From assembly GCA_900142905.1 (NCBI GenBank), contig FSRV01000001.1, forward strand, positions 3,844,001 to 3,908,000: 64,000 nucleotides of DNA, written 5' to 3'. The notes beneath the pieces were generated by a model. It saw only the letters and a program-made list of their open reading frames with translations. It was not told the origin of the DNA and did no database searches. This stretch comes from Burkholderia sp. GAS332 (lineage in GTDB: Bacteria > Pseudomonadota > Gammaproteobacteria > Burkholderiales > Burkholderiaceae). This document shows, one piece after another, positions 1 to 64,000 of this stretch. Every line of letters begins with the position of its first letter. The stretch's first letter is position 1. Position numbers and translations under genes: made by a program.

Positions 1-160
<160 letters not shown>

Positions 161-629
161 CAGCGGGCTGAATAAACTGGCGGCGGCGCGCGCAAAACGC
201 CGCCGCAGCCCAATTTCCGTGCAGTTTCCGGCTCCGCTCATCTCTGCCGCAGCCCTGCGGCGTGATAAAATTCGAATCCGCTCAAAGAGCGGCTCAACTT
301 GCACTACCGCCCGGCGCATCGCGCCTTTACGCGGGGTCTGCTGCCGGGACCGGCGCGGCCGGGGCGCTACTGTGCTGCCCACTGACCGCACTGCCCCGCT
401 CCAGCCGCGCTGCCGACCATCGGTCCCGCTAGCCGGACCTGGCTGGGCGTGATCAAGCTGAAACAGGTCTGACAAAAAGGTCTGACGCATAGGTCTAACA
501 CCGGGCAGTCCGGCGCCGAGCGGTTCGACATCGAGGCGCAAGGTCGCAATCAGCAGCGCCGCGCGCCCGACATCGCAACGACAATTGCACTATGCGTGCG
601 CCCCACTGGCGCGCGCGACGGAGAAAGGT
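161..629. other. Non-coding gap between upp and yebC
   Basis: No convincing gene is present. The gap holds two hairpins (180-206 and 246-261) and three tandem AGGTCTGAC-type units at 465, 478 and 491 with an exact 13-bp period. A Shine-Dalgarno sequence for yebC (GGAGAAAGG, 620-628) closes it. Short ORFs here have no family features. Confidence 0.5.
180..206 (+). terminator. GC-rich hairpin after upp, possible terminator
   Basis: A 9-bp stem (180-188 with 198-206) and a 9-nt loop lie 20 bases after the upp stop. Only AATTT follows, not a proper T run, so termination is uncertain. A second hairpin (GCCGCAG 246-252 with CTGCGGC 255-261) lies just downstream. Confidence 0.4.
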
Positions 630-1358
630 ATGGCGGGTCATTCGAAATGGGCCAACATCAAGCATAAGAAAGCAGCGGCCGACGCCAAGCGCGGCAAGGT
701 CTGGACGCGGCTCATCAAGGAAATTCAGGTTGCGGCCCGCATGGGCGGCGGCGACATCGACTCGAACCCGCGTCTGCGGCTCGCCGTCGAAAAAGCGTAC
801 GACGCCAACATGCCGAAAGATAACGTCAACCGTGCGATCCAGCGCGGTGTGGGCGGTGTCGACGGTGCAAACTACGAAGAAATCCGCTACGAAGGCTACG
901 GCATCGGCGGCGCGGCAGTGATCGTGGACACCATGACCGACAACCGCACCCGTACGGTGGCGGACGTGCGTCACGCGTTCTCGAAGAACGGCGGCAATAT
1001 GGGCACGGACGGCTCGGTGTCGTTCATGTTCGATCACGTCGGCCAATTCCTGTTCGCGCCCGGCACGCCGGAAGACAAGCTGATGGAAGCCGCGCTCGAA
1101 GCCGGCGCTGACGACGTCGTCACGAACGAAGACGGCAGTGTCGAAGTGCTGTGCCCGCCGAACGACTTCCCGAAGGTGAAGGGTGCGCTGGAAGCCGCGG
1201 GCTTCAAGGCCGAACTCGCCGAGGTGACGATGAAACCTCAGACGGAAGTCGAATTCACGGGCGACGACGCCGTGAAAATGCAGAAGCTGCTCGACGCGCT
1301 GGAAAATCTGGACGACGTGCAGGAAGTCTATACAAACGCCGCGATCGCCGACGAATGA
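630..1358 (+). CDS. yebC: YebC/TACO1-family protein
   Basis: A 242-residue protein beginning [14 protein letters not shown], the diagnostic N-terminus of the YebC/PmpR/TACO1 family. Members have been described as DNA-binding regulators and more recently as factors easing ribosome stalling at proline stretches. The length matches the family (about 240-250). I chose the ATG at 630, preceded by GGAGAAAGG, rather than an upstream in-frame start that would add 15 non-conserved residues. The protein is acidic toward the C-terminus, as usual. It lies upstream of purD with a 238-bp gap, so it is probably a separate transcription unit. Confidence 0.93.
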
Positions 1359-1596
1359 GCGTGCCCCGGCGGCGCCTCGTGCGTGGATTGGCATCGAACC
1401 ACGCCCGCGCCGCCGTCTGGCCCTCGCGTTGCTGCTGAGCGGGCGTTGGTTGGTGTGCTTCCACACTGCCTCCACTCGGGTTCGCTATGGGCCCTGCGCC
1501 GTTACCTGGCTGCGGGCCCATTGCAAACCTCGCTGTTATTCCACGGCTGAGCGTGATGCTTCAGCCGTTTATGGTTTTTAAGTCTCGGGGATTCAC

Positions 1597-2895
1597 ATGA
1601 AGTTACTCGTCGTCGGTTCCGGCGGTCGCGAACATGCGCTCGCATGGAAGCTCGCGCAATCGCCGCGGGTCCAACTCGTCTACGTTGCTCCCGGCAACGG
1701 CGGTACCGCCCAGGACGAGCGTCTGCGCAACATCGACATCACCGATCCGGCCGCACTCGCCGATTTCGTTGAGAAAGAACAGATCGCCTTCACGCTGGTT
1801 GGGCCGGAAGGGCCGCTCGCCGCAGGCATCGTCAATCTGTTCCGCTCGCGTGGTCTGAAGATTTTCGGGCCGAGCAAGGAAGCCGCGCAGCTCGAAAGCT
1901 CGAAAGATTTCGCCAAGGCGTTCATGAAGCGCCATGCGATCCCGACCGCCGAATACGAAACCTTCGCCGACGTCGCCGCCGCGCACGCGTATCTGGACGC
2001 CAAGGGCGCGCCGATCGTGATCAAGGCCGACGGCCTCGCCGCCGGCAAGGGCGTTGTGGTCGCGCAGACGCTGGAAGAAGCGCACGCCGCGGTCGACATG
2101 ATGCTGTCGGACAACAAGCTGGGCGATGCCGGCGCGCGCGTCGTGATCGAGGAGTTCCTCGCCGGCGAAGAAGCCAGCTTCATCGTGATGGTGGACGGCA
2201 AGCATGTGCTGGCGCTCGCCTCGAGCCAGGACCACAAGCGCCTGCTCGACGCCGATCAGGGTCCGAACACCGGCGGCATGGGCGCCTACTCGCCCGCGCC
2301 GATCGTCACGCCGCAACTGCATGCGCGCGTAATGCGCGAAATTATCCAGCCCACCGTGCGTGGCATGGAGAAAGAAGGCATCCGCTTCACCGGCTTTTTG
2401 TACGCCGGCCTGATGATCGACGCGCAAGGCAACCCGAAGACGCTCGAATTCAACTGCCGGATGGGCGACCCGGAAACGCAACCGATCATGGCGCGCCTGA
2501 AAGGCGACTTTTCGAAGGTCGTCGAACAGGCCATCGCCGGCACGCTCGATACGATCGAACTCGAATGGGACCGTCGTACCGCCCTCGGTGTGGTGCTCGC
2601 CGCGTACAACTATCCGGACACGCCGCGCAAGGGTGACCGGATCAGCGATATCCCGGCCGAAACCGCGGATTCGGTCACTTTCCACGCCGGCACCACGCTG
2701 GCGGACGGCAAGCTGACCACCTCGGGTGGCCGCGTGTTGTGCGTGGTTGGCCTCGCGGATTCGGTGCGCAGCGCGCAGTCAGTCGCCTACGAGACGATCA
2801 ATCAGATCTCGTTCGACGGCATGCAATATCGCCGCGACATTGGCTACCGTGCATTGAACCGCAAGCACGACGCCAAGAACGAAGGCAAGCACTAA
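1597..2895 (+). CDS. purD: Phosphoribosylamine--glycine ligase (GAR synthetase)
   Basis: A 432-residue ATP-grasp enzyme that joins glycine to 5-phosphoribosylamine in step 2 of purine synthesis, in the cytosol. The N-terminus has [13 protein letters not shown]. The ATP-grasp core contains [14 protein letters not shown] near residue 145 and the PurD signature around RMGDPETQP near residue 290. Length equals that of known PurD. The C-terminal tail is basic and unremarkable. A second purine gene, purT, lies about 50 kb away and is not in this unit. Confidence 0.97.
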
Positions 2896-2908
2896 GCCCG
2901 CCCACTCG

Positions 2909-2946
2909 CCCGCGTGCGGCGCCAACGGCGCTACACTGCGGGTTTT
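2909..2946 (+). terminator. Probable terminator after purD
   Basis: An outer stem CCCGC (2909-2913) pairs with GCGGG (2938-2942), enclosing an inner GCGCC/GGCGC stem (2919-2923 with 2927-2931). TTTT follows at 2943-2946. It lies 13 bases past the purD stop. The short T run makes it moderate evidence. Confidence 0.5.
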
Positions 2947-3125
2947 CGCGGCCGTTGCGGCGCCCACCGCACTATGTGGGCTCACCCCGGTTGATCGGCA
3001 TTTCATCCGGCGCGAATGACCGTAGCGCCGCGCCTGCCCAGCAACACCCTGGGTCATGGCCCGGCCATCGCCCTTCACGAAGAACCCGCGGCACGACGAG
3101 CGTGCCGCCCTCAGCATCTGCATTC

Positions 3126-4049
3126 ATGACCGATTCGAGCTATGACGCACAAGCCGTGCGCAGCTGGCTGCAAGGCCTGCAAACGCATATCGCGGACACG
3201 CTTGGCGCGTTCGACGGTAAGCCGTTCGCGACCGACGCATGGCAGCGCGCCCCTGGCGAAAAGCTGCGCGGCGGCGGCTGCACGCGGATTCTGGAAGGCG
3301 GCAACTTCTTCGAGCGGGCCGGTATCGGCTTCTCCGACGTTTCGGGCGACACGTTGCCCGGTTCGGCGAGCGCCGCACGCCCGCAACTGGCCGGCCGCGG
3401 CTTCGAAGCAATGGGCGTGTCGCTCGTGCTGCACCCGCACAATCCGCACTGCCCGACCGTGCATATGAACGTGCGTCTGCTGATCGCGACCAAGCCCGGC
3501 GAGGAACCGGTGTTCTGGTTCGGCGGCGGCATGGACCTGACGCCTTACTATGGCTACGAGGAAGACGCGCAGCATTTCCATCGTGTGTGCCGCGACGCGC
3601 TGCAGCCTTATGGCACGGACCTCTACCCGAGTTTCAAGCGCTGGTGCGACGAGTACTTTTTCCTCAAGCACCGCAACGAACCGCGTGGCATCGGCGGGAT
3701 TTTCTTCGACGATTTCTCGGCGCCGGGCTTCGATCAATCGTTCGCGATGCTCAAAAGCGTCGGCGAGGGATTCCTCAAAGCGTACCTGCCAATCATCGAA
3801 AAGCGCCGCAACATTCCGTACGGCGAAGCCGAGCGGGACTTCCAGGCCTACCGGCGCGGACGCTACGTCGAGTTCAATCTGGTCTTCGACCGTGGCACAC
3901 TGTTTGGGCTGCAGAGCGGCGGACGCACCGAATCGATTCTGATGTCGATGCCGCCTGTGGTGAACTGGCGCTACAACTGGCAGCCCGAACCAGGCACGCC
4001 GGAAGCGCGTCTTTACAGCGATTTTCTCGTGCCGCGCGAGTGGGTGTGA
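3126..4049 (+). CDS. hemF: Oxygen-dependent coproporphyrinogen III oxidase
   Basis: A 307-residue protein that oxidatively decarboxylates coproporphyrinogen III to protoporphyrinogen IX in heme synthesis. HemF signatures are visible: [30 protein letters not shown], a [16 protein letters not shown] stretch and [10 protein letters not shown]. Length fits HemF (about 300). I chose the ATG at 3126 ([14 protein letters not shown]). The same frame is open back to 2739, but that extension overlaps purD and has no homologous character. The gene is followed closely by nadD. Confidence 0.96.
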
Positions 4050-4075
4050 GGCGTTAAGCCCGCACCGCACTGCAC

Positions 4076-4816
4076 GTGACCACGACAAAGGATCTTCACC
4101 TGAAGCCGAACGCTCATCCTGTCGCCCTGCCTCGCCGGATCGGATTGCTCGGCGGCACTTTCGATCCGATCCACGACGGCCATCTCGCGCTCGCGCGGCG
4201 TTTCGCCAGCGTGCTGAATCTGACCGAACTGGTGCTGCTGCCGGCCGGCCAGCCATGGCAGAAAACGGACGTGTCAGCCGCGGAACACAGGCTGGCGATG
4301 ACCCGCGCCGCCGCCAGCGCCTTGGTGCTGCCAGGCGCGACCGTGCGGGTGGCGACCGACGAGATCGAACACGACGGCCCGACGTACACCATCAACACGC
4401 TGCAGGTGTGGCGTGAACGCGAAGGTCCGGATGCGTCGATTGCGCTTCTGATCGGCGCGGATCAACTGGTGCATCTCGACACATGGCGCGACTGGCGGCG
4501 CCTGTTCGACTTTGCTCACATCTGCGCGGCCACGCGCCCCGGTTTCGACCTCGCGTCGATTCCGCCCGTGGTCGCCCGAGAAATCGACGCGCGCCGTGCC
4601 CGCGCCGACGTTCTGCAAGCCACCCCCTGCGGCCACTTGCTGATCGATACGACGCTTGCGTTCAACGTCTCGGCCACCGACATTCGCGCGTATCTGCGCG
4701 AACAGGTGACCCAGCGGCTTGCCCTCGCGGGCGGCGAACCGCAAGACCAGGCCGCGAGCCATGTCCCCACTGCGGTGTGGGACTATATTCTTCAACATCA
4801 TCTGTACCACCGGTAA
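4076..4816 (+). CDS. nadD: Nicotinate-nucleotide adenylyltransferase
   Basis: A 246-residue nucleotidyltransferase that adenylates nicotinic acid mononucleotide on the NAD pathway. The N-terminal [12 protein letters not shown] carries the GxFDPxHxGH active-site motif, and [11 protein letters not shown] near the C-terminus is the family ISATxIR motif. The frame begins at GTG 4076. Because the first 20 residues before RRIGLLGG are variable in this family, the exact start is uncertain. Four bases separate its stop from rsfS, as in the conserved nadD-rsfS-rlmH arrangement. Confidence 0.93.
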
Positions 4817-4820
4817 CCCC

Positions 4821-5279
4821 ATGGATATTCGCAAACTGCAACGCGTGATCGTCGACGCTCTCGAAGACGTCAAAGCGCAAGACATCAAGGTGTTCAACAC
4901 CAGCCACCTGACCGCGCTGTTCGATCGCGTGATCGTCGCCTCCGGCACCTCGAACCGTCAGACCAAGGCACTCGCTTCGAGCGTGCGTGAGAGCGTCAAG
5001 GAAAACGGCGGCGACGTCATCAGCACCGAAGGCGAGGACATCGGCGAATGGGTGCTGGTCGATTGCGGCGACGCGATCGTGCACATCCTGCAACCGGCGC
5101 TGCGCCAGTACTACAACCTCGAAGAAATCTGGGGCGACAAGCCGGTGCGCATCAAGCTGTCGACGCCGAATCCGTTCGGCGGCGCCAGCGCGAGCGAGCC
5201 GCTCGACGACGAGGACGAAGAGGAAGAAGCGCCGGCGGCCAAAAAGCCCGCGCGCAAGACGCCGGTACGCCGCAAGTAA
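4821..5279 (+). CDS. rsfS: Ribosomal silencing factor RsfS
   Basis: A 152-residue Iojap/YbeB-family protein that binds ribosomal protein uL14 and blocks subunit joining when nutrients are scarce. The N-terminus MDIRKLQRVIVDALEDVKAQ and the core around VIVASGTSNRQTKALA are family-typical. The last 35 or so residues are an acidic run followed by a Lys/Arg-rich tail, longer than in E. coli RsfS. I used the ATG at 4821, four bases after nadD. A longer in-frame reading from 4719 would overlap nadD by about 100 bases. Confidence 0.94.
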   Translation: MDIRKLQRVIVDALEDVKAQDIKVFNTSHLTALFDRVIVASGTSNRQTKALASSVRESVKENGGDVISTEGEDIGEWVLVDCGDAIVHILQPALRQYYNLEEIWGDKPVRIKLSTPNPFGGASASEPLDDEDEEEEAPAAKKPARKTPVRRK

Positions 5280-5325
5280 GCACGCTCGAACCGGGCATAG
5301 CGCTTAGTTTGCGACACCATCCGTG

Positions 5326-5796
5326 ATGAAACTGCACATCCTCGCCGTCGGCCACAAGATGCCGGACTGGATCGCCACCGGCTTCGACGAGTACGCGAAA
5401 CGCATGCCGCCCGAGCTGCGCATCGAGCTGCGCGAGATCAAGCCCGAGCAGCGTTCGTCGGGGCGTCCAGCCGAAAGCGTGATGGCCGCCGAGCGGCAGA
5501 AGATCGAAGCCGCGTTGCCGAAGAACGCGCGCATCGTCGCGCTCGATGAGCGCGGCAAGGATTGGACCACGATGCAGCTTGCCGGCGCCCTGCCCGGCTG
5601 GCAACAGGACGGCCGCGACGTGGCGTTTCTGATCGGTGGCGCCGACGGGCTCGATCCCGATCTGAAAGCACGCGCCGATATGCTGCTGCGTGTCTCCAGC
5701 CTGACGTTGCCGCATGCCATGGTCCGCGTGCTGCTCGCCGAACAGCTTTACCGCGCGTGGACCATCACGCAAAATCACCCCTATCATCGCGCATGA
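5326..5796 (+). CDS. rlmH: 23S rRNA pseudouridine-1915 N3-methyltransferase
   Basis: A 156-residue SPOUT methyltransferase using S-adenosylmethionine to methylate pseudouridine 1915 of 23S rRNA. The C-terminal knot shows [14 protein letters not shown] and [18 protein letters not shown], both diagnostic. ATG 5326 gives the canonical length; a GTG three bases upstream is also possible. It sits 46 bases after rsfS, in the order seen in many proteobacteria. Confidence 0.95.
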
Positions 5797-5860
5797 CCGA
5801 ACGAGGCGGCTGACAGACCGTGTGTTTTGGGGTCTCGTTGGCTGCGCTGGTTGGCGCGCT

Positions 5861-5876
5861 GATAGACGCGTCTATC
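5861..5876. repeat. Perfect 16-bp palindrome between rlmH and maf
   Basis: GATAGACGCGTCTATC reads the same on both strands. It lies 134 bases before maf in a 198-bp gap rich in GACGCG-type repeats. It may be an operator; no function can be assigned. Confidence 0.5.
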
Positions 5877-5994
5877 GACGCGCTTATCAACGCGCTCTTC
5901 GTCGTGTCCTTTAATACGCTGATCGACGCTTGACTGACAAGCTCATCGCGCGCTCCTCGCGCATTGACGCAATCCGCCTCATCGAGACCTGTTC

Positions 5995-6624
5995 ATGCCA
6001 ACACCCGCCGCGTCACTGCATCCATTCGTTTACCTCGCCTCCCAGAGTCCACGCCGCCAGGAGCTGTTGCAACAGCTCGGCGTGCGTTTTGAACTGCTGC
6101 TGCCACGTCCCGATGAAGATGCCGAGGCGCTCGAAGTCGAACTACCCGGCGAACGCGCGCGCGACTATGTGCAGCGCGTGTGCATCGCCAAGGCGCACGC
6201 CGCGCGCGCGCGTCTCGTGGCAGGCGGACATGCCGCACGGCCGATTCTGGTTGCTGACACAACCGTCACGATCGACGACGCGATCCTCGGCAAGCCCGTC
6301 GACGCCGACGATGCCGTCGCGATGCTCACGCGTCTCGCGGGCCGCGCTCACGAAGTGTTGACGGCCGTCGCGGTGGTCGATGCAGAAGGCACGCTGCTGC
6401 CTGCTGCGCTATCGGTATCGACGGTGCGTTTTGCTGCACTGCACGCGGACGCCGTCCGCCGCTATGCCGCAAGCGGCGAGCCGCTCGGCAAGGCGGGCGC
6501 GTATGGTGTGCAAGGGCGCGCCGCGGAGTTTATCGAGCATATCGACGGGTCCTATTCAGGTATCATGGGTTTGCCAATTTTTGAAACTGCTGCCCTCCTG
6601 CGTGCAGCGCGCATCGACTTCTAA
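5995..6624 (+). CDS. maf: Maf-family nucleoside triphosphate pyrophosphatase (YhdE type)
   Basis: A 209-residue house-cleaning enzyme hydrolysing non-canonical or surplus nucleotides (dTTP/UTP in the YhdE subgroup) to monophosphates. The N-terminal [15 protein letters not shown] is the Maf substrate-binding motif, and [18 protein letters not shown] carries the catalytic Asp region. The C-terminal [20 protein letters not shown] is also family-typical. It ends nine bases before rng, so the two are probably co-transcribed. Subgroup assignment is tentative. Confidence 0.9.
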
Positions 6625-6633
6625 AATAACACT

Positions 6634-8103
6634 ATGAATGAAGAAATCCTGATCAATGTCACGCCGCAGGAAACGCGCGTCGCGCTCGTCCAGCAAGGCG
6701 CCGTCCAGGAACTTCACGTCGAACGAACGCTGTCGCGGGGACGCGTCGGCAATGTCTATCTCGGCAAAGTCGTCCGCGTTCTGCCGGGCATGCAATCCGC
6801 CTTCATCGACATCGGTCTGGAACGCGCCGCGTTCCTGCACGTAGCGGATATCTGGCATCCGCGCATTGCCGGCGAGCCGCAGCATCAGACGCCGCATCAG
6901 CCAATCGAAAAGATCGTCTTCGAGGGCCAGACGCTGATGGTGCAGGTCGTGAAGGATCCGATCGGCACCAAGGGCGCAAGGCTGTCCACGCAAGTGAGTA
7001 TCGCCGGGCGCACCCTGGTGTATCTGCCGCAGGAGCCGCACATCGGCATCTCGCAGAAGATCGAGAGCGAAGCCGAACGCGAAGCCGTGCGCGCGCGTTT
7101 GACCGCCGTGCTGCCCGCTGATGAAAAGGGCGGCTACATCGTCCGCACCATTGCAGAAGATGCGACCAGCGAAGAGTTGGCTGGCGACGTCGCGTATCTG
7201 CGCAAGACGTGGGCGACGATCATCTCGCAAGGTCAGCGCATGCCGCCGACCAGTCTGCTGTATCAGGACCTGAATCTCTCGCAACGGGTGCTGCGCGATT
7301 TCGTGAATGACGAGACCTCGCGTATTCAGGTCGACTCGCGCGAGACCTATCAGATGCTCGCCGACTTCGCGGCGGAGTTCACGCCGGCGGTGTCGTCGAA
7401 GCTGCATCACTACACCGGCGAACGGCCGCTCTTCGATCTGTACAACATCGAGGCCGAAATCCAGCGCGCCTTGTCACGCCGGGTCGAGCTGAAGTCGGGC
7501 GGGTATCTGGTGATCGACCAGACCGAAGCGATGACGACGATCGACGTGAACACGGGCGGCTATGTCGGCGCGCGCAACTTCGACGATACGATCTTCAAGA
7601 CCAACCTCGAAGCCGCGCACACGATCGCGCGGCAATTGCGACTGCGCAATCTGGGCGGTGTGATCATCATCGACTTCATCGATATGGAGAACGTCGAGCA
7701 TCGCGACCAGGTGCTCGGCGAGTTGAAGAAAGCGTTGTCGCGCGATCGTACGCGCGTGACCGTGAATGGTTTCTCGCAGCTTGGGCTCGTGGAAATGACG
7801 CGCAAACGCACGCGTGAATCATTGGCGCATGTGCTGTGCGAGCCCTGCCCGGTGTGTCAGGGCAAGGGGCAGGTCAAGACGCCGCGTACGGTGTGCTATG
7901 ACGTGCTGCGCGAGATTCTGCGCGAGTCGCGGCAGTTCAATCCGCGCGAGTTCCGCGTGGTGGCGTCGCAGCAGGTGATCGATCTGTTTCTTGAGGAAGA
8001 GTCGCAGCATCTGGCCATGCTGATGGATTTCATCGGCAAGCCGGTGTCGTTGCAGGTGGAGTCGAATTTGAGTCAGGAGCAGTACGATATTGTTTTGATG
8101 TAA
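6634..8103 (+). CDS. rng: Ribonuclease G
   Basis: A 489-residue RNase E/G-family endoribonuclease (CafA) that matures 16S rRNA 5' ends and degrades mRNA. An S1 RNA-binding domain spans about residues 35-125 (RVGNVYLGKVVRVLPGMQSA). The two catalytic Asp regions are visible as MTTIDVNTGGYVGARN near residue 305 and GVIIIDFIDME near 350. The zinc-link CEPCPVC lies near residue 405. Length matches RNase G, not the longer RNase E. The last 74 bases overlap, tail to tail, the 3' end of the opposite-strand DUF3800 gene. Confidence 0.96.
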   Translation: MNEEILINVTPQETRVALVQQGAVQELHVERTLSRGRVGNVYLGKVVRVLPGMQSAFIDIGLERAAFLHVADIWHPRIAGEPQHQTPHQPIEKIVFEGQTLMVQVVKDPIGTKGARLSTQVSIAGRTLVYLPQEPHIGISQKIESEAEREAVRARLTAVLPADEKGGYIVRTIAEDATSEELAGDVAYLRKTWATIISQGQRMPPTSLLYQDLNLSQRVLRDFVNDETSRIQVDSRETYQMLADFAAEFTPAVSSKLHHYTGERPLFDLYNIEAEIQRALSRRVELKSGGYLVIDQTEAMTTIDVNTGGYVGARNFDDTIFKTNLEAAHTIARQLRLRNLGGVIIIDFIDMENVEHRDQVLGELKKALSRDRTRVTVNGFSQLGLVEMTRKRTRESLAHVLCEPCPVCQGKGQVKTPRTVCYDVLREILRESRQFNPREFRVVASQQVIDLFLEEESQHLAMLMDFIGKPVSLQVESNLSQEQYDIVLM

Positions 8104-8953
8104 TCTGCCCCGCGTCGGCACGCTGCGTCAGCGGCGGGACGGCAAACAACGCCGCCGCAGAACGCCCTTCGTGCAAGTCGACCACGCCGATGCTCCAATG
8201 CGGCCCAGCGCGGAACTGGAGCCGCTTGATCCGCTTTGCATAGCGCCGGCGAATTATCAGATCTCTTCCTTGAACGTGCACACCCGTCACGTGCCCGAAA
8301 CAATATGCGGACGACGCCATCGGGAACAGCAGTGTGCTGCAAAGCACATCCGTTAGCTGCAGACCGACGTGATTATTGCTGATACCAAAGGTCGGCAACT
8401 CGAGAATGCGGGCGAACGGATCGCCCTTCGCTCGATACTTTTGCGTGAAGATTGAATGCGCGACCTGGTCGTTCAGTTGTGTTGTCCTAAAATCCGCAAC
8501 AATCAAGCCCTCGGCGTTTTTTTCATCAAGAAAGGCCTGAAAGCGCTGACACGCCATCTGCACAGACCGTGTATAGATCTCACGAGCCTTGAAAGGCTTT
8601 CCCACACCTTTCGCCCATAACGAAGCCAGCACACGGCAATTCAATCGCTCGAGCAAAGCCAGAATTTCGTCGACGTAACGCAATTCAGTTCTGGCTTGCA
8701 GTCCACGTCTGCGGATAGCACCACGGACGTCCGATCCTTTGACTTCCTCCCGTATATCGTCCAGCAAATGGGGCGACGTGAACAGTCCTGGAAAATACTT
8801 TCGCTTCAGCGCAAGGAAGTTGGTAGTCAACTCAGCCAGCGCACTTCGATCGACAATCAGCCCAGCAATCGCGAGGATGGGTTGTACATCTGTTTTCTTC
8901 GCAGCGAGCGGAGTGGCACAGCCCGCTTCGTCGATGTAACAAATGTATGTCAT
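8030..8953 (-). CDS. DUF3800 domain protein
   Basis: A 307-residue protein starting MTYICYIDEAGC. The early DEAG matches the DE[SA]G motif of DUF3800, and HVGLQLTDVLCSTLLF near the C-terminus matches its Q-x-x-D motif. DUF3800 is predicted to have an RNase H-like fold, but its activity is unknown. It is often found in accessory regions and near candidate structured RNAs. ATG 8953 is preferred; a TTG at 8971 would add six residues. The gene overlaps the 3' end of rng and has its own promoter and hairpin-rich leader at 8960-9104. It is the only minus-strand gene within the first 11 kb. Confidence 0.82.
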   Translation of the reverse strand: MTYICYIDEAGCATPLAAKKTDVQPILAIAGLIVDRSALAELTTNFLALKRKYFPGLFTSPHLLDDIREEVKGSDVRGAIRRRGLQARTELRYVDEILALLERLNCRVLASLWAKGVGKPFKAREIYTRSVQMACQRFQAFLDEKNAEGLIVADFRTTQLNDQVAHSIFTQKYRAKGDPFARILELPTFGISNNHVGLQLTDVLCSTLLFPMASSAYCFGHVTGVHVQGRDLIIRRRYAKRIKRLQFRAGPHWSIGVVDLHEGRSAAALFAVPPLTQRADAGQITSKQYRTAPDSNSTPPATTPACR

Positions 8954-8975
8954 CCTAAATTTATTCCCCAAATGA

Positions 8976-8999
8976 AAACAGCCGCTAAAGCGGCTGTTT
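8976..8999 (-). terminator. Perfect 11-bp hairpin before DUF3800 gene (terminator or attenuator)
   Basis: AAACAGCCGCT (8976-8986) and AGCGGCTGTTT (8989-8999) form an 11-bp stem with a 2-nt loop. On the minus strand it ends in TTTTCATTT, which looks like an intrinsic terminator. It sits only 22 bases upstream of the DUF3800 ATG and inside the leader. Confidence 0.65.
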
Positions 9000-9001
9000 G
9001 G

Positions 9002-9075
9002 CGGTCTAAGACCGTATTTGTCGCCAGGGGATCCCCCGTTCGACGAGCGGCTAACCCTCGGAAAGCCGTAACTCG
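9002..9075 (-). ncRNA. Candidate structured leader RNA or small RNA upstream of DUF3800
   Basis: Successive hairpins are visible. CGGTCT/AGACCG lies at 9002-9014, and a GGGGATCCCC palindrome at 9027-9036. A larger stem pairs CGAGCGGCT (9044-9052) with AGCCG (9064-9068) and, across a 3-nt bulge, CTCG (9072-9075). Together with the terminator-like hairpin they would make a discrete RNA of roughly 90-100 nt read on the minus strand. The outermost CTCG may lie just upstream of the predicted start site. Candidate structured RNAs beside DUF3800 genes have been reported; membership here is inference. Confidence 0.45.
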
Positions 9076-9104
9076 ATACTATCGGCTCAGGCGTAAAACG
9101 TCAA
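9076..9104 (-). promoter_or_regulatory. Sigma-70-type promoter for the DUF3800 leader
   Basis: On the minus strand, TTGACG (9104-9099) and TAGTAT (9081-9076) are separated by exactly 17 bases. The -35 matches consensus at 5 of 6 and the -10 at 4 of 6. Transcription would start near 9069. Confidence 0.6.
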
Positions 9105-9356
9105 TATCCACATTGGCTTTCCCGTCCCCCGCCATGTCATCAAAGCCAGTGGTCATCGTGTCCACCTGCGCGAGTCGGAACCCTCTCCTCTTTCCGCAAC
9201 CTGCGTGGATTGCCGCAAGCCATGTCGCCGCTCAAAGAAGCTCTACCGGCCCTCAATTTCCCCATTGACGCCATCCGAACCAGGCGCGTATAACCATCCC
9301 ATTGGATGTTAATCGGATGGCGTACGGATGCCAAGCGAACGCCGAACGGGATAGAA

Positions 9357-9782
9357 ATGGCCAACCTCAAACTCATCGACACCTCGCGCCCCAAAGGCGG
9401 CGAGACCGAAAAAATCACCATCAACCTCGGCCCGGTCGACCTGGGCCAGATCGACTTACTCGTCGAAGAGGGTTTTTATTCGAACCGCACCGACCTGATC
9501 CGTACGGCGATCCGCAACCAGCTCGCCGTCCACGCACAAGTCGTCACGGAAACGGTGACCCGGCGCGCGCTGGTGCTCGGCTTGCAGCACTTCTCGAAGC
9601 AGGACCTTGAAGCCGCTCAAGCCGCGAATGAACGACTGGACATTCATGTGCTCGGCCTTGCCAGCATCGCAGCCGATGTGCCGCCAGAACTCGCGGCAGC
9701 CACGATCGCATCGGTGGCGGTGCTTGGCGCATTTCACGCGTCGCCCGCGGTCAAGGCCGCGCTCGCCGGCCGCATCAGATAG
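9357..9782 (+). CDS. Ribbon-helix-helix (CopG/ParD-like) protein
   Basis: A 141-residue protein. Residues about 18-50, EKITINLGPVDLGQIDLLVE followed by FYSNRTDLIRTAIRNQL, look like a ribbon-helix-helix DNA-binding unit: a beta strand and two helices as in CopG/MetJ/Arc. The second half is Ala-rich and helical without a recognised domain. ATG 9357 gives MANLKLIDTSRP; the upstream in-frame extension is rejected as non-conserved in character. It sits 119 bases before a PHB depolymerase, so it may regulate polymer metabolism. No toxin partner is adjacent, arguing against a toxin-antitoxin role. Confidence 0.75.
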   Translation: MANLKLIDTSRPKGGETEKITINLGPVDLGQIDLLVEEGFYSNRTDLIRTAIRNQLAVHAQVVTETVTRRALVLGLQHFSKQDLEAAQAANERLDIHVLGLASIAADVPPELAAATIASVAVLGAFHASPAVKAALAGRIR

Positions 9783-9901
9783 CCCCGCGCGACGTGACTA
9801 ATCCTAGGGCTGAGCATGCGATTGAACATGGGGTTGAACCAGTGAAGCTCGTCGCCTGACCCTGCCACACCCAGTGCAAGTCAACGCTATAGCCTACGAA
9901 C

Positions 9902-11029
9902 ATGAAAATGAATGAAGATTTCCTGAAGTCAATGAAAGAAGCCTTCGACCTGTTGCGCACGAAGGGGCCCAAGGAAGCGACCGCCGCGGTTCAGCGCGCG
10001 CTCGCGGGCAGTACGGCTAAAGCAGGTAATGCCCAAACCCCACCCATGCCGCCGAGCGTCAACGAATGGGCGCAAGCGTGGACGCAGGCGCAAACTCAAG
10101 GTCAGGCGCAATCACACGCCAACACCACGCCACACGCCCCTGCCGAGCGCACTTTCGACGCCGACACGCCCGGCACCTTCAGCACCCACACCTTCAGCAA
10201 CAGCGCGGGCCAACGCCAATACAAGCTCTACGTCCCCGCCGTCTACAACAATGAACCGTTGCCGCTAATCGTGATGCTGCACGGCTGCACACAAAACGCC
10301 GACGACTTCGCGGCCGGTACGCGCATGAACGAAATGGCCGAGCGTCATGGCTTCATCGTCGTGTATCCGAATCAGTCGCAAGCGGCCAATCATTCGGCAT
10401 GCTGGAACTGGTTCAAACCTGTCGACCAGCAGCGCGACCAGGGTGAACCGTCGTTGATCGCAGGCATTACGCGTGAGGTGATCGCGCGCTATCGCGTCGA
10501 TCCAGCGCGGGTGTATGTGGCGGGCCTGTCAGCGGGCGGCGCAATGGCGGACATCATGCTAAAGACCTCACCCGACTTGTACGCGGCAGCCTGCGTGCAT
10601 TCCGGCCTCGCCTACGGAAGCGCGAAGGATCTCCCCTCGGCCCTCGCCGCGATGAAGGGCGGCAAAGCACATCGCAACCGCTCACGCGTCGAACCGCAAC
10701 GCCCGCTCATCGTGTTTCATGGCGATGCGGATACGACGGTGCATCCGTCGAACGCTGCAGCGCTCGTAGCGAGCTTCGACGCCAGCGTCACGACAATCAG
10801 CGCGCCATCGCATGTCGTAGGCACGGCAAGCGGCCCGCACGCTTGCACGGTGCAACGGCTTGTCGCAGCGAATGGCGTCGAAGCGGAGTGCTGGTCGATT
10901 CACGGCGCGGGTCATGCATGGGCAGGCGGTAGTCAGCGCGGCTCGTACACGGACCCATCCGGCCCCGATGCGACAGCCGCCATGCTGCGCTTCTTTCTCG
11001 CCCATCCGCGTGCGTCAGGCACACACTGA
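9902..11029 (+). CDS. PHB depolymerase-family esterase (alpha/beta hydrolase)
   Basis: A 375-residue protein of the LpqC/PHB-depolymerase esterase family, expected to hydrolyse short-chain polyhydroxyalkanoate oligomers or related esters. The oxyanion region LIVMLHGCTQNADDFA lies near residue 125. The lipase box GLSAGGA has its Ser near residue 210, the acid is in HGDADTTVHP near 275, and the catalytic His is in GHAWAGG near 337. Residues 1-90 resemble the PHB-esterase N-terminal region: a short helical start and a Gln/Ala-rich linker. No clear signal peptide is visible, so it may act inside the cell or leave by another route. The phasin gene follows. Confidence 0.87.
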   Translation: MKMNEDFLKSMKEAFDLLRTKGPKEATAAVQRALAGSTAKAGNAQTPPMPPSVNEWAQAWTQAQTQGQAQSHANTTPHAPAERTFDADTPGTFSTHTFSNSAGQRQYKLYVPAVYNNEPLPLIVMLHGCTQNADDFAAGTRMNEMAERHGFIVVYPNQSQAANHSACWNWFKPVDQQRDQGEPSLIAGITREVIARYRVDPARVYVAGLSAGGAMADIMLKTSPDLYAAACVHSGLAYGSAKDLPSALAAMKGGKAHRNRSRVEPQRPLIVFHGDADTTVHPSNAAALVASFDASVTTISAPSHVVGTASGPHACTVQRLVAANGVEAECWSIHGAGHAWAGGSQRGSYTDPSGPDATAAMLRFFLAHPRASGTH

Positions 11030-11102
11030 GCGTCTTTCGACTGACGAATCATCTTGACGAAAACGCTGTACATCCTGCCGCAAAGGTATAGAGTGGCTCA
11101 TG

Positions 11103-11116
11103 TTGCAGCGCAGCAA
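11103..11116. promoter_or_regulatory. Possible PhaR-type operator upstream of the phasin gene
   Basis: TTGC (11103-11106) and GCAA (11113-11116) flank six bases, giving a TTGC-N6-GCAA inverted repeat about 95 bases before the phasin ATG. PhaR repressors of PHB genes recognise TGC/GCA-rich inverted repeats. The match is short and unproven. Confidence 0.3.
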
Positions 11117-11208
11117 AACCACTGCGCCGCGTCGACCTGCCGTCTCACGTGAGACCTGGCCTCCGAAATCCTTTGGGCGCCTGCCCCGGGTCACTTTGGA
11201 GATCACCC

Positions 11209-11718
11209 ATGCACAGCCCCGCGATCGAACATAGCGCCGCCTTTGGCCAACGCACGCTCAACATCTTCACCGCCTTGCAACTCGAAGGGCTGGCGTGCCT
11301 GCAAAAACTCGGCGAGCTCAATCTCGCGGCACTGAAGGCGACCGTCACCGAAAGCAAGAACGCATTGTCGGCAGGCCAACTCAACGTCGCGCCGTTCGCC
11401 GGCGCGACCGAGTTGCAGCAGCAACTGGTTCAACGCACCGTGTCGTACGCGCAACACGTCAAGGAAATCGACACGCAATTCACCGCTGCGCTGAACAAGG
11501 CGGGTGAATCACTGCGCGAAGAATTCGGCGCCAGCGTGGCGCAGCTCGGTTCAGGCTTCGGCCAGACCACGCCGTTCAGTTCGGATAGCGCGTTTGGCGC
11601 AATGCAATCCGTGATGGCTTCGATGATTCATTCCAGCAACGTGGTGCAGGACAGCATCAAGCGTGCATCCAACATGGCCGGCACCGCGATCACCACCACG
11701 GGCGACGCTGCACGCTGA
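11209..11718 (+). CDS. phaP: Phasin (PHB granule-associated protein)
   Basis: A 169-residue, mostly helical, low-complexity amphipathic protein of the phasin family, which coats polyhydroxybutyrate granules and controls their size and number. The typical start is visible: AAFGQRTLNIFTALQLEG followed by a long helix with regularly spaced hydrophobics. GGAGA (11198-11202) precedes the ATG at 11209; an in-frame extension upstream is unlikely. A clear intrinsic terminator follows. Its position after a PHB depolymerase supports the assignment. Confidence 0.85.
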   Translation: MHSPAIEHSAAFGQRTLNIFTALQLEGLACLQKLGELNLAALKATVTESKNALSAGQLNVAPFAGATELQQQLVQRTVSYAQHVKEIDTQFTAALNKAGESLREEFGASVAQLGSGFGQTTPFSSDSAFGAMQSVMASMIHSSNVVQDSIKRASNMAGTAITTTGDAAR

Positions 11719-11745
11719 GTCCCACGCAGTAAAGCGATCCAACGA

Positions 11746-11775
11746 AAAGGGGCCAATCGGCCCCTTTCTCTTTTT
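11746..11775 (+). terminator. Intrinsic terminator after the phasin gene
   Basis: AAAGGGGCC (11746-11754) pairs perfectly with GGCCCCTTT (11759-11767) across a 4-nt loop, followed by CTCTTTTT. It lies 28 bases past the stop. Confidence 0.88.
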
Positions 11776-11858
11776 CGTCTATTTGGGTGACACGTTGCAG
11801 CGCTTGAAGGATTGACATTTTAAGCTGGCAGCGGCGTTTGCCGACCTCAACCGGATCG

Positions 11859-13568
11859 TCAACCGGTGCCCAACGGCTTCAGCAAATTGCGCAACGCCGC
11901 GATGGTGATCGGCCGCGAAAACCAGAATCCTTGCGCCTCGTCGCAACCGAGCGCTTCAAGTTGCGCGGCCTGCTCAGCCGTCTCTACGCCTTCGGCCGTC
12001 ACCCGCAGCTTCAACGCATGCGCCATGGCGATAATGGCACCAACCAGCGCCGCGCATTGCGGATCGGTGCTCATGCGCATCACAAACGAGCGATCGATTT
12101 TCAGACGGTTCAGCGGAAAACGCGTGAGATACGCGAGACTCGAATAGCCCGTGCCGAAGTCATCCACCGCGACTTCGACGCCCAATTCGCGCAACGCATG
12201 CAGTGTCTGCAATGCCTGCTCGGTGTCGCCCAGCAGCACACCCTCGGTGATTTCCACTTCAAGATATGAAGGGTCGAGCGCGGCGTCTTCAAGCGCACTA
12301 CGGATCGTCTCGAACAGATTCTGCCGCTGGAACTGCTGCGGGGACACGTTCACCGCGACCCGCGGCAACGTGCCGGTGAGTCGCAGCAATTTGCCGGCGT
12401 CGCGGCACGCGGTCCGGATCACCCACTCGCCGATCTGCTCGATCAGACCCGACTCTTCCGCGACCGGTACGAATTCGACGGGACTGATCAACCCACGTTG
12501 CGGATGATTCCAGCGCAGCAGCGTCTCGACTTGCGCGATGCGTCCATTGGCGAGCGTCACCTGCGGTTGATACACGAGATGCAATTGCTGACGTTCGAGC
12601 GCTTCGCGCAGCATCGCCTCCAGTTCGAAGCGGCGCGCCGCCTGGCCTTCGAGTGCGGTGGAAAAGCGCCGCACTGCATGGCCGCTCACCGCCGAAGCCG
12701 CCGACAGCGCCACGCCCGCGCGGCGCATCAGCGTCGGCGCATCAGCACCGTCGGCAGGATAGGCGACCATGCCGATACTCGCCGTGATCTTCAGCGCAGT
12801 GCCCGCGTAGTCGATCGATTCGGCGATGCGGCCCAGTGCCTCAGCAGCGAAAGCATCGGCCCCCGCGCCGGTTTCATTGACCAGCAGCGCGAACTGCGTG
12901 CCGCCGATCGAGGCAATCGTACCGTCGTTGGGAAACAGACCGCGCAGCCGCTCGCCGACAATCTGCAACACCAGTTCGGCCGCATGCAAACCGAGCGCGT
13001 CGCGCAGTTTGCGCAAATGGTCGAGCTCGGCGATCAACACGGTAAAGCCATGGCCGCTACGCTGACAGCGCGCGATCGTGAGCTCGAGCCGTTCGGTGAA
13101 AAGCGTCTGATTAGGCAGGCGGGTCACGCCGTCATGATGCGCGACGTACCACAAGCGCGCTTCGGATTGCGCATAGCGCGTCATGTCGATGGCGATGCCG
13201 ACATAGCGGGCAGGCTCCGTGGCAACAGCACCGGGATTCGCCGGCTCGACGGCGAGCGGCGCCAGCGCGAATACCACGCGAATCGGCGTGCTGTTGCGCC
13301 GCACGTAGGTCCATTCGCCTTCGTAGCGTGAACTTATCGCCGACAGCGGCGGCAATTCGGCGCGTCGCCTCGCGAGTTCGGCCGGGTCGTGCAAGGATTC
13401 AAAGGTGCGCCGGCCGATCAATTCTTCGGCGGTGAAGCCGGTCAGCTTTTCGAAAGCGGCGTTGACGGAGTCGAAGGTGCCGTCGGCCGTGCAGATGAAC
13501 ATGCCGTATGGCGCCGCCACAAGCGCGGCGTCGTGTGGGCGCGCTTCGGCGTAGGGGTGATCTTGCAT
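11859..13568 (-). CDS. PAS-GGDEF-EAL protein, probable cyclic-di-GMP phosphodiesterase
   Basis: About 569 residues from ATG 13568 (MQDHPYAEARPHDAALV). A PAS domain covers roughly residues 15-130 (YGMFICTADGTFDSVNAAFE, EELIGRRTFESLHDP). A GGDEF domain follows at about 150-310 and an EAL domain at about 325-565. The GGDEF active-site motif reads GGTQF, so diguanylate cyclase activity is probably lost. The EAL motif reads ETLLRW and the catalytic loop DDFGTGYSSLAYL is intact, so the likely activity is hydrolysis of c-di-GMP. No membrane segment is visible. The frame stays open to 13832, but the added 88 residues have no domain character. The 3' end faces the phasin terminator. Confidence 0.85.
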   Translation of the reverse strand: MQDHPYAEARPHDAALVAAPYGMFICTADGTFDSVNAAFEKLTGFTAEELIGRRTFESLHDPAELARRRAELPPLSAISSRYEGEWTYVRRNSTPIRVVFALAPLAVEPANPGAVATEPARYVGIAIDMTRYAQSEARLWYVAHHDGVTRLPNQTLFTERLELTIARCQRSGHGFTVLIAELDHLRKLRDALGLHAAELVLQIVGERLRGLFPNDGTIASIGGTQFALLVNETGAGADAFAAEALGRIAESIDYAGTALKITASIGMVAYPADGADAPTLMRRAGVALSAASAVSGHAVRRFSTALEGQAARRFELEAMLREALERQQLHLVYQPQVTLANGRIAQVETLLRWNHPQRGLISPVEFVPVAEESGLIEQIGEWVIRTACRDAGKLLRLTGTLPRVAVNVSPQQFQRQNLFETIRSALEDAALDPSYLEVEITEGVLLGDTEQALQTLHALRELGVEVAVDDFGTGYSSLAYLTRFPLNRLKIDRSFVMRMSTDPQCAALVGAIIAMAHALKLRVTAEGVETAEQAAQLEALGCDEAQGFWFSRPITIAALRNLLKPLGTG

Positions 13569-13989
13569 CGCGCCGGCCTTTGAATTTCCTGAATATTGAA
13601 AGCGAGTAAGCGTTGTTCCCGACGCATTCGGCGCAACCGGCGAAGCCGGCAGAGTCGGTCCGATCCGCCGGGTTACCGTGGGTATGATAGCGGCTTTCCT
13701 GCCGCACCCCACGCTGCGGCGGCGCGCATTCCGCGTGGCAATCGTTTCACTCGGTATATTCCCGGATTCCCGCGGCAGTGCGTCCGTCATCGCGCACATC
13801 ATAAAGCGTTCGCTATTGCCGGGATACTCCACGCCTCATGACTCAGTGCACACCGGCCTTCGACGCCTTCGCACAGGGCTTCGCCGGATTGACGACCGTT
13901 ATATCCGTGGATATATTTCGCTCGCGATCCTTCGATACAAAACTGCCGCCTCACTGCATGGATCCGCACGAAACAGGATCCCGCTTTTC
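13569..13989. other. Intergenic region between the GGDEF-EAL gene and the LysR gene
   Basis: About 420 bases between divergent genes, so both promoters should be here. I see no clear -35/-10 pair, hairpin or repeat that I would defend. In-frame extensions of both neighbours run into it but lack conserved features. Confidence 0.4.
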
Positions 13990-14910
13990 ATGTCCAAGGA
14001 AATCATCGATTCGCACCTTCTCAAGGTACTGCACACGCTACTGACCGAATCGAGCGTGTCGCGCACAGCAACGTTGCTCGGACAATCGCAGCCAACCGTC
14101 AGCGTGGCGCTGCGCAAACTGCGCGAGATGACCGGCGATCCGCTGCTGGTGCGCAGCGGCAGCCGGATGGTTCTCACCGCGCATGCCCTCACGCTGATCG
14201 AACCCGCGGCACAAGCGCTGAACAATATCGCGGCCATTCTGCACCCCACCACGTCGTTCAATCCGGCCACCACCAGCCAGACCTTTCGCATCGGCTCGCC
14301 GGATTATCTCGATGCGTTCTTCGTCCCCGCCGTCGTCGATGCGTTTCATCGCGAAGCGCCCGGCGCGAAGCTCGAGTTCAGGCATCTGATGATGGTGGAC
14401 GGCGGCTACGAGCATGGTCTGGAAAGCGGCTTTCTCGATCTGGTGATCGGCAACTGGCGCACGCCGCCGGAGCATCTGCATTTGCAGCCGCTGTGCAAGG
14501 ACGAACTGGTGTGCCTGATGCGCAACGGCCATCCGATCAAACCAGGGCGGCTTAGCAAGCCCGTCTACGAAGAAGCGGAACACCTGGCGGTGATGACCTA
14601 CAACACGACGTCGTGGGGCACGGTCGATGTCGAACTCGCCCGCAACGGCCTGTCGCGCACCGTAACCACGACGCTGCCCTACTTCGGCATGGCGCCCTAC
14701 GTTCTGGCGCGATCCAACCTGTTGTTCACCACCACGCGCGCGCTCGCCACGCACTACACCAAGCTGCTGCCACTGCGCATCGAGCCGATTCCCGGCGAGC
14801 CGCAGGCGCTCACCTACTATCAACTCTGGCACGACCGCACGCATCGCAGCGTCGCCGCGATCTGGCTGCGCAAGCTGATCGCGAACGTCGCCAAAGATCT
14901 GATATCCTAA
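13990..14910 (+). CDS. LysR-family transcriptional regulator
   Basis: A 306-residue LysR regulator. The N-terminal winged helix (LLKVLHTLLTESSVSRTATL, then QSQPTVSVALRKLREMTGDP) is intact, followed by a periplasmic-binding-like effector domain from about residue 90. It resembles the NodD/NahR-like subgroup more than CysB types. ATG 13990 begins MSKEIIDSHLLK; the frame extends upstream but without homology features. It converges on the Rieske-rubredoxin operon, for which it is the nearest candidate regulator; the effector is unknown. Confidence 0.9.
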   Translation: MSKEIIDSHLLKVLHTLLTESSVSRTATLLGQSQPTVSVALRKLREMTGDPLLVRSGSRMVLTAHALTLIEPAAQALNNIAAILHPTTSFNPATTSQTFRIGSPDYLDAFFVPAVVDAFHREAPGAKLEFRHLMMVDGGYEHGLESGFLDLVIGNWRTPPEHLHLQPLCKDELVCLMRNGHPIKPGRLSKPVYEEAEHLAVMTYNTTSWGTVDVELARNGLSRTVTTTLPYFGMAPYVLARSNLLFTTTRALATHYTKLLPLRIEPIPGEPQALTYYQLWHDRTHRSVAAIWLRKLIANVAKDLIS

Positions 14911-14946
14911 GCGTTATCCAATGGCGCGTACCTCCTTCGAGTAGAC

Positions 14947-14976
14947 AAAAAAACGCCGCAAGCAGAGCTTGCGGCG
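14947..14976 (-). terminator. Intrinsic terminator of the Rieske-rubredoxin operon
   Basis: CGCCGCAAGC (14954-14963) pairs with GCTTGCGGCG (14967-14976) with an AGA loop. On the minus strand seven T follow (14953-14947). It lies 94 bases beyond the reductase stop codon. Confidence 0.85.
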
Positions 14977-15070
14977 CGAATGCGATCATCGGATGTGTTC
15001 GAGGTGACAGGCCCTTTAAAACACCAAGCGATCACAAAGTGAGGTCGGTCAGACGGAAGTTTGTTGTGGG

Positions 15071-16255
15071 TTAGCTAATAGCCCCCTCTGTCATGGCCTT
15101 GATTAACGCGGCCTTGCCCTCGATCGCCGCGCCGAGCAGTGCGAAGCCCAACGGACGCTCGCTGGAGGCTTGCCGGCACACGGCGCGCGCTGCGTGCTTC
15201 GCCGCGTCGCCGGCAGTTTCGATCGACCATGCGCCCTCGCCCTCGGGTGTCACGACGACGGCGGGACTCGCGGGCGTCTTCACGGTAATCGGCATCACCG
15301 GGAACGCGACGCGTGTCGGCTGCCCGGCCAGAGTACGCGCGAGCGCTCGCGCGGCGTGCATGATCGGCAAGACATACGGCTGGACTTTGCCGTCGATCGC
15401 GGCACAGTCGCCGAGTGCGTAGATATCCGGCGCGCTCGTGCGGCACCACGCATCGGTTCGAATGCCCCGATCGATTTCAAGACCCGCAGCCGCGGCAAGC
15501 GCCGTACGCGGCGCAAGACCGACCGCCGATACGACCAGATTCGCGTCGATCGGCTCGCCTTCGGCGAACGTCAGCCGGTAACCGTTCGATAAGCGGTCGA
15601 TACGATTCACACTGCGGCCAGGATGAAAACGGATGCCGCCATCGTCAAGGGCGCGAGCGAAAATCTCGCCCATGTCTCGCGGAAGCAAGCGAGCCAGCGG
15701 CGTCGAAGCCGGGTCGATCAGACTCACCGCATAACCGGCAGCCGCGAGATCGTTAGCGAACTCGCAGCCGATCAGACCCGCGCCGAGAATCGCCACTGAG
15801 CGGCAACGCGTGAGCGCCAATCTGAAGCGTGCGTAATCGCCGAGATCGTTGATCGACATCACGTCGCCCGCGCCATCACCCTCCAACTTCAGACGGCGTG
15901 GGTCCGCGCCCGTGGCCAGCACCAGCTTGCTATAGCCAAGCAACACGTTGTCCACGACGAGCGTATGCTCGGCCGGCAAAATGCGCTCGACGTGCTGATG
16001 TACGCGAATCCACGCGCCCAATTGCGCCGCCATCGCGATGGCGTCGAAACTCGCCAACGTCTGTGGCTCCTTCTTCATCGCCAGTGCATTCGACAACATC
16101 GGCTTCGAATAGAAGCTGCCGTCGTCGCGGCTGATCATGACGATCGGCACCGTGCTGTCGAGCTTGCGCAATTCGCGCGCAACCGTGTAACCCGCCATGC
16201 CGGTGCCGACGATCACCACCGGCTGTCCCTTGTCCTCATGCTGAGCGGCTGTCAT
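15071..16255 (-). CDS. FAD-dependent oxidoreductase, rubredoxin reductase type
   Basis: A 394-residue flavoprotein of the NAD(P)H:rubredoxin reductase group. The FAD dinucleotide motif [17 protein letters not shown] lies near residue 13, the NAD(P)H motif [20 protein letters not shown] near 150, and the second FAD motif [12 protein letters not shown] near 285. It would pass electrons from NADH to the rubredoxin encoded immediately upstream; its ATG overlaps the rubredoxin stop in ATGA. The tight coupling to rubredoxin and the upstream Rieske oxygenase suggest one electron-transfer chain. Confidence 0.88.
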
Positions 16256-16419
16256 GCAATCACCTGCATATCAAAGTCGTGTTTGCCGGTCGCGCAGTCC
16301 GGGCACAGCCAGTCGTCCGGCACGTCTTCCCAGCGCGTGCCCGGCGCAATACCCGCTTCCGGCAGACCCAGTGCTTCGTCATAGCGAAAGCCGCAGATCA
16401 CGCATTCCCATACTTTCAT
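16252..16419 (-). CDS. Rubredoxin
   Basis: A 55-residue protein, [16 protein letters not shown] at the start and [15 protein letters not shown] near the end. The two C-x2-C pairs (CVIC and CPDC) bind one iron. The conserved [17 protein letters not shown] segment separates them, as in AlkG-type rubredoxins. It carries single electrons in the cytosol. Its stop overlaps the reductase start. The gene is short and easily missed. Confidence 0.95.
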
Positions 16420-16467
16420 GACTTCTCTCCCGAATCTCGCATCACGCTTTTCGAATCACACCGCAAA

Positions 16468-17535
16468 CTAGCGCACATAGGCCTGGCCGAGACCGATCTC
16501 GGCCAATGCTCGCCGGTAGGCGCCCGAGGAACGGTCGGCGAGAATCGGCGCTTCCGCCGCGCGGTCGATCGGCAGATCTTCCGGGCGCTGCTGTTCGACG
16601 ATCGCGCGATCTTCTTCGAACACCTGACGGTTGAACGCGTAGACGTCCTCGAGCGGCAAATCCTTGTCGAAGTTGCGTACGATCGGCACGAACAGACGTG
16701 TCTTGCGCGCGGACACCGGGCTCGCGGCATTCAGGATCGACAGGCGGCCGTTTTCGGGAAAGTGCACGGTCAGGCGTGCGAAGAACGGCACATCCACTTC
16801 GAAGAAGCGGCGCCACAGATACCCTTCAGGCGCCCGATGCTGCATCGACTTCGGGAAATTGCTGACCGTACTCACGTACTCCGCGTGCATGCCACCGTCG
16901 CGCCGCTCGACCGAATACTGCGGCACCACCGGGTTATGCCGGTCGGCAAAACTGTCGTGGTGAATCCACGCGAAATGCGCGACGTCGATGAAGCCTTCGG
17001 TCTGACGTCCCGCCGAAGCGTTGATGTCGATCGAGGGCGGCAGGATCTGCTGGAAGTCGGGATCGTCCCAGCCGGGAAACGCGGGCAACGCTTCAGTGCC
17101 GCCACCCAGCGAGACCCACACGAGGCCATAGGCTTCCTGCGTCGCATACGTAACGATATGCAAGCGATCAGGAATCGGGCCGTCCGTCTGCGACGGAATA
17201 TGTTTGCACTTGCCATCACTGCCGTACGCGAGGCCGTGATACGGGCACACGATGTTGCCGTTGTCGACCCATCCCTGGCTGAGCGGCGCGCCGCGATGCG
17301 GACAGATATCGCGCGCGCTCACCAGTTGACCGTTTGAGCGGAACACGACCAACGGTTCGTCGAGCAGCGTCACGCTGATGGGTTTGTCGGTCACGTCGGC
17401 GGCGAACGCCACCGGATGCCAGTAGCGGCTGAGAATCTCCCAGTCGTGGCTATCGAAGGTGCAATTGCGGGGTAAAGCGGGGGAACGTTGGAAGGTCAGC
17501 GGCGCAGCGGTGGCGGTAACGTTGGCGGAACTCAT
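16468..17535 (-). CDS. Rieske non-heme iron oxygenase, alpha subunit
   Basis: 355 residues from ATG 17535 (GGAG eight bases upstream). The Rieske [2Fe-2S] ligands are in CPHRGAPLSQGW and CPYHGLAYGSDG, about residues 75-110. The mononuclear iron site is in GFIDVAHFAWIHHDSF (Asp-His-His type), around residue 185. Such enzymes hydroxylate or demethylate aromatic or other organic compounds. Sequence character is nearer the VanA/monooxygenase branch than two-subunit dioxygenases, and no beta subunit gene is present. It is the first gene of an operon with rubredoxin and rubredoxin reductase, instead of the usual ferredoxin reductase. The substrate cannot be told. Confidence 0.9.
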   Translation of the reverse strand: MSSANVTATAAPLTFQRSPALPRNCTFDSHDWEILSRYWHPVAFAADVTDKPISVTLLDEPLVVFRSNGQLVSARDICPHRGAPLSQGWVDNGNIVCPYHGLAYGSDGKCKHIPSQTDGPIPDRLHIVTYATQEAYGLVWVSLGGGTEALPAFPGWDDPDFQQILPPSIDINASAGRQTEGFIDVAHFAWIHHDSFADRHNPVVPQYSVERRDGGMHAEYVSTVSNFPKSMQHRAPEGYLWRRFFEVDVPFFARLTVHFPENGRLSILNAASPVSARKTRLFVPIVRNFDKDLPLEDVYAFNRQVFEEDRAIVEQQRPEDLPIDRAAEAPILADRSSGAYRRALAEIGLGQAYVR

Positions 17536-17699
17536 GCATGTCTCCAAAACCTGGTGGGGGTTCGTCGCGCTGTCTTGAGCGCGTGGAGAGAACGATAGCG
17601 GGATGAGGTCCGTCGACCCATCCCCTGAAGTGCATCTAGTCTATGTACGAAAAAGCATAGGCTGGCGCCGCGCCACTGAATCGGCGCCGCTTGAAACGC

Positions 17700-18200
17700 C
17701 TACGATGCGCGCGGCAGCGCGGCTTCGATAAACACCGCGCAGAGCGCTTCCATGCCCTTCGCGTCTTCTTCATCGAAACGCGCGACGAGCGGGCTATCCA
17801 CATCCCACACGCCGATCAGCGTGCCGTCCGGTGCGACGAGCGGCACAACGATTTCCGATTGCGACGCCGAATCGCAGGCGATATGACCGGGGAATTCATG
17901 CACGTCGCGCACCACTTGCGTCTGACGGGTTTGCGCTGCCGTGCCGCACACGCCCTTGCCGAGCGCGATGCGCACGCAGGCCGGCTTGCCCTGGAAGGGC
18001 CCGACCACCAGTTCGCGGCCGTCGTGGAAGTAGAAGCCGGCCCAGTTCAGATCGCTCAGCGAATGGAACACGAACGCGGAGAAATTCGCGGCGTTGGCGA
18101 TCCAGTCGGTTTCGCCGGCGAGCAGCGCGCGCGCCTGGGCTACCAGTTCTTCGTATTGCGCGGCTTTGGGGAGATGCGAGGCAGAGGAGACTTCGAACAT
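17700..18200 (-). CDS. msrC: GAF-domain free methionine-(R)-sulfoxide reductase
   Basis: A 166-residue GAF-domain protein of the fRMsr family, which reduces free methionine-R-sulfoxide. Family Cys residues are visible in GKGVCGTAAQTRQTQVV and HIACDSASQSEIVVP, and the C-terminal IGVWDVDSPLVARFDEEDAK is typical. ATG 18200 (MFEVSSASHLPKAAQYE) was chosen over an upstream in-frame start. Length matches the family (about 160-180). It stands alone between the oxygenase operon and the Mop gene. Confidence 0.9.
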   Translation of the reverse strand: MFEVSSASHLPKAAQYEELVAQARALLAGETDWIANAANFSAFVFHSLSDLNWAGFYFHDGRELVVGPFQGKPACVRIALGKGVCGTAAQTRQTQVVRDVHEFPGHIACDSASQSEIVVPLVAPDGTLIGVWDVDSPLVARFDEEDAKGMEALCAVFIEAALPRAS

Positions 18201-18376
18201 GACGGCGTCCGTAATGAAAGCGGAAAGAGGAACAGCGAGGCGTGCAGTGTAAATCAAGCTGCCGTTTCCTTCACGGCACGCCCTGCTGCGCACGCTGCCC
18301 TCTTTACGTCCGATCTACGTACGCCCGATGGCTTTATCCAGACCTTGAGCCCGTGGACAACGCCATGCGTCGATCG

Positions 18377-18799
18377 TTATTCGACGCCGATGATGACGCT
18401 CGATGCCTTGAAGATCGCCATCGCCGCTTTGCCGCTCGCGAGGCCGAGGCGGTCGACGCTTTCGTTGGTAATGATCGCGGCGATCTGCGCGCTGCCCGCG
18501 CTGATGGTCACTTCCGAATTCACCGCGCCCTTGGTCACCGCCGACACCGTACCGCCGATGCAGTTGCGTGCCGACACCTGGCTCTTGGCCACGTCGACCA
18601 TCACGATCACCGACGACGCCTTGACCAGTGCGAATGCCTTCTTGCCGGCAGCGAGGCCGAGCGACGTCGCGCTGCCGTGCGTGATGATCGCGACGATCTC
18701 GAGACCGTCCTGGGTGCGCAACGTGACTTCGTCGTTCACGGCGCCATGTTTGACTTCGGTGACTTCGCCGGTGAATTGGTTGCGTGCGCTGGTTTGCAT
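18377..18799 (-). CDS. Molybdate-binding protein with two Mop (TOBE) domains
   Basis: A 140-residue protein made of two tandem Mop repeats, about residues 1-70 and 72-140. Each begins SARNxFxGxV-like (SARNQFTGEVTEVKHGAVND and SARNCIGGTVSAVTKGAVNS) and ends with an ALVKASSVIV or AIFKASSVII strand. Such molbindins store or buffer molybdate in the cytosol. AGGAGAA precedes ATG 18799. No modABC genes are adjacent. A ModE-like inverted repeat lies about 150 bases upstream. Confidence 0.9.
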   Translation of the reverse strand: MQTSARNQFTGEVTEVKHGAVNDEVTLRTQDGLEIVAIITHGSATSLGLAAGKKAFALVKASSVIVMVDVAKSQVSARNCIGGTVSAVTKGAVNSEVTISAGSAQIAAIITNESVDRLGLASGKAAMAIFKASSVIIGVE

Positions 18800-19168
18800 G
18801 TTGTTCTCCTGGTTGTAGAGCCCCGTGAAAGACGATTCGAGGCGACGTGTCGAGTGTAACGAAGCGCCCGGCCTGTCCGGCAGCTTGTGCGTGAAGTGCG
18901 GTATGGCACAGCCGCTATTGACGATTCGAACTTCAATGAAAACACATAAGCGTTGTGTAAATACACTCATAACGGCATGAAGGCACAGCGCGGGTAAGTG
19001 GCTTCATGCTCCCGCGACGACATGAAAATGGCGCCCATGTCCGCGAGACGCCTGTCAGCCCGAGAAAGCCCCGTTCGCTCGTTCCGCGTAGTTGCAGCAG
19101 GCATTCGCCACCCTGCCTGTCGCGCGACACCGTATCATCGTGCCCTCGGACCCTCACCGTCGAACGCC
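18800..19168. other. Intergenic region between the divergent Mop and NlpC/P60 genes
   Basis: About 370 bases holding the ModE-like repeat (18951-18974) in a short AT-rich patch around 18930-18975, and otherwise GC-rich sequence without a credible gene. The in-frame extensions of both neighbouring genes into this region look spurious. Confidence 0.4.
18951..18974. promoter_or_regulatory. ModE-like inverted repeat upstream of the Mop gene
   Basis: CGTTGTGTA, seven bases, then TCATAACG. Known ModE operators are inverted repeats beginning CGTTATAT and ending ATAACG; here 6 of 8 positions of the half-sites match each other. Its position before a molybdate-binding gene fits; the assignment is tentative. 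Confidence 0.35.
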
Positions 19169-20812
19169 ATGCCTGTCGCCGTCCTGCCCACCATCGCTAC
19201 ACGCTTCGCCGCCCGATTGCCGCGCGCCCGCCGCGCCGCCGCGCTATGCGCCGCCCTCGCAGCCGCCGCTACCCTCGCCGCCTGCAGCAATCCGTCACCG
19301 ACCCGCGATGTCCACACGAGCGTCGACACGGTCGCACTGTTCCCGATCGCCCATTACGACCAGAACGTCGACCACTGGCTCGAACCGGACAGCCCAGGCT
19401 ACGACCAGTCGTTCCTGAGCCCCGCCGATCAGCAGGCGCACTTCAGCGCCCTCTACGCGCGCTATTTCGGCACCGGCACCACCGCACCGTCGCCATGGAA
19501 TTCCGCTTACGTGGCGATGCGCGTCTATCGCCAGCAAGGCGCGGACATTGTCGCGCTGCAGCAGCGCCGCCTCGACAAGTTCGACAATACCGGCAAGAGC
19601 GGCGCGGCGATCGGCTACGGCGAGAATTTCCGGCCGCACGACAAGGCGTGGATCGACGCCATCGCGCAAAACATGGACGTCGATCAGTTCACGCAGGAGG
19701 TCGTCTACAAGCCCGAACGCCGCGCGATCGCTACCAGCAACCTGATGGTGCGCGAACTGCCAACCATGGACCCGTCGTTCTACGACCACCACCTGGCCGG
19801 CGAAGGCTATCCGTTTGACAACCTGCAAATTTCAGCGGTGCGCCCTGGCACGCCGCTGTATGTGCTGGGCAGCAGCGTCGACGGCGCGTGGCGCTACGTG
19901 CAGACACCCGACGTGCAAGGCTGGGTACGCAGCGACGGCGTCGGCCTGACCGACGACACCTTCGTCGACACGTGGCGCGCCGCCACCGCAAAGTCGCTGG
20001 GCGCGGTCACCGTGGCTTCGGCGCCGGTGCGCGACAGCCGCGGCGTGTTCCGCTTCGACGCGCCCGCCGGCACGCTGCTGCCGCTCGCTCCAAACAACGC
20101 CACGCGGCCCGCGGCAACACAGGCCAATCAAACAGCGAGCGGCGCTGCCGACGCCCCCGCCTCGCGCAAACTCTTCGTGCCGGCCCGCGATGTGGACGGC
20201 CAGGCGATCATCCGCACCGCCCAACTGAGCGATGCGCAGATCGCCCCGATGCCGCTCGCCGCTACCCCACGGCATCTGGCGATGCTGATGAAAACGCTGA
20301 TCGGGCGGCCGTACGGCTGGGGCAATAGCGGGCTCTACAACGACTGTTCGTCTGAGCTGCAAAGCATCTTCGCGACGTTCGGCGTGTGGCTGCCGCGCCA
20401 TTCGTCGACGCAGATGAGCGCGGGACGCATGATCGATCTGTCCGCATCGACGCCGGCGCAACGGCTCGACTACCTCGCCCAGCATGGCGAACCGTTCCGC
20501 ACGCTGATCTACATCGGCGGCCACGTGATGCTGTACATCGGCAACACGACCCGCAACGGCAGCGCGGTGCCGGTGGTCTACCAGGACGTGTGGGGCTTGC
20601 GCCCGGCCGACAATAGCCGGCGCGCGGTGATCGGCGGCTCGGTGATCCTGCCGCTGTTCGAACACATCCCGGAAGACGCGACGTTGCAATCGCTCGCGGC
20701 GACCCCGACCTTCCAGATCAGCATCCTCGGCGCGCCGGGCGGTGGCACGGCGACGCCGTCGACGCCCTCCGCACCCGCAGCGCCGCCGGACGACGACAAT
20801 CCGGCCGGTTGA
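19169..20812 (+). CDS. SH3b/NlpC-P60 lipoprotein, putative cell-wall endopeptidase
   Basis: 547 residues. The first 39 form a lipoprotein signal ending in the lipobox LAAC. A central SH3b-like region is seen around residues 185-330 (MVRELPTMDPSF, LQISAVRPGTPLYVLGSSVD, GWVRSDGVGL). The C40 NlpC/P60 domain follows at about 365-500, with catalytic Cys in GLYNDCSSELQSIF and His in YIGGHVMLYIG. Such proteins cut peptide bonds in peptidoglycan or its fragments, here anchored to a membrane. A Pro/Ala-rich tail ends it. ATG 19169 is chosen because it starts the signal peptide. No operon partner is evident. Confidence 0.85.
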   Translation: MPVAVLPTIATRFAARLPRARRAAALCAALAAAATLAACSNPSPTRDVHTSVDTVALFPIAHYDQNVDHWLEPDSPGYDQSFLSPADQQAHFSALYARYFGTGTTAPSPWNSAYVAMRVYRQQGADIVALQQRRLDKFDNTGKSGAAIGYGENFRPHDKAWIDAIAQNMDVDQFTQEVVYKPERRAIATSNLMVRELPTMDPSFYDHHLAGEGYPFDNLQISAVRPGTPLYVLGSSVDGAWRYVQTPDVQGWVRSDGVGLTDDTFVDTWRAATAKSLGAVTVASAPVRDSRGVFRFDAPAGTLLPLAPNNATRPAATQANQTASGAADAPASRKLFVPARDVDGQAIIRTAQLSDAQIAPMPLAATPRHLAMLMKTLIGRPYGWGNSGLYNDCSSELQSIFATFGVWLPRHSSTQMSAGRMIDLSASTPAQRLDYLAQHGEPFRTLIYIGGHVMLYIGNTTRNGSAVPVVYQDVWGLRPADNSRRAVIGGSVILPLFEHIPEDATLQSLAATPTFQISILGAPGGGTATPSTPSAPAAPPDDDNPAG

Positions 20813-20957
20813 CAGACCGCCCACCGCACGGGCGTGCTTAAAAATATTTTTCCCGGAGTGTCGATTCAAAGGGCATGTACTCGTCGTAACGTTGAAGACC
20901 TGGCTCACGCAGTCGGTCTTTCACCTCACGAACCTGTTACTTCAAGGAGTCGCCGTC

Positions 20958-21434
20958 ATGTCCAGCCCCGCTGTCAAACCGATCCCGGACGGGATGCACT
21001 CGCTGACCCCCTATCTGATTTGCGCCAACGCCGCGGACGCCATCGCGTTCTACGCCAAGGCCTTCAACGCCGTCGAGCAGTTTCGTATGCCCGGCCCCGG
21101 CGGCAAAGTGATGCACGCCTGCCTGAAGATCGGCGACTCCATGCTGATGCTGACCGACGAATGGCCCGATCACAACGCGCTGGGCCCGAACGCGCTGAAA
21201 GGCACACCGGTCACGATTCACCACTATGTGGAAGATGTCGACGCCAGTTTCAAGCAGGCCGTCGAGGCCGGCGCGACCGTCGTCATGCCGGTTGCCGACA
21301 TGTTCTGGGGCGACCGCTACGGTCAGTTGAAGGACCCGTTCGGCCACAGCTGGTCGCTCGCCACGCACAAGCGCGACCTGAGCCCGGAACAGATCCAGCA
21401 AGCCATGCAAAGTATGGAGTGCGGCCAGCCATAA
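20958..21434 (+). CDS. VOC-superfamily protein (PhnB-like)
   Basis: A 158-residue glyoxalase/bleomycin-resistance fold protein. LTPYLICANAADAIAFYAKA and RYGQLKDPFGHSWSLATHKR are the PhnB/YdfO-type family marks, and the C-terminal LSPEQIQQAM tail is characteristic. Metal ligands cannot be assigned with certainty. The substrate is unknown. AAGGAG lies just upstream of ATG 20958. A second VOC gene follows 32 bases later, so they are probably co-transcribed. Confidence 0.88.
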   Translation: MSSPAVKPIPDGMHSLTPYLICANAADAIAFYAKAFNAVEQFRMPGPGGKVMHACLKIGDSMLMLTDEWPDHNALGPNALKGTPVTIHHYVEDVDASFKQAVEAGATVVMPVADMFWGDRYGQLKDPFGHSWSLATHKRDLSPEQIQQAMQSMECGQP

Positions 21435-21466
21435 GCCGCGCGCGCCATTCAGCACGAGGAGGTCGT

Positions 21467-21940
21467 ATGCAAAGGATTTCGCCATGCCTGTGGTTCGACG
21501 GTAACGCGGAAGAAGCCGCCCGCTTCTACACGTCGGTGTTCCCCGATTCGCGCATCACCACCACGATGCACTACTCGGATGCCGGCCCCGGGCCGAAGGG
21601 AGACGTGCTGTTCGTCACCTTCGAGCTGGAAGGTCAGGAGTTCGCGGCCTTGAACGGCGGCCCGCAATACAGCTTCACGCCGGCTATTTCGCTGTTCGTG
21701 CACTGCGCGTCGCAACAGGAGGTCGACGGCTATTGGGCGAAGCTCCTGGACGGCGGTGCGACGATGCAATGCGGCTGGCTTCGGGACAAGTTCGGCGTGT
21801 CGTGGCAAATTGTGCCGGACGCCCTCCCCCAGATGCTGCGCGACCCGGATGCCGCGAAAGCCAGCCGTGTGATGCAAGCCATGATGAAAATGGTCAAGCT
21901 CGATATCGCGGTGCTCGAACAGGCTTATCGGGGCGGCTGA
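21467..21940 (+). CDS. VOC-superfamily protein (3-dmu-9_3-mt/PhnB type)
   Basis: 157 residues, beginning MQRISPCLWFDGNAEEAARFYTS preceded by GAGGAGG. DGYWAKLLDGGATMQCGWLRDKFGVSWQIVP is the signature of the group often named 3-demethylubiquinone methyltransferase-like, although they are VOC proteins of unproven activity. Pairs of such genes are common in this order. It and the preceding VOC protein are distant relatives, not recent duplicates. Confidence 0.87.
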   Translation: MQRISPCLWFDGNAEEAARFYTSVFPDSRITTTMHYSDAGPGPKGDVLFVTFELEGQEFAALNGGPQYSFTPAISLFVHCASQQEVDGYWAKLLDGGATMQCGWLRDKFGVSWQIVPDALPQMLRDPDAAKASRVMQAMMKMVKLDIAVLEQAYRGG

Positions 21941-21991
21941 CGCAATCTTTGATAGGATCGGTCTCGGCCCATAAACGGCGAGACATGAACG

Positions 21992-23200
21992 GTGCGCGTC
22001 AACCATCAGGCTTTCTTCTGCTCGCTGTTTGTCGCGCGTCTCGCCGATCAGGTGCTGCTGTTCCTCGTACCGCTCGTCGTGTTTCAGACGACACACCAGG
22101 TGTCGTGGTCAGGTCTTGCGTTCTTTATCGAAACGCTGCCGCGCTACCTGGTCTTTCCCTTCTTTGGCGCATTGTGCGACCGCATCTCGCCGCTCAAGCT
22201 GATGCGGGTGAGCCAGACCGTGCGGGCGGTGGTGTGCTTCGGCGGCGTGCTGGCTTATGTGCTGTTCGGCGGCATCGGCTGGCTGATCGCGCTGTCGGCA
22301 TTGTGCGGTGTGCTCACGAGCCAGGGGCTGGTCGCGCGCGAAGTAATGCTGCCGCAAATTTTCAGCACGCAGCAGTTCCAGCGTGTGCTCGCCTACTCGC
22401 AGTTGGCGGACCAGTTGGGTTTCGTACTCGGCCCGATGCTGGCCGCGTTGATGCTCGGCTTGTGGCGCTGGGAATGGGTGGTCGGCGCAACCGGCGCGCT
22501 GTTTCTGTTTGCCGATGCGTCGCTGCTGCTATGGCAACGCACCAGCGGGTTCCGCGCCGGTGATCCACCGCCCGTAGCACCGGGGCACTGGACGATGCCC
22601 TTGCGCATCGCACTGCGCCATGTGCTCGTGCTACCCGGCCTGAAAAAAGTCGTGCTGCTCGCCGCCGCCGAAAATCTGGTGATCGGCGTGACCCTCGCGA
22701 CGTCAGCCGCGATGGTGACGGGCTTTCACGCACAATCGAGCCGCTACTATGCCGGCCTGCAAACTGCCGGCGCCGTGGCCACGGTGCTGATCCTGTTGAC
22801 TATCGCGCGTAACACCTGGCCTGCGCAGACACTCGGCCGGGTCGCGTTCGTTTCAATCTGTGCGGGTGGCGTGATCGCGGGGGTGAGTTCGGCGCCTTGG
22901 GGCTATGCGCTCGGCTTTCTGCTGATAGTCGGCTTCGACAAGATGTTCAATGTCTACATTCGCAGCGCACGGCAGAAAATCATTCCGCCCGAGGACTACG
23001 GCAAGACGACCGGTGTGGTGATCCTGTTGAACAACATGACGCAACCGCTCGCCGGTTTGCTGGTCGGCGTGTTTTCGGCACGGGCGCACACAGGCTTGCT
23101 GATCGTCATTCTCTCGATGGCGATGGGCTGCATCGGCGCGGCGGTATCGCTCGGCTCGGTGCTGTTGCGGCGCAAGCGCGCGCTGGTGCTCGGGGAATGA
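21992..23200 (+). CDS. MFS transporter
   Basis: A 402-residue integral membrane protein with about 11-12 hydrophobic helices, of the exporter branch related to EntS-type permeases. The loop GALCDRISPLKLMRV after TM2 is the MFS motif A region. A GTG at 21992 starts the frame; an ATG seven bases upstream is in another frame. No substrate clue is available: neighbours are VOC proteins and transglutaminases. It converges on the gene at 23259. Confidence 0.85.
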   Translation: MRVNHQAFFCSLFVARLADQVLLFLVPLVVFQTTHQVSWSGLAFFIETLPRYLVFPFFGALCDRISPLKLMRVSQTVRAVVCFGGVLAYVLFGGIGWLIALSALCGVLTSQGLVAREVMLPQIFSTQQFQRVLAYSQLADQLGFVLGPMLAALMLGLWRWEWVVGATGALFLFADASLLLWQRTSGFRAGDPPPVAPGHWTMPLRIALRHVLVLPGLKKVVLLAAAENLVIGVTLATSAAMVTGFHAQSSRYYAGLQTAGAVATVLILLTIARNTWPAQTLGRVAFVSICAGGVIAGVSSAPWGYALGFLLIVGFDKMFNVYIRSARQKIIPPEDYGKTTGVVILLNNMTQPLAGLLVGVFSARAHTGLLIVILSMAMGCIGAAVSLGSVLLRRKRALVLGE

Positions 23201-23258
23201 CGGCAAGCGCGCCGCCTGAAGGCCGTGACGGCGCTTGCCTGCATGTCGGACTGCAACG

Positions 23259-24089
23259 TCAGGTATTTTCAGTGGCAGAAGAAACCTGAATGGCCTCGCA
23301 CACCACATCAAACTTCAGCAGTGTCGTAGGCCCAAACGCATTGCTAATAGCGACATCCGCCGCATCCCGCCCCCGCGCCATCAAAACCCGCCCCGTACGG
23401 GGCACATTATTCCGCGGATCGAATGTCTGCCAGCACCCACCAACATAAGCCTCGAACCACGCAGCAAAATCCATGGCCGCATAAGGCGGCGGCGTACCGA
23501 CATCGCTGATATACCCCGTGCAATACCGCGCCGGTATATTCATCGCCCGGCACAGCGTCACAGCCAAATGCGCGAAATCCCGGCATACGCCCTTCCTCTC
23601 CTGCCACGCCTGCCAGGCGGTCTTGGTCGGCCGCGCGAAATCGTAGCCAAACACAATGTGGTTGTGCACGTAGTTGCAAATCGCATCCACCCGCTCGCGA
23701 CCGAGCGGCATCTTGCCGAACGTCTGCCACGCAAATTCAGATAGCAAATCCGTTTCGCAATAACGGCTGCCCAGCAGAAATACCAGCGAATCATCAGGCA
23801 ATGCCTCCACGGCATGCTGCTCGGTAAACGGCGGCCGCCTCTCCGGCTCCGACGACACCTCGAGCACCGCACTCGTCGACAATGCAAACCGCCCCTGCGG
23901 CGCCACGACACGGCTGCATAGATTGCCAAAGCCGTCCCGATACTGCCTGATCGGCACCGGCGGATCGACCGCCAGCAAATCTCCACTCAGCACGTCCGTC
24001 GCGTGCGAAAAGTGCGTGTTCAACATCAACATCATCGGCGTCGGTTGCACGCACTCATAGACCAGCTCGTAGCCAACGCGCAATTTCAT
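23259..24089 (-). CDS. Transglutaminase-like protein with altered catalytic His
   Basis: 276 residues with an N-terminal beta region and a transglutaminase-like core. The Cys is present in RKGVCRDFAHLAVTLCRAM and the Asp in CWQTFDPRNNVPR. At the usual His position the sequence reads MDFAAWFEAY rather than DFHAW, so the catalytic His appears to be Ala. This makes ordinary transglutaminase or protease activity doubtful. ATG 24089 is used; a GTG one codon earlier is possible. The gene lies downstream of a second, apparently complete member of the family on the same strand, separated by 116 bases. Confidence 0.82.
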   Translation of the reverse strand: MKLRVGYELVYECVQPTPMMLMLNTHFSHATDVLSGDLLAVDPPVPIRQYRDGFGNLCSRVVAPQGRFALSTSAVLEVSSEPERRPPFTEQHAVEALPDDSLVFLLGSRYCETDLLSEFAWQTFGKMPLGRERVDAICNYVHNHIVFGYDFARPTKTAWQAWQERKGVCRDFAHLAVTLCRAMNIPARYCTGYISDVGTPPPYAAMDFAAWFEAYVGGCWQTFDPRNNVPRTGRVLMARGRDAADVAISNAFGPTTLLKFDVVCEAIQVSSATENT

Positions 24090-24205
24090 CACGACACCCT
24101 CTTCCAGTTGAAACGTTCAATTGACGCGCCCGGCGAGCAAGCTGAGTTGACGCTCCCAGCTAACACGTTCGATGGGTACCACAGCCCATTCACCCGGCTC
24201 GACCC

Positions 24206-25105
24206 TCACTCGCCTTCGGTCACACTCACATCGACCTGCAAACCGCGAAACGAATGCGGCGCGCCATGCCATGTGCCCCACAACGGCAACGCCTGGTAGT
24301 AGTTCCACGCCACCGCTACCCGAATCAGATGGCGATTGCCGACTATGCTATTGGTCGGATCGAAATCGACCCAGCCGGCGCCCGGCAAATAGATCTGCAG
24401 CCATGCATGCGTCGCACCGCCGCCTTGCGTTGCGTCGTGCTCGGGCACGAAAAGATAACCGCTGACAAAACGCGCCGCGAGGCCAAGCGAGCGCACCGCG
24501 TCCATCATCAGCACCGCGAAATCGCGGCAACTGCCGCTGCGGTTGCGCAAGGTGTCGCCAGGACGGTTCACGCCCTTTTCCGTGCGGCGCACATAAAAAA
24601 ACGTGCTCTTTATCTCAAGCGTCATCGCGCGCAGCAGCGCCATCGTGCCGCCTGTGCCGTTCTTGCCGCCCGCACCGCCGCCGCCCCGCACGGGAATGAA
24701 GCGACGCGCCCACTCGTCCACGTCGCTGTCCGGATACTGGCGGCTGCGCGCGTTCACGAGATCCGACGCTTCCTCGTTGGTGTACGCGAACGGCCAATTC
24801 ACCGCATACGGTTCGAGCGCGTAATCGGGCATGGGCGTTTCGAAGTGCTCGAGCGTCGCTTCGCTGTCGAAGCGCAATTCGCTCGCCTTGCCCGCGAAAC
24901 TCGCGACCGCCACCGAGTTGTCGAAGACATCGTGCAGCCAGTGCAGCCGCGACGGCGTCGGCGTAATCACCAAGCGGTTCGTGACGAGGCGCAAATCGTG
25001 GCTGGCGCGCGGGTGGAACATCATCCGGTGCTCACCGAACCGCACGGGTTCCGAGTAGCGGTAGACGCTGACGTGACGCACCGTGAAACGCTGGGGCTCA
25101 GTCAT
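24206..25105 (-). CDS. Transglutaminase-like cysteine protease-fold protein
   Basis: 299 residues. An N-terminal domain (about 1-100: FTVRHVSVYRYSEPVRFGEH) precedes the transglutaminase core with Cys in NRSGSCRDFAVLMMDAVRSL, His in GGGATHAWLQIYLPG and Asp in WVDFDPTNSIVG, so the triad is complete. A Gly-rich insert (VRGGGGAGGKNGTGG) lies near residue 150. Bacterial members are cytosolic and of unknown substrate, sometimes in operons with amidoligases; none is seen here. ATG 25105 is used. Confidence 0.87.
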   Translation of the reverse strand: MTEPQRFTVRHVSVYRYSEPVRFGEHRMMFHPRASHDLRLVTNRLVITPTPSRLHWLHDVFDNSVAVASFAGKASELRFDSEATLEHFETPMPDYALEPYAVNWPFAYTNEEASDLVNARSRQYPDSDVDEWARRFIPVRGGGGAGGKNGTGGTMALLRAMTLEIKSTFFYVRRTEKGVNRPGDTLRNRSGSCRDFAVLMMDAVRSLGLAARFVSGYLFVPEHDATQGGGATHAWLQIYLPGAGWVDFDPTNSIVGNRHLIRVAVAWNYYQALPLWGTWHGAPHSFRGLQVDVSVTEGE

Positions 25106-25451
25106 CTGACAGGCCGATGGATGCAACTGGGTTCGTCCTGAGCATCACGTTCACGCTGGTAAAACCGCTGCCGTAGCAGGCGCTCAGCGCCCGGCACGGT
25201 TTGATCCTGAATGAGCCACGGCCATGGTTTGGCGTGGTGGGTGCTGTCATCGATAAGTTTTCGATTTCAGCATACACCCGCCATATTGGTTGAATTCACT
25301 CATTTGGCGGCAGCGCCGCTACATGCGGAAAGTTATCAACAGAATCTGTTCGCAAATCTGTGCATAACTATCCAGCAAGATCGGCAAGCTCTTGATACGT
25401 CTGTTGTTTTTACCGCGACGTCGAAGTTGGGCAAGCGCGGCGCCTAGCCCA
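25106..25451. other. Gap between two minus-strand genes
   Basis: About 346 bases with no credible gene. The centre is noticeably AT-richer than its surroundings. It contains a near-palindrome (25331-25369) made of two DnaA-box-like 9-mers in opposite orientation, with a smaller ACAGAATCTGT palindrome between them. Confidence 0.4.
25333..25367. promoter_or_regulatory. Inverted pair of DnaA-box-like motifs
   Basis: TTATCAACA (25333-25341) and TGTGCATAA (25359-25367, which is TTATGCACA on the other strand) each differ by one base from TTATCCACA. They face each other across 17 bases. Two boxes alone do not make an origin; they may be a DnaA-responsive site or a chance operator. Confidence 0.25.
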
Positions 25452-26873
25452 TCAATCACGCACCGCGTCAGCCACATGCTCGCGCGCAGCTTCCTGTGAG
25501 GCGGGCGCACTGCGCGCTTCCTCACGCCATTGCTGCCGCGAATGCACCATGGTGCGCACGGCGAGGCGCGCCATCTTCACCCAACCCGACGGACGCGGGT
25601 CGGCGAGCATGCTGAGCGCGCGCGCATAGTCGAGCGTGAGGCCGGGAGTCCACGCCATCGTCGCAGCGCGTTTGCGAAGTTGTGCTGCCACCCACAATTC
25701 CGGCGTCGTGATCACGCGCAAAAATGGCCGCCAGCCGCCGAGGTTGCCCCATACGCGCGCCGACGCGCCTTCGATCGCCGCTTCCAGCGCGCGCGATACG
25801 CTGCTTGAACAGTTACGGTGCGTCAGGTTGTAGGTCGTGTCCTCACGATAGGTGTCCCAGAAGCGGCGCAGGCGCGCCGGATCGTAATTGCGAATGCGCA
25901 CCTGAACCGTCGACGGACACCATGCCTTCGATTCGGTCGGGTAATCGGGCTGGAATACACCGGGCACGTCGTTCTCGCGCGTCGCGCGCAGCAGCCGCGC
26001 AAAATCGTCGGGCGAACGATCGATCTCGACACCCGGATACAAGCTGACGTAGATGCCCTCGGGCGATTCGAGCGCGGCATGTCCGGTCGAAATCACACCG
26101 TTACGATCCACCGCCGCGATGTAGCGATCGACGATCAACTGCCGCCGCGTCTCGCCCTTGGACGAGCCCACCGGCGTCCACACATGGACGGTCAACGCGT
26201 CTTCATCAGCGGTGGGCGGGCCGTCCCATTCGGCCGCGTTCAACCGGTCGGGAGCAACCGCACTCGCGGCAGAGTTGGCTGCATCGGCGCTGGCATCATC
26301 CGAAGCAACCGCGGGATTCGACACGAGACGCCGCACGCGCGTACTCAGCAAAATCATGTTCCAGCCGCCGAACATCAAGCCGAGGCCGAGGCAGTACGGC
26401 ACGGTGCCTACATAGTGCGTCGGATACGGCTGATAGAAGAAAACCGCCAGCGCGATTTCAACGCCCCCGCCGATCATCGCGAGCCGCCACGTGCGATAGC
26501 GGACGACCTTCGCGGAGACGATCTGCAGCAGACCGTCAGCCAGAAAGAGCGTGCCGAAGATCATCGACAGAATGAAATTGCCGTGATGATGGCCCGCGAG
26601 AATCAGCGCCGCCGCAAAGCAGAATGCGAAGCCCTTCACATAGCGCAGCGTGCGTTGCCCACCCATGCCGGTCCAGGCAACGGCCAGCGTGGCGAGCCCT
26701 TCGAGCAGCAGCAATAGCGCAAACGGCGTGATCGGGAAATAGAGCGCGCTATCGAGTGCGTCGATGAACACCACCACGCCGAGCACCAGGCTCACCCAGC
26801 CGATCAACTGCAACGACCGCCAGCGCGTGCGCAGATAATCGACACCTAGCAGGATCATAACCAGTCGAACCAT
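25452..26873 (-). CDS. HdeD-like membrane domain fused to a papain-like (Lnb/NlpC-type) domain
   Basis: 473 residues. Residues about 1-190 form six or so hydrophobic helices resembling HdeD/DUF308 membrane proteins. After a low-complexity Ala/Asp/Ser linker (about 195-235) comes a soluble domain. It has GVISTGHAALESPEGIYVSL, a probable catalytic His region, and later YNLTHRNCSSSVSRALEAA, a probable catalytic Cys, in the His-before-Cys order of permuted papain-fold families such as DUF4105. GGAGAG precedes ATG 26873. The activity is unknown; a membrane-anchored hydrolase or acyltransferase is a guess. The frame extends 13 codons upstream without support. Confidence 0.75.
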   Translation of the reverse strand: MVRLVMILLGVDYLRTRWRSLQLIGWVSLVLGVVVFIDALDSALYFPITPFALLLLLEGLATLAVAWTGMGGQRTLRYVKGFAFCFAAALILAGHHHGNFILSMIFGTLFLADGLLQIVSAKVVRYRTWRLAMIGGGVEIALAVFFYQPYPTHYVGTVPYCLGLGLMFGGWNMILLSTRVRRLVSNPAVASDDASADAANSAASAVAPDRLNAAEWDGPPTADEDALTVHVWTPVGSSKGETRRQLIVDRYIAAVDRNGVISTGHAALESPEGIYVSLYPGVEIDRSPDDFARLLRATRENDVPGVFQPDYPTESKAWCPSTVQVRIRNYDPARLRRFWDTYREDTTYNLTHRNCSSSVSRALEAAIEGASARVWGNLGGWRPFLRVITTPELWVAAQLRKRAATMAWTPGLTLDYARALSMLADPRPSGWVKMARLAVRTMVHSRQQWREEARSAPASQEAAREHVADAVRD

Positions 26874-27042
26874 CGCGAGCTCTCCGTGATCGATGCGCCG
26901 TTCTGATCGCAATCTTAACCAAATTCACCGTACCGGCGTAGCACGGTCCGGTGTAGCGGCGATCTGTGCGTCAAGCCGCTTTCACGCCGCGCCACTTCGC
27001 GTATGCATGGTGCATCGACGCCACACGATCGCGGCGAGATCG

Positions 27043-27393
27043 TCAGACGTACTTGTGACGCTCGTGCCGATGCGCCTTCGACGGACGTGCGCCGCGCTTG
27101 CTCGCACTTGCGGCTGCGTGCGGTTCATCGTGCGGCATGACGCGCGGGGCGGCATAAGGACCCTTCTGCAACACGGCGGGGCTTTGCAGGGCGGCCGCGC
27201 TGTGCGGTGCGGCCGATGAAGCTTGTACAGCGGGCAATGCCCCCGTTGCGGCGTCGATCATCTTCTGCAGCTCATCCTGCGCGTAAGCAGGCAGCGGCGC
27301 GGGCGGATACGTGGCGTCGGCAGCCATGGCAGGGGAAGTGGTGAAGGCGGCGCAAGCAAGGCCGAGGGCGAGCATCAAGTGAGCGATTTTCAT
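27043..27393 (-). CDS. Small secreted hypothetical protein
   Basis: 116 residues starting with a clear Sec signal (MKIAHLMLALGLACAAFTTS, cleavage likely after AMA near residue 24). The mature part is Ala/Pro/His-rich and ends with a basic, His-containing tail (SKAHRHERHKYV). A short conserved-looking segment YAQDELQKMIDAATGALP resembles small DUF4148-like periplasmic proteins of Burkholderiaceae, but I cannot place it firmly. A weak SD (CAGGA) lies upstream. Confidence 0.6.
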   Translation of the reverse strand: MKIAHLMLALGLACAAFTTSPAMAADATYPPAPLPAYAQDELQKMIDAATGALPAVQASSAAPHSAAALQSPAVLQKGPYAAPRVMPHDEPHAAASASKRGARPSKAHRHERHKYV

Positions 27394-27523
27394 GTCGAGT
27401 CCTGGTCAGGATGACGCGGCTCGCATGATGAGAAGTGGGGCGCGCGTCGATGGATCGGAAGGTTCCTGACGGCTTGCACCGTCAGCACAAGCAGTGTGAC
27501 GGCCGGGACATGATGGGTAAATT

Positions 27524-27564
27524 TTATTAAGCCAGATTCAGATAGGCATAATCTGGCTTAATAA
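27524..27564. repeat. Perfect 15-bp AT-rich inverted repeat downstream of rdgC
   Basis: TTATTAAGCCAGATT (27524-27538) pairs with 27550-27564 across an 11-nt loop. It lies about 100 bases past the rdgC stop and about 130 bases before the next minus-strand gene. Short A/T runs on both sides would suit a terminator, but the AT-rich arms also suit an operator. Few such AT-rich palindromes occur in this GC-rich window. Confidence 0.6.
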
Positions 27565-27660
27565 GTGCCGGCGCGATGTAGTCTCAACGCGCCGGCCTGG
27601 AACGGATAAATTCGGCTCAGGCGAACTTCACTCAGGCCAACGTAACTCGGGAAACGTCAC

Positions 27661-28584
27661 TCAGGCAGCCGCGGCTTGCGGCATTTCCACGCCCTGCTCG
27701 CCACCCAGCGCGTCGAGCAGATCGCACAGCATGCGGTCGAGTTCGGCGGTCATCAGCGTGACGTCGGAATCGAAGCGCTCGTCGTCGTTCTGCGCGGTGG
27801 GGTCGCTCGCTTCCTTGAGAACGTCGAGCGGCGCGATGCGCTTGATTATCAAAGAAGGCGTCAGCACGAACGACACGCGATCGTTCCACGTCATCGCGAG
27901 TCGCATGCATTGCTTGCCGGCTTCGATGTGACGGCGCATATCTTCGGCATCCAAAGTATGCCCGACGTAGCGCACGGTCGCGTTGCCTTCCGACGGCGAA
28001 CGCAATTCGGTGTCCTGGTCGAGCGTGAAGCCGGCGGGACCTTCTCCGGAAAGCAGCCATTCGGTCATCGCCGCAACCGGCGATTGCGTGACGCGCACGG
28101 TGCCGAGCGGCAGTTGATCGATCGACTTCACCAGCAGACCGCGCACTTCGTCGGCGACTGCTTGCGAGCCCGCATCGATCACGAGCCAGCCATTTTTGGT
28201 GTCGATCCACACACGCGTGTCGCGGCGGATGCTGAAGGCGCGCGGCAGCAGTTCGTCGGTCACCTGCTCCTTGAGTTCGCGCATCTGCTTGCGGCCGGGT
28301 TTAAAGCCCTGCTGCTCTTCAAGTTCGAGCGCGCGCGCCTTGGTCACTTGCGTGACGACCGAAGCCGGCAGCAGTTTCTTTTCGGCGCGAAACACCAGCA
28401 GCATCTGGCCATTGAGCGAATACACCAGCGAGTCGTTGTCGCGCGGCGACGCCCAGCCGTGGCTTTGCATCTCGACGGTATTGCCCGGCGCAAACGCGTA
28501 CGGGGCGAGCCATTTCTCCATTTGTTCAGGGGTGACGGACCACGGAGCGGGAAGACGGTGCAGCTGAAGGTTTTTGAACCACAT
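27661..28584 (-). CDS. rdgC: Recombination-associated protein RdgC
   Basis: A 307-residue protein matching RdgC in length and in motifs: [15 protein letters not shown] at the N-terminus, [20 protein letters not shown] near residue 95, and [18 protein letters not shown] near 140. RdgC forms a ring dimer around DNA and restrains RecA. The last 15 residues are Ala-rich. The gene ends among short CACTCAGGC repeats. Confidence 0.95.
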
Positions 28585-28829
28585 GGGCGGGGTCTTGTAC
28601 GGGCAAAGCGCGTCATTCTATATGACGGCGAAGATCGCGCGTTCGGGCACATACCCGCACGCCCTGCACCGAAGCGACACCACCGCAAGGTCGCGGCGGC
28701 TCGCCACTGGCGTCGACCGGATTACGCGCGTTGGTGTCCATAGTGGTTTGCCGCATCAGTCTTAGGGCGCGCTTTACGTTCAAATCACCTAGACTTTTTG
28801 ACAGGCGCGCGACATAGACGGAGGCGGCC

Positions 28830-29150
28830 ATGGCCGATGAAACCGCACCCTGGCAAATGGTGGAGTACGAGGGTTTCGAAATTCACGTGGCACCCTTCCT
28901 GAAAAACCCGCCCGACGCGGCGAAGCCGTCAGCTGTGCCTGACAACCGCTGTACGTACGTCGGTTACGTGTGTCATCCGGGCGCCGATCCGACTCTTCCC
29001 GGGCATGCGGTGCCGTTCCATGCGGACGGCGAAGAGAGCTTCGCCAGCGTGGAAGACGCGCTCTACGAAGGGGTGCATGTGGGGCGCAGCATCGTCGACG
29101 GCACGCACCCGGATTTGACGGTGCTGCCGCTCGTGACGGGCGGCGTGTAA
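28830..29150 (+). CDS. Conserved hypothetical protein
   Basis: 106 residues, no signal peptide or membrane helix. MVEYEGFEIHVAPF, then YVGYVCHPGADP and FASVEDALYEGVHVGRSIVD suggest a small compact alpha/beta protein, reminiscent of short proteins annotated only as hypothetical in Burkholderia. GGAGG sits seven bases before the ATG, which supports translation. It is divergent from rdgC. Function unknown. Confidence 0.65.
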   Translation: MADETAPWQMVEYEGFEIHVAPFLKNPPDAAKPSAVPDNRCTYVGYVCHPGADPTLPGHAVPFHADGEESFASVEDALYEGVHVGRSIVDGTHPDLTVLPLVTGGV

Positions 29151-29251
29151 CGCGCGCTTCAGCTCAGCTCGCGCGAGGCCACCGCCGGGTTTCCGCCGCT
29201 AACACGCAGGCAAGGACAGGACAGATGTGCGCGCAAGCACGCACATCTGCT

Positions 29252-30097
29252 TCAACTGAACGCGCGCTTGATACGCGACTTGAGCAGCGCGCGCCGCAAA
29301 CGGCCGGTCCGCTCGGGTTCGCTGACCGCCTGAGCGCCTTCCACCGCCGTGCCGCGCCGCAGAAAATAACGATCGAAGGTGGCTTGCGTCATGCCCCACT
29401 TGTTCAGGAACTGGCGGCGCCCATCGTTCTTGACGACCTTGCCGGTGCTCTTCTGCTGGAAGTGATAAACCAGACTGTCGCCAACCCCAAGGAACACCCG
29501 GCAACCGGCGTCCCACAGCTTCATCGAGAAGTCGTTGTCGCTGCTCATGCCCGGGCTTAACTCGCTGCTATAGCCGCCAACCTTGAACCACCAGTCGCGA
29601 TGCACGAGCGTCGGTGGCCACGTGGCGCCACGCCAGTCGGCACGCACGAGTGTCGGCGTGGCAGCCACCAGGTCGTCGGCGCGAAAATTTTCCACGTCGC
29701 GGCCGAAGTTTTGCACGACGACGCACGGGTTGCCTGAGTCGACCGGTTCGATCATCGTGCCGGACAGCAAGAACAGATTGTCGGCCGGCATCTGCGCGAG
29801 GCGCTTGACGAGCGCGTCGTCCCAGCCGGGACAGCAATACATGTCGTCGTTCATGTAGACGATGTAGTCCTGCGTGGCGCGCGCCGCCGCGATATTCACC
29901 GCGTGACAGATGCCGATGTTGCCGGGCGATGCGGTGTGTTCGATACCCTCGTCGCGCACCCAGGCCAGGGTGCCGTCCGAGCCGTCGTTCACGTGCACGA
30001 TGATCTGATGCGCATGCGTGGAATGACGCCGCAGGCTCTCGATCACGAGCCGCAGGTAAGGCAGATTGTTCCAGGTCGGGATGATGATTGAGAACAT
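29252..30097 (-). CDS. Family 2 glycosyltransferase
   Basis: 281 residues with a GT-A fold: MFSIIIPTWNNLPYLRLVIE at the start, the nucleotide-sugar region IIVHVNDGSDGT, and a DxD-like YIVYMNDDMYCCPGWD near residue 90. HRDWWFKVGGYSSELSPG and SDNDFSMKLWDAG are acceptor-side features. It is soluble or peripheral. ATG 30097 is chosen since the in-frame extension has no fold support. As the first glycosyltransferase of the LPS locus it probably adds a core or O-antigen sugar; donor and linkage are unknown. Confidence 0.88.
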   Translation of the reverse strand: MFSIIIPTWNNLPYLRLVIESLRRHSTHAHQIIVHVNDGSDGTLAWVRDEGIEHTASPGNIGICHAVNIAAARATQDYIVYMNDDMYCCPGWDDALVKRLAQMPADNLFLLSGTMIEPVDSGNPCVVVQNFGRDVENFRADDLVAATPTLVRADWRGATWPPTLVHRDWWFKVGGYSSELSPGMSSDNDFSMKLWDAGCRVFLGVGDSLVYHFQQKSTGKVVKNDGRRQFLNKWGMTQATFDRYFLRRGTAVEGAQAVSEPERTGRLRRALLKSRIKRAFS

Positions 30098-30583
30098 CGA
30101 TTCGGTCCGTTGAGCTTGCCGTCGGCGCAAGCGCGGTTCAACTCCGCATTGGCAATCCGGCGTGGTGCAGTGCAATGCAATTTAAATGGCCGCCGTCCCG
30201 GCGACCTCGTTCGGAAGCGGCGTCGGAGGATCGCTGGCGGCGTGCGTGCCTGCGGGCGCCGTGGGAACCTAACACCGCTCAGGTGGCCCAAATAGCGTCG
30301 CACATCAGTTTCGCCGGGGATTGTACCGCCGCCGACCGCCCACACGACAAATACCACGGCTCCGCCGCCATGGCGGCCGTCTTTGGGCAGATCGTCGAGT
30401 GCAAGGTGACACCGATTGCCGTGCGCCACGGAAGCGCGACTTACCATGTGTGTCGGCAAGCATTTTGCAAGGGAACGCACGGTTATAATCGCGATCGCTC
30501 TACCGTCTTAAAAAATGCACCCAAGGGTCCGGCCATAGCAACTCCACCACCGGAACGGTAGTGTTCTTACATATTGTTGCCTT
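30098..30583. other. Divergent promoter region between glycosyltransferase and O-antigen ligase
   Basis: 486 bases without a convincing gene. A perfect TATAAT hexamer at 30484-30489 could be the -10 of the ligase promoter, but I see no good -35 at 16-18 bases. A 157-codon open frame on the + strand (30088-30561) has no coding character and is not called. Confidence 0.4.
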
Positions 30584-31882
30584 ATGATTTTTGCTCCCAG
30601 TCTGGTCTGGCTCAGCACAGTTCTGCTGTTTTTCGCGCCCGCGGTCAATCTCGTGTGGCGCGGCGGCACGGGCTACTGCTTTTTCGCGATTCTCGCGTTG
30701 GCGCTCGGCGCCGCCGTGGCCAACCGGCGCATGCCAGGCTATTTCTCCGGCCTGCGCACCTACCGTTGGTTCACCATCGGCATGCTGGCTTTCGTCGTAG
30801 CAATCGCCGTCCAGCAAGCCCTGTTCGGTTATTGGCTGCCGCGTCAGTTCGACGCGTTGTCGCGCTTCGTGCTTGCCCTGCCGGTCTTCCTGCTGCTGCG
30901 GCAATTGCCGTCCCGCCATTTACGCGTAATCGGCTGGGGGTGTGCGGCCGGTGCGCTGGCGGTGGGCATCTGGGCGCTCGTCGATCAACCCGCCGGCGGC
31001 TGGACAGACGCGAATCGTCTGAACAATTCTTATACGAATGCGATTCCGTTCGGCGACACCGCGTTGCTGCTCGGCTTTCTGTCCGTCTTCACGTTGGGCT
31101 GGGACAAGCCGCGTGACTGGCGGGTATTAGGGATTCGCCTGCTGGCGCTGGTGGGCGGCGGCTACGCGTCGTATCTGTCAGGCAGCCGCGGCGGCTGGCT
31201 GGCCGTGCCCGTGTTCATCGTGCTTCTCGCCATGCAGTATCAGTGGTACGCGCAAAAAAAGCGTCTCCTGATAGCGACGCTGGCGATCGTGATCGGCGCG
31301 GGTGCGCTGCTGTCGACCGAGCGCGTTCAGAAGCGCCTAGGCGAAGTGACGAACGATGTTTCGATGATGCATCAGGGCGAAGACTACACGTCGGTGGGCC
31401 TGCGCTTCCAGTTGTGGAATGCTTCGGGGCTGATCTTTATGCATCATCCGCTGTACGGCGTCGGCAAGGGGCGTCTGGTGGACGAACTGGGTCTGCTGGC
31501 CAAGCGTGGCGAAGTGAAGGCCGAGATCGTCAACGAACGCGCTCATAGCGACTTTTTCTCGACCCTCGCCGAGATGGGCGCCATCGGCGTGATGTGCCTG
31601 TTGCTGTTCTACTTCGGCATCTCCGTGTACTTCTGGCGCCACAGGCTCTCGAGCGATCCGTCGATTCGCGCGGCGTCCTATGCGGGTCTGGCGGTCGCCA
31701 CCAGCACGGTGATTTTCGGGCTGACCATCGACGTCCTCGTGCCGATCATGGTCACCGTGCTGCTCGCGCTGCTGGTCGCTACGTTCCTAGCGGTGATCGA
31801 TGCGCGCAAGCGCGAATTGGCTACGGCGCCACCGGCAGGGTCACGCGCCGCCCGTCAAACCGCTACCGACGTCAAGGCCTGA
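30584..31882 (+). CDS. O-antigen ligase-family membrane protein (WaaL type)
   Basis: 432 residues with about 10-12 hydrophobic helices and one large periplasmic loop, as in WaaL/Wzy proteins. The conserved SGSRGGWLAVPVF near residue 203 and the loop segment RAHSDFFSTLAEMGAIGV near 325 (with the key His) are Wzy_C-family marks. WaaL joins undecaprenyl-linked O-antigen to lipid A-core in the periplasm. Context (glycosyltransferases and msbA) supports LPS ligation over polymerisation, but sequence alone does not settle it. Confidence 0.85.
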   Translation: MIFAPSLVWLSTVLLFFAPAVNLVWRGGTGYCFFAILALALGAAVANRRMPGYFSGLRTYRWFTIGMLAFVVAIAVQQALFGYWLPRQFDALSRFVLALPVFLLLRQLPSRHLRVIGWGCAAGALAVGIWALVDQPAGGWTDANRLNNSYTNAIPFGDTALLLGFLSVFTLGWDKPRDWRVLGIRLLALVGGGYASYLSGSRGGWLAVPVFIVLLAMQYQWYAQKKRLLIATLAIVIGAGALLSTERVQKRLGEVTNDVSMMHQGEDYTSVGLRFQLWNASGLIFMHHPLYGVGKGRLVDELGLLAKRGEVKAEIVNERAHSDFFSTLAEMGAIGVMCLLLFYFGISVYFWRHRLSSDPSIRAASYAGLAVATSTVIFGLTIDVLVPIMVTVLLALLVATFLAVIDARKRELATAPPAGSRAARQTATDVKA

Positions 31883-32020
31883 ATTCGAGCACGGCGTAAG
31901 GCTGACTTCGGTCCGGCCTCGCCCAGCTCAAAGCCGGCGTCAAGCTGACTTCGGCCCAATCCAGCTTCAGCTTCACCCCGACCTCAGCCGCGCCCGGCAT
32001 CCGCGCGCGGCGCGGCAGGT

Positions 32021-33100
32021 TCAACGTGTAAACAGCGCATACAGCGCGGCGACATGAGCATCGACGCTCGGGTCGTAGACCAGGCTGCGCTGCGGTTCGG
32101 CGATGCGCGCGTCGCCGCTCCGCACACGCTCCACCGCTGTCTCAATGGCGCGCTCGAAGCTGCCCGCAGACTGCCGCGAAAACGCGATCTTCGCCGCGCC
32201 GGTGACGGTCTCCGCCGATCCGACGTTGTCGGCGATCACCAGCGGCGTGCCGCACATCACCGACTCGACACCCACCAGACCGAACGGCTCGTACGCCGAG
32301 GCCACCACGGTGAAATCCGCCGCGGCGAACAATTTTTCGATCTCTTTGCAGTACCCGACATAGCGAATCGTGTCGCTGGTTTTCGGCACGGGGCGACCCG
32401 CCACCACCAGGCAGACCGGCAGCGTGGTCTGCGCAAAAAACGCTTCCAGCAAGGGATAACCTTTGCGTTCGTGACTGGTCGACGAAAACACGAAGATCAC
32501 GCGGTCGTCGGGCAGATCGAACTGCCGGCGCACCGCCGCACGTTCGACCTCGTTCAGCGGTTGGAAGCGCGTTGTGTCGACGGGCGGATAGAGCACGTCG
32601 ATACGGTCGGCCGGCACGCCGTAAAAGCGTTGCAACTCGCGGCTCATCAATTGCGAATGCGCGACGATCGAACGCGCCTCCGAATAGACGCGCCGCTCCA
32701 GGTCGATCTGCCATTCGTCGCTACGGCGCGCGGCGCGGCCGGCAGCCTCGAGCGAACCCGGATGCGTGCCGCCGCACAACGCGACATCGGCATGCGTCGA
32801 GTGATTGATCGAGAAGACACACGCCGGACGGTGCCGTTTCAGCCGTTGCTTGAGACGCCAGTCGAACGCCAGATTGCGAAGCTTGCGCGGCGCCCAGCGA
32901 ACATTGAGCGGCTGAGCGTCGATCCATGCCGCCTCTGGCAGCGAGCGGTCGATCTCGCGGGCGAACAGCGTCGGACGCAGGCCCATCCGATGCAAGCCGG
33001 CGATCACATCACGCGTGTAGCGTTCGGCGCCGCCGCTGTTTTTCAGCGCCTGGGCGGTCAGGGCGATATCGGTGACAGGGCGCCGGGTCGGGTCGGACAA
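32021..33100 (-). CDS. Family 4 glycosyltransferase (WaaG/RfaG-like)
   Basis: About 359 residues, GT-B fold. The N-terminal acceptor region reads ALTAQALKNSGGAERYTRDV. The C-terminal donor site has FVFSSTSHERKGYPLLEAFF and the E-x7-E motif YEPFGLVGVESVMCGTPLV. The sequence resembles LPS glucosyltransferase WaaG, which adds the first hexose to heptose II. The start is uncertain: no ATG suits, and I propose TTG 33100 (MSDPTRRPVTDIAL). The frame is open to 33217. It converges on the ligase gene. Confidence 0.84.
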   Translation of the reverse strand: MSDPTRRPVTDIALTAQALKNSGGAERYTRDVIAGLHRMGLRPTLFAREIDRSLPEAAWIDAQPLNVRWAPRKLRNLAFDWRLKQRLKRHRPACVFSINHSTHADVALCGGTHPGSLEAAGRAARRSDEWQIDLERRVYSEARSIVAHSQLMSRELQRFYGVPADRIDVLYPPVDTTRFQPLNEVERAAVRRQFDLPDDRVIFVFSSTSHERKGYPLLEAFFAQTTLPVCLVVAGRPVPKTSDTIRYVGYCKEIEKLFAAADFTVVASAYEPFGLVGVESVMCGTPLVIADNVGSAETVTGAAKIAFSRQSAGSFERAIETAVERVRSGDARIAEPQRSLVYDPSVDAHVAALYALFTR

Positions 33101-33448
33101 GGATCGATTCTCTGTGAGGCGCCCGCGCGGCGGAGCACCGTGCGGCCTGGATTTCGGGACAGCGGCAATTGTAAAGGATGGGCGTGGGGGCACGACATGA
33201 GGCGGCCCTCCCGTCACCGACTAGAATCTAGCCGAACCCGCACACCCCCTACTCCATGACCTGTCGGTTGCCACCGCGCGTGAAAACTGTGCCGGGTAAG
33301 TGAAAAATTGCTGCCACAGCGCGGGAAAGAATCCGGCCGTTCCTGAAAGACCAAGCGTGTGAGAACAGACGTCTGACAGGAATGGGCTAAAATTTCTCAG
33401 CCTTTCGCAAGCGGTTAGAAAGCGGCAAATATCCATTAAAACCCGGCC
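33101..33448. other. Divergent region between two glycosyltransferases
   Basis: About 350 bases. A TAAAAT hexamer at 33388-33393 may serve the + strand gene, without a clear -35. Small palindromes CTAGAATCTAG (near 33222) and CAGACGTCTG (near 33366) are present. No gene is seen. Confidence 0.35.
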
Positions 33449-34294
33449 ATGTCGAAAGTCTCCATCGTTGTGCCCTGCTTCAATCAGGAAGAATTCATCG
33501 CAGACGCCCTCGAATCTGTCTTGCGCCAGTCCTATAGCGACTGGGAATGCATCATCGTGAATGACGGGTCGACTGACGGCTCCGAGGCCATCATCGAGCA
33601 GTACGCAAAGAAAGAGCCCAGGTTCATCTCCCTTAACAAGGAAAACGGCGGCGTCGCGGCAGCACGAAACTTCGGCTTCGCGCAGGCAAAGGGCACGCTT
33701 TTCGTGCCGCTCGATGGCGACGACATGCTGCACCCTGACTTTCTGCAACGCGCCGTCGGGTGCTTCACCGCGCATCCGGATACCGATCTTGTCCACACAA
33801 AGGCGAAGCGCTTTGGCGAAAACCGCAAGGTGTGGCGTTTGCCTGAATACAGCTATGAAAAGCTGCTTTGGCAAAACATGATCGTCAATACGACCATGTA
33901 TCGGCGCGAAGCGTTTCTGCTCGCGGGCGGCTATTCGCCGGAAATGGTCTACGGCTTTGAGGACTGGGAGTTCTACGTGCGCCTCCTGAGCCCGCAATCC
34001 AAGGTCCGCTTTATCGATGCGCCGCTGTACCTCTATCGCATCAAGAAAAGTTCACGATCAACCGAACTGGTTCAATTGGGCAAGGTCGAGGAGTCGCATC
34101 GCCTCATCTACGAGCGCAACCGTCCGCTGTATGAGGAGTACACCGCGAACCCGATCAGTGTTTTCGGAAAACGCATGAAAGACTTCGCGCCCTCTTACAC
34201 GGCGCGCTACAAGCGACAGATCCGCTATGTTCACGCGGCGTACTGGGCCGTGATTGCGGGCCTGCTTGGGGTCGGCATTCTGCTCGTCCGGTAG
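33449..34294 (+). CDS. Family 2 glycosyltransferase with C-terminal membrane segment
   Basis: 281 residues. MSKVSIVVPCFNQEEFIADA, then CIIVNDGSTDGSEAI and the DxD region FVPLDGDDMLHPDF define a GT2 enzyme. GFEDWEFYVRLL near residue 175 is the ED motif supplying the catalytic base. One hydrophobic helix (AAYWAVIAGLLGVGILLV) ends the protein, probably anchoring it to the inner membrane. Six bases separate it from the next glycosyltransferase, so they form an operon. Confidence 0.88.
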   Translation: MSKVSIVVPCFNQEEFIADALESVLRQSYSDWECIIVNDGSTDGSEAIIEQYAKKEPRFISLNKENGGVAAARNFGFAQAKGTLFVPLDGDDMLHPDFLQRAVGCFTAHPDTDLVHTKAKRFGENRKVWRLPEYSYEKLLWQNMIVNTTMYRREAFLLAGGYSPEMVYGFEDWEFYVRLLSPQSKVRFIDAPLYLYRIKKSSRSTELVQLGKVEESHRLIYERNRPLYEEYTANPISVFGKRMKDFAPSYTARYKRQIRYVHAAYWAVIAGLLGVGILLVR

Positions 34295-34300
34295 TCAGAC

Positions 34301-35326
34301 ATGACCGATAGCCCGTCGACAAACCTTGCGCCCGCAGCGTCGGACACGCACCGCCCGCTGGTATCGATCCTGCTGATCGCCTACAACCAGGAAAAGCAGA
34401 TTACCGACGCAGTGCGCAGCGCGCTCGCACAAACCTATGCGCCGCTCGAAATCATCATCTCGGACGACGCCTCCAGCGACGCCACGTTCGCCGCGATCGA
34501 AGCCGCGATCGCCGGCTACAACGGGCCGCACAAGGTGATCGCACGTCGCAATGCGGCCAACCAGGGCATCAGCGCGCATCTCTCGCAAATCGCGCAAATG
34601 GCTCAGGGGGAACTGCTCTTCATAGCCGCGGGCGACGACATGTCCGCACCGAACCGCTGTGAGCGGGTGGTCGACTTCTGGCTCGCGCGCGATCGCCGGC
34701 CCGACCTGATCGCCACCGACCTCGCGGACATGGACGAAGCGGGCCATGTTCACGAACGGATGACGCCAACCGAACTCGACACCTATCGCAGTTTCGACGA
34801 CTGGCTCGCCAGCCGCCCGTGGCTCATCGGCGCCGCGCACACATGGTCGCGGCGGCTGTTCGAGCGCTTCGGACCCATGCTGCCGGGCGCCGCCGCGGAA
34901 GATCAGATTATGGTGCTGCGCGCGATCCTGTCAGGCGGGGCCGCGAGTCTGCGCGAGCCATTGGTGCACTACCGGCGCGGCGGACTGTCGCGCAAACGCC
35001 GCTATGGATCGGTGGATGAGTTGATTGCACGCATGCGCCAAAGCAATCGCTATGGGCTCGCGGAACTCGCGCAGTTGCAGCGCGACGCCGAGATCGCCGG
35101 TGTGGGCGAACGCATGCGCGCGGCGATGGCGCCCAAGCTCGCACGCGAACAATTCATTCACGCGATGTTCGAAGCCGGCGGCCTCGGGGAACGTATCGGG
35201 CTGCTCGCACGCAGTCCCAACGTGAAGCTCGGATTGCGCATCCGCATGTTTCTGTACGCGACATGTCCGGCAGTCTACGCGCCGGGAATCTGGCTCAAGC
35301 GAATCGTGCGGAAGAACGGCCGCTGA
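34301..35326 (+). CDS. Family 2 glycosyltransferase
   Basis: 341 residues. PLVSILLIAYNQEKQITDAV and EIIISDDASSDATFAAIEAA mark the GT2 nucleotide-binding half, and LLFIAAGDDMSAPNRCERVV the DxD site. AAAEDQIMVLRAILSG carries the catalytic ED. The C-terminal 100 residues are helical and hydrophobic near the end (IRMFLYATCPAVYAPGIWL). It is second in a two-gene operon of the LPS locus; the sugar is unknown. Confidence 0.86.
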   Translation: MTDSPSTNLAPAASDTHRPLVSILLIAYNQEKQITDAVRSALAQTYAPLEIIISDDASSDATFAAIEAAIAGYNGPHKVIARRNAANQGISAHLSQIAQMAQGELLFIAAGDDMSAPNRCERVVDFWLARDRRPDLIATDLADMDEAGHVHERMTPTELDTYRSFDDWLASRPWLIGAAHTWSRRLFERFGPMLPGAAAEDQIMVLRAILSGGAASLREPLVHYRRGGLSRKRRYGSVDELIARMRQSNRYGLAELAQLQRDAEIAGVGERMRAAMAPKLAREQFIHAMFEAGGLGERIGLLARSPNVKLGLRIRMFLYATCPAVYAPGIWLKRIVRKNGR

Positions 35327-35503
35327 AGCTGGCACTTTTCGGGGAGCGGATACGAGGCGCGCGGGAGATGCTGGGATTGTCTGCCGGCAGCAGCCGGTGG
35401 GCGCCGGTCGTGGCGCTGCCCGTCCAGTTGTGTCGACGTGCGTGACGTGGAATTTGGCCAGGCCCGGCCGGCTCCGGGCACATTGCGCCGAATCGGGTCC
35501 GAT

Positions 35504-35554
35504 CAGCTCGAATCAGAGCTGGATCAAACTGAATTCGGGCAAATCAGCCCGAAT
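35504..35554. repeat. Two adjacent hairpins with matching AATCA loops
   Basis: CAGCTC-GAATCA-GAGCTG (35504-35521) and ATTCGGGC-AAATCA-GCCCGAAT (35533-35554) lie side by side between the convergent glycosyltransferase and msbA genes. Further AATCAG motifs surround them, and AGCCTGATCAGGCT overlaps the msbA stop. No T run follows, so simple intrinsic termination is unlikely. Confidence 0.5.
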
Positions 35555-35587
35555 CAGGCCGGCCATGCCGAGTCAGGCCAAGCCTGA

Positions 35588-37381
35588 TCAGGCTGCATCT
35601 TGCTGGAACTGAATGCGATGCAGATGCGCGTACAGCCCATTTTGCGCCAGCAGCTCGCGATGGCTGCCGCGCTCAGCGATACGCCCTGCTTCCATCACCA
35701 GAATCCGGTCAGCGCGTTCGATAGTCGACAAACGGTGCGCGATCACGAGGGTGGTCCGGCCCTTCATCAAGGTCTCCAGCGCCGCCTGAACATGGCGTTC
35801 GGATTCCGAATCCAACGCCGAAGTGGCTTCGTCGAGAATCAGGATCGGCGCGTCCTTGTAGATCGCGCGCGCGATCGCCAGACGCTGGCGTTGGCCACCC
35901 GAGAGCATCATGCCGTTGTCGCCGACCAGCGTATCGATGCCATTGGGCATCGCCTCGACGGTGTCCCACAGGTTCGCCGCACGCAGCGCCGCCCTGACCT
36001 TGTCCCCATCGGCCGTCTGCCCATAGGCGACGTTGTTGGCCACCGTGTCGTTGAACAGCACCACGTCCTGACTCACCATCGCGATCTGGCTGCGCAACGC
36101 GTGCAGGTTGTATTCCGGCAGCTCGACGCCGTCGACCAGAATCGCGCCGCCGGTCGGATCGAAAAAGCGCGGCAGCAAATTCACCAGCGTGGTCTTGCCG
36201 CTGCCCGATGGGCCCGCCAGCGCGACCATTTCGCCCGGCGCCACCTTGAACGACACGTGGTCGAGCGTGTGACGGTTGTGCGTGGCGTTGCTGCCGTAAG
36301 TGAACGATACGTCGCGGAACTCCACTTCGCCGCGGGCGCGGTCGAGCGGCTTGCCACCGCCCTCGGGTTCAGACGGCTCGTCGATCAGGCCAAAAATCAA
36401 TTCACACGCCGTCATACCGCGTTGCAGCGGCTGATTCACGTCCATCAGGTGCTTGAGCGGCGAAATGATCAGCAGCATCGACGTGACGAACGCCACAAAG
36501 CCGCCGACGGTGGTTTGATCCGACGACGACTGCACGACCGCGATCGTAATCACCACGGCAAGCGCAATCGACGCGAGGAACTGCGTCAACGGTTGCGCGA
36601 GGCCGCCGGAGACGGTCATGCGCATGGCGTAGCCGCGCAGACGCTTGCTCATCGCCGTGAAGCGGTCCGTCTCGTACTGCTCGCCGTTGTGCACCTTGAC
36701 GACCTTGTAGCCACCCACCGTCTCTTCGACGATGTACGACAGTTCGTTGGTCAGCAGTTGATGCTCGCGGTTCAGACGCCGCAAACGGCGGTTGATCTTG
36801 CCCACCAGCCAGCCGATCCCCGGCAGCAGCACCGCGACGATCAGCGTCAGACGCCAGTTCAGGTAGAACAGATAACCCAGCAGGAAGACGACGGTCAGCG
36901 AATCGCGCACCAGCGTGACCATCACGCTCAACAGCACGTTGAGAATCTGGTTCACCTCGAAGACGATCGCGTTGATCACCGTGCTCGCGGTTTCGCGCTG
37001 AAAGAACGCCACGCTCGTGTGGATCATGCGGTCGAACATCTTCAGACGCAGTTCGAGCAGAATCTTGTTCGACACGTAGGCGAGCAGATAGCCGGATGCG
37101 TATTGCGACACGCCCCGAACCAGCGCAAGGCCGATGACCGCGGCCGGTACGAACCACTTGGCGTTGTCGCTGGCATGCGCGCCGAAGCCCTTGTCCAGCA
37201 GCGGCTTGAGCAAGGCGGGGATCGCCGCGTCAGTGCTGGCGCTCACCGCCATTGCGATGATCGCGCCGATCACCACCCACATCAGCGGCTTGATATACGG
37301 CCACAAGCGTCGAAAGACGACGGCAGGTGACGATGCCTCACCTGAACCGATGGGTTTGCTTAACGTTGGCTTCGCGCTCAA
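35588..37381 (-). CDS. msbA: Lipid A export ATP-binding/permease protein
   Basis: A 597-residue half-transporter of the ABC exporter class: six membrane helices in residues about 25-320, then the ATPase with Walker [21 protein letters not shown] near 390, signature [16 protein letters not shown] near 495 and Walker [15 protein letters not shown] near 515. MsbA flips lipid A-core across the inner membrane, and its place in this LPS locus supports that role. TTG 37381 with AGAGGA six bases upstream is the best start. Confidence 0.94.
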
Positions 37382-37578
37382 GGAATCCTCTGGGAATGCG
37401 GGACAGCATCCGCGCAGCGGGCGGAATGCCTGACGCGCGGAATATCAAAAAACAGCATTGTAAACGGTTGCGGATCATGGCCGGCGGTTATGGAACGGCC
37501 GGTTTCGACCGTTGCCGATGCGCTGTGTATACTTGCGCGACCTAATCCGTCACCCTGCACCCTCCACGCAATTCAGGT

Positions 37579-38340
37579 ATGCAAGAAACCACCCTCGGCG
37601 TCGCCATCATCACCAAAAACGCGGCGGCGCGACTGGCCGAGTGCCTGCAGGCCGTGGCTTTCGCCGATCAGATCGTCGTGATCGACGGCGGCAGCACCGA
37701 CGGTACCGCGGACATCGCCCGAGCGCACGGCGCGCGCGTGCTCGAGCAAACCGACTGGCCGGGTTTCGGTCCGCAAAAAAACCGCGCCGTGGACGCGCTC
37801 ACCACCAGCTGGATTCTCTCGATCGACGCTGACGAGATCGTCTCGCCGGAACTGGCGGCGGCGATCCGCGCGGCGCTGGCCGCTCCCACCGCCGACGTCT
37901 ATGCGGTGGACCGGTTGTCGAGTTTTTGCGGCCACTGGATTCATCACAGCGGCTGGTACCCGGACTGGATTCCGCGCCTGTTCAAACGTGGCGCAGCGCG
38001 TTTCTCCGACGACCTCGTGCACGAGCGACTGGTGTTCGACGCGCCGTCGCAGCGCCTGACCGGCAAGCTGATGCACTACTCGTACGAGGACTTCGAAGGC
38101 GTGTTGCGCAAGCTCGACGCGTATTCGACTGCGGGTGCGCAGCAACGTCATGCGGCAGGCACGCGCGGCAGTTTCGGCAAAGCGCTCGGGCGTGGCGCCT
38201 GGGCCTTCGTGCGGACTTACGTGCTGCGACGTGGCTTTCTCGACGGCCGCGCGGGGTTCATGATCGCGGTGTTTAACGCGGAGACGGTGTACTACCGGTT
38301 TTTGAAGCTGGCGCGACTGGGAGAGAAGACGCGGCGGTAG
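37579..38340 (+). CDS. Family 2 glycosyltransferase (WaaE/KdtX-like LPS core enzyme)
   Basis: 253 residues. TLGVAIITKNAAARLAECLQ, IVVIDGGSTDGTADIA and WILSIDADEIVSPEL are the signature of the WaaE/RfaQ-like LPS core beta-glucosyltransferase group, with the DxD in SIDADE. The C-terminal half contains SGWYPDWIPRLFKRG and an ending AVFNAETVYYRFLKLARL typical of the family. It probably adds glucose to the inner-core heptose. Divergent from msbA and convergent with dnaE. Confidence 0.88.
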   Translation: MQETTLGVAIITKNAAARLAECLQAVAFADQIVVIDGGSTDGTADIARAHGARVLEQTDWPGFGPQKNRAVDALTTSWILSIDADEIVSPELAAAIRAALAAPTADVYAVDRLSSFCGHWIHHSGWYPDWIPRLFKRGAARFSDDLVHERLVFDAPSQRLTGKLMHYSYEDFEGVLRKLDAYSTAGAQQRHAAGTRGSFGKALGRGAWAFVRTYVLRRGFLDGRAGFMIAVFNAETVYYRFLKLARLGEKTRR

Positions 38341-38498
38341 CGGTCAGAGCTTGTTGACGGGAGCCGACCGCTCAGTGCCGGCGCCCTGCATTCGTTGGCC
38401 ACTTGCAAGCGGCAAGTAGCATGGTCTGAACAACCATAACGTCATGGCCACCGCTTGCCAGCGGTTTTGCCCACGCAACCGCGCGGGCAAACCAGACA

Positions 38499-41400
38499 TC
38501 AATAAACGATTTCGATCGAGCTTCCGGCAAACTCGCCGCGCAAGGCCGCGAGCAGTTCGTCAGTAGGCTTGACGCGCCACGCATCACCCAGACGCATTTC
38601 GCCTTGCGCATTCTCGCTGCGATAGACCACCTGCACGGCGAGGCCGTTCGGAATCTGCACAGCCTGGCGCTGGCCACCGCCGCCATAGCCACCGCCGTTG
38701 CGGCCACCCCCTCCGCCATTGCCACCCCGCGATGGCGCCGCCGGCGCCGGTGCGGCTGGTGGCTCGTCCTTACCCGCGCTATGCGCTTCGAGCACGCGCC
38801 GCAATGCCGACGCGTCCGCATTACCGTTCATCTGCACCTTCACGGCTTCTGCATAACGGCAGCGGGCACGGCCGAGATCCATCACCGTATCGACCGTGAA
38901 GCGGATGCCGCCCGTGAACGCGTCGTTACGCGCCGAACCTTGCACGACCAGCAGTTCGTCTTCCTTGAACAGCTGCTTGTGAGCCTCGAACGTCTCGTTG
39001 AAGACGGTCACTTCGCATTGACCGGTGCCGTCGTCGAGCAGCGCGATCAGCATCTTGCCTCGCTGGGTCATCTGCGTGCGCAGCGACGCGATCACGCCCG
39101 CGACCAGCTTGTCGCGCCCTTCCTTCAGCTCGCCGATCTTCTGGCGCACGAAACGGCGCACTTCGTTCTTATAGGCATCGAACAGATGGCCCGACAGGTA
39201 GAAGCCGAGTGCGCCCTTCTCTTCCTGCAGCTTCTTCTTTTCCGGCCATTCCGGCTCGTCGATCAGTTCGTGACCCTGAGACGGCGCATCACCCATATCG
39301 AACAGGCCCGCCTGCATCGCGTTGGCGCTTGCCTGCTCGGCGGCTTCCATTGCCAGCGAGACGGAGGCGATCAGTTGCGCGCGATTCGCATGCAACGTAT
39401 CGAACGCACCGGCGCGGATCAAGGCTTCCACCGTCCGCCGATTGACGATCCGGCGGTCGACCCGGTTGCAGAAATCGAAGATGTCGATGAACGGACCCTC
39501 TTCGCGTGCGCGCAGGATTTCTTCGATCGCGTTCTGACCACTGCCCTTGATCGCGCCGAGACCGTAGCGGATCGTTTTCGACCGTTTGCCGTCCGCTTCC
39601 GCGACCGGCTCGAAACGGTACGCCGACAGATTGACGTCCGGCGGCAGCACGTCCATCTTGTTCGTGAGGCAATCCTCGAACAGGATTTTGACCTTGTCCG
39701 TGTCGTCCATGGCGAGCGACATATTCGCCGCCATGAATTCAGCAGGATGGTGCGCCTTCAGCCATGCGGTGTAGTACGCAAGCAGCGCATACGCCGCCGC
39801 GTGCGACTTGTTGAAGCCGTAGCCCGCGAACTTCTCCATCAAGTCGAAGATTTCGTCGGCTTTCTCGCCGGTCAGCCCGTTTTTCGAGGCCCCCTGGCGG
39901 AACAGCTCGCGATGCTCGGCCATTTCCTCGGCCTTCTTCTTACCCATCGCGCGGCGCAGCAAGTCGGCGCCGCCGAGCGAGTAACCGCCGATGATCTGCG
40001 CCATCTGCATCACCTGCTCCTGATAGACCATGATGCCGTAGGTCTCTTTCAGGACAGGTTCGACGCGCGGATCCGGATACTCCACCACTTCGCGGCCGTG
40101 CTTACGCGCACAGAAGCTCGGGATCAGGTCCATTGGGCCCGGACGGTACAACGCGACCAGCGCGATGATGTCCTCGAAGCGGTCAGGCTGCGCGTCTTTC
40201 AGCATGCCTTGCATGCCGCGGCTTTCCAGCTGGAACACAGCGACCGTGTTCGCTTTCTTCAGGATTGAGAACGACGCCGCGTCGTCGAGCGGCACCTGCG
40301 CGAGCGACCAGTCTTTCTTCGACGGATCGAGACGGCGGATATAGCGCTCGGCCCAGTCGAGAATCGTCAGCGTGGTCAGACCCAAAAAGTCGAACTTCAC
40401 GAGGCCGACGGCTTCGACGTCGTCCTTGTCGTACTGGCTCACGACGCCGCTTTCGTCGCCCTGCGTGTAGAGCGGGCAGAAATCGGTCAGCTTGCCGGGC
40501 GCGATCAGCACGCCACCGGCGTGCATACCGACGTTACGCGTGAGGCCCTCCACGCGCTGCGCGAGTTCGAGCAGCTGATGCACTTCGTCTTCGTTGTCGA
40601 AGCGCTCCTGCAAGAGCGGCTCTTCCTTCATCGCGTCGGCGATGGTGACGTGTTTGCCCGGCTTGAACGGAATCAACTTGGCGATGCCGTCGGTGAACAT
40701 GTAGCCGAGATCGAGCACGCGGCCGATATCCCGTACCGCTGCCTTCGCCGCCATCGTGCCGAAGGTGGCGATCTGCGACACGGCGTCCGCGCCGTACTTC
40801 TCCTTCACGTACTGAATCACACGGTCGCGGCCGTGTTGGCAGAAGTCGATGTCGAAGTCGGGCATGGAGACCCGTTCCGGATTCAGGAAACGTTCGAACA
40901 GCAGGTTGTAGCGCAGCGGATCGAGGTCGGTCACGCCGAGCGCATACGCGACCAGCGAACCGGCGCCCGAGCCCCGGCCCGGACCGACCGGCACGCCGTT
41001 GTTCTTGGCCCAGTTGATGAAGTCCGCAACGATCAGGAAGTAGCCCGGGAAGCCCATCTTGATGATCGTGCCGCACTCGAATTCGAGGCGCTGGTAATAC
41101 GTTTCGCGCTGCGCTTCGCGCTCCGCCTCAATCGGATACAGTTGTTCGAGACGCTTTTCGAGGCCCTCTTTTGACAATTGCACGAGGTAGTCGTCGAGCG
41201 ACATACCGTCGGGCGTCGGGAAGAGCGGCAGCTTCGGCTTGCCGAGTTCGAGCGTCAGGTTGCAGCGCTTGGCGATTTCGACACTATTGGCGAGCGCCGA
41301 CGGAAGATCCGCGAACAGCCCCACCATCTCTTCTTGCGTGCGGAAATACTGCTCAGACGTAAAGCGCTTCGAGCGGCGCGGATTCGCCAGAATGTCGCCT

Positions 41401-42074
41401 TCGGAAATACACACGCGCGCTTCGTGCGCGGTGAAATCGTCCGGCGTCATGAACTGCATCGGGTGGGTGGCCACCACCGGCAATTTCAGCGACGCCGCGA
41501 GCGCAACCGCCTGCTGCACGTACTGCTCGCCGCCCGGCTGACCACTGCGTTGCAGTTCGATATAGAACCCGCCGGGGAACACCTTCGCCCAATGCAAGGC
41601 GTTGCGTTTGGCCGCTTCTTCATTACCAGCGGCGAGCGCGAGGCCAATGTCGCCCTGTTGCGCACCCGACAGCGCGAGCAGGCCTTCACCCAGCCCGGAT
41701 TCGAGCCAGCCGGCTTCGACTTCCGCGCGACCGCGATACTGGTTGGTGAGTGATGCCTTACTCAGCAGCTCGCACAGATTCAGATAGCCGCGCCGGTCTT
41801 TGACCAGCAGCAGCAGACGCGAAGGCTTATCGCGGTCGTCCGGATTGGTAATCCAGACGTCGCAGCCGGCAATGGGTTTGACCCCTTTGCCGCGGGCTTC
41901 CTTATAGAAACGGACGAGGCCGAACGCGTTGCCGAGGTCGGTAAGGGCGAGCGCACCCTGACCGTCTTTGGCGGCGGCCTTGACGACGTCGTCAAGACGC
42001 ACGATGCCATCGGCAATCGAGAATTCGGAGTGGACGCGGAGATGAACGAAGCGGGGATCTGACATGGGCGACAT
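38499..42074 (-). CDS. dnaE: DNA polymerase III alpha subunit
   Basis: A 1191-residue replicative polymerase. A PHP domain fills about residues 1-280 (FVHLRVHSEFSIADG), followed by the C-family polymerase core with the catalytic acids in MPDFDIDFCQHGRDR near residue 405 and a later Asp in FDFLGLTTLTILDWAERYI. Helix-hairpin-helix and OB domains follow. Near residue 1130 a Pro/Ala stretch and a Gly/Asn-rich run (RGGNGGGGGRNGGGYGGGG) interrupt the C-terminal region, giving extra length over E. coli DnaE. GGAG lies five bases before ATG 42074; an ATG three codons later is the other option. Confidence 0.97.
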   Translation of the reverse strand: MSPMSDPRFVHLRVHSEFSIADGIVRLDDVVKAAAKDGQGALALTDLGNAFGLVRFYKEARGKGVKPIAGCDVWITNPDDRDKPSRLLLLVKDRRGYLNLCELLSKASLTNQYRGRAEVEAGWLESGLGEGLLALSGAQQGDIGLALAAGNEEAAKRNALHWAKVFPGGFYIELQRSGQPGGEQYVQQAVALAASLKLPVVATHPMQFMTPDDFTAHEARVCISEGDILANPRRSKRFTSEQYFRTQEEMVGLFADLPSALANSVEIAKRCNLTLELGKPKLPLFPTPDGMSLDDYLVQLSKEGLEKRLEQLYPIEAEREAQRETYYQRLEFECGTIIKMGFPGYFLIVADFINWAKNNGVPVGPGRGSGAGSLVAYALGVTDLDPLRYNLLFERFLNPERVSMPDFDIDFCQHGRDRVIQYVKEKYGADAVSQIATFGTMAAKAAVRDIGRVLDLGYMFTDGIAKLIPFKPGKHVTIADAMKEEPLLQERFDNEDEVHQLLELAQRVEGLTRNVGMHAGGVLIAPGKLTDFCPLYTQGDESGVVSQYDKDDVEAVGLVKFDFLGLTTLTILDWAERYIRRLDPSKKDWSLAQVPLDDAASFSILKKANTVAVFQLESRGMQGMLKDAQPDRFEDIIALVALYRPGPMDLIPSFCARKHGREVVEYPDPRVEPVLKETYGIMVYQEQVMQMAQIIGGYSLGGADLLRRAMGKKKAEEMAEHRELFRQGASKNGLTGEKADEIFDLMEKFAGYGFNKSHAAAYALLAYYTAWLKAHHPAEFMAANMSLAMDDTDKVKILFEDCLTNKMDVLPPDVNLSAYRFEPVAEADGKRSKTIRYGLGAIKGSGQNAIEEILRAREEGPFIDIFDFCNRVDRRIVNRRTVEALIRAGAFDTLHANRAQLIASVSLAMEAAEQASANAMQAGLFDMGDAPSQGHELIDEPEWPEKKKLQEEKGALGFYLSGHLFDAYKNEVRRFVRQKIGELKEGRDKLVAGVIASLRTQMTQRGKMLIALLDDGTGQCEVTVFNETFEAHKQLFKEDELLVVQGSARNDAFTGGIRFTVDTVMDLGRARCRYAEAVKVQMNGNADASALRRVLEAHSAGKDEPPAAPAPAAPSRGGNGGGGGRNGGGYGGGGQRQAVQIPNGLAVQVVYRSENAQGEMRLGDAWRVKPTDELLAALRGEFAGSSIEIVY

Positions 42075-42502
42075 TGTAACTCCACCCTCCCGGAGTTTTC
42101 AGGCCAAAGCCGCGCGTTAGCCGTCCGGCTTAGGACGAAAACGCGAGCGCACCGTACACCGGCGTTGTGCAGACGGTGGACGGTTTCGTTGGTCGGGCGC
42201 GAGCGGAGGCGCTTCATGCGCTTGAACGGACCTGCCGGAGAAAAGCCGGCGGTATTTCGCTCGCCAAAGCGCGTGGCCCGGCGCAAGCCCCGGTGCAAGC
42301 GCGGAAACGAGCGCCATGCGAGTTTGCTAGCGGTTTGCGCTGCCGCAAGGGGTTAGCCATTCGGCCGAGTCGGCCAAAGCGCCAGCTTGAGGGATAATAC
42401 GGGTTTCGCCCTTTTCGACGTGGCCGCGCCGCATGGAGTTTGGGTGCAGGCGTTTCAATGCGCCCCATTTTCCGCGCCGCCACGTCTTACCGCTGGACAC
42501 AC
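42075..42502. other. Divergent promoter region between dnaE and trhO
   Basis: About 430 GC-rich bases without a supported gene. GGGATAATACGG near 42391 offers a GATAAT -10-like hexamer for trhO, with no convincing -35. Open frames here are short and inconsistent. Confidence 0.35.
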
Positions 42503-43366
42503 ATGAGTATCGTCAATCTCGCCGCGTATCATTTCGCGACTATCGAAGACACCGCCGCATGGCGCCCGCTCGTCACGGAGCGCTGCAATACGCTCGGCTT
42601 GCGCGGCACCGTCCTGCTCGCGCCTGAAGGCATCAACCTGTTTGTCGCCGGCGCGCGCGAAGCCACGGACGCCTTCATCGACTACATCCGTCACGACGCG
42701 CTGTTCGAAGGCAAGTTCGTCAATCTGCAGTTTAAGGAGAGCCTGTCGGACAAGCAGCCGTTCACTCGCATGCTGGTCAAGCTCAAGCGCGAAATCATCA
42801 CGATGAAAAAGCCGGCGATCCGGCCGGAGCTTGGCCGCGCGCCGTTCGTCGACGCTCCCACGCTGAAAGGCTGGCTCGACCGCGGCCATGACGACGAAGG
42901 CCGCCCGGTCGTCATGCTCGACACACGCAATGCATTTGAAGTGGACGTCGGCACGTTCGACGACGCGCTCGACTACCGCATTACGAAATTCAGCGAGTTT
43001 CCCGAGGTAATCGAGCAGAACCGTGCCGACCTCGAAGGCAAGACGGTGGTGTCGTTCTGCACGGGCGGGATTCGCTGCGAGAAGGCTGCGATCCACATGA
43101 AGGAAGTTGGCATCGAGAACGTGTACCAACTCGAAGGCGGCATCCTGAAGTATTTCGAGGAAGTTGGCGGCGCGCACTATCACGGCGACTGCTTCGTGTT
43201 CGACTACCGCACCGCCCTCAACCCGCAACTTGAGCCCACCGCGACCGCGCAATGCTTCGGCTGCCGCGCGGTGGTGACGCCCGAAGCGCAACAATCGCCG
43301 ATGTACGTGGCGGGCAAGACGTGTCCGGAATGCCATCCGGACAGCAAGGCGGCACGCGTCGCGTGA
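42503..43366 (+). CDS. trhO: tRNA uridine-34 hydroxylase (rhodanese-like)
   Basis: A 287-residue YceA/TrhO protein, which hydroxylates U34 of tRNAs as the first step to 5-carboxymethoxyuridine. An N-terminal ferredoxin-like domain ([18 protein letters not shown] region, residues 30-50) precedes the rhodanese domain, with catalytic Cys in [15 protein letters not shown] near residue 180. The C-terminus has paired Cys (CFGCRAVV and CPECH) that could bind metal. ATG 42503 begins [14 protein letters not shown]; the upstream extension is not family-like. Confidence 0.92.
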
Positions 43367-43412
43367 TAAGCGCGAGCGCCTTCGCGCGATCGCGGCGAGT
43401 CCCATCCGCCCC

Positions 43413-44303
43413 ATGACCTATCGTGGACGCTTCGCGCCGTCGCCTACCGGTCCCTTGCATTTCGGCTCACTGGTGAGCGCGCTCGCAAGCTGGCTGGATG
43501 CGCGCGCGCATGGCGGAGCGTGGCTTGTGCGCATCGAAGATATCGACGGACCCCGTACCGTACCAGGCGCGGCCGAGGACATTCTGTCGACCCTCGAACG
43601 TTTCGGCATGCATGCCGACGAGCCGCCTGTCTGGCAAAGCCATCGTATTGCGCGCTATCAGGAAGCGCTCGAGCAATTGAAGGCTGGCGGCATGCTCTAT
43701 CCATGCGGCTGCACACGCAAGGAGATTGCCGACTCGCTGCTTCATGCGCACGCGCGCAACACCACGCTCGCCTATCCCGGCACCTGCCGCAACGGCTTGC
43801 ACGGCAAACCAGCGCGCGCATGGCGCCTGCGCGTACCTGACGACGATGCGGCGGTGATTACATTCGAAGACCGTTGGCAGGGCACGCAGACGCAGAACCT
43901 GGCCACCGAGGTCGGCGACTTCGTCCTGAAGCGTGCTGACGACCAGTGGGCGTATCAATTGGCGGTGGTGGTCGACGATGCAGACGCGGGCATAACGCAC
44001 ATCGTGCGAGGCGCGGACTTGATGGATTCAACGGCCCGGCAGATTTACCTGCAACGTTGCCTGGGCGTACCGACGCCGACGTATTTGCACGTACCGGTGG
44101 TCACCAACGATCAAGGCGAAAAGCTCAGCAAGCAAAACGGCGCAACCGCACTGGGGCATGAGAGGCCGCTCGACACGCTGATTGCCGCAGTAAAACACCT
44201 AGGCTTGGAATTGGACAGCGCGGCGCCCGCTTCGCTGGAGAATTTTCATGCTGCTGCAACGGCAGCATGGGCGCACCGCATGAGTCGCAAAAACATGCGA
44301 TGA
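43413..44303 (+). CDS. gluQ: Glutamyl-Q tRNA(Asp) synthetase
   Basis: A 296-residue paralogue of the GluRS catalytic domain without the anticodon-binding part. [15 protein letters not shown] carries the HIGH-like motif and [16 protein letters not shown] the KMSKS-like motif. Four Cys around CGCTRKE and GTCRNG give the zinc site typical of GluQRS. It attaches glutamate to queuosine of tRNA-Asp. It lies 46 bases after trhO, so two tRNA-modification genes are probably co-transcribed. Confidence 0.93.
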
Positions 44304-44641
44304 ACATCGCAAAGCGCTAACTATAAGTAAGCCCCTCCCAAACCGCGAGCCGTCCTGTCACGTAGACGCCGGAGGCAGCCCCAGCGCTACACGCAATCTT
44401 GCCCCGCAATGCAATCGCGGGCAGTCAAGGCACTCCGAGCGCGGAAAACAGATCCCCCGTTATACATCGGAACCCCGCGGGTGACATATCCCCTGCGCGA
44501 GGGACCTGAGTACGCGTTGATAGTGACTTCCGCCCACTCAATTTCAGAGTTCTCTGATTTCAAGGTCCTTCCCCGTCACTCTACGCTCGGTGTTGCGACA
44601 CCAATATCGCCAACACACTGATTAGGCATCCTTTACAAATC
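44304..44641. other. Gap at the left edge of the low-GC islet
   Basis: About 340 bases after gluQ. No gene is supported. A GGTGTTGCGACACC hairpin lies near 44590. The base composition falls toward the right, where the islet genes begin. Confidence 0.4.
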
Positions 44642-45100
44642 ATGACCAATCGACGTGCTTTCCTGCGCAGTGGAACATTATCCATATTTGTTACCGGCAC
44701 CGGGGCCGCGACATTCACTCACGCTGCGCCCGTGGCACCGCCCGCAATACCCACCCAACTGCATGGCTATCGGCTCACAAATGGTGCGACCGCACTTAAG
44801 CGCGAGGACGGCGCTTGGGTTTTCTGGGTGCGAATCATCAATCTCGATGACCGGAAAAGCGACATCTCTGCAACCATCCAGATAGCGACAGACCGCGCTT
44901 TCAGCCAGATAGTGGACGTTTTACCGGTCACTCTCACTGAAAACAATTCGTTCATCGCACAACCCGCCTATAAGCCCCGCAATACCAACACCCAACTCTA
45001 TTATCGGTATCTGATCGAAAATAACCCAAAGACTTCCCCTTCCATCAGTGACGTAGTGAATGTTATCGCGCCGTGGGAAAGCACATCGAGGGCAGAATAA
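44642..45100 (+). CDS. Tat-exported single-domain protein, PhoD N-terminal-like (fibronectin-type) fold
   Basis: 152 residues. NRRAFLRSGTLSIFV is a twin-arginine signal with cleavage likely after THA near residue 28. The mature 120 residues (YRLTNGATALKREDGAWVFW, DISATIQIATDRAFSQIVDV, NTQLYYRYLIENNPK) resemble the Ig/fibronectin-like N-terminal domain of PhoD-type alkaline phosphatases, but the phosphatase domain is absent. It is therefore probably a folded periplasmic or extracytoplasmic accessory protein. It ends three bases before the next gene and has lower GC than its flanks. Function unknown. Confidence 0.65.
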   Translation: MTNRRAFLRSGTLSIFVTGTGAATFTHAAPVAPPAIPTQLHGYRLTNGATALKREDGAWVFWVRIINLDDRKSDISATIQIATDRAFSQIVDVLPVTLTENNSFIAQPAYKPRNTNTQLYYRYLIENNPKTSPSISDVVNVIAPWESTSRAE

Positions 45101-45102
45101 AA

Positions 45103-45849
45103 ATGGCAAATACAGAAATAGTGGTCCAGATAGTTGAAAATGGTTCGAATGTGATGAACACATATCAAGCCATACTCTCAGCGTTGCAAACCCCGTCAGA
45201 CTCGCTATCACTAATATTGAATGGCTCAACGTTAATTGCGGCCGTATCAAACGTCGTAAAAATATTACAACCGATCCGGATAGAGACAAATCTCCTTGTT
45301 GCAACATCAGCGCTTGTTAAGATCACAATGGACTGGAAAGATCCCAACAAGAAAGTTCAAGTAGGCGACGTGCTAACGTTGGCCAGCGCCTCGACAACGG
45401 TAGCCTTGAATGTACTAGTACTCGCGGAGATCGGCCCTGCGGCGGCCATCGGCCTGTCGGCACTGGTACTTTCCGCTGACTTGCAAGCGATCTTCACGCC
45501 GTACGTCAAGTCGCTCACTACTTGGATGCGCATCGTCCCGCTGAACTTGGCCCCTCCCGTTTCAACAGCGAGTTCGTCCCTCTATTGGTCCACTTTCGTT
45601 GACGGGACTGGGTACCGCCTTGCAACGTACGATGAAGTGATCATCAACAAAGGACTCTTTATATGCATGAGCAACAAGCAGGTCGTAGGAGGCGCCGGAG
45701 TTAGTCCGTATGGATCTCCAGTACCCGGAAGCCTGACTCCGGTAAACGAAGCAGAATATAAAAAGAACTACTGCAAATATCTTGGAGACATGCAACAGGT
45801 GAGTGACTGGACCAGCTGGATGGACTATTGTGAAAACACCAAGTTTTAG
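45103..45849 (+). CDS. Unrecognised protein with central hydrophobic hairpin (possible pore-forming effector)
   Basis: 248 residues from ATG 45103. The N-terminal half is amphipathic helix-like (MANTEIVVQIVENGSNVMNT and onward). A long hydrophobic stretch around residues 90-135 (TLASASTTVALNVLVLAEIG, PAAAIGLSALVLSA) could form a helical hairpin. The C-terminal third is polar, with Tyr/Trp and three Cys (FICMS, NYCKY, DYCEN). There is no signal peptide. The layout faintly recalls colicin-like channel domains, and a multi-helix membrane gene overlaps its 3' end, as immunity genes do. I know no family for it; the toxin idea is inference. Confidence 0.55.
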   Translation: MANTEIVVQIVENGSNVMNTYQAILSALQTPSDSLSLILNGSTLIAAVSNVVKILQPIRIETNLLVATSALVKITMDWKDPNKKVQVGDVLTLASASTTVALNVLVLAEIGPAAAIGLSALVLSADLQAIFTPYVKSLTTWMRIVPLNLAPPVSTASSSLYWSTFVDGTGYRLATYDEVIINKGLFICMSNKQVVGGAGVSPYGSPVPGSLTPVNEAEYKKNYCKYLGDMQQVSDWTSWMDYCENTKF

Positions 45850-46447
45850 CGTCCCACTAGTGAAAACACCGATCTCGATAAGAGCGGCGCTCGTCAGCTT
45901 TTCACTCGCGTTCCTGTGCGAAGCATACGTGGAATGGCTGAAACTGGTCGACCCTAAAACTACGATAATTGGCTACACCGCGATATGCATTGGCGTGATT
46001 GCAAATCTACTCGCCGTCTATTTTTGTTATTCGGGGCGACGCTGGGCACGTGATCTACTTATTCTTATAGCTGCGACCACTCTTGTCTGGACAAAAGTGA
46101 ATCTCGAATGGCTAAAGGCTGCAGGGCCCCTTCCGGCAATGCTCATTGTGCTTACCGCGTTTCTCCGCTTTGCTGCGGTGATCGCGCTTCGGCGACCAGC
46201 ATCCAATCAATGGTTCGACGCGAATGGCAGCGGATCAGGGCTTTGGGGCTTCCGCCCCGTTGATAAACCAATAGACACGCGTCGGGTCATGGCACTCAAG
46301 GCGGGCGGCGGCATCATGCTGGCCCTCGCACTGCTATCTTTCGTGCCAGGAACACCTTTGTCTGGCATGTATTGGCTAGGCTCCTCCGCGCTGGTAGCCT
46401 GTATCGCTTTTAATGTATTGGCATTCCGGCCTAAGCGGAAAAACTGA
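45830..46447 (+). CDS. Polytopic membrane protein, possible immunity partner
   Basis: About 205 residues with some six hydrophobic helices (for example AALVSFSLAFLCEAYVEWL, TAICIGVIANLLAVYFCY, GGIMLALALLSFVPG, ALVACIAFNVLAF). It overlaps the 3' end of the preceding gene by 20 bases if GTG 45830 (GGATGGA upstream) is used. GTG 45803 and 45860 are alternatives. The pair TGAAAACACC at 45832 and 45862 is a small direct repeat around these candidate starts. No family recognised. The coupling suggests it works with the upstream protein, perhaps as its membrane immunity factor. Confidence 0.55.
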   Translation: MKTPSFSVPLVKTPISIRAALVSFSLAFLCEAYVEWLKLVDPKTTIIGYTAICIGVIANLLAVYFCYSGRRWARDLLILIAATTLVWTKVNLEWLKAAGPLPAMLIVLTAFLRFAAVIALRRPASNQWFDANGSGSGLWGFRPVDKPIDTRRVMALKAGGGIMLALALLSFVPGTPLSGMYWLGSSALVACIAFNVLAFRPKRKN

Positions 46448-46452
46448 TACGC

Positions 46453-46478
46453 AGGAAAGGTCCTTATGAGCCTTTCCT
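46453..46478. terminator. Hairpin between convergent islet gene and rhlE
   Basis: AGGAAAGG (46453-46460) and CCTTTCCT (46471-46478) form an 8-bp stem with a 10-nt loop in the 94-bp convergent gap. No T run follows on either strand, so its role as a terminator is uncertain. Confidence 0.4.
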
Positions 46479-46541
46479 CGCAGACCACAACGCCAAAAAT
46501 AAGGAACATTGTTGGCGACGGAGCCTGTGCAGCAAAACGAT

Positions 46542-48029
46542 TTACGACGAAGACGTACTCTTCCTCGGCATCCCAAACCCACCGAGCAACGCAGCCAACG
46601 GCTGTTTAGAAGAAGCCTTCTGCGGAGCAGCAGCCGACGAAGCAGCCGCCTCCTCAACCTTCCTAACAGAAGCCGCCGAAGGCTCATACGGCTTGAGGAA
46701 AAAATCATCCACAGGCTGCGCGCGATGATGATGCGGCCGATCGAACGAACCTGAAGACGAAGCGCCCGGACGCCGGCGACCGCCCCGCTCGTCGCGGCCT
46801 TCTGCACGGCCATCCACGCGTTCACGCCGCGGCGGACGCTCTTCATGGTGATGCCGCACTGGCGCATCCACGGTCAGGTGTTGCACATCCAGAGGCCGCT
46901 TGATCAGCTTCTCGATATCGGCCAACTGCTTCCGTTCATTCGGGCTACACAGCGACAACGCATCGCCAGAAGCCCCAGCGCGCCCAGTCCGCCCAATCCG
47001 ATGCACATAATCTTCCGCATTGAACGGCAGATCGAAATTGATCACGGCCGGCAACTCGGCGATATCCAAACCACGAGCAGCCACATCCGTGGCAACAAGC
47101 GCCTCAATCTCACCACGCTTGAACGCATCCAAAGCCTGCATCCGCTCATTCTGCGTCCGGTCACCGTGAATCGCCGTGGCGACCACACCGTCGCGCTCCA
47201 GGCTGCGCGCCAGCCGGCTCGCACCGATCTTGCTGTTACAAAACACAATGACCTGCTTGAGCCCACGATCACGAATCAATTTAACAACAGCAGCAGTCTT
47301 ATCACCCTCAGCCACTTCATAAACGATCTGCGTCACATTAGTCGCAGTCGAATTGCTGCGCGCGACTTCGATCGTCTGCGGATCTCGCAGATAAGTGGCG
47401 GCAAGCTTCTTGATTTCACCCGAGAACGTAGCCGAAAACAGCAGCGTCTGACGCTCCTTCGGCAGCAGGTTCAGAATGCGCTGCAGATCCGGCAGAAAGC
47501 CCATATCGAGCATCCGATCGGCTTCATCGAGCACGAGAATCTGCACCTGGCCCAAATTGGCCGTCTTCTGCTGCACGTGATCGAGCAGACGACCCGGCGT
47601 GGCGATCAGAATCTCGACACCACGGCGCAGCTGCTCGGACTGCGGATTCATATCGACACCGCCGAACACCACGGCGCTGCGCAGCGCCGTGTGCTTCGCA
47701 TACGACTGCACGTTCGCCGCCACCTGGTCGGCCAGCTCGCGGGTCGGCGTGAGGATCAGCGCGCGCACCGGATGGCGGGCAGGCGATGCGCTCGTGCTGG
47801 CCTGCGGCAGCAGACGCTGGATGATCGGCAGCGAAAAGCTCGCGGTCTTGCCGGTGCCGGTTTGCGCGGCGCCCATCATGTCACGGCCGGCCAGCACGAC
47901 CGGAATCGCCTGCTCCTGGATCGGCGTAGGGATGGTGTAGCCCGATTCTTTGACGGCTTTCAGGATGTCGGGCGCGAGACCGAATTGATCAAAAGTCGCA
48001 GTACTGGGCGTGACGGCTGTGTCGGACAT
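46542..48029 (-). CDS. rhlE: DEAD-box RNA helicase RhlE
   Basis: 495 residues from ATG 48029 (MSDTAVTPSTATFDQFGLAP). All core motifs are present: Q motif TPIQEQAIP, Walker A AQTGTGKTASF, PTRELA, GG/TPGR (IATPGRLLDH), DEAD as VLDEADRMLDMGF, SAT (LLFSATFS), and HRIGRTGRAG. The C-terminal 120 residues are basic and His/Arg-rich (RHHHEERPPRRERVDGRAEG), typical of Burkholderia RhlE. It remodels RNA in ribosome assembly or decay. The leader upstream holds GC-rich hairpins. An upstream in-frame extension of 22 codons is not favoured. Confidence 0.94.
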   Translation of the reverse strand: MSDTAVTPSTATFDQFGLAPDILKAVKESGYTIPTPIQEQAIPVVLAGRDMMGAAQTGTGKTASFSLPIIQRLLPQASTSASPARHPVRALILTPTRELADQVAANVQSYAKHTALRSAVVFGGVDMNPQSEQLRRGVEILIATPGRLLDHVQQKTANLGQVQILVLDEADRMLDMGFLPDLQRILNLLPKERQTLLFSATFSGEIKKLAATYLRDPQTIEVARSNSTATNVTQIVYEVAEGDKTAAVVKLIRDRGLKQVIVFCNSKIGASRLARSLERDGVVATAIHGDRTQNERMQALDAFKRGEIEALVATDVAARGLDIAELPAVINFDLPFNAEDYVHRIGRTGRAGASGDALSLCSPNERKQLADIEKLIKRPLDVQHLTVDAPVRHHHEERPPRRERVDGRAEGRDERGGRRRPGASSSGSFDRPHHHRAQPVDDFFLKPYEPSAASVRKVEEAAASSAAAPQKASSKQPLAALLGGFGMPRKSTSSS

Positions 48030-48376
48030 GGTGGCTTTCGCTAAAAATGCGCTTGGCGCGGTGCGCGCGGCAGCGGTCGGAACCGCAGAGGGCATCAGGA
48101 TGAAGGCGGAGCCACGGCGTTCCGCACGGGACCCGTCAGTATTACGGGAAAAATGCGGCCGGCTCCGGCCGGCGGAAACACCCGCCGGAAAGGCCGGTAT
48201 TGTAGCACTTCAGCAAAAACACTCATGGCGCATCTGCCGGCTTTCTGCTTACGTCGGCGAAAGCCGGCCCACGGCGGTTGGATGCGGGCGTCGGCAAATC
48301 GTCGCAAAGCGCCCGCGTGCCTCGCTGGCAGCGTAGTTCGCCTCCGCGACAGTTGCGTGACAGCGACCGCGCACCC
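48030..48376. other. Leader/gap upstream of rhlE
   Basis: About 347 bases between the aldehyde dehydrogenase stop and the rhlE start. Nested GC inverted repeats are concentrated at 48157-48197: CCGGCGG (48169-48175) pairs with CCGCCGG (48182-48188), inside CCGGCC (48165-48170) and GGCCGG (48192-48197). They lie roughly 130-170 bases 5' of rhlE and may be a structured leader or a terminator. No gene is seen. Confidence 0.4.
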
Positions 48377-49813
48377 TCACCACGTCTCGCGCATCACCAT
48401 CAGGCGCATCTCGGTCATATCCTCGATCGCGTAGCGCACGCCCTCGCGCCCCAGCCCGGAATCTTTCACGCCGCCATACGGCATGTTGTCGACCCGGAAC
48501 GACGGCACGTCGTTGATCACCACGCCGCCCACGTCGAGCACATCCCACGCACGGTGCGCATGGGCGAGCGAATCGGTGAACACGCCGGCTTGCAGGCCGA
48601 AGTCGCTGTCGTTGACCGTGGCCAGCGCGGCGTCGAAATCGTCGAAACGCTCCAGAATCGCCACCGGACCGAAGGCTTCCTTGCGATACAGATCGGTGTC
48701 GCGCTTCACGCCTTCGAGCAGCGTGGCCTCGAACATCGCACCGTCGACCTTGCCGCCCGCGACGATTTTCGCGCCCGCCTGCACCGCGCTGTCCATCCAG
48801 CCGGCGAGACGTTTGGACTCCGATTCGGAGATCATCGGCCCGACAAAGGTCTTTTCGTCCTTCGGATCGCCCATGACGAGCGACCGGGTCTTGGCAATCA
48901 GCTTCTCGCGCAGCGCATCGTAAATCTTCGCGTGCACCAGAATCCGCTGCACGCCGATGCAACTCTGCCCGGACTGATAGAACGCGCCGAACGCCAGCCG
49001 GTCGACCACGTAGTCAAGCTTCTCACCCTGATCGCCATCGACGATCGCCGCCGCGTTGCCGCCCAACTCCAGAACCACCTTCTTCTTGCCGGCCTTCTTC
49101 TTAAGCTCCCAACCCACCGCCGGTGACCCGGTAAAGGAAAGCAGCTTGAAACGCTCGTCGGTGGTGAACAGATCGGCGCCGTCGCGATGCGCCGGAAGAA
49201 TCGAGAAGGCGCCTTTGGGCAAGTCGGTTTCAGCCAGAATCTCGCCCATGATGAGCGCGCCGACCGGCGTGCGGCTTGCCGGTTTCAACACGAACGGCAC
49301 GCCCGCCGCGATCCCTGGCGCGACCTTGTGCGCGGTCAGGTTCAGCGGAAAATTGAACGGCGAGATGAATGAGCACGGACCGATCGGCACACGCTTGATA
49401 TAGCCGTGATAGCCCTTGGCCCGCGGCGAAATCTCCAGATTGATGATCTCGCCGTCGATGCGCACGGACTCTTCCGCCGCCACCTTGAACGTATCGATCA
49501 GCCGCGTGACCTCGCCTCTCGAGTCGTTGATCGGCTTGCCGGCTTCGATACACAACGCGAGCGCTAGTTCGTCGTAACGCTCGCGAAACCGCTTCACGCA
49601 ATGTTCGAGTACGGCCTGACGCTTGAACGGCGGGAACGCGCGCATTGCGGGCATCGCCTCGACGGCATAGCCGATCGCCTTGTCGATCGCCGCCGCGTCC
49701 GCCATCGCCACGCGGGTCGCCACTTCGCCGCTGAATTTATCCGTGACTTCGAGATCGGTGTTGGCGGCAACCGCAACGTTGGCGAGGTAGTACGGGTAAG
49801 TCTTGTTCAACAT
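48377..49813 (-). CDS. NAD(P)-dependent aldehyde dehydrogenase
   Basis: 478 residues of the ALDH superfamily. Catalytic Cys is in FYQSGQSCIGVQRIL near residue 285, the general base Glu in KKVVLELGGNAA near 250, and the coenzyme region in GSPAVGWELKKKAG. SPFNFPLNLTAHKVAPGIAA shows the usual Asn. The sequence is of the non-phosphorylating glyceraldehyde/lactaldehyde/phosphonoacetaldehyde type; the substrate is not evident. It lies 85 bases downstream of a ThDP enzyme on the same strand, which suggests one pathway oxidising an aldehyde made by decarboxylation. Confidence 0.9.
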   Translation of the reverse strand: MLNKTYPYYLANVAVAANTDLEVTDKFSGEVATRVAMADAAAIDKAIGYAVEAMPAMRAFPPFKRQAVLEHCVKRFRERYDELALALCIEAGKPINDSRGEVTRLIDTFKVAAEESVRIDGEIINLEISPRAKGYHGYIKRVPIGPCSFISPFNFPLNLTAHKVAPGIAAGVPFVLKPASRTPVGALIMGEILAETDLPKGAFSILPAHRDGADLFTTDERFKLLSFTGSPAVGWELKKKAGKKKVVLELGGNAAAIVDGDQGEKLDYVVDRLAFGAFYQSGQSCIGVQRILVHAKIYDALREKLIAKTRSLVMGDPKDEKTFVGPMISESESKRLAGWMDSAVQAGAKIVAGGKVDGAMFEATLLEGVKRDTDLYRKEAFGPVAILERFDDFDAALATVNDSDFGLQAGVFTDSLAHAHRAWDVLDVGGVVINDVPSFRVDNMPYGGVKDSGLGREGVRYAIEDMTEMRLMVMRETW

Positions 49814-49898
49814 GACACGTTCTCCTTGATCCAGATGCCTGACAGAAGCCATGCGATCAGCAAGGGCTATACCCCGTTGCCGCGCGTAGCCGCCCCAC

Positions 49899-51551
49899 TC
49901 ATAGTTGTGCGGAGAGCCGCTTGATCTCGCGATTCAGCACGCGCTCGTTGTCCGAGTAGTCGATCGGCAGATCGATCACATGCACGCCGGGCGTCGCGAA
50001 ACATTCGCGCAGCAGCGGCGCGAATTCCGCGGCCGATTCAATGCGATGCCCCTTCGCGCCGTAGCTCTCCGCATACGCGACGAAATCCGGGTTGCGCAGC
50101 GTCATGCCGTAGTCCGGGAAGTTCATGTTCTCCTGCTTCCAGCGGATCATACCGAATGCGTCGTCGCGCAAAATCAGGACCACCAGATCGAGCTTCAGAC
50201 GCACGGCCGTTTCCAGCTCCTGCGAATTCATCATGAAGCCGCCGTCGCCGCACACCGCCATGACCTTGCGGTCCGGGTGCACGATCTTGGTCGCGATCGC
50301 CGACGGCAAGCCGGCGCCCATCGACGCCAACGCGTTATCGAGCAGCAGCGAATTCGGTTCGTGCGCGCGGTAGTAGCGCGCGAACCAGATCTTGTACATG
50401 CCGTTGTCCAGACACACGATGCCGTCCACCGGCGTGGTCTCATAGACGTCGTTGACGATCCGCACCGGGTACATCGGGAAACGATCGTCGTGCTGGCCTT
50501 TGACCAGATGCGCCTCGAAGTGCTGCTTGATCTCCTTGAAACGCGTGAAATCCCAATGTTCCTGGCCTTCCTTGAGGCTTTCCTTGAGCTGCCACACCGC
50601 ATTGGCGATATCGCCGACCACTTCGATCTGCGGGAAATACACCGTATCGACTTCCGCGCCGAGAAAGTTGACGTGGATCACCGTCTTCTCGCCGGCGTCG
50701 CCGCTGCGCATGAAGAACGGCGGCTTCTCGATCACGTCGTGGCCGACATTGATGATGCAATCCGCGTGGTCGATCGCGCGGTGCACGAAGTCGCCGTCAG
50801 ACAAGGTGGCGTTGCCTAGCCACATCGGGTGCGATTCATCGATCACGCCCTTGCCCATCTGCGTCGTAAAAAACGGAATGCCGATCTGGTCGACGAATTC
50901 CCGCAACATCTTGGTGGTGGTCTTGCGATTGCCACCCGCGCCGATCATCAGCAAGGGATGCTTCGCCTTCGTGATCGCTTCCACCGCGCGCGCCACGGCC
51001 TTCTCTTCGGCGACGGGACGGCGGCTGAAGCTCTTCGGAATCGGGTGACCGTCGCCCTCTTCGTGCGCGACGTCTTCGGGCAATTCGAGGTGCACGGCGC
51101 CGGGCCGTTCTTCTTCCGCCTGGCGGACCGCCTCGCGCACCGCGGCTGGAATATTGGCGATCGACACGATCTGCCGCGTGTACTTGGTGAGCGGCTCCAT
51201 CATCCGCACCACGTCGACGATCTGAAAATGCCCCTGCTTGCTCGACTTGATGGGCTTTTGTCCGGTCACCATCAGCATCGGCATACCGCCCAACTGGGCA
51301 TACGCCGCGGCGGTCACGAAGTTGGTCGCGCCCGGCCCGAGGGTGGCCAGACAGACACCGGTGCGTCCGGTCAGACGGCCATACGTGGCGGCCATGAAAC
51401 CGGCCGCCTGTTCGTGACGCGTGAGGATCAGGCGAATTTTCGAGCGGCGCAGCGATTCGAGCAGATCGAGATTTTCTTCACCGGGGATGCCGAACACGTA
51501 CTCGACACCTTCGGCTTCCAGCGATTTGACGAACAGGTCCGATGCTTTCAT
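49899..51551 (-). CDS. ThDP-dependent acetolactate synthase-like enzyme
   Basis: 550 residues. The catalytic Glu is in LTRHEQAAGFMAATYGR near residue 47. A central domain follows, and the ThDP/Mg motif is GDGGFMMNSQELETAVRL with the Asn-side loop LDLVVLILRDDAFGMI near 440. The sequence reads like the catabolic (AlsS-type) large subunit working without a regulatory subunit, and no ilvN is adjacent. Pairing with an aldehyde dehydrogenase is unusual for valine biosynthesis and suggests a catabolic 2-oxoacid role. ATG 51551 (MKASDLFVKSLEAEGVEYVF) is well supported. Confidence 0.88.
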   Translation of the reverse strand: MKASDLFVKSLEAEGVEYVFGIPGEENLDLLESLRRSKIRLILTRHEQAAGFMAATYGRLTGRTGVCLATLGPGATNFVTAAAYAQLGGMPMLMVTGQKPIKSSKQGHFQIVDVVRMMEPLTKYTRQIVSIANIPAAVREAVRQAEEERPGAVHLELPEDVAHEEGDGHPIPKSFSRRPVAEEKAVARAVEAITKAKHPLLMIGAGGNRKTTTKMLREFVDQIGIPFFTTQMGKGVIDESHPMWLGNATLSDGDFVHRAIDHADCIINVGHDVIEKPPFFMRSGDAGEKTVIHVNFLGAEVDTVYFPQIEVVGDIANAVWQLKESLKEGQEHWDFTRFKEIKQHFEAHLVKGQHDDRFPMYPVRIVNDVYETTPVDGIVCLDNGMYKIWFARYYRAHEPNSLLLDNALASMGAGLPSAIATKIVHPDRKVMAVCGDGGFMMNSQELETAVRLKLDLVVLILRDDAFGMIRWKQENMNFPDYGMTLRNPDFVAYAESYGAKGHRIESAAEFAPLLRECFATPGVHVIDLPIDYSDNERVLNREIKRLSAQL

Positions 51552-51803
51552 GGAGGGTCTCGCTTGATGAAACGGACGTGGGCTCTGAGCCCACCCGTTG
51601 AGGTCCGGTCACGGACAATCGAAGACGACGACAAAGACGGCCAACGCGACGCGAACGGCGTGCGGCATGCCATGACGACATAGCGGATGCCACGCCGGAC
51701 AGCTTACTACTCGAACGGAAAAGATGCGCGCAGAAGGGCAGCGCCGCAAGGCAGAGGCAAGGTGAGGCAGGCGGCGGGTCTGAAGAAAGCCGCCGCATCA
51801 TGC

Positions 51804-52172
51804 TCAGCGATTGATGGTGACGCAGTCGGACAGCATAGGCGGGGCGTTTTCGCCGTCCGTCGCGTCGTACAGGTCGGCGCGCGGGCCCTTGGTCCACCAG
51901 GTGTAGCTGCCGGCCTGATATTTCGCGCCGGAGGCCGATATCGTGTTGACGAACAACAGTTGCTGGCCCTTGACGGGCACGAGCGCGAAGCTTTGGCCGT
52001 TTGGCGTGTTCCAGTAAGTCACTTGCAGAATCTTGCCGGTCGCGCAGGTGTATTTGTGCGTCTGGCGATTCTTGGCCTGAATCTCGGCGAGGCGCAATGG
52101 CTCGGCCCATGCATTGCCGTATAGCGCCGCAAAACCCGCTACCGCAGTGACTGCAACAAGCCATTTCTTCAT
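51804..52172 (-). CDS. MliC-family lysozyme inhibitor (periplasmic)
   Basis: 122 residues. Signal peptide MKKWLVAVTAVAGFAALYGN with cleavage after AWA near residue 23; no lipobox Cys. The mature part has KYTCATGKILQVTYWNTPNG, GQQLLFVNTISASGAKYQAG and YTWWTKGPRADLYD, plus a closing Cys in MLSDCVTINR. This is the MliC/PliC pattern: an eight-stranded barrel with SGA-x-Y and a disulphide. These proteins block host C-type lysozyme. ATG 52172 is chosen because it starts the signal peptide. Confidence 0.85.
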   Translation of the reverse strand: MKKWLVAVTAVAGFAALYGNAWAEPLRLAEIQAKNRQTHKYTCATGKILQVTYWNTPNGQSFALVPVKGQQLLFVNTISASGAKYQAGSYTWWTKGPRADLYDATDGENAPPMLSDCVTINR

Positions 52173-52310
52173 CGGATGCCTCGATCGTTGTTGCACATCA
52201 AGCACGGGCGGTGCGCCTTGCGCGACGGCTGGGCTCACCGCTGCGATTCCGGCTATGTTGCGCGTCCAGAACGCTCGCGGGGGGCTCATCGTGAGCCGGT
52301 CGTGGAATAC

Positions 52311-52523
52311 TTATGGATCGATCACGTTGGCGCACGCGTCGGTCGGCGCGGCGGCCACGTGCCCGACCAGCGGCACAATCTTCAAGCCGGCCGACGCAAC
52401 CCGGCACGGCGCGGCGGCGAGGCCGCACCCTGTCATCCCGGCACACAGCGCGATCAACACGCCGATTGCGCCGAAACGGCCCAGCCTTCCAAGCCGCATG
52501 GTCTTGCGGGATTCCAGGGTCAT
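52311..52523 (-). CDS. Small lipoprotein (DUF6726-like)
   Basis: 70 residues from ATG 52523, with GAGG five bases upstream. A basic start and a hydrophobic helix end in a lipobox-like MTGC near residue 34. The remaining 36 residues (LAAAPCRVASAGLKIVPLVG and on) contain two more Cys. Short lipoproteins with this CRVASAGLKIVP core are common in Burkholderiaceae. Function unknown. Confidence 0.65.
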   Translation of the reverse strand: MTLESRKTMRLGRLGRFGAIGVLIALCAGMTGCGLAAAPCRVASAGLKIVPLVGHVAAAPTDACANVIDP

Positions 52524-52647
52524 GCCTACCTCTAACTTCAACGAACTTCAATGAATCGGGTTTCGCGCGCAGCGAGCTTGCGAGGCGCGCGAATACTTCA
52601 TGACACATCGACGCGCGCCGGTACGGCCAGGCGCTCGCCGACGCGCG

Positions 52648-53862
52648 TTACTTCGTGGAAACCGGCCGCACCGCCGCCGCGGCCTGCTTCGCGCGCGAGC
52701 GTGCCTCGTCGATATTCTCGCCGGTGGCCAGCGCCACGCCCATGCGGCGCTTGACGAAGCTCTCCGGCTTGCCGAAAAGACGCAGATCCGCATTCGGCAC
52801 GGCCAACGCCGCCGCGACACCCTCGAACGCGATACCGGCTTCCTCCAGACCGCCGTAAATCACCGCCGACGCGCCCGGCGCCCGCAGCGACGTATCCACC
52901 GGCAAGCCGAGGATCGCGCGTGCATGCAGTTCAAACTCCGAGAAGCGTTGCGAGCACAGCGTGACCAGGCCCGTATCGTGCGGACGCGGACTCACCTCCG
53001 AAAACCATACGTCATCGCCGCGCACGAAAAGTTCCACGCCGAAGAGCCCCCTGCCGCCCAATGCCGCAGTGACCTTGTGCGCCACTTCGCGCGAGCGTTC
53101 CAGCGCGAGCGGGCTCATCGGCTGCGGCTGCCACGATTCGACGTAGTCGCCCGCCACCTGCACATGGCCGATCGGGTCGCAGAAATACGTGCTGACTTCG
53201 CCGCTCGCCGGATCGATCGCGCGCACGGTCAGCTGGGTGATTTCGTAGTCGAAGTCGATAAAGCCTTCGACGATCACGCGGCCGTGATTCACGCGGCCGC
53301 CCGCCAACGCATATTGCCAGGCAGTTTCGACATCGGCATCGCTCTTCAGCACCGACTGCCCCTTGCCCGACGACGACATCACCGGCTTCACGACGCACGG
53401 ATAGCCGACCTTGGCGATGCCCGCGCGCAGTTCCCCGAGCGAATCGGCGAACGCGTACGGCGAGGTCGGCAGGCCGAGTTCTTCAGCGGCCAGCCGGCGG
53501 ATGCCTTCGCGGTTCATCGTGAGTTGCGTGGCGCGCGCGGTCGGGATCACTTCGGCGAGACCGTCGGCTTCGATCGCGGCGAGCGCGTCGGTGGCGATCG
53601 CCTCGATTTCGGGGACGATCAGGTGCGGGCGTTCCAGTTCGACCAGTGCACGCAAGGCGGCGCGATCGGTCATGTCGATCACGTGCGACCGATGCGCGAC
53701 CTGATGGCCCGGCGCGTTCGGATAACGGTCGACCGCGATCACTTCGACGCCCAGCCGTTGCAGCGCGATGATCACTTCCTTGCCGAGCTCGCCGGCGCCG
53801 AGCAACATGACGCGCGTGGCGGATTCAGAAAGGGGTGTGCCGATCCGTTGGCCGATCTGCAT
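52648..53862 (-). CDS. purT: Formate-dependent phosphoribosylglycinamide formyltransferase
   Basis: 404 residues of the ATP-grasp family. The N-terminal [20 protein letters not shown], the ATP-binding [18 protein letters not shown] near residue 155, and [14 protein letters not shown] near 270 are PurT-specific. It makes formyl-GAR from GAR, ATP and formate, bypassing folate, and would act on the PurD product. GGAG lies just upstream of ATG 53862. No riboswitch-like leader is visible. Confidence 0.96.
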
Positions 53863-54126
53863 GGGGTCTCCAGATAAAAGTCGGATGAGGGTGGGATTGA
53901 GTAGAACACGATGTTAACATGCGCACCCCGCACCGCACCCGATGCGCCAACGTCGCAGGCTCCGCGCCGCGCCTTGCTCGCCGGGTCCGCGTTGCTATTT
54001 GCGCGTAAGGCGCGCAGAGGGCGCTGCGGCGCCCACGTTTGAGTCCGCTGCACGCCGTTGCGCTCGCGTGCGGCGAGCTTAGTGCGTTACCCTTACGCCT
54101 TCGCCAGTTTGAAGAGGAACGACGTC

Positions 54127-54666
54127 ATGCTCCAAAGCTCCTCCGCGCGACGTGTTGCGCGCTTCATCCCTTATGCGCGCACGGCCATCGCCGCGTTGAG
54201 TGTCGCCGCGCTATGCAGCGCGTGCGCCATGCCGAAGCATCCCGACTCGGAAGCCGCCCCGCCCGATCCGTTCAACCCGGCCGCCACCCAGCTGCTCGAC
54301 GACACCAGTTGGGTACTCACCGGCTGGAAACAGGCCGACGGCACGGCGCGAGCGATTCCGTCCGCCGATCAGGGCGCGCCGATCACGCTCGTGCTCTCCA
54401 CCGCCCAAGGCCTGCGCCACGCCAGCGGCTTTTCCGGTTGCAACCGCTACATGGGCTCGTATGCGCTGAAAGACGGCAAGCTGAGCTTCGGCACCCTAGG
54501 CGGCACACGCATGGCGTGCGCGACGCCGGGTGGACAGATCGAAGGCCCGTATCTCGACGCGCTGGAACACATCGACCGCACCGGTGTGCAGATGCGCGCG
54601 CCGCAGCAGATGCAACTGGTGCTCGAGAACGGCGACACACTCACGTTCGACCGCAGCGCCAAGTGA
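54127..54666 (+). CDS. META-domain lipoprotein (HslJ-like)
   Basis: 179 residues. GAGGAA lies seven bases before ATG 54127. A signal (YARTAIAALSVAALCSAC) ends in a Cys near residue 36, probably lipidated. A META domain follows from about residue 60: DTSWVLTGWKQADG, HASGFSGCNRYMGSYALKDG and the ending QLVLENGDTLTFDRSAK. META proteins such as HslJ are envelope proteins linked to heat or novobiocin tolerance; the exact role is unknown. The upstream gap to purT contains nothing notable. Confidence 0.85.
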   Translation: MLQSSSARRVARFIPYARTAIAALSVAALCSACAMPKHPDSEAAPPDPFNPAATQLLDDTSWVLTGWKQADGTARAIPSADQGAPITLVLSTAQGLRHASGFSGCNRYMGSYALKDGKLSFGTLGGTRMACATPGGQIEGPYLDALEHIDRTGVQMRAPQQMQLVLENGDTLTFDRSAK

Positions 54667-54825
54667 CCGGTACGCGGACCGGTCAGATCGATCAGTGCGG
54701 CGATAAGCCGGACTGTTTTTCCATTTGACGCAGGCATACTTGCGTCTGCCTTCGAAGCATCGGGCTTCGCCGGTTAAACTCGATGGATTGCGTTTTTGCG
54801 CGTCCGTCATTCGTTGATGTCCAGT

Positions 54826-56595
54826 ATGCACACGGTAGTTTTCGGCTGGTTCGGCGGGTCAGCCGTCTGGTTTATTCCTCTTTTGTGGCGCCTCGTGAAG
54901 TCGGTGCTGCCAGGCGGCGCAGGTCTGCGCGGTCCCGGCACGATCCGCCTTTGGCTCGGCTTCGTCTGCGTGATGGTGGCCAGTTGCACGCTGGAGGCGT
55001 CGCTGATCGGCGCGGCCAGCGTGAATGGTTTCGGCCATGCGCTGGCGGCGGGCTTCGGTCATCTGCTCGGGCATATCGGCACGCCGCTCGCGGCGCTCGC
55101 TCTGTTCATGATCAGCCTGCCCTGGCTGATCGACTTCCGCTGGCGCGACGTCGCCGTATGGGCCGATGGTGCATTCGGCCTCGGCCTGTCGCGCGGCCTC
55201 GCCAAACGCGACGAGGAAGCGCGCCGCCATCGCAGCGTCGATGACGGTTTGCCGTCGCACGTGTCGCCGTCCACCAATACGATGGCGCCCAAAAACACTG
55301 GGCGTTATGCGCGCCCGACCGTCTGGCGGCCGCCGGCGAGTGGCCGCGGCGCGGCCGCTGGCACTGGCGCCGCTGGTGCAGCGGCGCCCAGGGAGGCAGC
55401 GGCGCGTGGCGCCGGGGCAAGCTGGCGCGCCGGCGCTGTGAAGACGCGCAATCCGGCCACGCAGGCGGAGCCGGTGCTGCGTACGTCCGCCGCAACGCCG
55501 CCGCGCCAGACGCCGCGGCAAGCGCCGATGCAATCACCGACGCCACCCCAGACACACTCGCTGAACGCGGACAAGGCTGCATGGATGCCGGCCGAACCGG
55601 TTGCGCCGGCTGGATGGTTGCGCGAATCGGCAACGGCGCCGCGCGCGTCTGCATCCGCAGCCGGTTCGACGGCGGGATCAGGAACGACAACGACTCCGGC
55701 TCGCGATGGCGCATCGCCAGTGGGTCGGCGCTCGGCTGGCGAGCAACGTCCGGTGGGCTCGTTGGCGGCCGGTTCGGGCATGACGGGTATGGCCGGTCTC
55801 GCGGGTGCAGTCGCCTCTCCGGTTGCTGCGGCGCAAGTAGCGCCCACCATGGCGGCAACGCGGATGGTGTCAGGTTCGGCCGCCGGTTCGGCAACGAACG
55901 CCTCGGCCGGCGCAGGCCGTCCGTCGACGATACAGGGTTCAGCAGCCCGTGGCGGCGCGCAAGGAAGCCGCGCCACAGCCGCCCAGCAGCCGTTCTCGCC
56001 CGCTCCGCGCGCGAATTCCAACAACCCGCCGGCGCAGACAACGCGGCGTCCGGCTTCGTTCAGCGCCCCGGCACCGAGCTATACCCGGCCGATGGCCACC
56101 GCGGAGAAGGTCACGCCCCCCGCCAGCGTCCAGGAGACGCTTCGCAGCATCGCGGAAAACGCCGCGCGCTGGACCGACATCGCCGGCGTCAGCCTCGCGC
56201 GCAGCAGCGGCGCGGAAAACGCGATGGTCACGACGCATTCGTTGAGCACCGAGCCACGGGTCGAGATTGGGCAATCGGGTGTGGCTTCGTCGCGTGCAAG
56301 CGAAGTTGAAGTCGGCGCGGCGCCGAACGTTAGCGCGCCTTTGCAGGCCGTAGCCGAGACTGCGCCGGACCTTACGCCGCCGCTGTCGGCAGTAGAGACG
56401 CCGCGAATCGAAGCGGCATCCGGGGCGCCGATCCAGGACAACACCGAGCCCGTCGTGCAGTGGCCGATTGAGCCGCCGCTCATCCAGACACCGTTGGGCA
56501 CGGCGGTCGCAGCCGCGTCCGCATTGGCATCGACACAGGCGGAAGCATCGGCGCAAGCAGAGGCCCCCCCGCACCGGCGTCGACACAAGCAATAG
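54826..56595 (+). CDS. ftsK: FtsK DNA translocase, N-terminal part (upstream of frameshift)
   Basis: 589 residues before a stop reached through a frameshift. Residues about 1-110 contain three hydrophobic helices ([57 protein letters not shown]), a membrane anchor shorter than the four helices of E. coli FtsK. The rest is a long Ala/Pro/Ser/Thr-rich linker. It ends [13 protein letters not shown]. Just before this, a C7 tract (56564-56570) shifts the frame; with C8 the reading would run straight into the downstream motor ORF. The start is uncertain (ATG 54817 or 54826, or TTG 54796); no clear SD is seen. Confidence 0.8.
56564..56570 (+). other. C7 homopolymer where the ftsK reading frame breaks
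   Basis: Before the tract the frame encodes [14 protein letters not shown]; after it the next frame encodes [20 protein letters not shown], the same kind of repeat. Adding one C (or removing two) joins them. It could be a true mutation, a phase-variable slippery tract, or a sequencing error. Confidence 0.8.
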
Positions 56596-56624
56596 CACCG
56601 CCCGCTTCGGCGTCGGCACAAGCA

Positions 56625-59246
56625 GTGGCACCGCCAGCTCCAGCGTCGACACAGGCAGCAGCGCCGCCAGCACCAGCGTCGACACAGGCAGTGGCATCCG
56701 CACCGGCGGAGGTATCGACATCTGCACCTGCACCTGCACCTGCACCTGCACCTGCACCTGCACCTGCACCTGCACCTGCACCTGCACCTGCACCTGCACC
56801 TGCCTCGCAGTATGCAGCGCCGGCGCCGACGCCCACCCCGTTTCAGATCTTCGCGGCCCAGTTGCAGGCGAGCGACGCGCAAACGGACGTGTCGTCGTTC
56901 GTTGAAGACGAACCGACACAATTCGCGAATCAGAGCGACAGCCATGCAAACGCACCCGCTGAACGCGAGCAACCGATCAGTCATGCGGTGCCGTCGCAGG
57001 TGGCGGCATCGGATGTCGGCAACATCACCGCTCCCGCAGAAGCAGCGCGTGCCGAAACTTTGCGCACTGAGCAGGGACAGCCGTTTGATCAACCTGCAGC
57101 GTATTCACAAATTGCAGCGTCAAACGAGACGACTACGGCTGATACAGCGGCAGTAGCTCACGTTAGCGAAATGCGCGCCGAAGAAGTGCCGTCGTCCACC
57201 CCGGCTCCCGCACCGTCGCAGGACGCGACGACGCACATTGCGCAGATCGCACCCACGCAAGCGCACACCGCGACGCCCGTGCCAATGCATCACGCCACCC
57301 CGCCATGGCAGGTTGCGAGCGTGAGCGAAGCACCCGCGCCAGTCGAAGCGGAAACCGTGGACGCCCCTGCTCTACCGGACGTATCCGACGTATCCGACGA
57401 TTTGAACTCGTCAGTTGCCTCGGACGCTTCGACCACGGTCGCAGCAGTACAGCCGCCAAGCGCCGCATTGCACGCGTCGAATGTGGTTCGCTTCCCTGGC
57501 TTCGCGGTTCAGGCCACACCGGCGGCCTCTGCCACCATCGTCGACGAAGGCGCCGACGGGTTGGGTTACGCGCCGAGCGCACCGACAGCGCAGGAAGCGC
57601 CGAGCTTCCCCACCACCCCAACCGCGTCTTCTGCCGCCCACTTCGCAACTGAAGCGTCGACCGAGCCCGCAGAGCCCACCGAACCCGCAGAACCCGCCGT
57701 CCAGCGCACGCCGCTGCGCGGCCACAGCCCGGCCAATGGCTTCGAATTCCGCGCACCCGCGGCATCGATGGTCGAATTGCCGACCCTCGACCTGCTCGCG
57801 CTCGCCGATACCGATGTCGAACCCGTTTCAGAGGAAAAACTCATCGAAACCGGCCTGCTGATCGAGCAGCGTCTGCAGGAGTTCAAGGTGCCGGTCACTG
57901 TGGTCGGCCATTCGGCAGGCCCGGTCATCACGCGCTTCGAAATCGAGCCCGCACTCGGCGTGCGCGGCAGTCAGATCGTCGGCTTGATGAAGGATTTGTC
58001 GCGCGGCCTCGGCCTCACGTCAATTCGCGTGGTCGAGACGATTCCCGGCAAAACCTGCATGGGTCTCGAACTGCCGAATGCCAAGCGGCAGACGATTCGC
58101 CTGTCCGAAATCCTCGAAGCCAGCGTCTACCAGAACTCGCATTCGCAGTTGACGCTCGCGATGGGCAAGGACATCACCGGTCATCCGGTGGTCGCCGATC
58201 TGGCGAAGGCGCCGCACATGCTGGTCGCGGGTACGACGGGTTCGGGCAAATCCGTGGCGATCAACGCCATGATCTGCTCGCTGCTCTACAAGGCGACGCC
58301 CGAGGAAGTGCGGCTCATCATGATCGACCCGAAGATGCTGGAACTGTCGGTCTACGAAGGCATTCCGCATCTGCTCGCGCCGGTCGTCACCGATATGAAG
58401 CTGGCGGCCAACGCGCTGAACTGGTGTGTCGGCGAAATGGAAAAACGCTATCGGCTCATGTCCGCGGTCGGCGTGCGCAACCTGGCCGGCTTCAACCAGA
58501 AGATCCGCGATACGGAAGCCAAGGGCAAGAAACTCGGCAACCCGTTCTCGCTGACGCCGGAAGCACCGGAACCGCTCGCGCCGCTGCCGCTGATCGTGGT
58601 GGTGATCGACGAGCTGGCCGACCTGATGATGGTCGCGGGCAAGAAGATCGAAGAGCTGATCGCGCGTCTCGCGCAGAAGGCGCGCGCCGCCGGCATTCAC
58701 CTGATTCTGGCGACGCAGCGTCCGTCTGTGGACGTGATCACGGGCCTCATCAAGGCGAACATTCCGACACGCGTGGCGTTCCAGGTGTCGTCGAAAATCG
58801 ACTCGCGCACGATTCTCGATCAGATGGGCGCCGAATCGCTGCTTGGCCAGGGCGACATGCTGTTCCTGCCGCCGGGTACGGGTTACCCGCAGCGCGTGCA
58901 CGGCGCATTCGTCGCCGACGAGGAAGTGCATCGGATCGTCGAGTATCTGAAGCAGTTCGGCGAACCGCAATACGAAGAAGGCATTCTCGATGGGCCGGCG
59001 ACCGAAGGCGCGTCGCAGGACCTGTTTGGAGATACGCCCGAGGCAGAGGCCGATCCGCTTTACGACGAAGCCGTCGCGTTCGTGGTACGCACGCGGCGCG
59101 CCTCGATCTCGTCGGTGCAGCGGCAATTGCGCATCGGTTATAACCGCGCGGCGCGTCTCGTCGAGCAGATGGAGACGGCGGGACTGGTGTCGGCAATGGG
59201 GATTAACGGCAGCCGTGAAGTGCTCGCGCCGGGGGCGGCTGAGTGA
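56625..59246 (+). CDS. ftsK: FtsK DNA translocase, linker and motor part (downstream of frameshift)
   Basis: 873 residues if started at GTG 56625, although the coding sense continues upstream to the C7 tract at 56564. Residues 1-400 are disordered Ala/Pro-rich linker including 13 AP units. The motor follows: Walker [15 protein letters not shown] near residue 536 and Walker [14 protein letters not shown] near 655, then [20 protein letters not shown]. The C-terminal winged-helix gamma domain ([20 protein letters not shown]) recognises KOPS. The protein pumps chromosomal DNA at the septum and activates XerCD. It would be about 1470 residues if intact. Its 3' end is duplicated at 60111-60225. Confidence 0.92.
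56724..56801 (+). repeat. 13 perfect tandem copies of GCACCT in the ftsK linker
   Basis: 78 bases of uninterrupted GCACCT encode (Ala-Pro)13. No third-position changes are present although neighbouring Ala/Pro codons vary, which suggests recent expansion by slippage. Unit changes would keep the frame. Confidence 0.95.
59125..59239 (+). repeat. ftsK 3'-end direct repeat, copy A
   Basis: 115 bases at the end of ftsK, repeated at 60111-60225 in the same orientation with six mismatches (109/115). Copy A lies within the intact ftsK gamma-domain codons and stops seven bases before the ftsK stop ends. Confidence 0.93.
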
Positions 59247-59273
59247 TCCTGTATAGGGACGTTCTACGGCGCG

Positions 59274-59366
59274 CTAGTCAATGAGTTTGAAATCCGGGGC
59301 CGGTCGCACGATGTCACGGGCTAAAGTTGCGCGGGCAAATTCATTGACTTCCGGCGCCCCAGAGAA
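59274..59366 (-). pseudogene. C-terminal remnant of a fifth immunity-like gene
   Basis: Read on the minus strand, about 30 codons give FSGAPEVNEFARATLARDIV and end PDFKLID before TAG (59276-59274). They align with the ends of the array proteins: AGPPDVLEFARSHYPF and ending GFAIED, or TGPSDVLKFSQGNYPF and ending NFQIVD. The spacing from the EFAR segment to the stop is the same. The upstream part of the gene is lost or unrecognisable. Confidence 0.5.
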
Positions 59367-59378
59367 AACCGCGATCTG

Positions 59379-59403
59379 AAAAGGCGCGACAACCGCGCCC
59401 TTT
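59379..59403 (-). terminator. Probable terminator of the immunity gene at 59435
   Basis: On the minus strand AAAGG(G)CGCG pairs with CGCGCCTTT across GTTGT, with one bulged G, then TTTT. It is about 30 bases past the stop of the immunity-like gene and could also act weakly on the ftsK side. Confidence 0.5.
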
Positions 59404-59434
59404 AGTTTGTCGACGACAGCTTGTATCTATAGCT

Positions 59435-59962
59435 CTAGTCAACTATCTGAAAATTCGCACCCGGATAGAGGAAGAAAGGATAGTTCCCTTGACTGAACTT
59501 GAGAACATCCGACGGTCCGGTTAAGGCGCTCATTTCCTTGCTCCAGTTTCCGTACACGAACCAACTGCCATTGATCGGCAAAATCGCATAGCGTTGTGCG
59601 TTGCTCGCCAACGCATCTGCCAAGCTGTCGCCCGGGTCAGCATTTAAAAATGCAAAGTAGTCGTCGACGCTGTGCTCAGGGCCGACGAAGAAAGCCGGAT
59701 ATTTTTTGAAATGGTGATGAAAATAGGTGAACGGATCCGGGCGGAGGGCAAGTACGGCGAAAGTATCTGCGCCCTCGAACGCTAGCAGCGCACGGATAAA
59801 GAAGAAAAACGTCGGGGTAGAGATATCGATCGAGTCAAAATAAAGCGTCGGTTCGGTCCGCGCAGAGCCGGCCAGAGTCTGGACCGCCGCGTTCGCGCGA
59901 TCCCATAACGGCAAGAAATCTTCCAGATTGCTCAGAAAGTTGCCTTTTTGTCGATTAATCAT
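59435..59962 (-). CDS. Immunity-like protein 4 of the Rhs orphan array
   Basis: 175 residues; AGGTGG four bases before ATG 59962. Shares with its array paralogues TLYFDSIDISTPTF, PDPFTYFHHHFKKYPAFFVG, LNADPGDSLADALAS, LPINGSWFVYGNW, and TGPSDVLKFSQG. It is acidic with no signal peptide, as expected for a cytosolic immunity protein. It is preceded by the 3' tail of a toxin gene (60017-60110), whose cognate it may once have been. No named family is recognised; assignment as immunity rests on context and paralogy. Confidence 0.7.
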   Translation of the reverse strand: MINRQKGNFLSNLEDFLPLWDRANAAVQTLAGSARTEPTLYFDSIDISTPTFFFFIRALLAFEGADTFAVLALRPDPFTYFHHHFKKYPAFFVGPEHSVDDYFAFLNADPGDSLADALASNAQRYAILPINGSWFVYGNWSKEMSALTGPSDVLKFSQGNYPFFLYPGANFQIVD

Positions 59963-60016
59963 TTCCCACCTAAGCGAATTTTTACTGTAGCTTTGCCATC
60001 ATTCACGGTTCCCATT

Positions 60017-60110
60017 TCACTTCAACCTTATTTTGGTTGTCTTCGTGTCGTTGATATAAACATCAGCAGTCGGATAGCCCGTGTTCGATTCGTCTCGAAC
60101 AGAGTATGTT
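60017..60110 (-). pseudogene. Orphan 3' tail of an Rhs toxin domain
   Basis: About 30 codons on the minus strand read LTYSVRDESNTGYPTADVYI and end KTTKIRLK-stop. They align with the end of the resident Rhs toxin, QYTVREQSNSGWITADAKRS ending AKIRLGGQ. The tail starts exactly at the junction with the ftsK-end copy (60110/60111) and stops 54 bases before the immunity gene at 59962. It is a displaced toxin remnant. Confidence 0.72.
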
Positions 60111-60225
60111 AATTGCGCATCGGTTATAGCCGCGCGGCGCGCCTCGTCGAGTAGATGGAGACGGCGGGACTGGTGTCTGCAATGGGGATTAACGGAAGCC
60201 GCGAAGTGCTCGCGCCGGGGGCGGC
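60111..60225 (+). repeat. ftsK 3'-end direct repeat, copy B (decayed)
   Basis: Matches 59125-59239 at 109 of 115 positions. The six changes include an in-frame TAG where ftsK has CAG, so copy B does not encode a functional ftsK end. It is flanked by an orphan toxin tail on one side and a truncated immunity gene on the other, offset 986 bases from copy A. Confidence 0.93.
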
Positions 60226-60455
60226 GGAAAAAGTATGCGACGAGTGGAATTGCCGCAGGCAGAAAACGGGCTGCCGCTGTCGCAAAGTGACAGGCGTTTG
60301 TATAAGATCGAAAAATTTTGTGTCGCCATATCGATGGGATCGAAGTACAACAGCTCGTCCGGTGACTTGTTGACAAGCGACTGGACACCCGTTCTCGCGC
60401 GACTCCAGAGCGCCATAAGCACTGCAAGATCATGTATGTAGTCTAGTTGGTTCAT
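60226..60455 (-). pseudogene. Truncated immunity-like gene 3
   Basis: From ATG 60455 the frame reads MNQLDYIHDLAVLMALWSRA and ELLYFDPIDMATQNFSILYK, matching residues 1-70 of the array paralogues. It then runs into the antisense of the ftsK-end copy and stops in foreign sequence at 60189. The conserved YF-HFGK, ADPGDS and GEWF segments are missing, so the product is unlikely to work. Confidence 0.72.
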
Positions 60456-60511
60456 TTGTTAACACACGAGGTGGTTGCCACGACGGATCTCAACCGCGCC
60501 CCTGTCACTGG

Positions 60512-60610
60512 TTACTCAATATTCGGCGGTAGAACCACCGAATATTGAGCGGACACACGTACTGTATTTCCGGTATCGTCTTTTCTAAAGAAATCGCTTT
60601 TTTCGTTCGC
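60512..60610 (-). pseudogene. Orphan toxin tail preceding immunity-like gene 3
   Basis: Directly after the stop of the gene at 60611 the minus strand reads ANEKSDFFRKDDTGNTVRVS and continues AQYSVVLPPNIE-stop (60514-60512). The same sequence type recurs at 61148-61284, so it is the end of a toxin class different from the KIRL-ending one. It lies 57 bases before immunity-like gene 3. Confidence 0.55.
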
Positions 60611-61111
60611 CTAGCCAGGATTCTCGTCGAAGGTGAATGACTCTCGTGCGAACTTCATGATATCTGCCGGCCCGGATAGCACACCCGAGCCCCAATCCCA
60701 GTCTCGATCGGCATACATGAACCACTCGCCTACAATCGGCAGCACAACATACTGCTCTGAATAGAAACCCATAGCATCGGCTGGACTGTCGCCGGGGTCC
60801 ATCATCAAGATTTCAAAAAAATCGTCGTCGTTATGATGTGCTTCAACAATGAATCCCGGATACTTACCAAAATGAAAATGAAAATAGTTGAACGGATCGG
60901 GGTTCAATACGATCACCGCGAGTTCACCGGTTCCACTGAATGCCGCGAGACTGCGGATAAGATCGCGATATCTTTCCGTGCCAATGGAAGACGAGTCAAA
61001 GTAGAGCAACTCCGTAGTCGGAATCTTTGACACTTTTTGCATGCAAGCGTGCGCACGCTGCCAAAGCGACCTGAACGTCTCGTCGTCTTGAATAAAACCA
61101 ATGTTAGTCAT
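60611..61111 (-). CDS. Immunity-like protein 2 of the Rhs orphan array
   Basis: 166 residues from ATG 61111. Contains ELLYFDSSSIGTERYRDLIR, LNPDPFNYFHFHFGKYPGFI, MMDPGDSPADAMGF, LPIVGEWFMYAD and LSGPADIMKFARES, collinear with its neighbours, and ends FDENPG. Very acidic, no export signal. It is preceded by a toxin tail remnant (61148-61284) and followed by another, fitting an orphan toxin-immunity module. Compared with protein 1 it lacks the last five residues. Confidence 0.7.
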   Translation of the reverse strand: MTNIGFIQDDETFRSLWQRAHACMQKVSKIPTTELLYFDSSSIGTERYRDLIRSLAAFSGTGELAVIVLNPDPFNYFHFHFGKYPGFIVEAHHNDDDFFEILMMDPGDSPADAMGFYSEQYVVLPIVGEWFMYADRDWDWGSGVLSGPADIMKFARESFTFDENPG

Positions 61112-61147
61112 TTCGCCAACCTGATCCGTGTCCCTTTCAGCATCAGC

Positions 61148-61284
61148 TACTCAATAGCCGGCGGCAGCACCACCAAATATTGGGGGACCCACGCACTGTA
61201 TTGCCCGCACCGTCTTTTCTGGATATAAAACCGAAGAAACGCAGTCGCTCGCGCCCCTTCGGTTCAGCGCGCTTCTCCCTCGAT
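61148..61284 (-). pseudogene. Orphan toxin tail preceding immunity-like gene 2
   Basis: The minus strand contains RFFGFISRKDGAGNTVRG, matching the SDFFRKDDTGNTVRV tail at 60512-60610. A one-base deletion near GGGTCCCCCAAT then shifts the frame, after which nucleotides again align up to ATTGAG-TAG (61150-61148). It is a decayed copy of the same toxin end. Confidence 0.52.
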
Positions 61285-61806
61285 TTAATCTTCGATCGCG
61301 AACCCGGGGTTCTCCTCGAATACTGAGAAAGGATAGTGGCTGCGGGCGAACTCGAGGACATCAGGCGGTCCAGCCATCGCTGCTAGCTCCTGTTTGCGAT
61401 CCGCGTAGATCATCCATTCCCCGCTGAGTGGAAAAACCGCATAGCGCTCAGAATTTGCATCAAATGCATCCGCCAGGCTGCCACCCGGATCAGCATTCAG
61501 TGATGCAACGAAATCCCGATCGGAATGCTCAGGGAGAAAGACCAGGGCTGGAAACTTTCCGAAATGGCGATAAAAGTAGTCGGCTGGCGCCGGACGCAGA
61601 ACCAACGCCACGAACGAGGTTTCGCCGCGACTTGAAAGTAGCGAACGGATGAATCCGTGATAGCGAAACGTGCAGATATCCGACGAATCAAAATACAGTG
61701 CAGTCCCCGATCGGACGGCGTTGGCGACCAAATGCATGCCCTTATCCGATTGTTTTCGCAAACGATCGAACAATTCGCTATCTTTCAAATATTCACTCTT
61801 GCTCAT
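61285..61806 (-). CDS. Immunity-like protein 1, cognate candidate of the resident Rhs toxin
   Basis: 173 residues. Its ATG overlaps the Rhs stop in ATGA (61806-61803), so translation is coupled, as for toxin-immunity pairs. Motifs: TALYFDSSDICTFRYHGFIR, PAPADYFYRHFGKFPALVFL, LNADPGGSLADAFDA, FPLSGEWMIYAD, and MAGPPDVLEFARSHYPF. Acidic and cytosolic. It should neutralise the C-terminal toxin domain encoded just upstream. Three further full or partial paralogues follow on the same strand. Confidence 0.8.
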   Translation of the reverse strand: MSKSEYLKDSELFDRLRKQSDKGMHLVANAVRSGTALYFDSSDICTFRYHGFIRSLLSSRGETSFVALVLRPAPADYFYRHFGKFPALVFLPEHSDRDFVASLNADPGGSLADAFDANSERYAVFPLSGEWMIYADRKQELAAMAGPPDVLEFARSHYPFSVFEENPGFAIED

Positions 61807-64000
61807 TGCCCACCCAACCGGATCTTCGCTATGTTGTCCCCACTGCGCTTGGCATCGGCAGTGATCCATCCAGAGTTTGATTGCTCCCGGACAGTGTACT
61901 GACTTTCCCCCTTAGTAAAGATGTCTGCCTTGCCGTCCTTGCTCAGCGTCCGCACGTAACCGCTTTCGATCAAGTTTGCCTCGAACTCAGCCTTGCCTAC
62001 GTCAGTCTTGATATTGCGAATGCTCTTGCCTGCGGTGATGTCTGTGTATTCCGACGTGATGCGTCCCGGCGGAATCCCATCCACCTCCGTTTCCGCTGCA
62101 GGCTTGCACATCTGCTTGATACGGTCCCAGTTCTCAGCAGCTTTTCTCGCGCCCTGACCGATGCCGTACTTGACGGCGGGATTGTTGACGAGTCGCCAGA
62201 CGAACACGATTCCCCGTGCCGCGCCGTCGATCAGCCCGGCCGAGAAATGGCAACCACCACACACAGTCGAAGCCGAAAGCGAAGAAGCACGGAGAAGCTG
62301 ACGTGCGCCCTGAAGGTTTGCCGGGGGCGCTATAGGCGAGTCTCCATAGTTGTAGTTATCGATCCACTGATTGATTTCCTCATCGCTAACCGGGATATCC
62401 GTGCCGTCGTTCAGGTCCAGCAGACTGCCGTTTCTGGCAACCGTGCCCGTACGTGACACGACCTGGCCATCGGGCGAATACGTGAACCTGACTTTTAAAA
62501 TGCGCCGGATACCGCCATTCGCAGGGCTTGCGTACTCCTGGAACGTAAAGATGTCGACACGCCCGCGCTGGTCATAGCGCATGAAATAGTCGCCGGTCGG
62601 GTTGTAGCCGTACTCGATCCGGTGAGCGGCATCGCGCGAAATTGCCTCGCTGGCGACGTCTCGCTCCACGGGATAGATTGAAAATACATTCCCGGTCGCA
62701 TCGCGCGTCACGAACCATTGAGCGACGACCTTCCCATCGGCGAGTTGTTGGGCGAACGAGAGCCGGTTCGTCGCGTCGTACGTCATGCCGTAGGCCATCG
62801 TGACGGCGCCTTCAACCTTCGGCGCATCGAAGCCTTTAATTCCGGTCGTGTCGTTCGTTGGCATCTCGGCGATGCCCGTCGTGTTTCCGCGAGAGTCGTA
62901 GACGAACGACTGAATCAGGTTCGGCGACGCAATCATCGCCGGACGCAAGCTCGTCGTATCGGCATAGCGAATCGACGATATCGAAGTCCCCGAGGCGCGC
63001 TTGACGGTCGCCTTGATGGGACGCCCAGTTTCGTCGTAGCTGTATTCCGACGTTCCGCCGCTTGCGTCTGTATCTTTCAGCAGATTGCCCGATGCATCCC
63101 ATGCGCTACTGGCGTTGCCTGCCATCGACGTGCTGGTCGTCGGACGCAGCACGCCGCCAATCGACGACGTGTTCAACGTTGTGGTGCGCTTGCTGCCGGT
63201 GATGACCGTTGAGCCGGTGCTATAGGCAAACTGCACATTGCGGGCGGCGTCAGGATGGTCGACTGCTACCGCGCGCCCTTTCGCGTCATACGTCCATGTC
63301 GCGACACGCGTGCCAACTTCATTGATCTCGCCTGTCAGGGCATTCTTGAATCGGGAATCTTCATAGGCATAGCGGTGTGTGTAGCCATCCGGCCACGTAA
63401 CGGAGACGAGATTGCTATTCGCGTCGTAACCGTACTGCGTCATTCGCCCCAAAGGATCGTTCAGGCGCGACAGACGACGCTTGTCGTCGTAGTCGAGTCG
63501 AAGCGTAATGTCCTTCTTCGCGTCCGTGCCCGCAGCATGCTGGGTGATCGCCGTTGGCAGGCCCGATGCATCGTAGGTCAGCGTGCGGATAAACTGGGTC
63601 TTCGTCTCCTCCGACAGCAGAACCCCTCGCGCCGAGTACGACTCGACTGTTTCCGTCTGGAGGTCCGTAAGCACCCAGCCGGACGCGTTCTGCGTGAGTG
63701 CCAGGCCGGTAAATCCAGCAGTACGCCAGGTGCCCCCTAACCAGTTGAATGTGACAGGCTCGCCATTCGCGCGATACGCAATAACCTTTGATGAACTGCC
63801 GCTGTTCGCATTCGCGAGATCCAGGCTGCGCTGCCAGCTATGGAACCAGACCGGCCCCATCCAAGCTGCATTCTTGACAAGCGGTTTCGAGCGATAGGTG
63901 CGCGTAAACGACATCGGAATATCGTCGCCGCTGACGAAATCCGCTTCCGTCAGCGTGACCGCGCCATTGCCGGGATAGACCGGATCGGCAACTGGGCAGC
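61803..64000 (-). CDS. Rhs/YD-repeat polymorphic toxin (N-terminus beyond window)
   Basis: The frame is open to the right edge; 732 codons are visible. Near the edge lies ADPVYPGNGAVTLTEADFVS, a DUF6531-type pre-Rhs segment, then SFTRTYRSKP and YD repeats (for example YGYDANSNLVSVTWPDGYTH, TWTYDAKGRAVAVDHPDA). The usual DPxGLGG motif before the toxin is not visible. The variable C-terminus, after GDSPIAPPANLQGARQL, contains a Cys/His CGGCHFSAG segment and a terminal domain TSEYTDITAGKSIRNIKTDV ending NIAKIRLGGQ, whose activity I cannot name. Rhs proteins are delivered by type VI or other secretion; no vgrG or hcp is in view. Composition is less GC-rich than the core genes. Confidence 0.87.
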   Translation of the reverse strand, partial: CPVADPVYPGNGAVTLTEADFVSGDDIPMSFTRTYRSKPLVKNAAWMGPVWFHSWQRSLDLANANSGSSSKVIAYRANGEPVTFNWLGGTWRTAGFTGLALTQNASGWVLTDLQTETVESYSARGVLLSEETKTQFIRTLTYDASGLPTAITQHAAGTDAKKDITLRLDYDDKRRLSRLNDPLGRMTQYGYDANSNLVSVTWPDGYTHRYAYEDSRFKNALTGEINEVGTRVATWTYDAKGRAVAVDHPDAARNVQFAYSTGSTVITGSKRTTTLNTSSIGGVLRPTTSTSMAGNASSAWDASGNLLKDTDASGGTSEYSYDETGRPIKATVKRASGTSISSIRYADTTSLRPAMIASPNLIQSFVYDSRGNTTGIAEMPTNDTTGIKGFDAPKVEGAVTMAYGMTYDATNRLSFAQQLADGKVVAQWFVTRDATGNVFSIYPVERDVASEAISRDAAHRIEYGYNPTGDYFMRYDQRGRVDIFTFQEYASPANGGIRRILKVRFTYSPDGQVVSRTGTVARNGSLLDLNDGTDIPVSDEEINQWIDNYNYGDSPIAPPANLQGARQLLRASSLSASTVCGGCHFSAGLIDGAARGIVFVWRLVNNPAVKYGIGQGARKAAENWDRIKQMCKPAAETEVDGIPPGRITSEYTDITAGKSIRNIKTDVGKAEFEANLIESGYVRTLSKDGKADIFTKGESQYTVREQSNSGWITADAKRSGDNIAKIRLGGQ

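Follow-up and report, generated by a model that had tools for sequence, protein, structure and literature searches.

A second ftsK end inside an Rhs toxin-immunity array of Burkholderia sp. GAS332 as a probable scar of array growth

Introduction

Full-length rhs genes behind which displaced toxin tips lie together with their partner genes are described in the excerpted text of Jackson et al. (2009, PMC2935791), whose model has circular intermediates forming between copies of the rhs core. The excerpts of Kirchberger et al. (2017, PMC5361080) attribute the T6SS immunity arrays of Vibrio cholerae to homology-facilitated illegitimate recombination. Stepwise displacement by the same proposed mechanism is given for orphan arrays of Acinetobacter cdi loci in excerpts of PMC6336857, which also mention border-gene capture when cdi islands move. 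In Pseudomonas aeruginosa, T6SS effector swapping has one dominant breakpoint and less precise ones downstream, for example in argH (PMC11751169, in excerpt). The mechanism itself is already known; in the literature searched, part of it as excerpts, we found no report of neighbour-gene scraps in such arrays. Gene order has so far been the main basis for inferring how orphan immunity arrays form. With a neighbour-gene scrap, a single non-homologous join can be read on both sides, and the captured DNA is seen to have been continuous with the donor chromosome beyond the array.

We analysed a window (the whole 64-kb stretch of DNA) in which an rhs array bordered by ftsK holds, besides the intact ftsK 3′ end (copy A), a second one (copy B). 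As in the Jackson system, intact rhs is followed by dissociated tips, and 60009-60110 is the end of a toxin that is intact in P. domus (G027). Unlike those tips, the toxin ends here have no rhs core and are down to about 30 and about 16 codons in this genome (G000); a remnant in P. haematera (G043) is longer, at about 52 residues. A circle formed between cores would miss a chromosomal gene beyond the last tip, whereas here the ftsK end lies inside the array, which speaks against a circular intermediate for this event. As in the Kirchberger arrays, an effector has been cut down while its old immunity gene is kept and shifted (ImmD is intact, its toxin about 16 codons long), but the toxin end at the join stands there without its own partner. 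The non-homologous end is a further likeness, with 0 bp shared here at 60110/60111, and a homologous end may be shared too: either the Rhs core or ftsK could serve as the anchor, and no clear crossover is seen. The neighbour-gene scrap is a difference, none being described in the excerpts of PMC5361080, and the non-homologous end can be placed inside ftsK at base level. Acinetobacter cdi loci encode two-partner secretion toxins, and the captured borders in the excerpts of PMC6336857 reflect island movement, unlike in-array scraps. The excerpts on P. aeruginosa concern breakpoints in a population rather than a neighbour's end kept as a second copy (PMC11751169). Unlike an integrase-type island at a gene 3′ end, this locus has no recombinase gene between the copies and no repeats at both outer ends.

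A second ftsK end in the array

A duplicated ftsK end with an in-frame stop had been reported in a preliminary description of this DNA, and we confirm it. Bases 59125-59239 recur at 60111-60225 with 109/115 identical (111/118 when extended to 59242/60228), and the second-best ungapped 115-base match to copy A on both strands of the whole window is 56/115. Compared with its own genome, the ftsK end has three matches: copy A, copy B and, at 80%, another FtsK-type gene. In copy B the reading frame of ftsK is retained, but a CAG has become TAG, and AAA stands at the position of the copy A stop, TGA. The start at 60111 was placed correctly; the end at 60225 was not, as copy B runs 66 bp beyond the ftsK stop position, to 60294. 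Bases 60232-60294 match the sequence directly 3′ of the ftsK stop in P. polaris (G074) at 84% over 63 bp, and the entire stretch 60111-60294 aligns gap-free to the ftsK end and flank of that genome. Because the flank that follows ftsK in P. polaris is attached, copy B is a displaced border between ftsK and the island, not a random copy. Immunity gene 3 (ImmC) is indeed cut, though by the ftsK flank at 60294 and not at 60225; its homology to an intact relative starts at 60294, where about 1 bp is shared at the join.

Eight differences separate A and B before the stop codon, six of them in the third position of a codon (P = 0.02 against 1/3); for five of the six, the B base is present in ftsK of other species (15 aligned). 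Given this third-position excess and the occurrence of B bases in other species, copy B seems once to have been a living ftsK allele distinct from A. Since the relic is short, the assignment of allele and donor rests on few sites. Assembly artefact is an unlikely source of copy B, given that copy A, copy B and the sequences beside them are not identical and that the contig spans 4.99 Mb.

Table 1. Features around the two ftsK ends (window coordinates).
Feature	Position	Strand	Basis
Copy A, intact ftsK 3′ end (FtsK gamma domain), TGA stop	59125..59246	+	Pfam FtsK_gamma on ORF; repeat
ImmE-type immunity gene, 3′ remnant directly after ftsK stop	59247..59377	-	match to G027 and G043; imm homology at island 431-532
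Hairpin (terminator-like) and short spacer	59378..59434	.	copies at 3′ end of several immunity genes
ImmD, intact putative immunity gene	59435..59962	-	proteins 97% (G043), 94-95% (G074) identical
ImmD's own toxin, last ~16 codons	59963..60009	-	common to G043
Orphan end of other-type toxin, ~30 codons and stop	60009..60110	-	match to intact G027 toxin end
Copy B, displaced ftsK 3′ end, in-frame TAG, natural stop lost	60111..60228	+	repeat, alignment
Copy B continued, sequence 3′ of ftsK in P. polaris	60229..60294	+	match to G074
ImmC (immunity gene 3), 5′ part only, 3′ part replaced by displaced ftsK border	60294..60455	-	homology to intact relative
ImmB, intact putative immunity gene	60611..61111	-	ORF, comparison with relatives
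ImmA, putative immunity gene directly behind attached Rhs toxin	61285..61806	-	ORF, comparison with relatives
Rhs protein, RHS repeats and C-terminal toxin domain, runs past window	61803..64000	-	ORF, domain search

The bracketed cassette had been described as an immunity gene with toxin remnants in 870 bp. The contents stand, with an ImmE remnant and a hairpin to be added, and the size becomes 864 bp (59247-60110): an ImmE-type 3′ remnant, the hairpin, intact ImmD, about 16 codons of its own toxin and a second toxin end. The junction of the ftsK stop with the ImmE remnant is the same as in P. haematera, which carries extra sequence between remnant and hairpin. We rejected the hairpin and spacer near 59378-59434 as ftsK flank; they are a repeated immunity-module end, with hairpin copies in G043 (island 903-962) and G074 (about 486-545 and 1204-1252), so only 60229-60294 is counted as flank. 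Also rejected was 60009-60110 as the tail of ImmD's own toxin, whose remnant is 59963-60009; it is of P. domus type, and its DNA agrees at 89% with the terminal part of the intact toxin whose partner in that genome is ImmE. The exact join of toxin tail and copy B is borne out, the G027 toxin-end homology reaching 60110 and the ftsK homology beginning at 60111. No integrase or recombinase gene was found within 59247-60110 among ORFs of at least 60 aa, because ImmD is the only such ORF wholly inside. Across 18 kb of the locus there is no further ftsK end, and the far island border holds the ancestral ftsK terminator rather than another one.

On the Rhs side the sequence is a mosaic whose closest match changes by sub-window among G043, G027 and G074. 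Thirteen members of the immunity family were without a Pfam or PDB match at E 0.001 or better, and two members had no NCBIfam match at 0.01; we infer their putative immunity role from position and polymorphism. Among solved folds, nothing matched the ImmD model (mean pLDDT 85) at E 0.001 or better (best 0.73), and the toxin end had no PDB match better than E 0.29. Plasmid records searched with 58900-62300 gave only ftsK-end matches of low coverage.

The ftsK locus across the genus

We read 1.5 to 17.8 kb downstream of ftsK in 143 of 144 genus genomes, leaving out G130, whose ftsK match was only weak. Four of the 143, all related Paraburkholderia, have an rhs/immunity island behind ftsK, placed between ftsK and a lactonase-like gene with the array end towards ftsK. 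The preliminary description had proposed comparing this junction among relatives for varying cassettes and numbers of ftsK ends; the cassettes adjoining ftsK do differ among the four, and a second ftsK end downstream of ftsK occurs in G000 only. An apparent second case, G129, was rejected: its match is the gene's own end behind frameshifts, and the suggestive break at the residue where copy B starts is a frameshift pair in a draft contig. From ftsK to 60009 our locus matches P. haematera at 92-96%, and that genome is without copy B. In three of the four island genomes the intact module closest to ftsK is ImmD; the toxin end beside it in P. haematera is not the P. domus type present at 60009-60110. 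Because G087, the nearest relative of G000 in the lactonase tree, has no island at ftsK, the island must have been gained or lost.

Origin of the displaced border

Two ftsK-bordered array stretches stand in tandem in the window, joined blunt at 60110/60111. The probable explanation of copy B is that it is a scar of array growth, in which two versions of an ftsK-bordered array were joined at this point; a recombination footprint in such an array, as first proposed, stands. We read the process as rhs tip displacement by homology-facilitated illegitimate recombination. The cell would have taken up DNA that came from a different strain or a close relative and stopped 115 bp inside the donor's ftsK; one end would have recombined by homology, and the other would have been attached non-homologously to the end of the resident toxin gene. 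That toxin would have been cut to its last codons, with the older immunity gene ImmD kept, and the donor ftsK end with its 66-bp flank would have stayed as non-coding scrap, later losing its stop and gaining one nonsense and one missense change. ImmD is intact, its own toxin being down to about 16 codons and the next to about 30. Topology alone is compatible with import from either side. Since the intact module nearest ftsK is ImmD in three of four genomes, we lean slightly towards the Rhs side (Rhs...ImmA-ImmB-ImmC′-X-ftsK′) as the import and the ftsK side as resident. The ftsK-side half is itself composite, because the toxin end at the join is P. domus-type and not the one beside ImmD in P. 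haematera. The joins at 60009, 60294 and near 59377 show other rearrangements before or after. Counted against the array-growth explanation were scars in only 2/12 arrays, the mosaic Rhs side, the composite ftsK-side half, a topology that suits both directions, the lack of an island in G087, the missing last codons of the P. bryophila scrap and the shortness of the relic.

The same join could instead have been made from the ftsK side, and we give this a smaller but real chance. An incoming ftsK(A)-ImmE′-ImmD-toxin end would have recombined in the body of ftsK, while its far end would have been attached non-homologously to the resident ftsK, 115 bp short of that gene's end, and would have pushed the resident border inward. 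The topology would be identical, 59247-60009 is a block 92-96% like P. haematera, and this version is nearest to the earlier view of ftsK as an anchor. However, the position of ImmD near ftsK in three of four genomes makes that half look resident, and ftsK shows no crossover in the form of a sudden rise in identity to G043, although this is a weak test. It is possible that ftsK was the homologous arm of one exchange. A special integration site is another matter: with no integrase, the same array end in P. haematera without a second ftsK end, and another neighbour in P. bryophila, that suggestion was not upheld. A pair of direct repeats at a conserved gene's 3′ end, of which one keeps the gene end, is what attL and attR around an 864-bp element would look like. 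Site-specific integration is nevertheless largely refuted and very improbable, as the segment has no recombinase and is mostly the P. haematera array end (there without a second repeat), A and B differ mainly synonymously, neither 18 kb of locus nor the far border has a further ftsK end, and a different neighbour gene has left its scrap in another array.

Had the ftsK end simply been duplicated in tandem in a single genome and then decayed, this would fit the A-B distance of 7/118, which is smaller than that of either copy to the 15 other aligned species (A at least 10/122, B at least 9/118). Such an origin is unlikely given that the 3′ flanks differ (ImmE′ versus X), that array lies between the copies, and that B has other species' bases at five third-position sites. 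Direct repeats of 118 bp could recombine by RecA, so that the repeat might be a kept site for excision or capture of the ImmD segment; yet copy B is decaying, and exchange between A and B would damage ftsK, because an in-frame TAG or the lost stop would be transferred, making this function barely credible.

Scraps of neighbour genes in other arrays

The array of P. bryophila holds a scrap of the 3′ part of its bordering phospholipase C gene (260 bp, 86%, two in-frame stops), while a relative has the simple order Rhs-Imm-neighbour. More than one event must have taken place there, because the scrap is without the neighbour's last codons. Since it comes from a different neighbour gene, ftsK is probably only the neighbour here, its identity being incidental.

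We tentatively suggest that border-gene scraps stranded in toxin-immunity arrays may be a general base-level signature of array growth, in which linear foreign DNA that extends beyond the array and into the neighbouring gene of the donor is joined blunt to a resident toxin, although we would put this at somewhat under an even chance. If true, scraps would orient and order single capture events and would argue against circular intermediates for those events. Any rhs, cdi or T6SS array can be screened for them computationally. Because scraps are both searchable and informative, circular-intermediate and linear-fragment models could be separated with existing genomes.

Self-comparison of 40 rhs loci (E 1e-6, 60 bp) showed no gene scraps near the rhs 3′ end; one of these loci is only 2.8 kb long and four are also among the 12 arrays below. 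Repeats were examined in L251, L252, L254, L256, L269, L272 and L279, those farther out in L261, L262, L265, L266, L273, L277, L284 and L288 lying outside the examination. Hand counting gave neighbour-gene scraps in 2/12 arrays, these being the arrays with at least two immunity-family members, fragments included: G000 at ftsK, G043, G074, G000 contig 2, P. bryophila, G015, G044, P. xenovorans, P. solitsugae (as L200 and L254), G091, G005 and G118. Repeats in G044 (L242) were rejected as gene scraps, because by eye they are additional immunity-like genes. Around rhs loci L075, L195/L244 and L200 there are short repeats (38-97 bp; TGTGGATAAC in L075), which were excluded from the gene-scrap count.

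The displaced ftsK end

The immunity array between ftsK and the Rhs gene contains a second, displaced ftsK end (copy B), which suggests that two ftsK-bordered versions of the array were joined blunt at 60110/60111. The window covers positions 3,844,001 to 3,908,000 of a 4.99-Mb contig (genome, 10.4 Mb), which carries another FtsK-type gene at 4.05 Mb. Copy A, the intact ftsK end, encodes the FtsK_gamma domain. Copy B repeats it at an offset of 986 bp, with 109 of 115 bases identical (111 of 118 over a longer span); the best other place in the window for this repeat reaches 56 of 115. In copy B, an in-frame TAG replaces CAG and AAA replaces the stop codon TGA. The duplication and in-frame stop of the preliminary description are thus confirmed, as is its exact junction with a toxin tail: ftsK homology begins at 60111, and zero bases are common to both sides.

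Copy B is longer than first described. Its match to P. polaris runs to 60294 rather than ending at 60225, and so extends 66 bp past the ftsK stop. Used alone (E 0.05), this 66-bp flank matched only GAS332 and P. polaris in a set of 146 downstream sequences from 143 genomes, with three genomes represented twice; the P. domus flank shows a relationship only when the alignment is extended to take in the ftsK end (249 bp, 83%). From 60294 onward comes the 5' part of an immunity gene resembling one on contig 2, and about 1 bp is shared at this join. The third immunity gene is thus cut by the flank at 60294, not at 60225, and only its 5' part remains. The flank marks copy B as a border of ftsK and island rather than a random copy.

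Before the stop codon, the copies differ at eight sites, six of them third codon positions (P = 0.02). At five of these six, the copy B base occurs in ftsK of some of 15 other aligned species; the sixth change, a missense change and the nonsense change are private to copy B in that alignment. Copy B differs from copy A at 7 of 118 positions and from each of the 15 species at nine or more. The simplest reading of these few sites is that copy B was once a functional ftsK allele, from this species or one closely related to it, and later became a relic.

Coordinates of features in the window and in two other loci
Feature	Sequence	Position	Strand or remark
ftsK, first frame	Window	54796-56595	
ftsK frame split	Window	56565-56625	Beside run of seven C
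ftsK, second frame	Window	56625-59246	
Copy A	Window	59125-59246	
Hairpin and ~40 bp	Window	59378-59434	
Putative immunity family	Window	59435-61806	Minus
End of different toxin	Window	60009-60110	
Copy B with flank	Window	60111-60294	
Rhs gene with C-terminal toxin domain	Window	61803 onward	Minus
Direct repeats	L075	3755, 10134, 12402	
Nine immunity genes and displaced rhs tip	L251 (G091)	2994-10933	
Transposase-like ORF	L251 (G091)	7889-8998	By eye

Composition of the array

One family of putative immunity proteins surrounds copy B: ImmA, ImmB, the first part of ImmC, ImmD and an ImmE-type end. In the family alignment, ImmD is 95 to 97% identical to its P. haematera and P. polaris counterparts; the remaining members share 41 to 51% with ImmD. 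None of 13 members had a Pfam match at E 0.001 or better, and at that threshold neither a solved-structure search with the family and its relatives nor a fold search with a confident ImmD model (mean pLDDT 85) returned a match.

The stretch from copy A to 60009 (ftsK, ImmE remnant, hairpin, ImmD, last part of ImmD's toxin) has the same order in P. haematera at 92 to 96% identity; in that genome more sequence separates the ImmE remnant from the hairpin, and copy B is absent. Next, from 60009 to 60110, another toxin contributes its end, which shares 89% identity with that of the intact P. domus toxin. The toxin remnant beside ImmD in P. haematera differs from this end, a shorter relative of which lies closer to ftsK in that genome. 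The ImmE type of P. domus comes after the Rhs gene, its end lying about 150 bp downstream of the ftsK stop. The ftsK-side half has thus itself undergone rearrangement, and additional joins lie at 60009 and close to 59377.

The hairpin and about 40 bp are repeated at the 3' ends of several immunity genes (also in P. haematera and P. polaris), and may be a shared terminator or a recombination handle between modules. Among six aligned Rhs C-termini (alignment A2), the toxin domain is mostly common and variation falls mainly in the last ~35 residues; tip exchange may thus swap a short specificity segment instead of an entire toxin. The ftsK frame split, which lies just ahead of a long Ala-Pro-coding (CACCTG)n tract, reflects either a true frameshift or an error in sequencing.

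The ftsK locus across the genus

Our survey covered the region behind ftsK in 143 of 144 genus genomes. The next tested gene was a lactonase-like gene in 137, within 300 bp of ftsK in 124, at 301 to 1000 bp in 12 and farther in one. A GH15 gene came next in one genome, and none of the tested genes in another. Four genomes carry an rhs/immunity island: GAS332 (G000), P. domus LMG 31832 (G027), P. haematera LMG 31837 (G043) and P. polaris RP-4-7 (G074). All fall within one well-supported clade of 16 (two trees, 30 genomes), intermixed with genomes lacking an island at ftsK. The ancestral ftsK terminator of GAS332 lies at the island's distal end, adjoining the lactonase-like gene, so that the island separates the ftsK stop from its old terminator. 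In the lactonase tree, the genome nearest to GAS332 has no island at ftsK, so gain and loss of whole islands occur too.

The cross-genome comparison proposed in the preliminary description thus recovered four islands, but a second ftsK end only in GAS332; a candidate in G129 proved to be the gene's own end, separated by frameshifts. Ten genomes without rhs genes have ftsK-lactonase gaps of 738 to 922 bp (L097, L108, L109, L112, L139, L150, L163, L171, L173 and L184), mostly occupied, by eye, by similar ORFs of unknown role.

Origin of the displaced border

Orphan tips and immunity genes are known to form arrays, for which two models exist: one invokes circular intermediates that form between rhs cores (PMC2935791), the other homology-facilitated illegitimate recombination (PMC5361080; also PMC9711863, PMC6336857 and PMC11751169). 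A circle formed between rhs cores would exclude the gene beyond the array, whereas this array contains an ftsK end. Homology-facilitated illegitimate recombination predicts one non-homologous end, which the blunt join at 60110/60111 fits. Together, these points suggest that a linear fragment was captured and that copy B would mark its non-homologous end. We lean toward the Rhs side as the incoming half, because the intact module nearest to ftsK is ImmD in GAS332, P. haematera and P. polaris.

The main rival, and the version closest to the preliminary description, is that ftsK served as the homologous anchor. This is compatible with a general joining of two bordered arrays, yet we consider it somewhat doubtful. 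RecA exchange between the two copies would delete ImmD but leave ftsK with the TAG or without its stop; because ftsK would be damaged, the relic probably hinders excision of the ImmD segment instead of aiding it. Against the joining of two bordered arrays stand the shortness of the relic, the composite nature of both halves, the gain and loss of whole islands and the small number of cases, which is two.

Neighbor-gene scraps in other arrays

The second case is P. bryophila LMG 23644 (L197; L240 of G016 is the same contig), where 260 bp with two in-frame stops match, at 86% identity, the 3' part of the array-bordering gene, which encodes Pfam Phosphoesterase and phospholipase C C-terminal domains. 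This scrap separates the second immunity gene from a further set; in a relative, Paraburkholderia sp. BL21I4N1, the order is simply Rhs, one immunity gene and neighbor gene. By hand count, 12 arrays have two or more such immunity genes, and 2 of these contain a neighbor-gene scrap. Self-comparison of 40 rhs loci, four of them among the 12 arrays and one only 2.8 kb long, found no scrap near the rhs end (E 1e-6, 60 bp); repeats were followed up in L251, L252, L254, L256, L269, L272 and L279. In the passages retrieved from a mostly open-access literature, no neighbor-gene scrap inside such an array is reported.

Direct repeats of 38 to 97 bp flank other rhs/immunity loci (L075, L195 and L200) and recur one gene further; the L075 repeat is found with TGTGGATAAC, and similar triple repeats occur in two other species. 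The L251 array combines a displaced rhs tip with its immunity genes and a transposase-like ORF.
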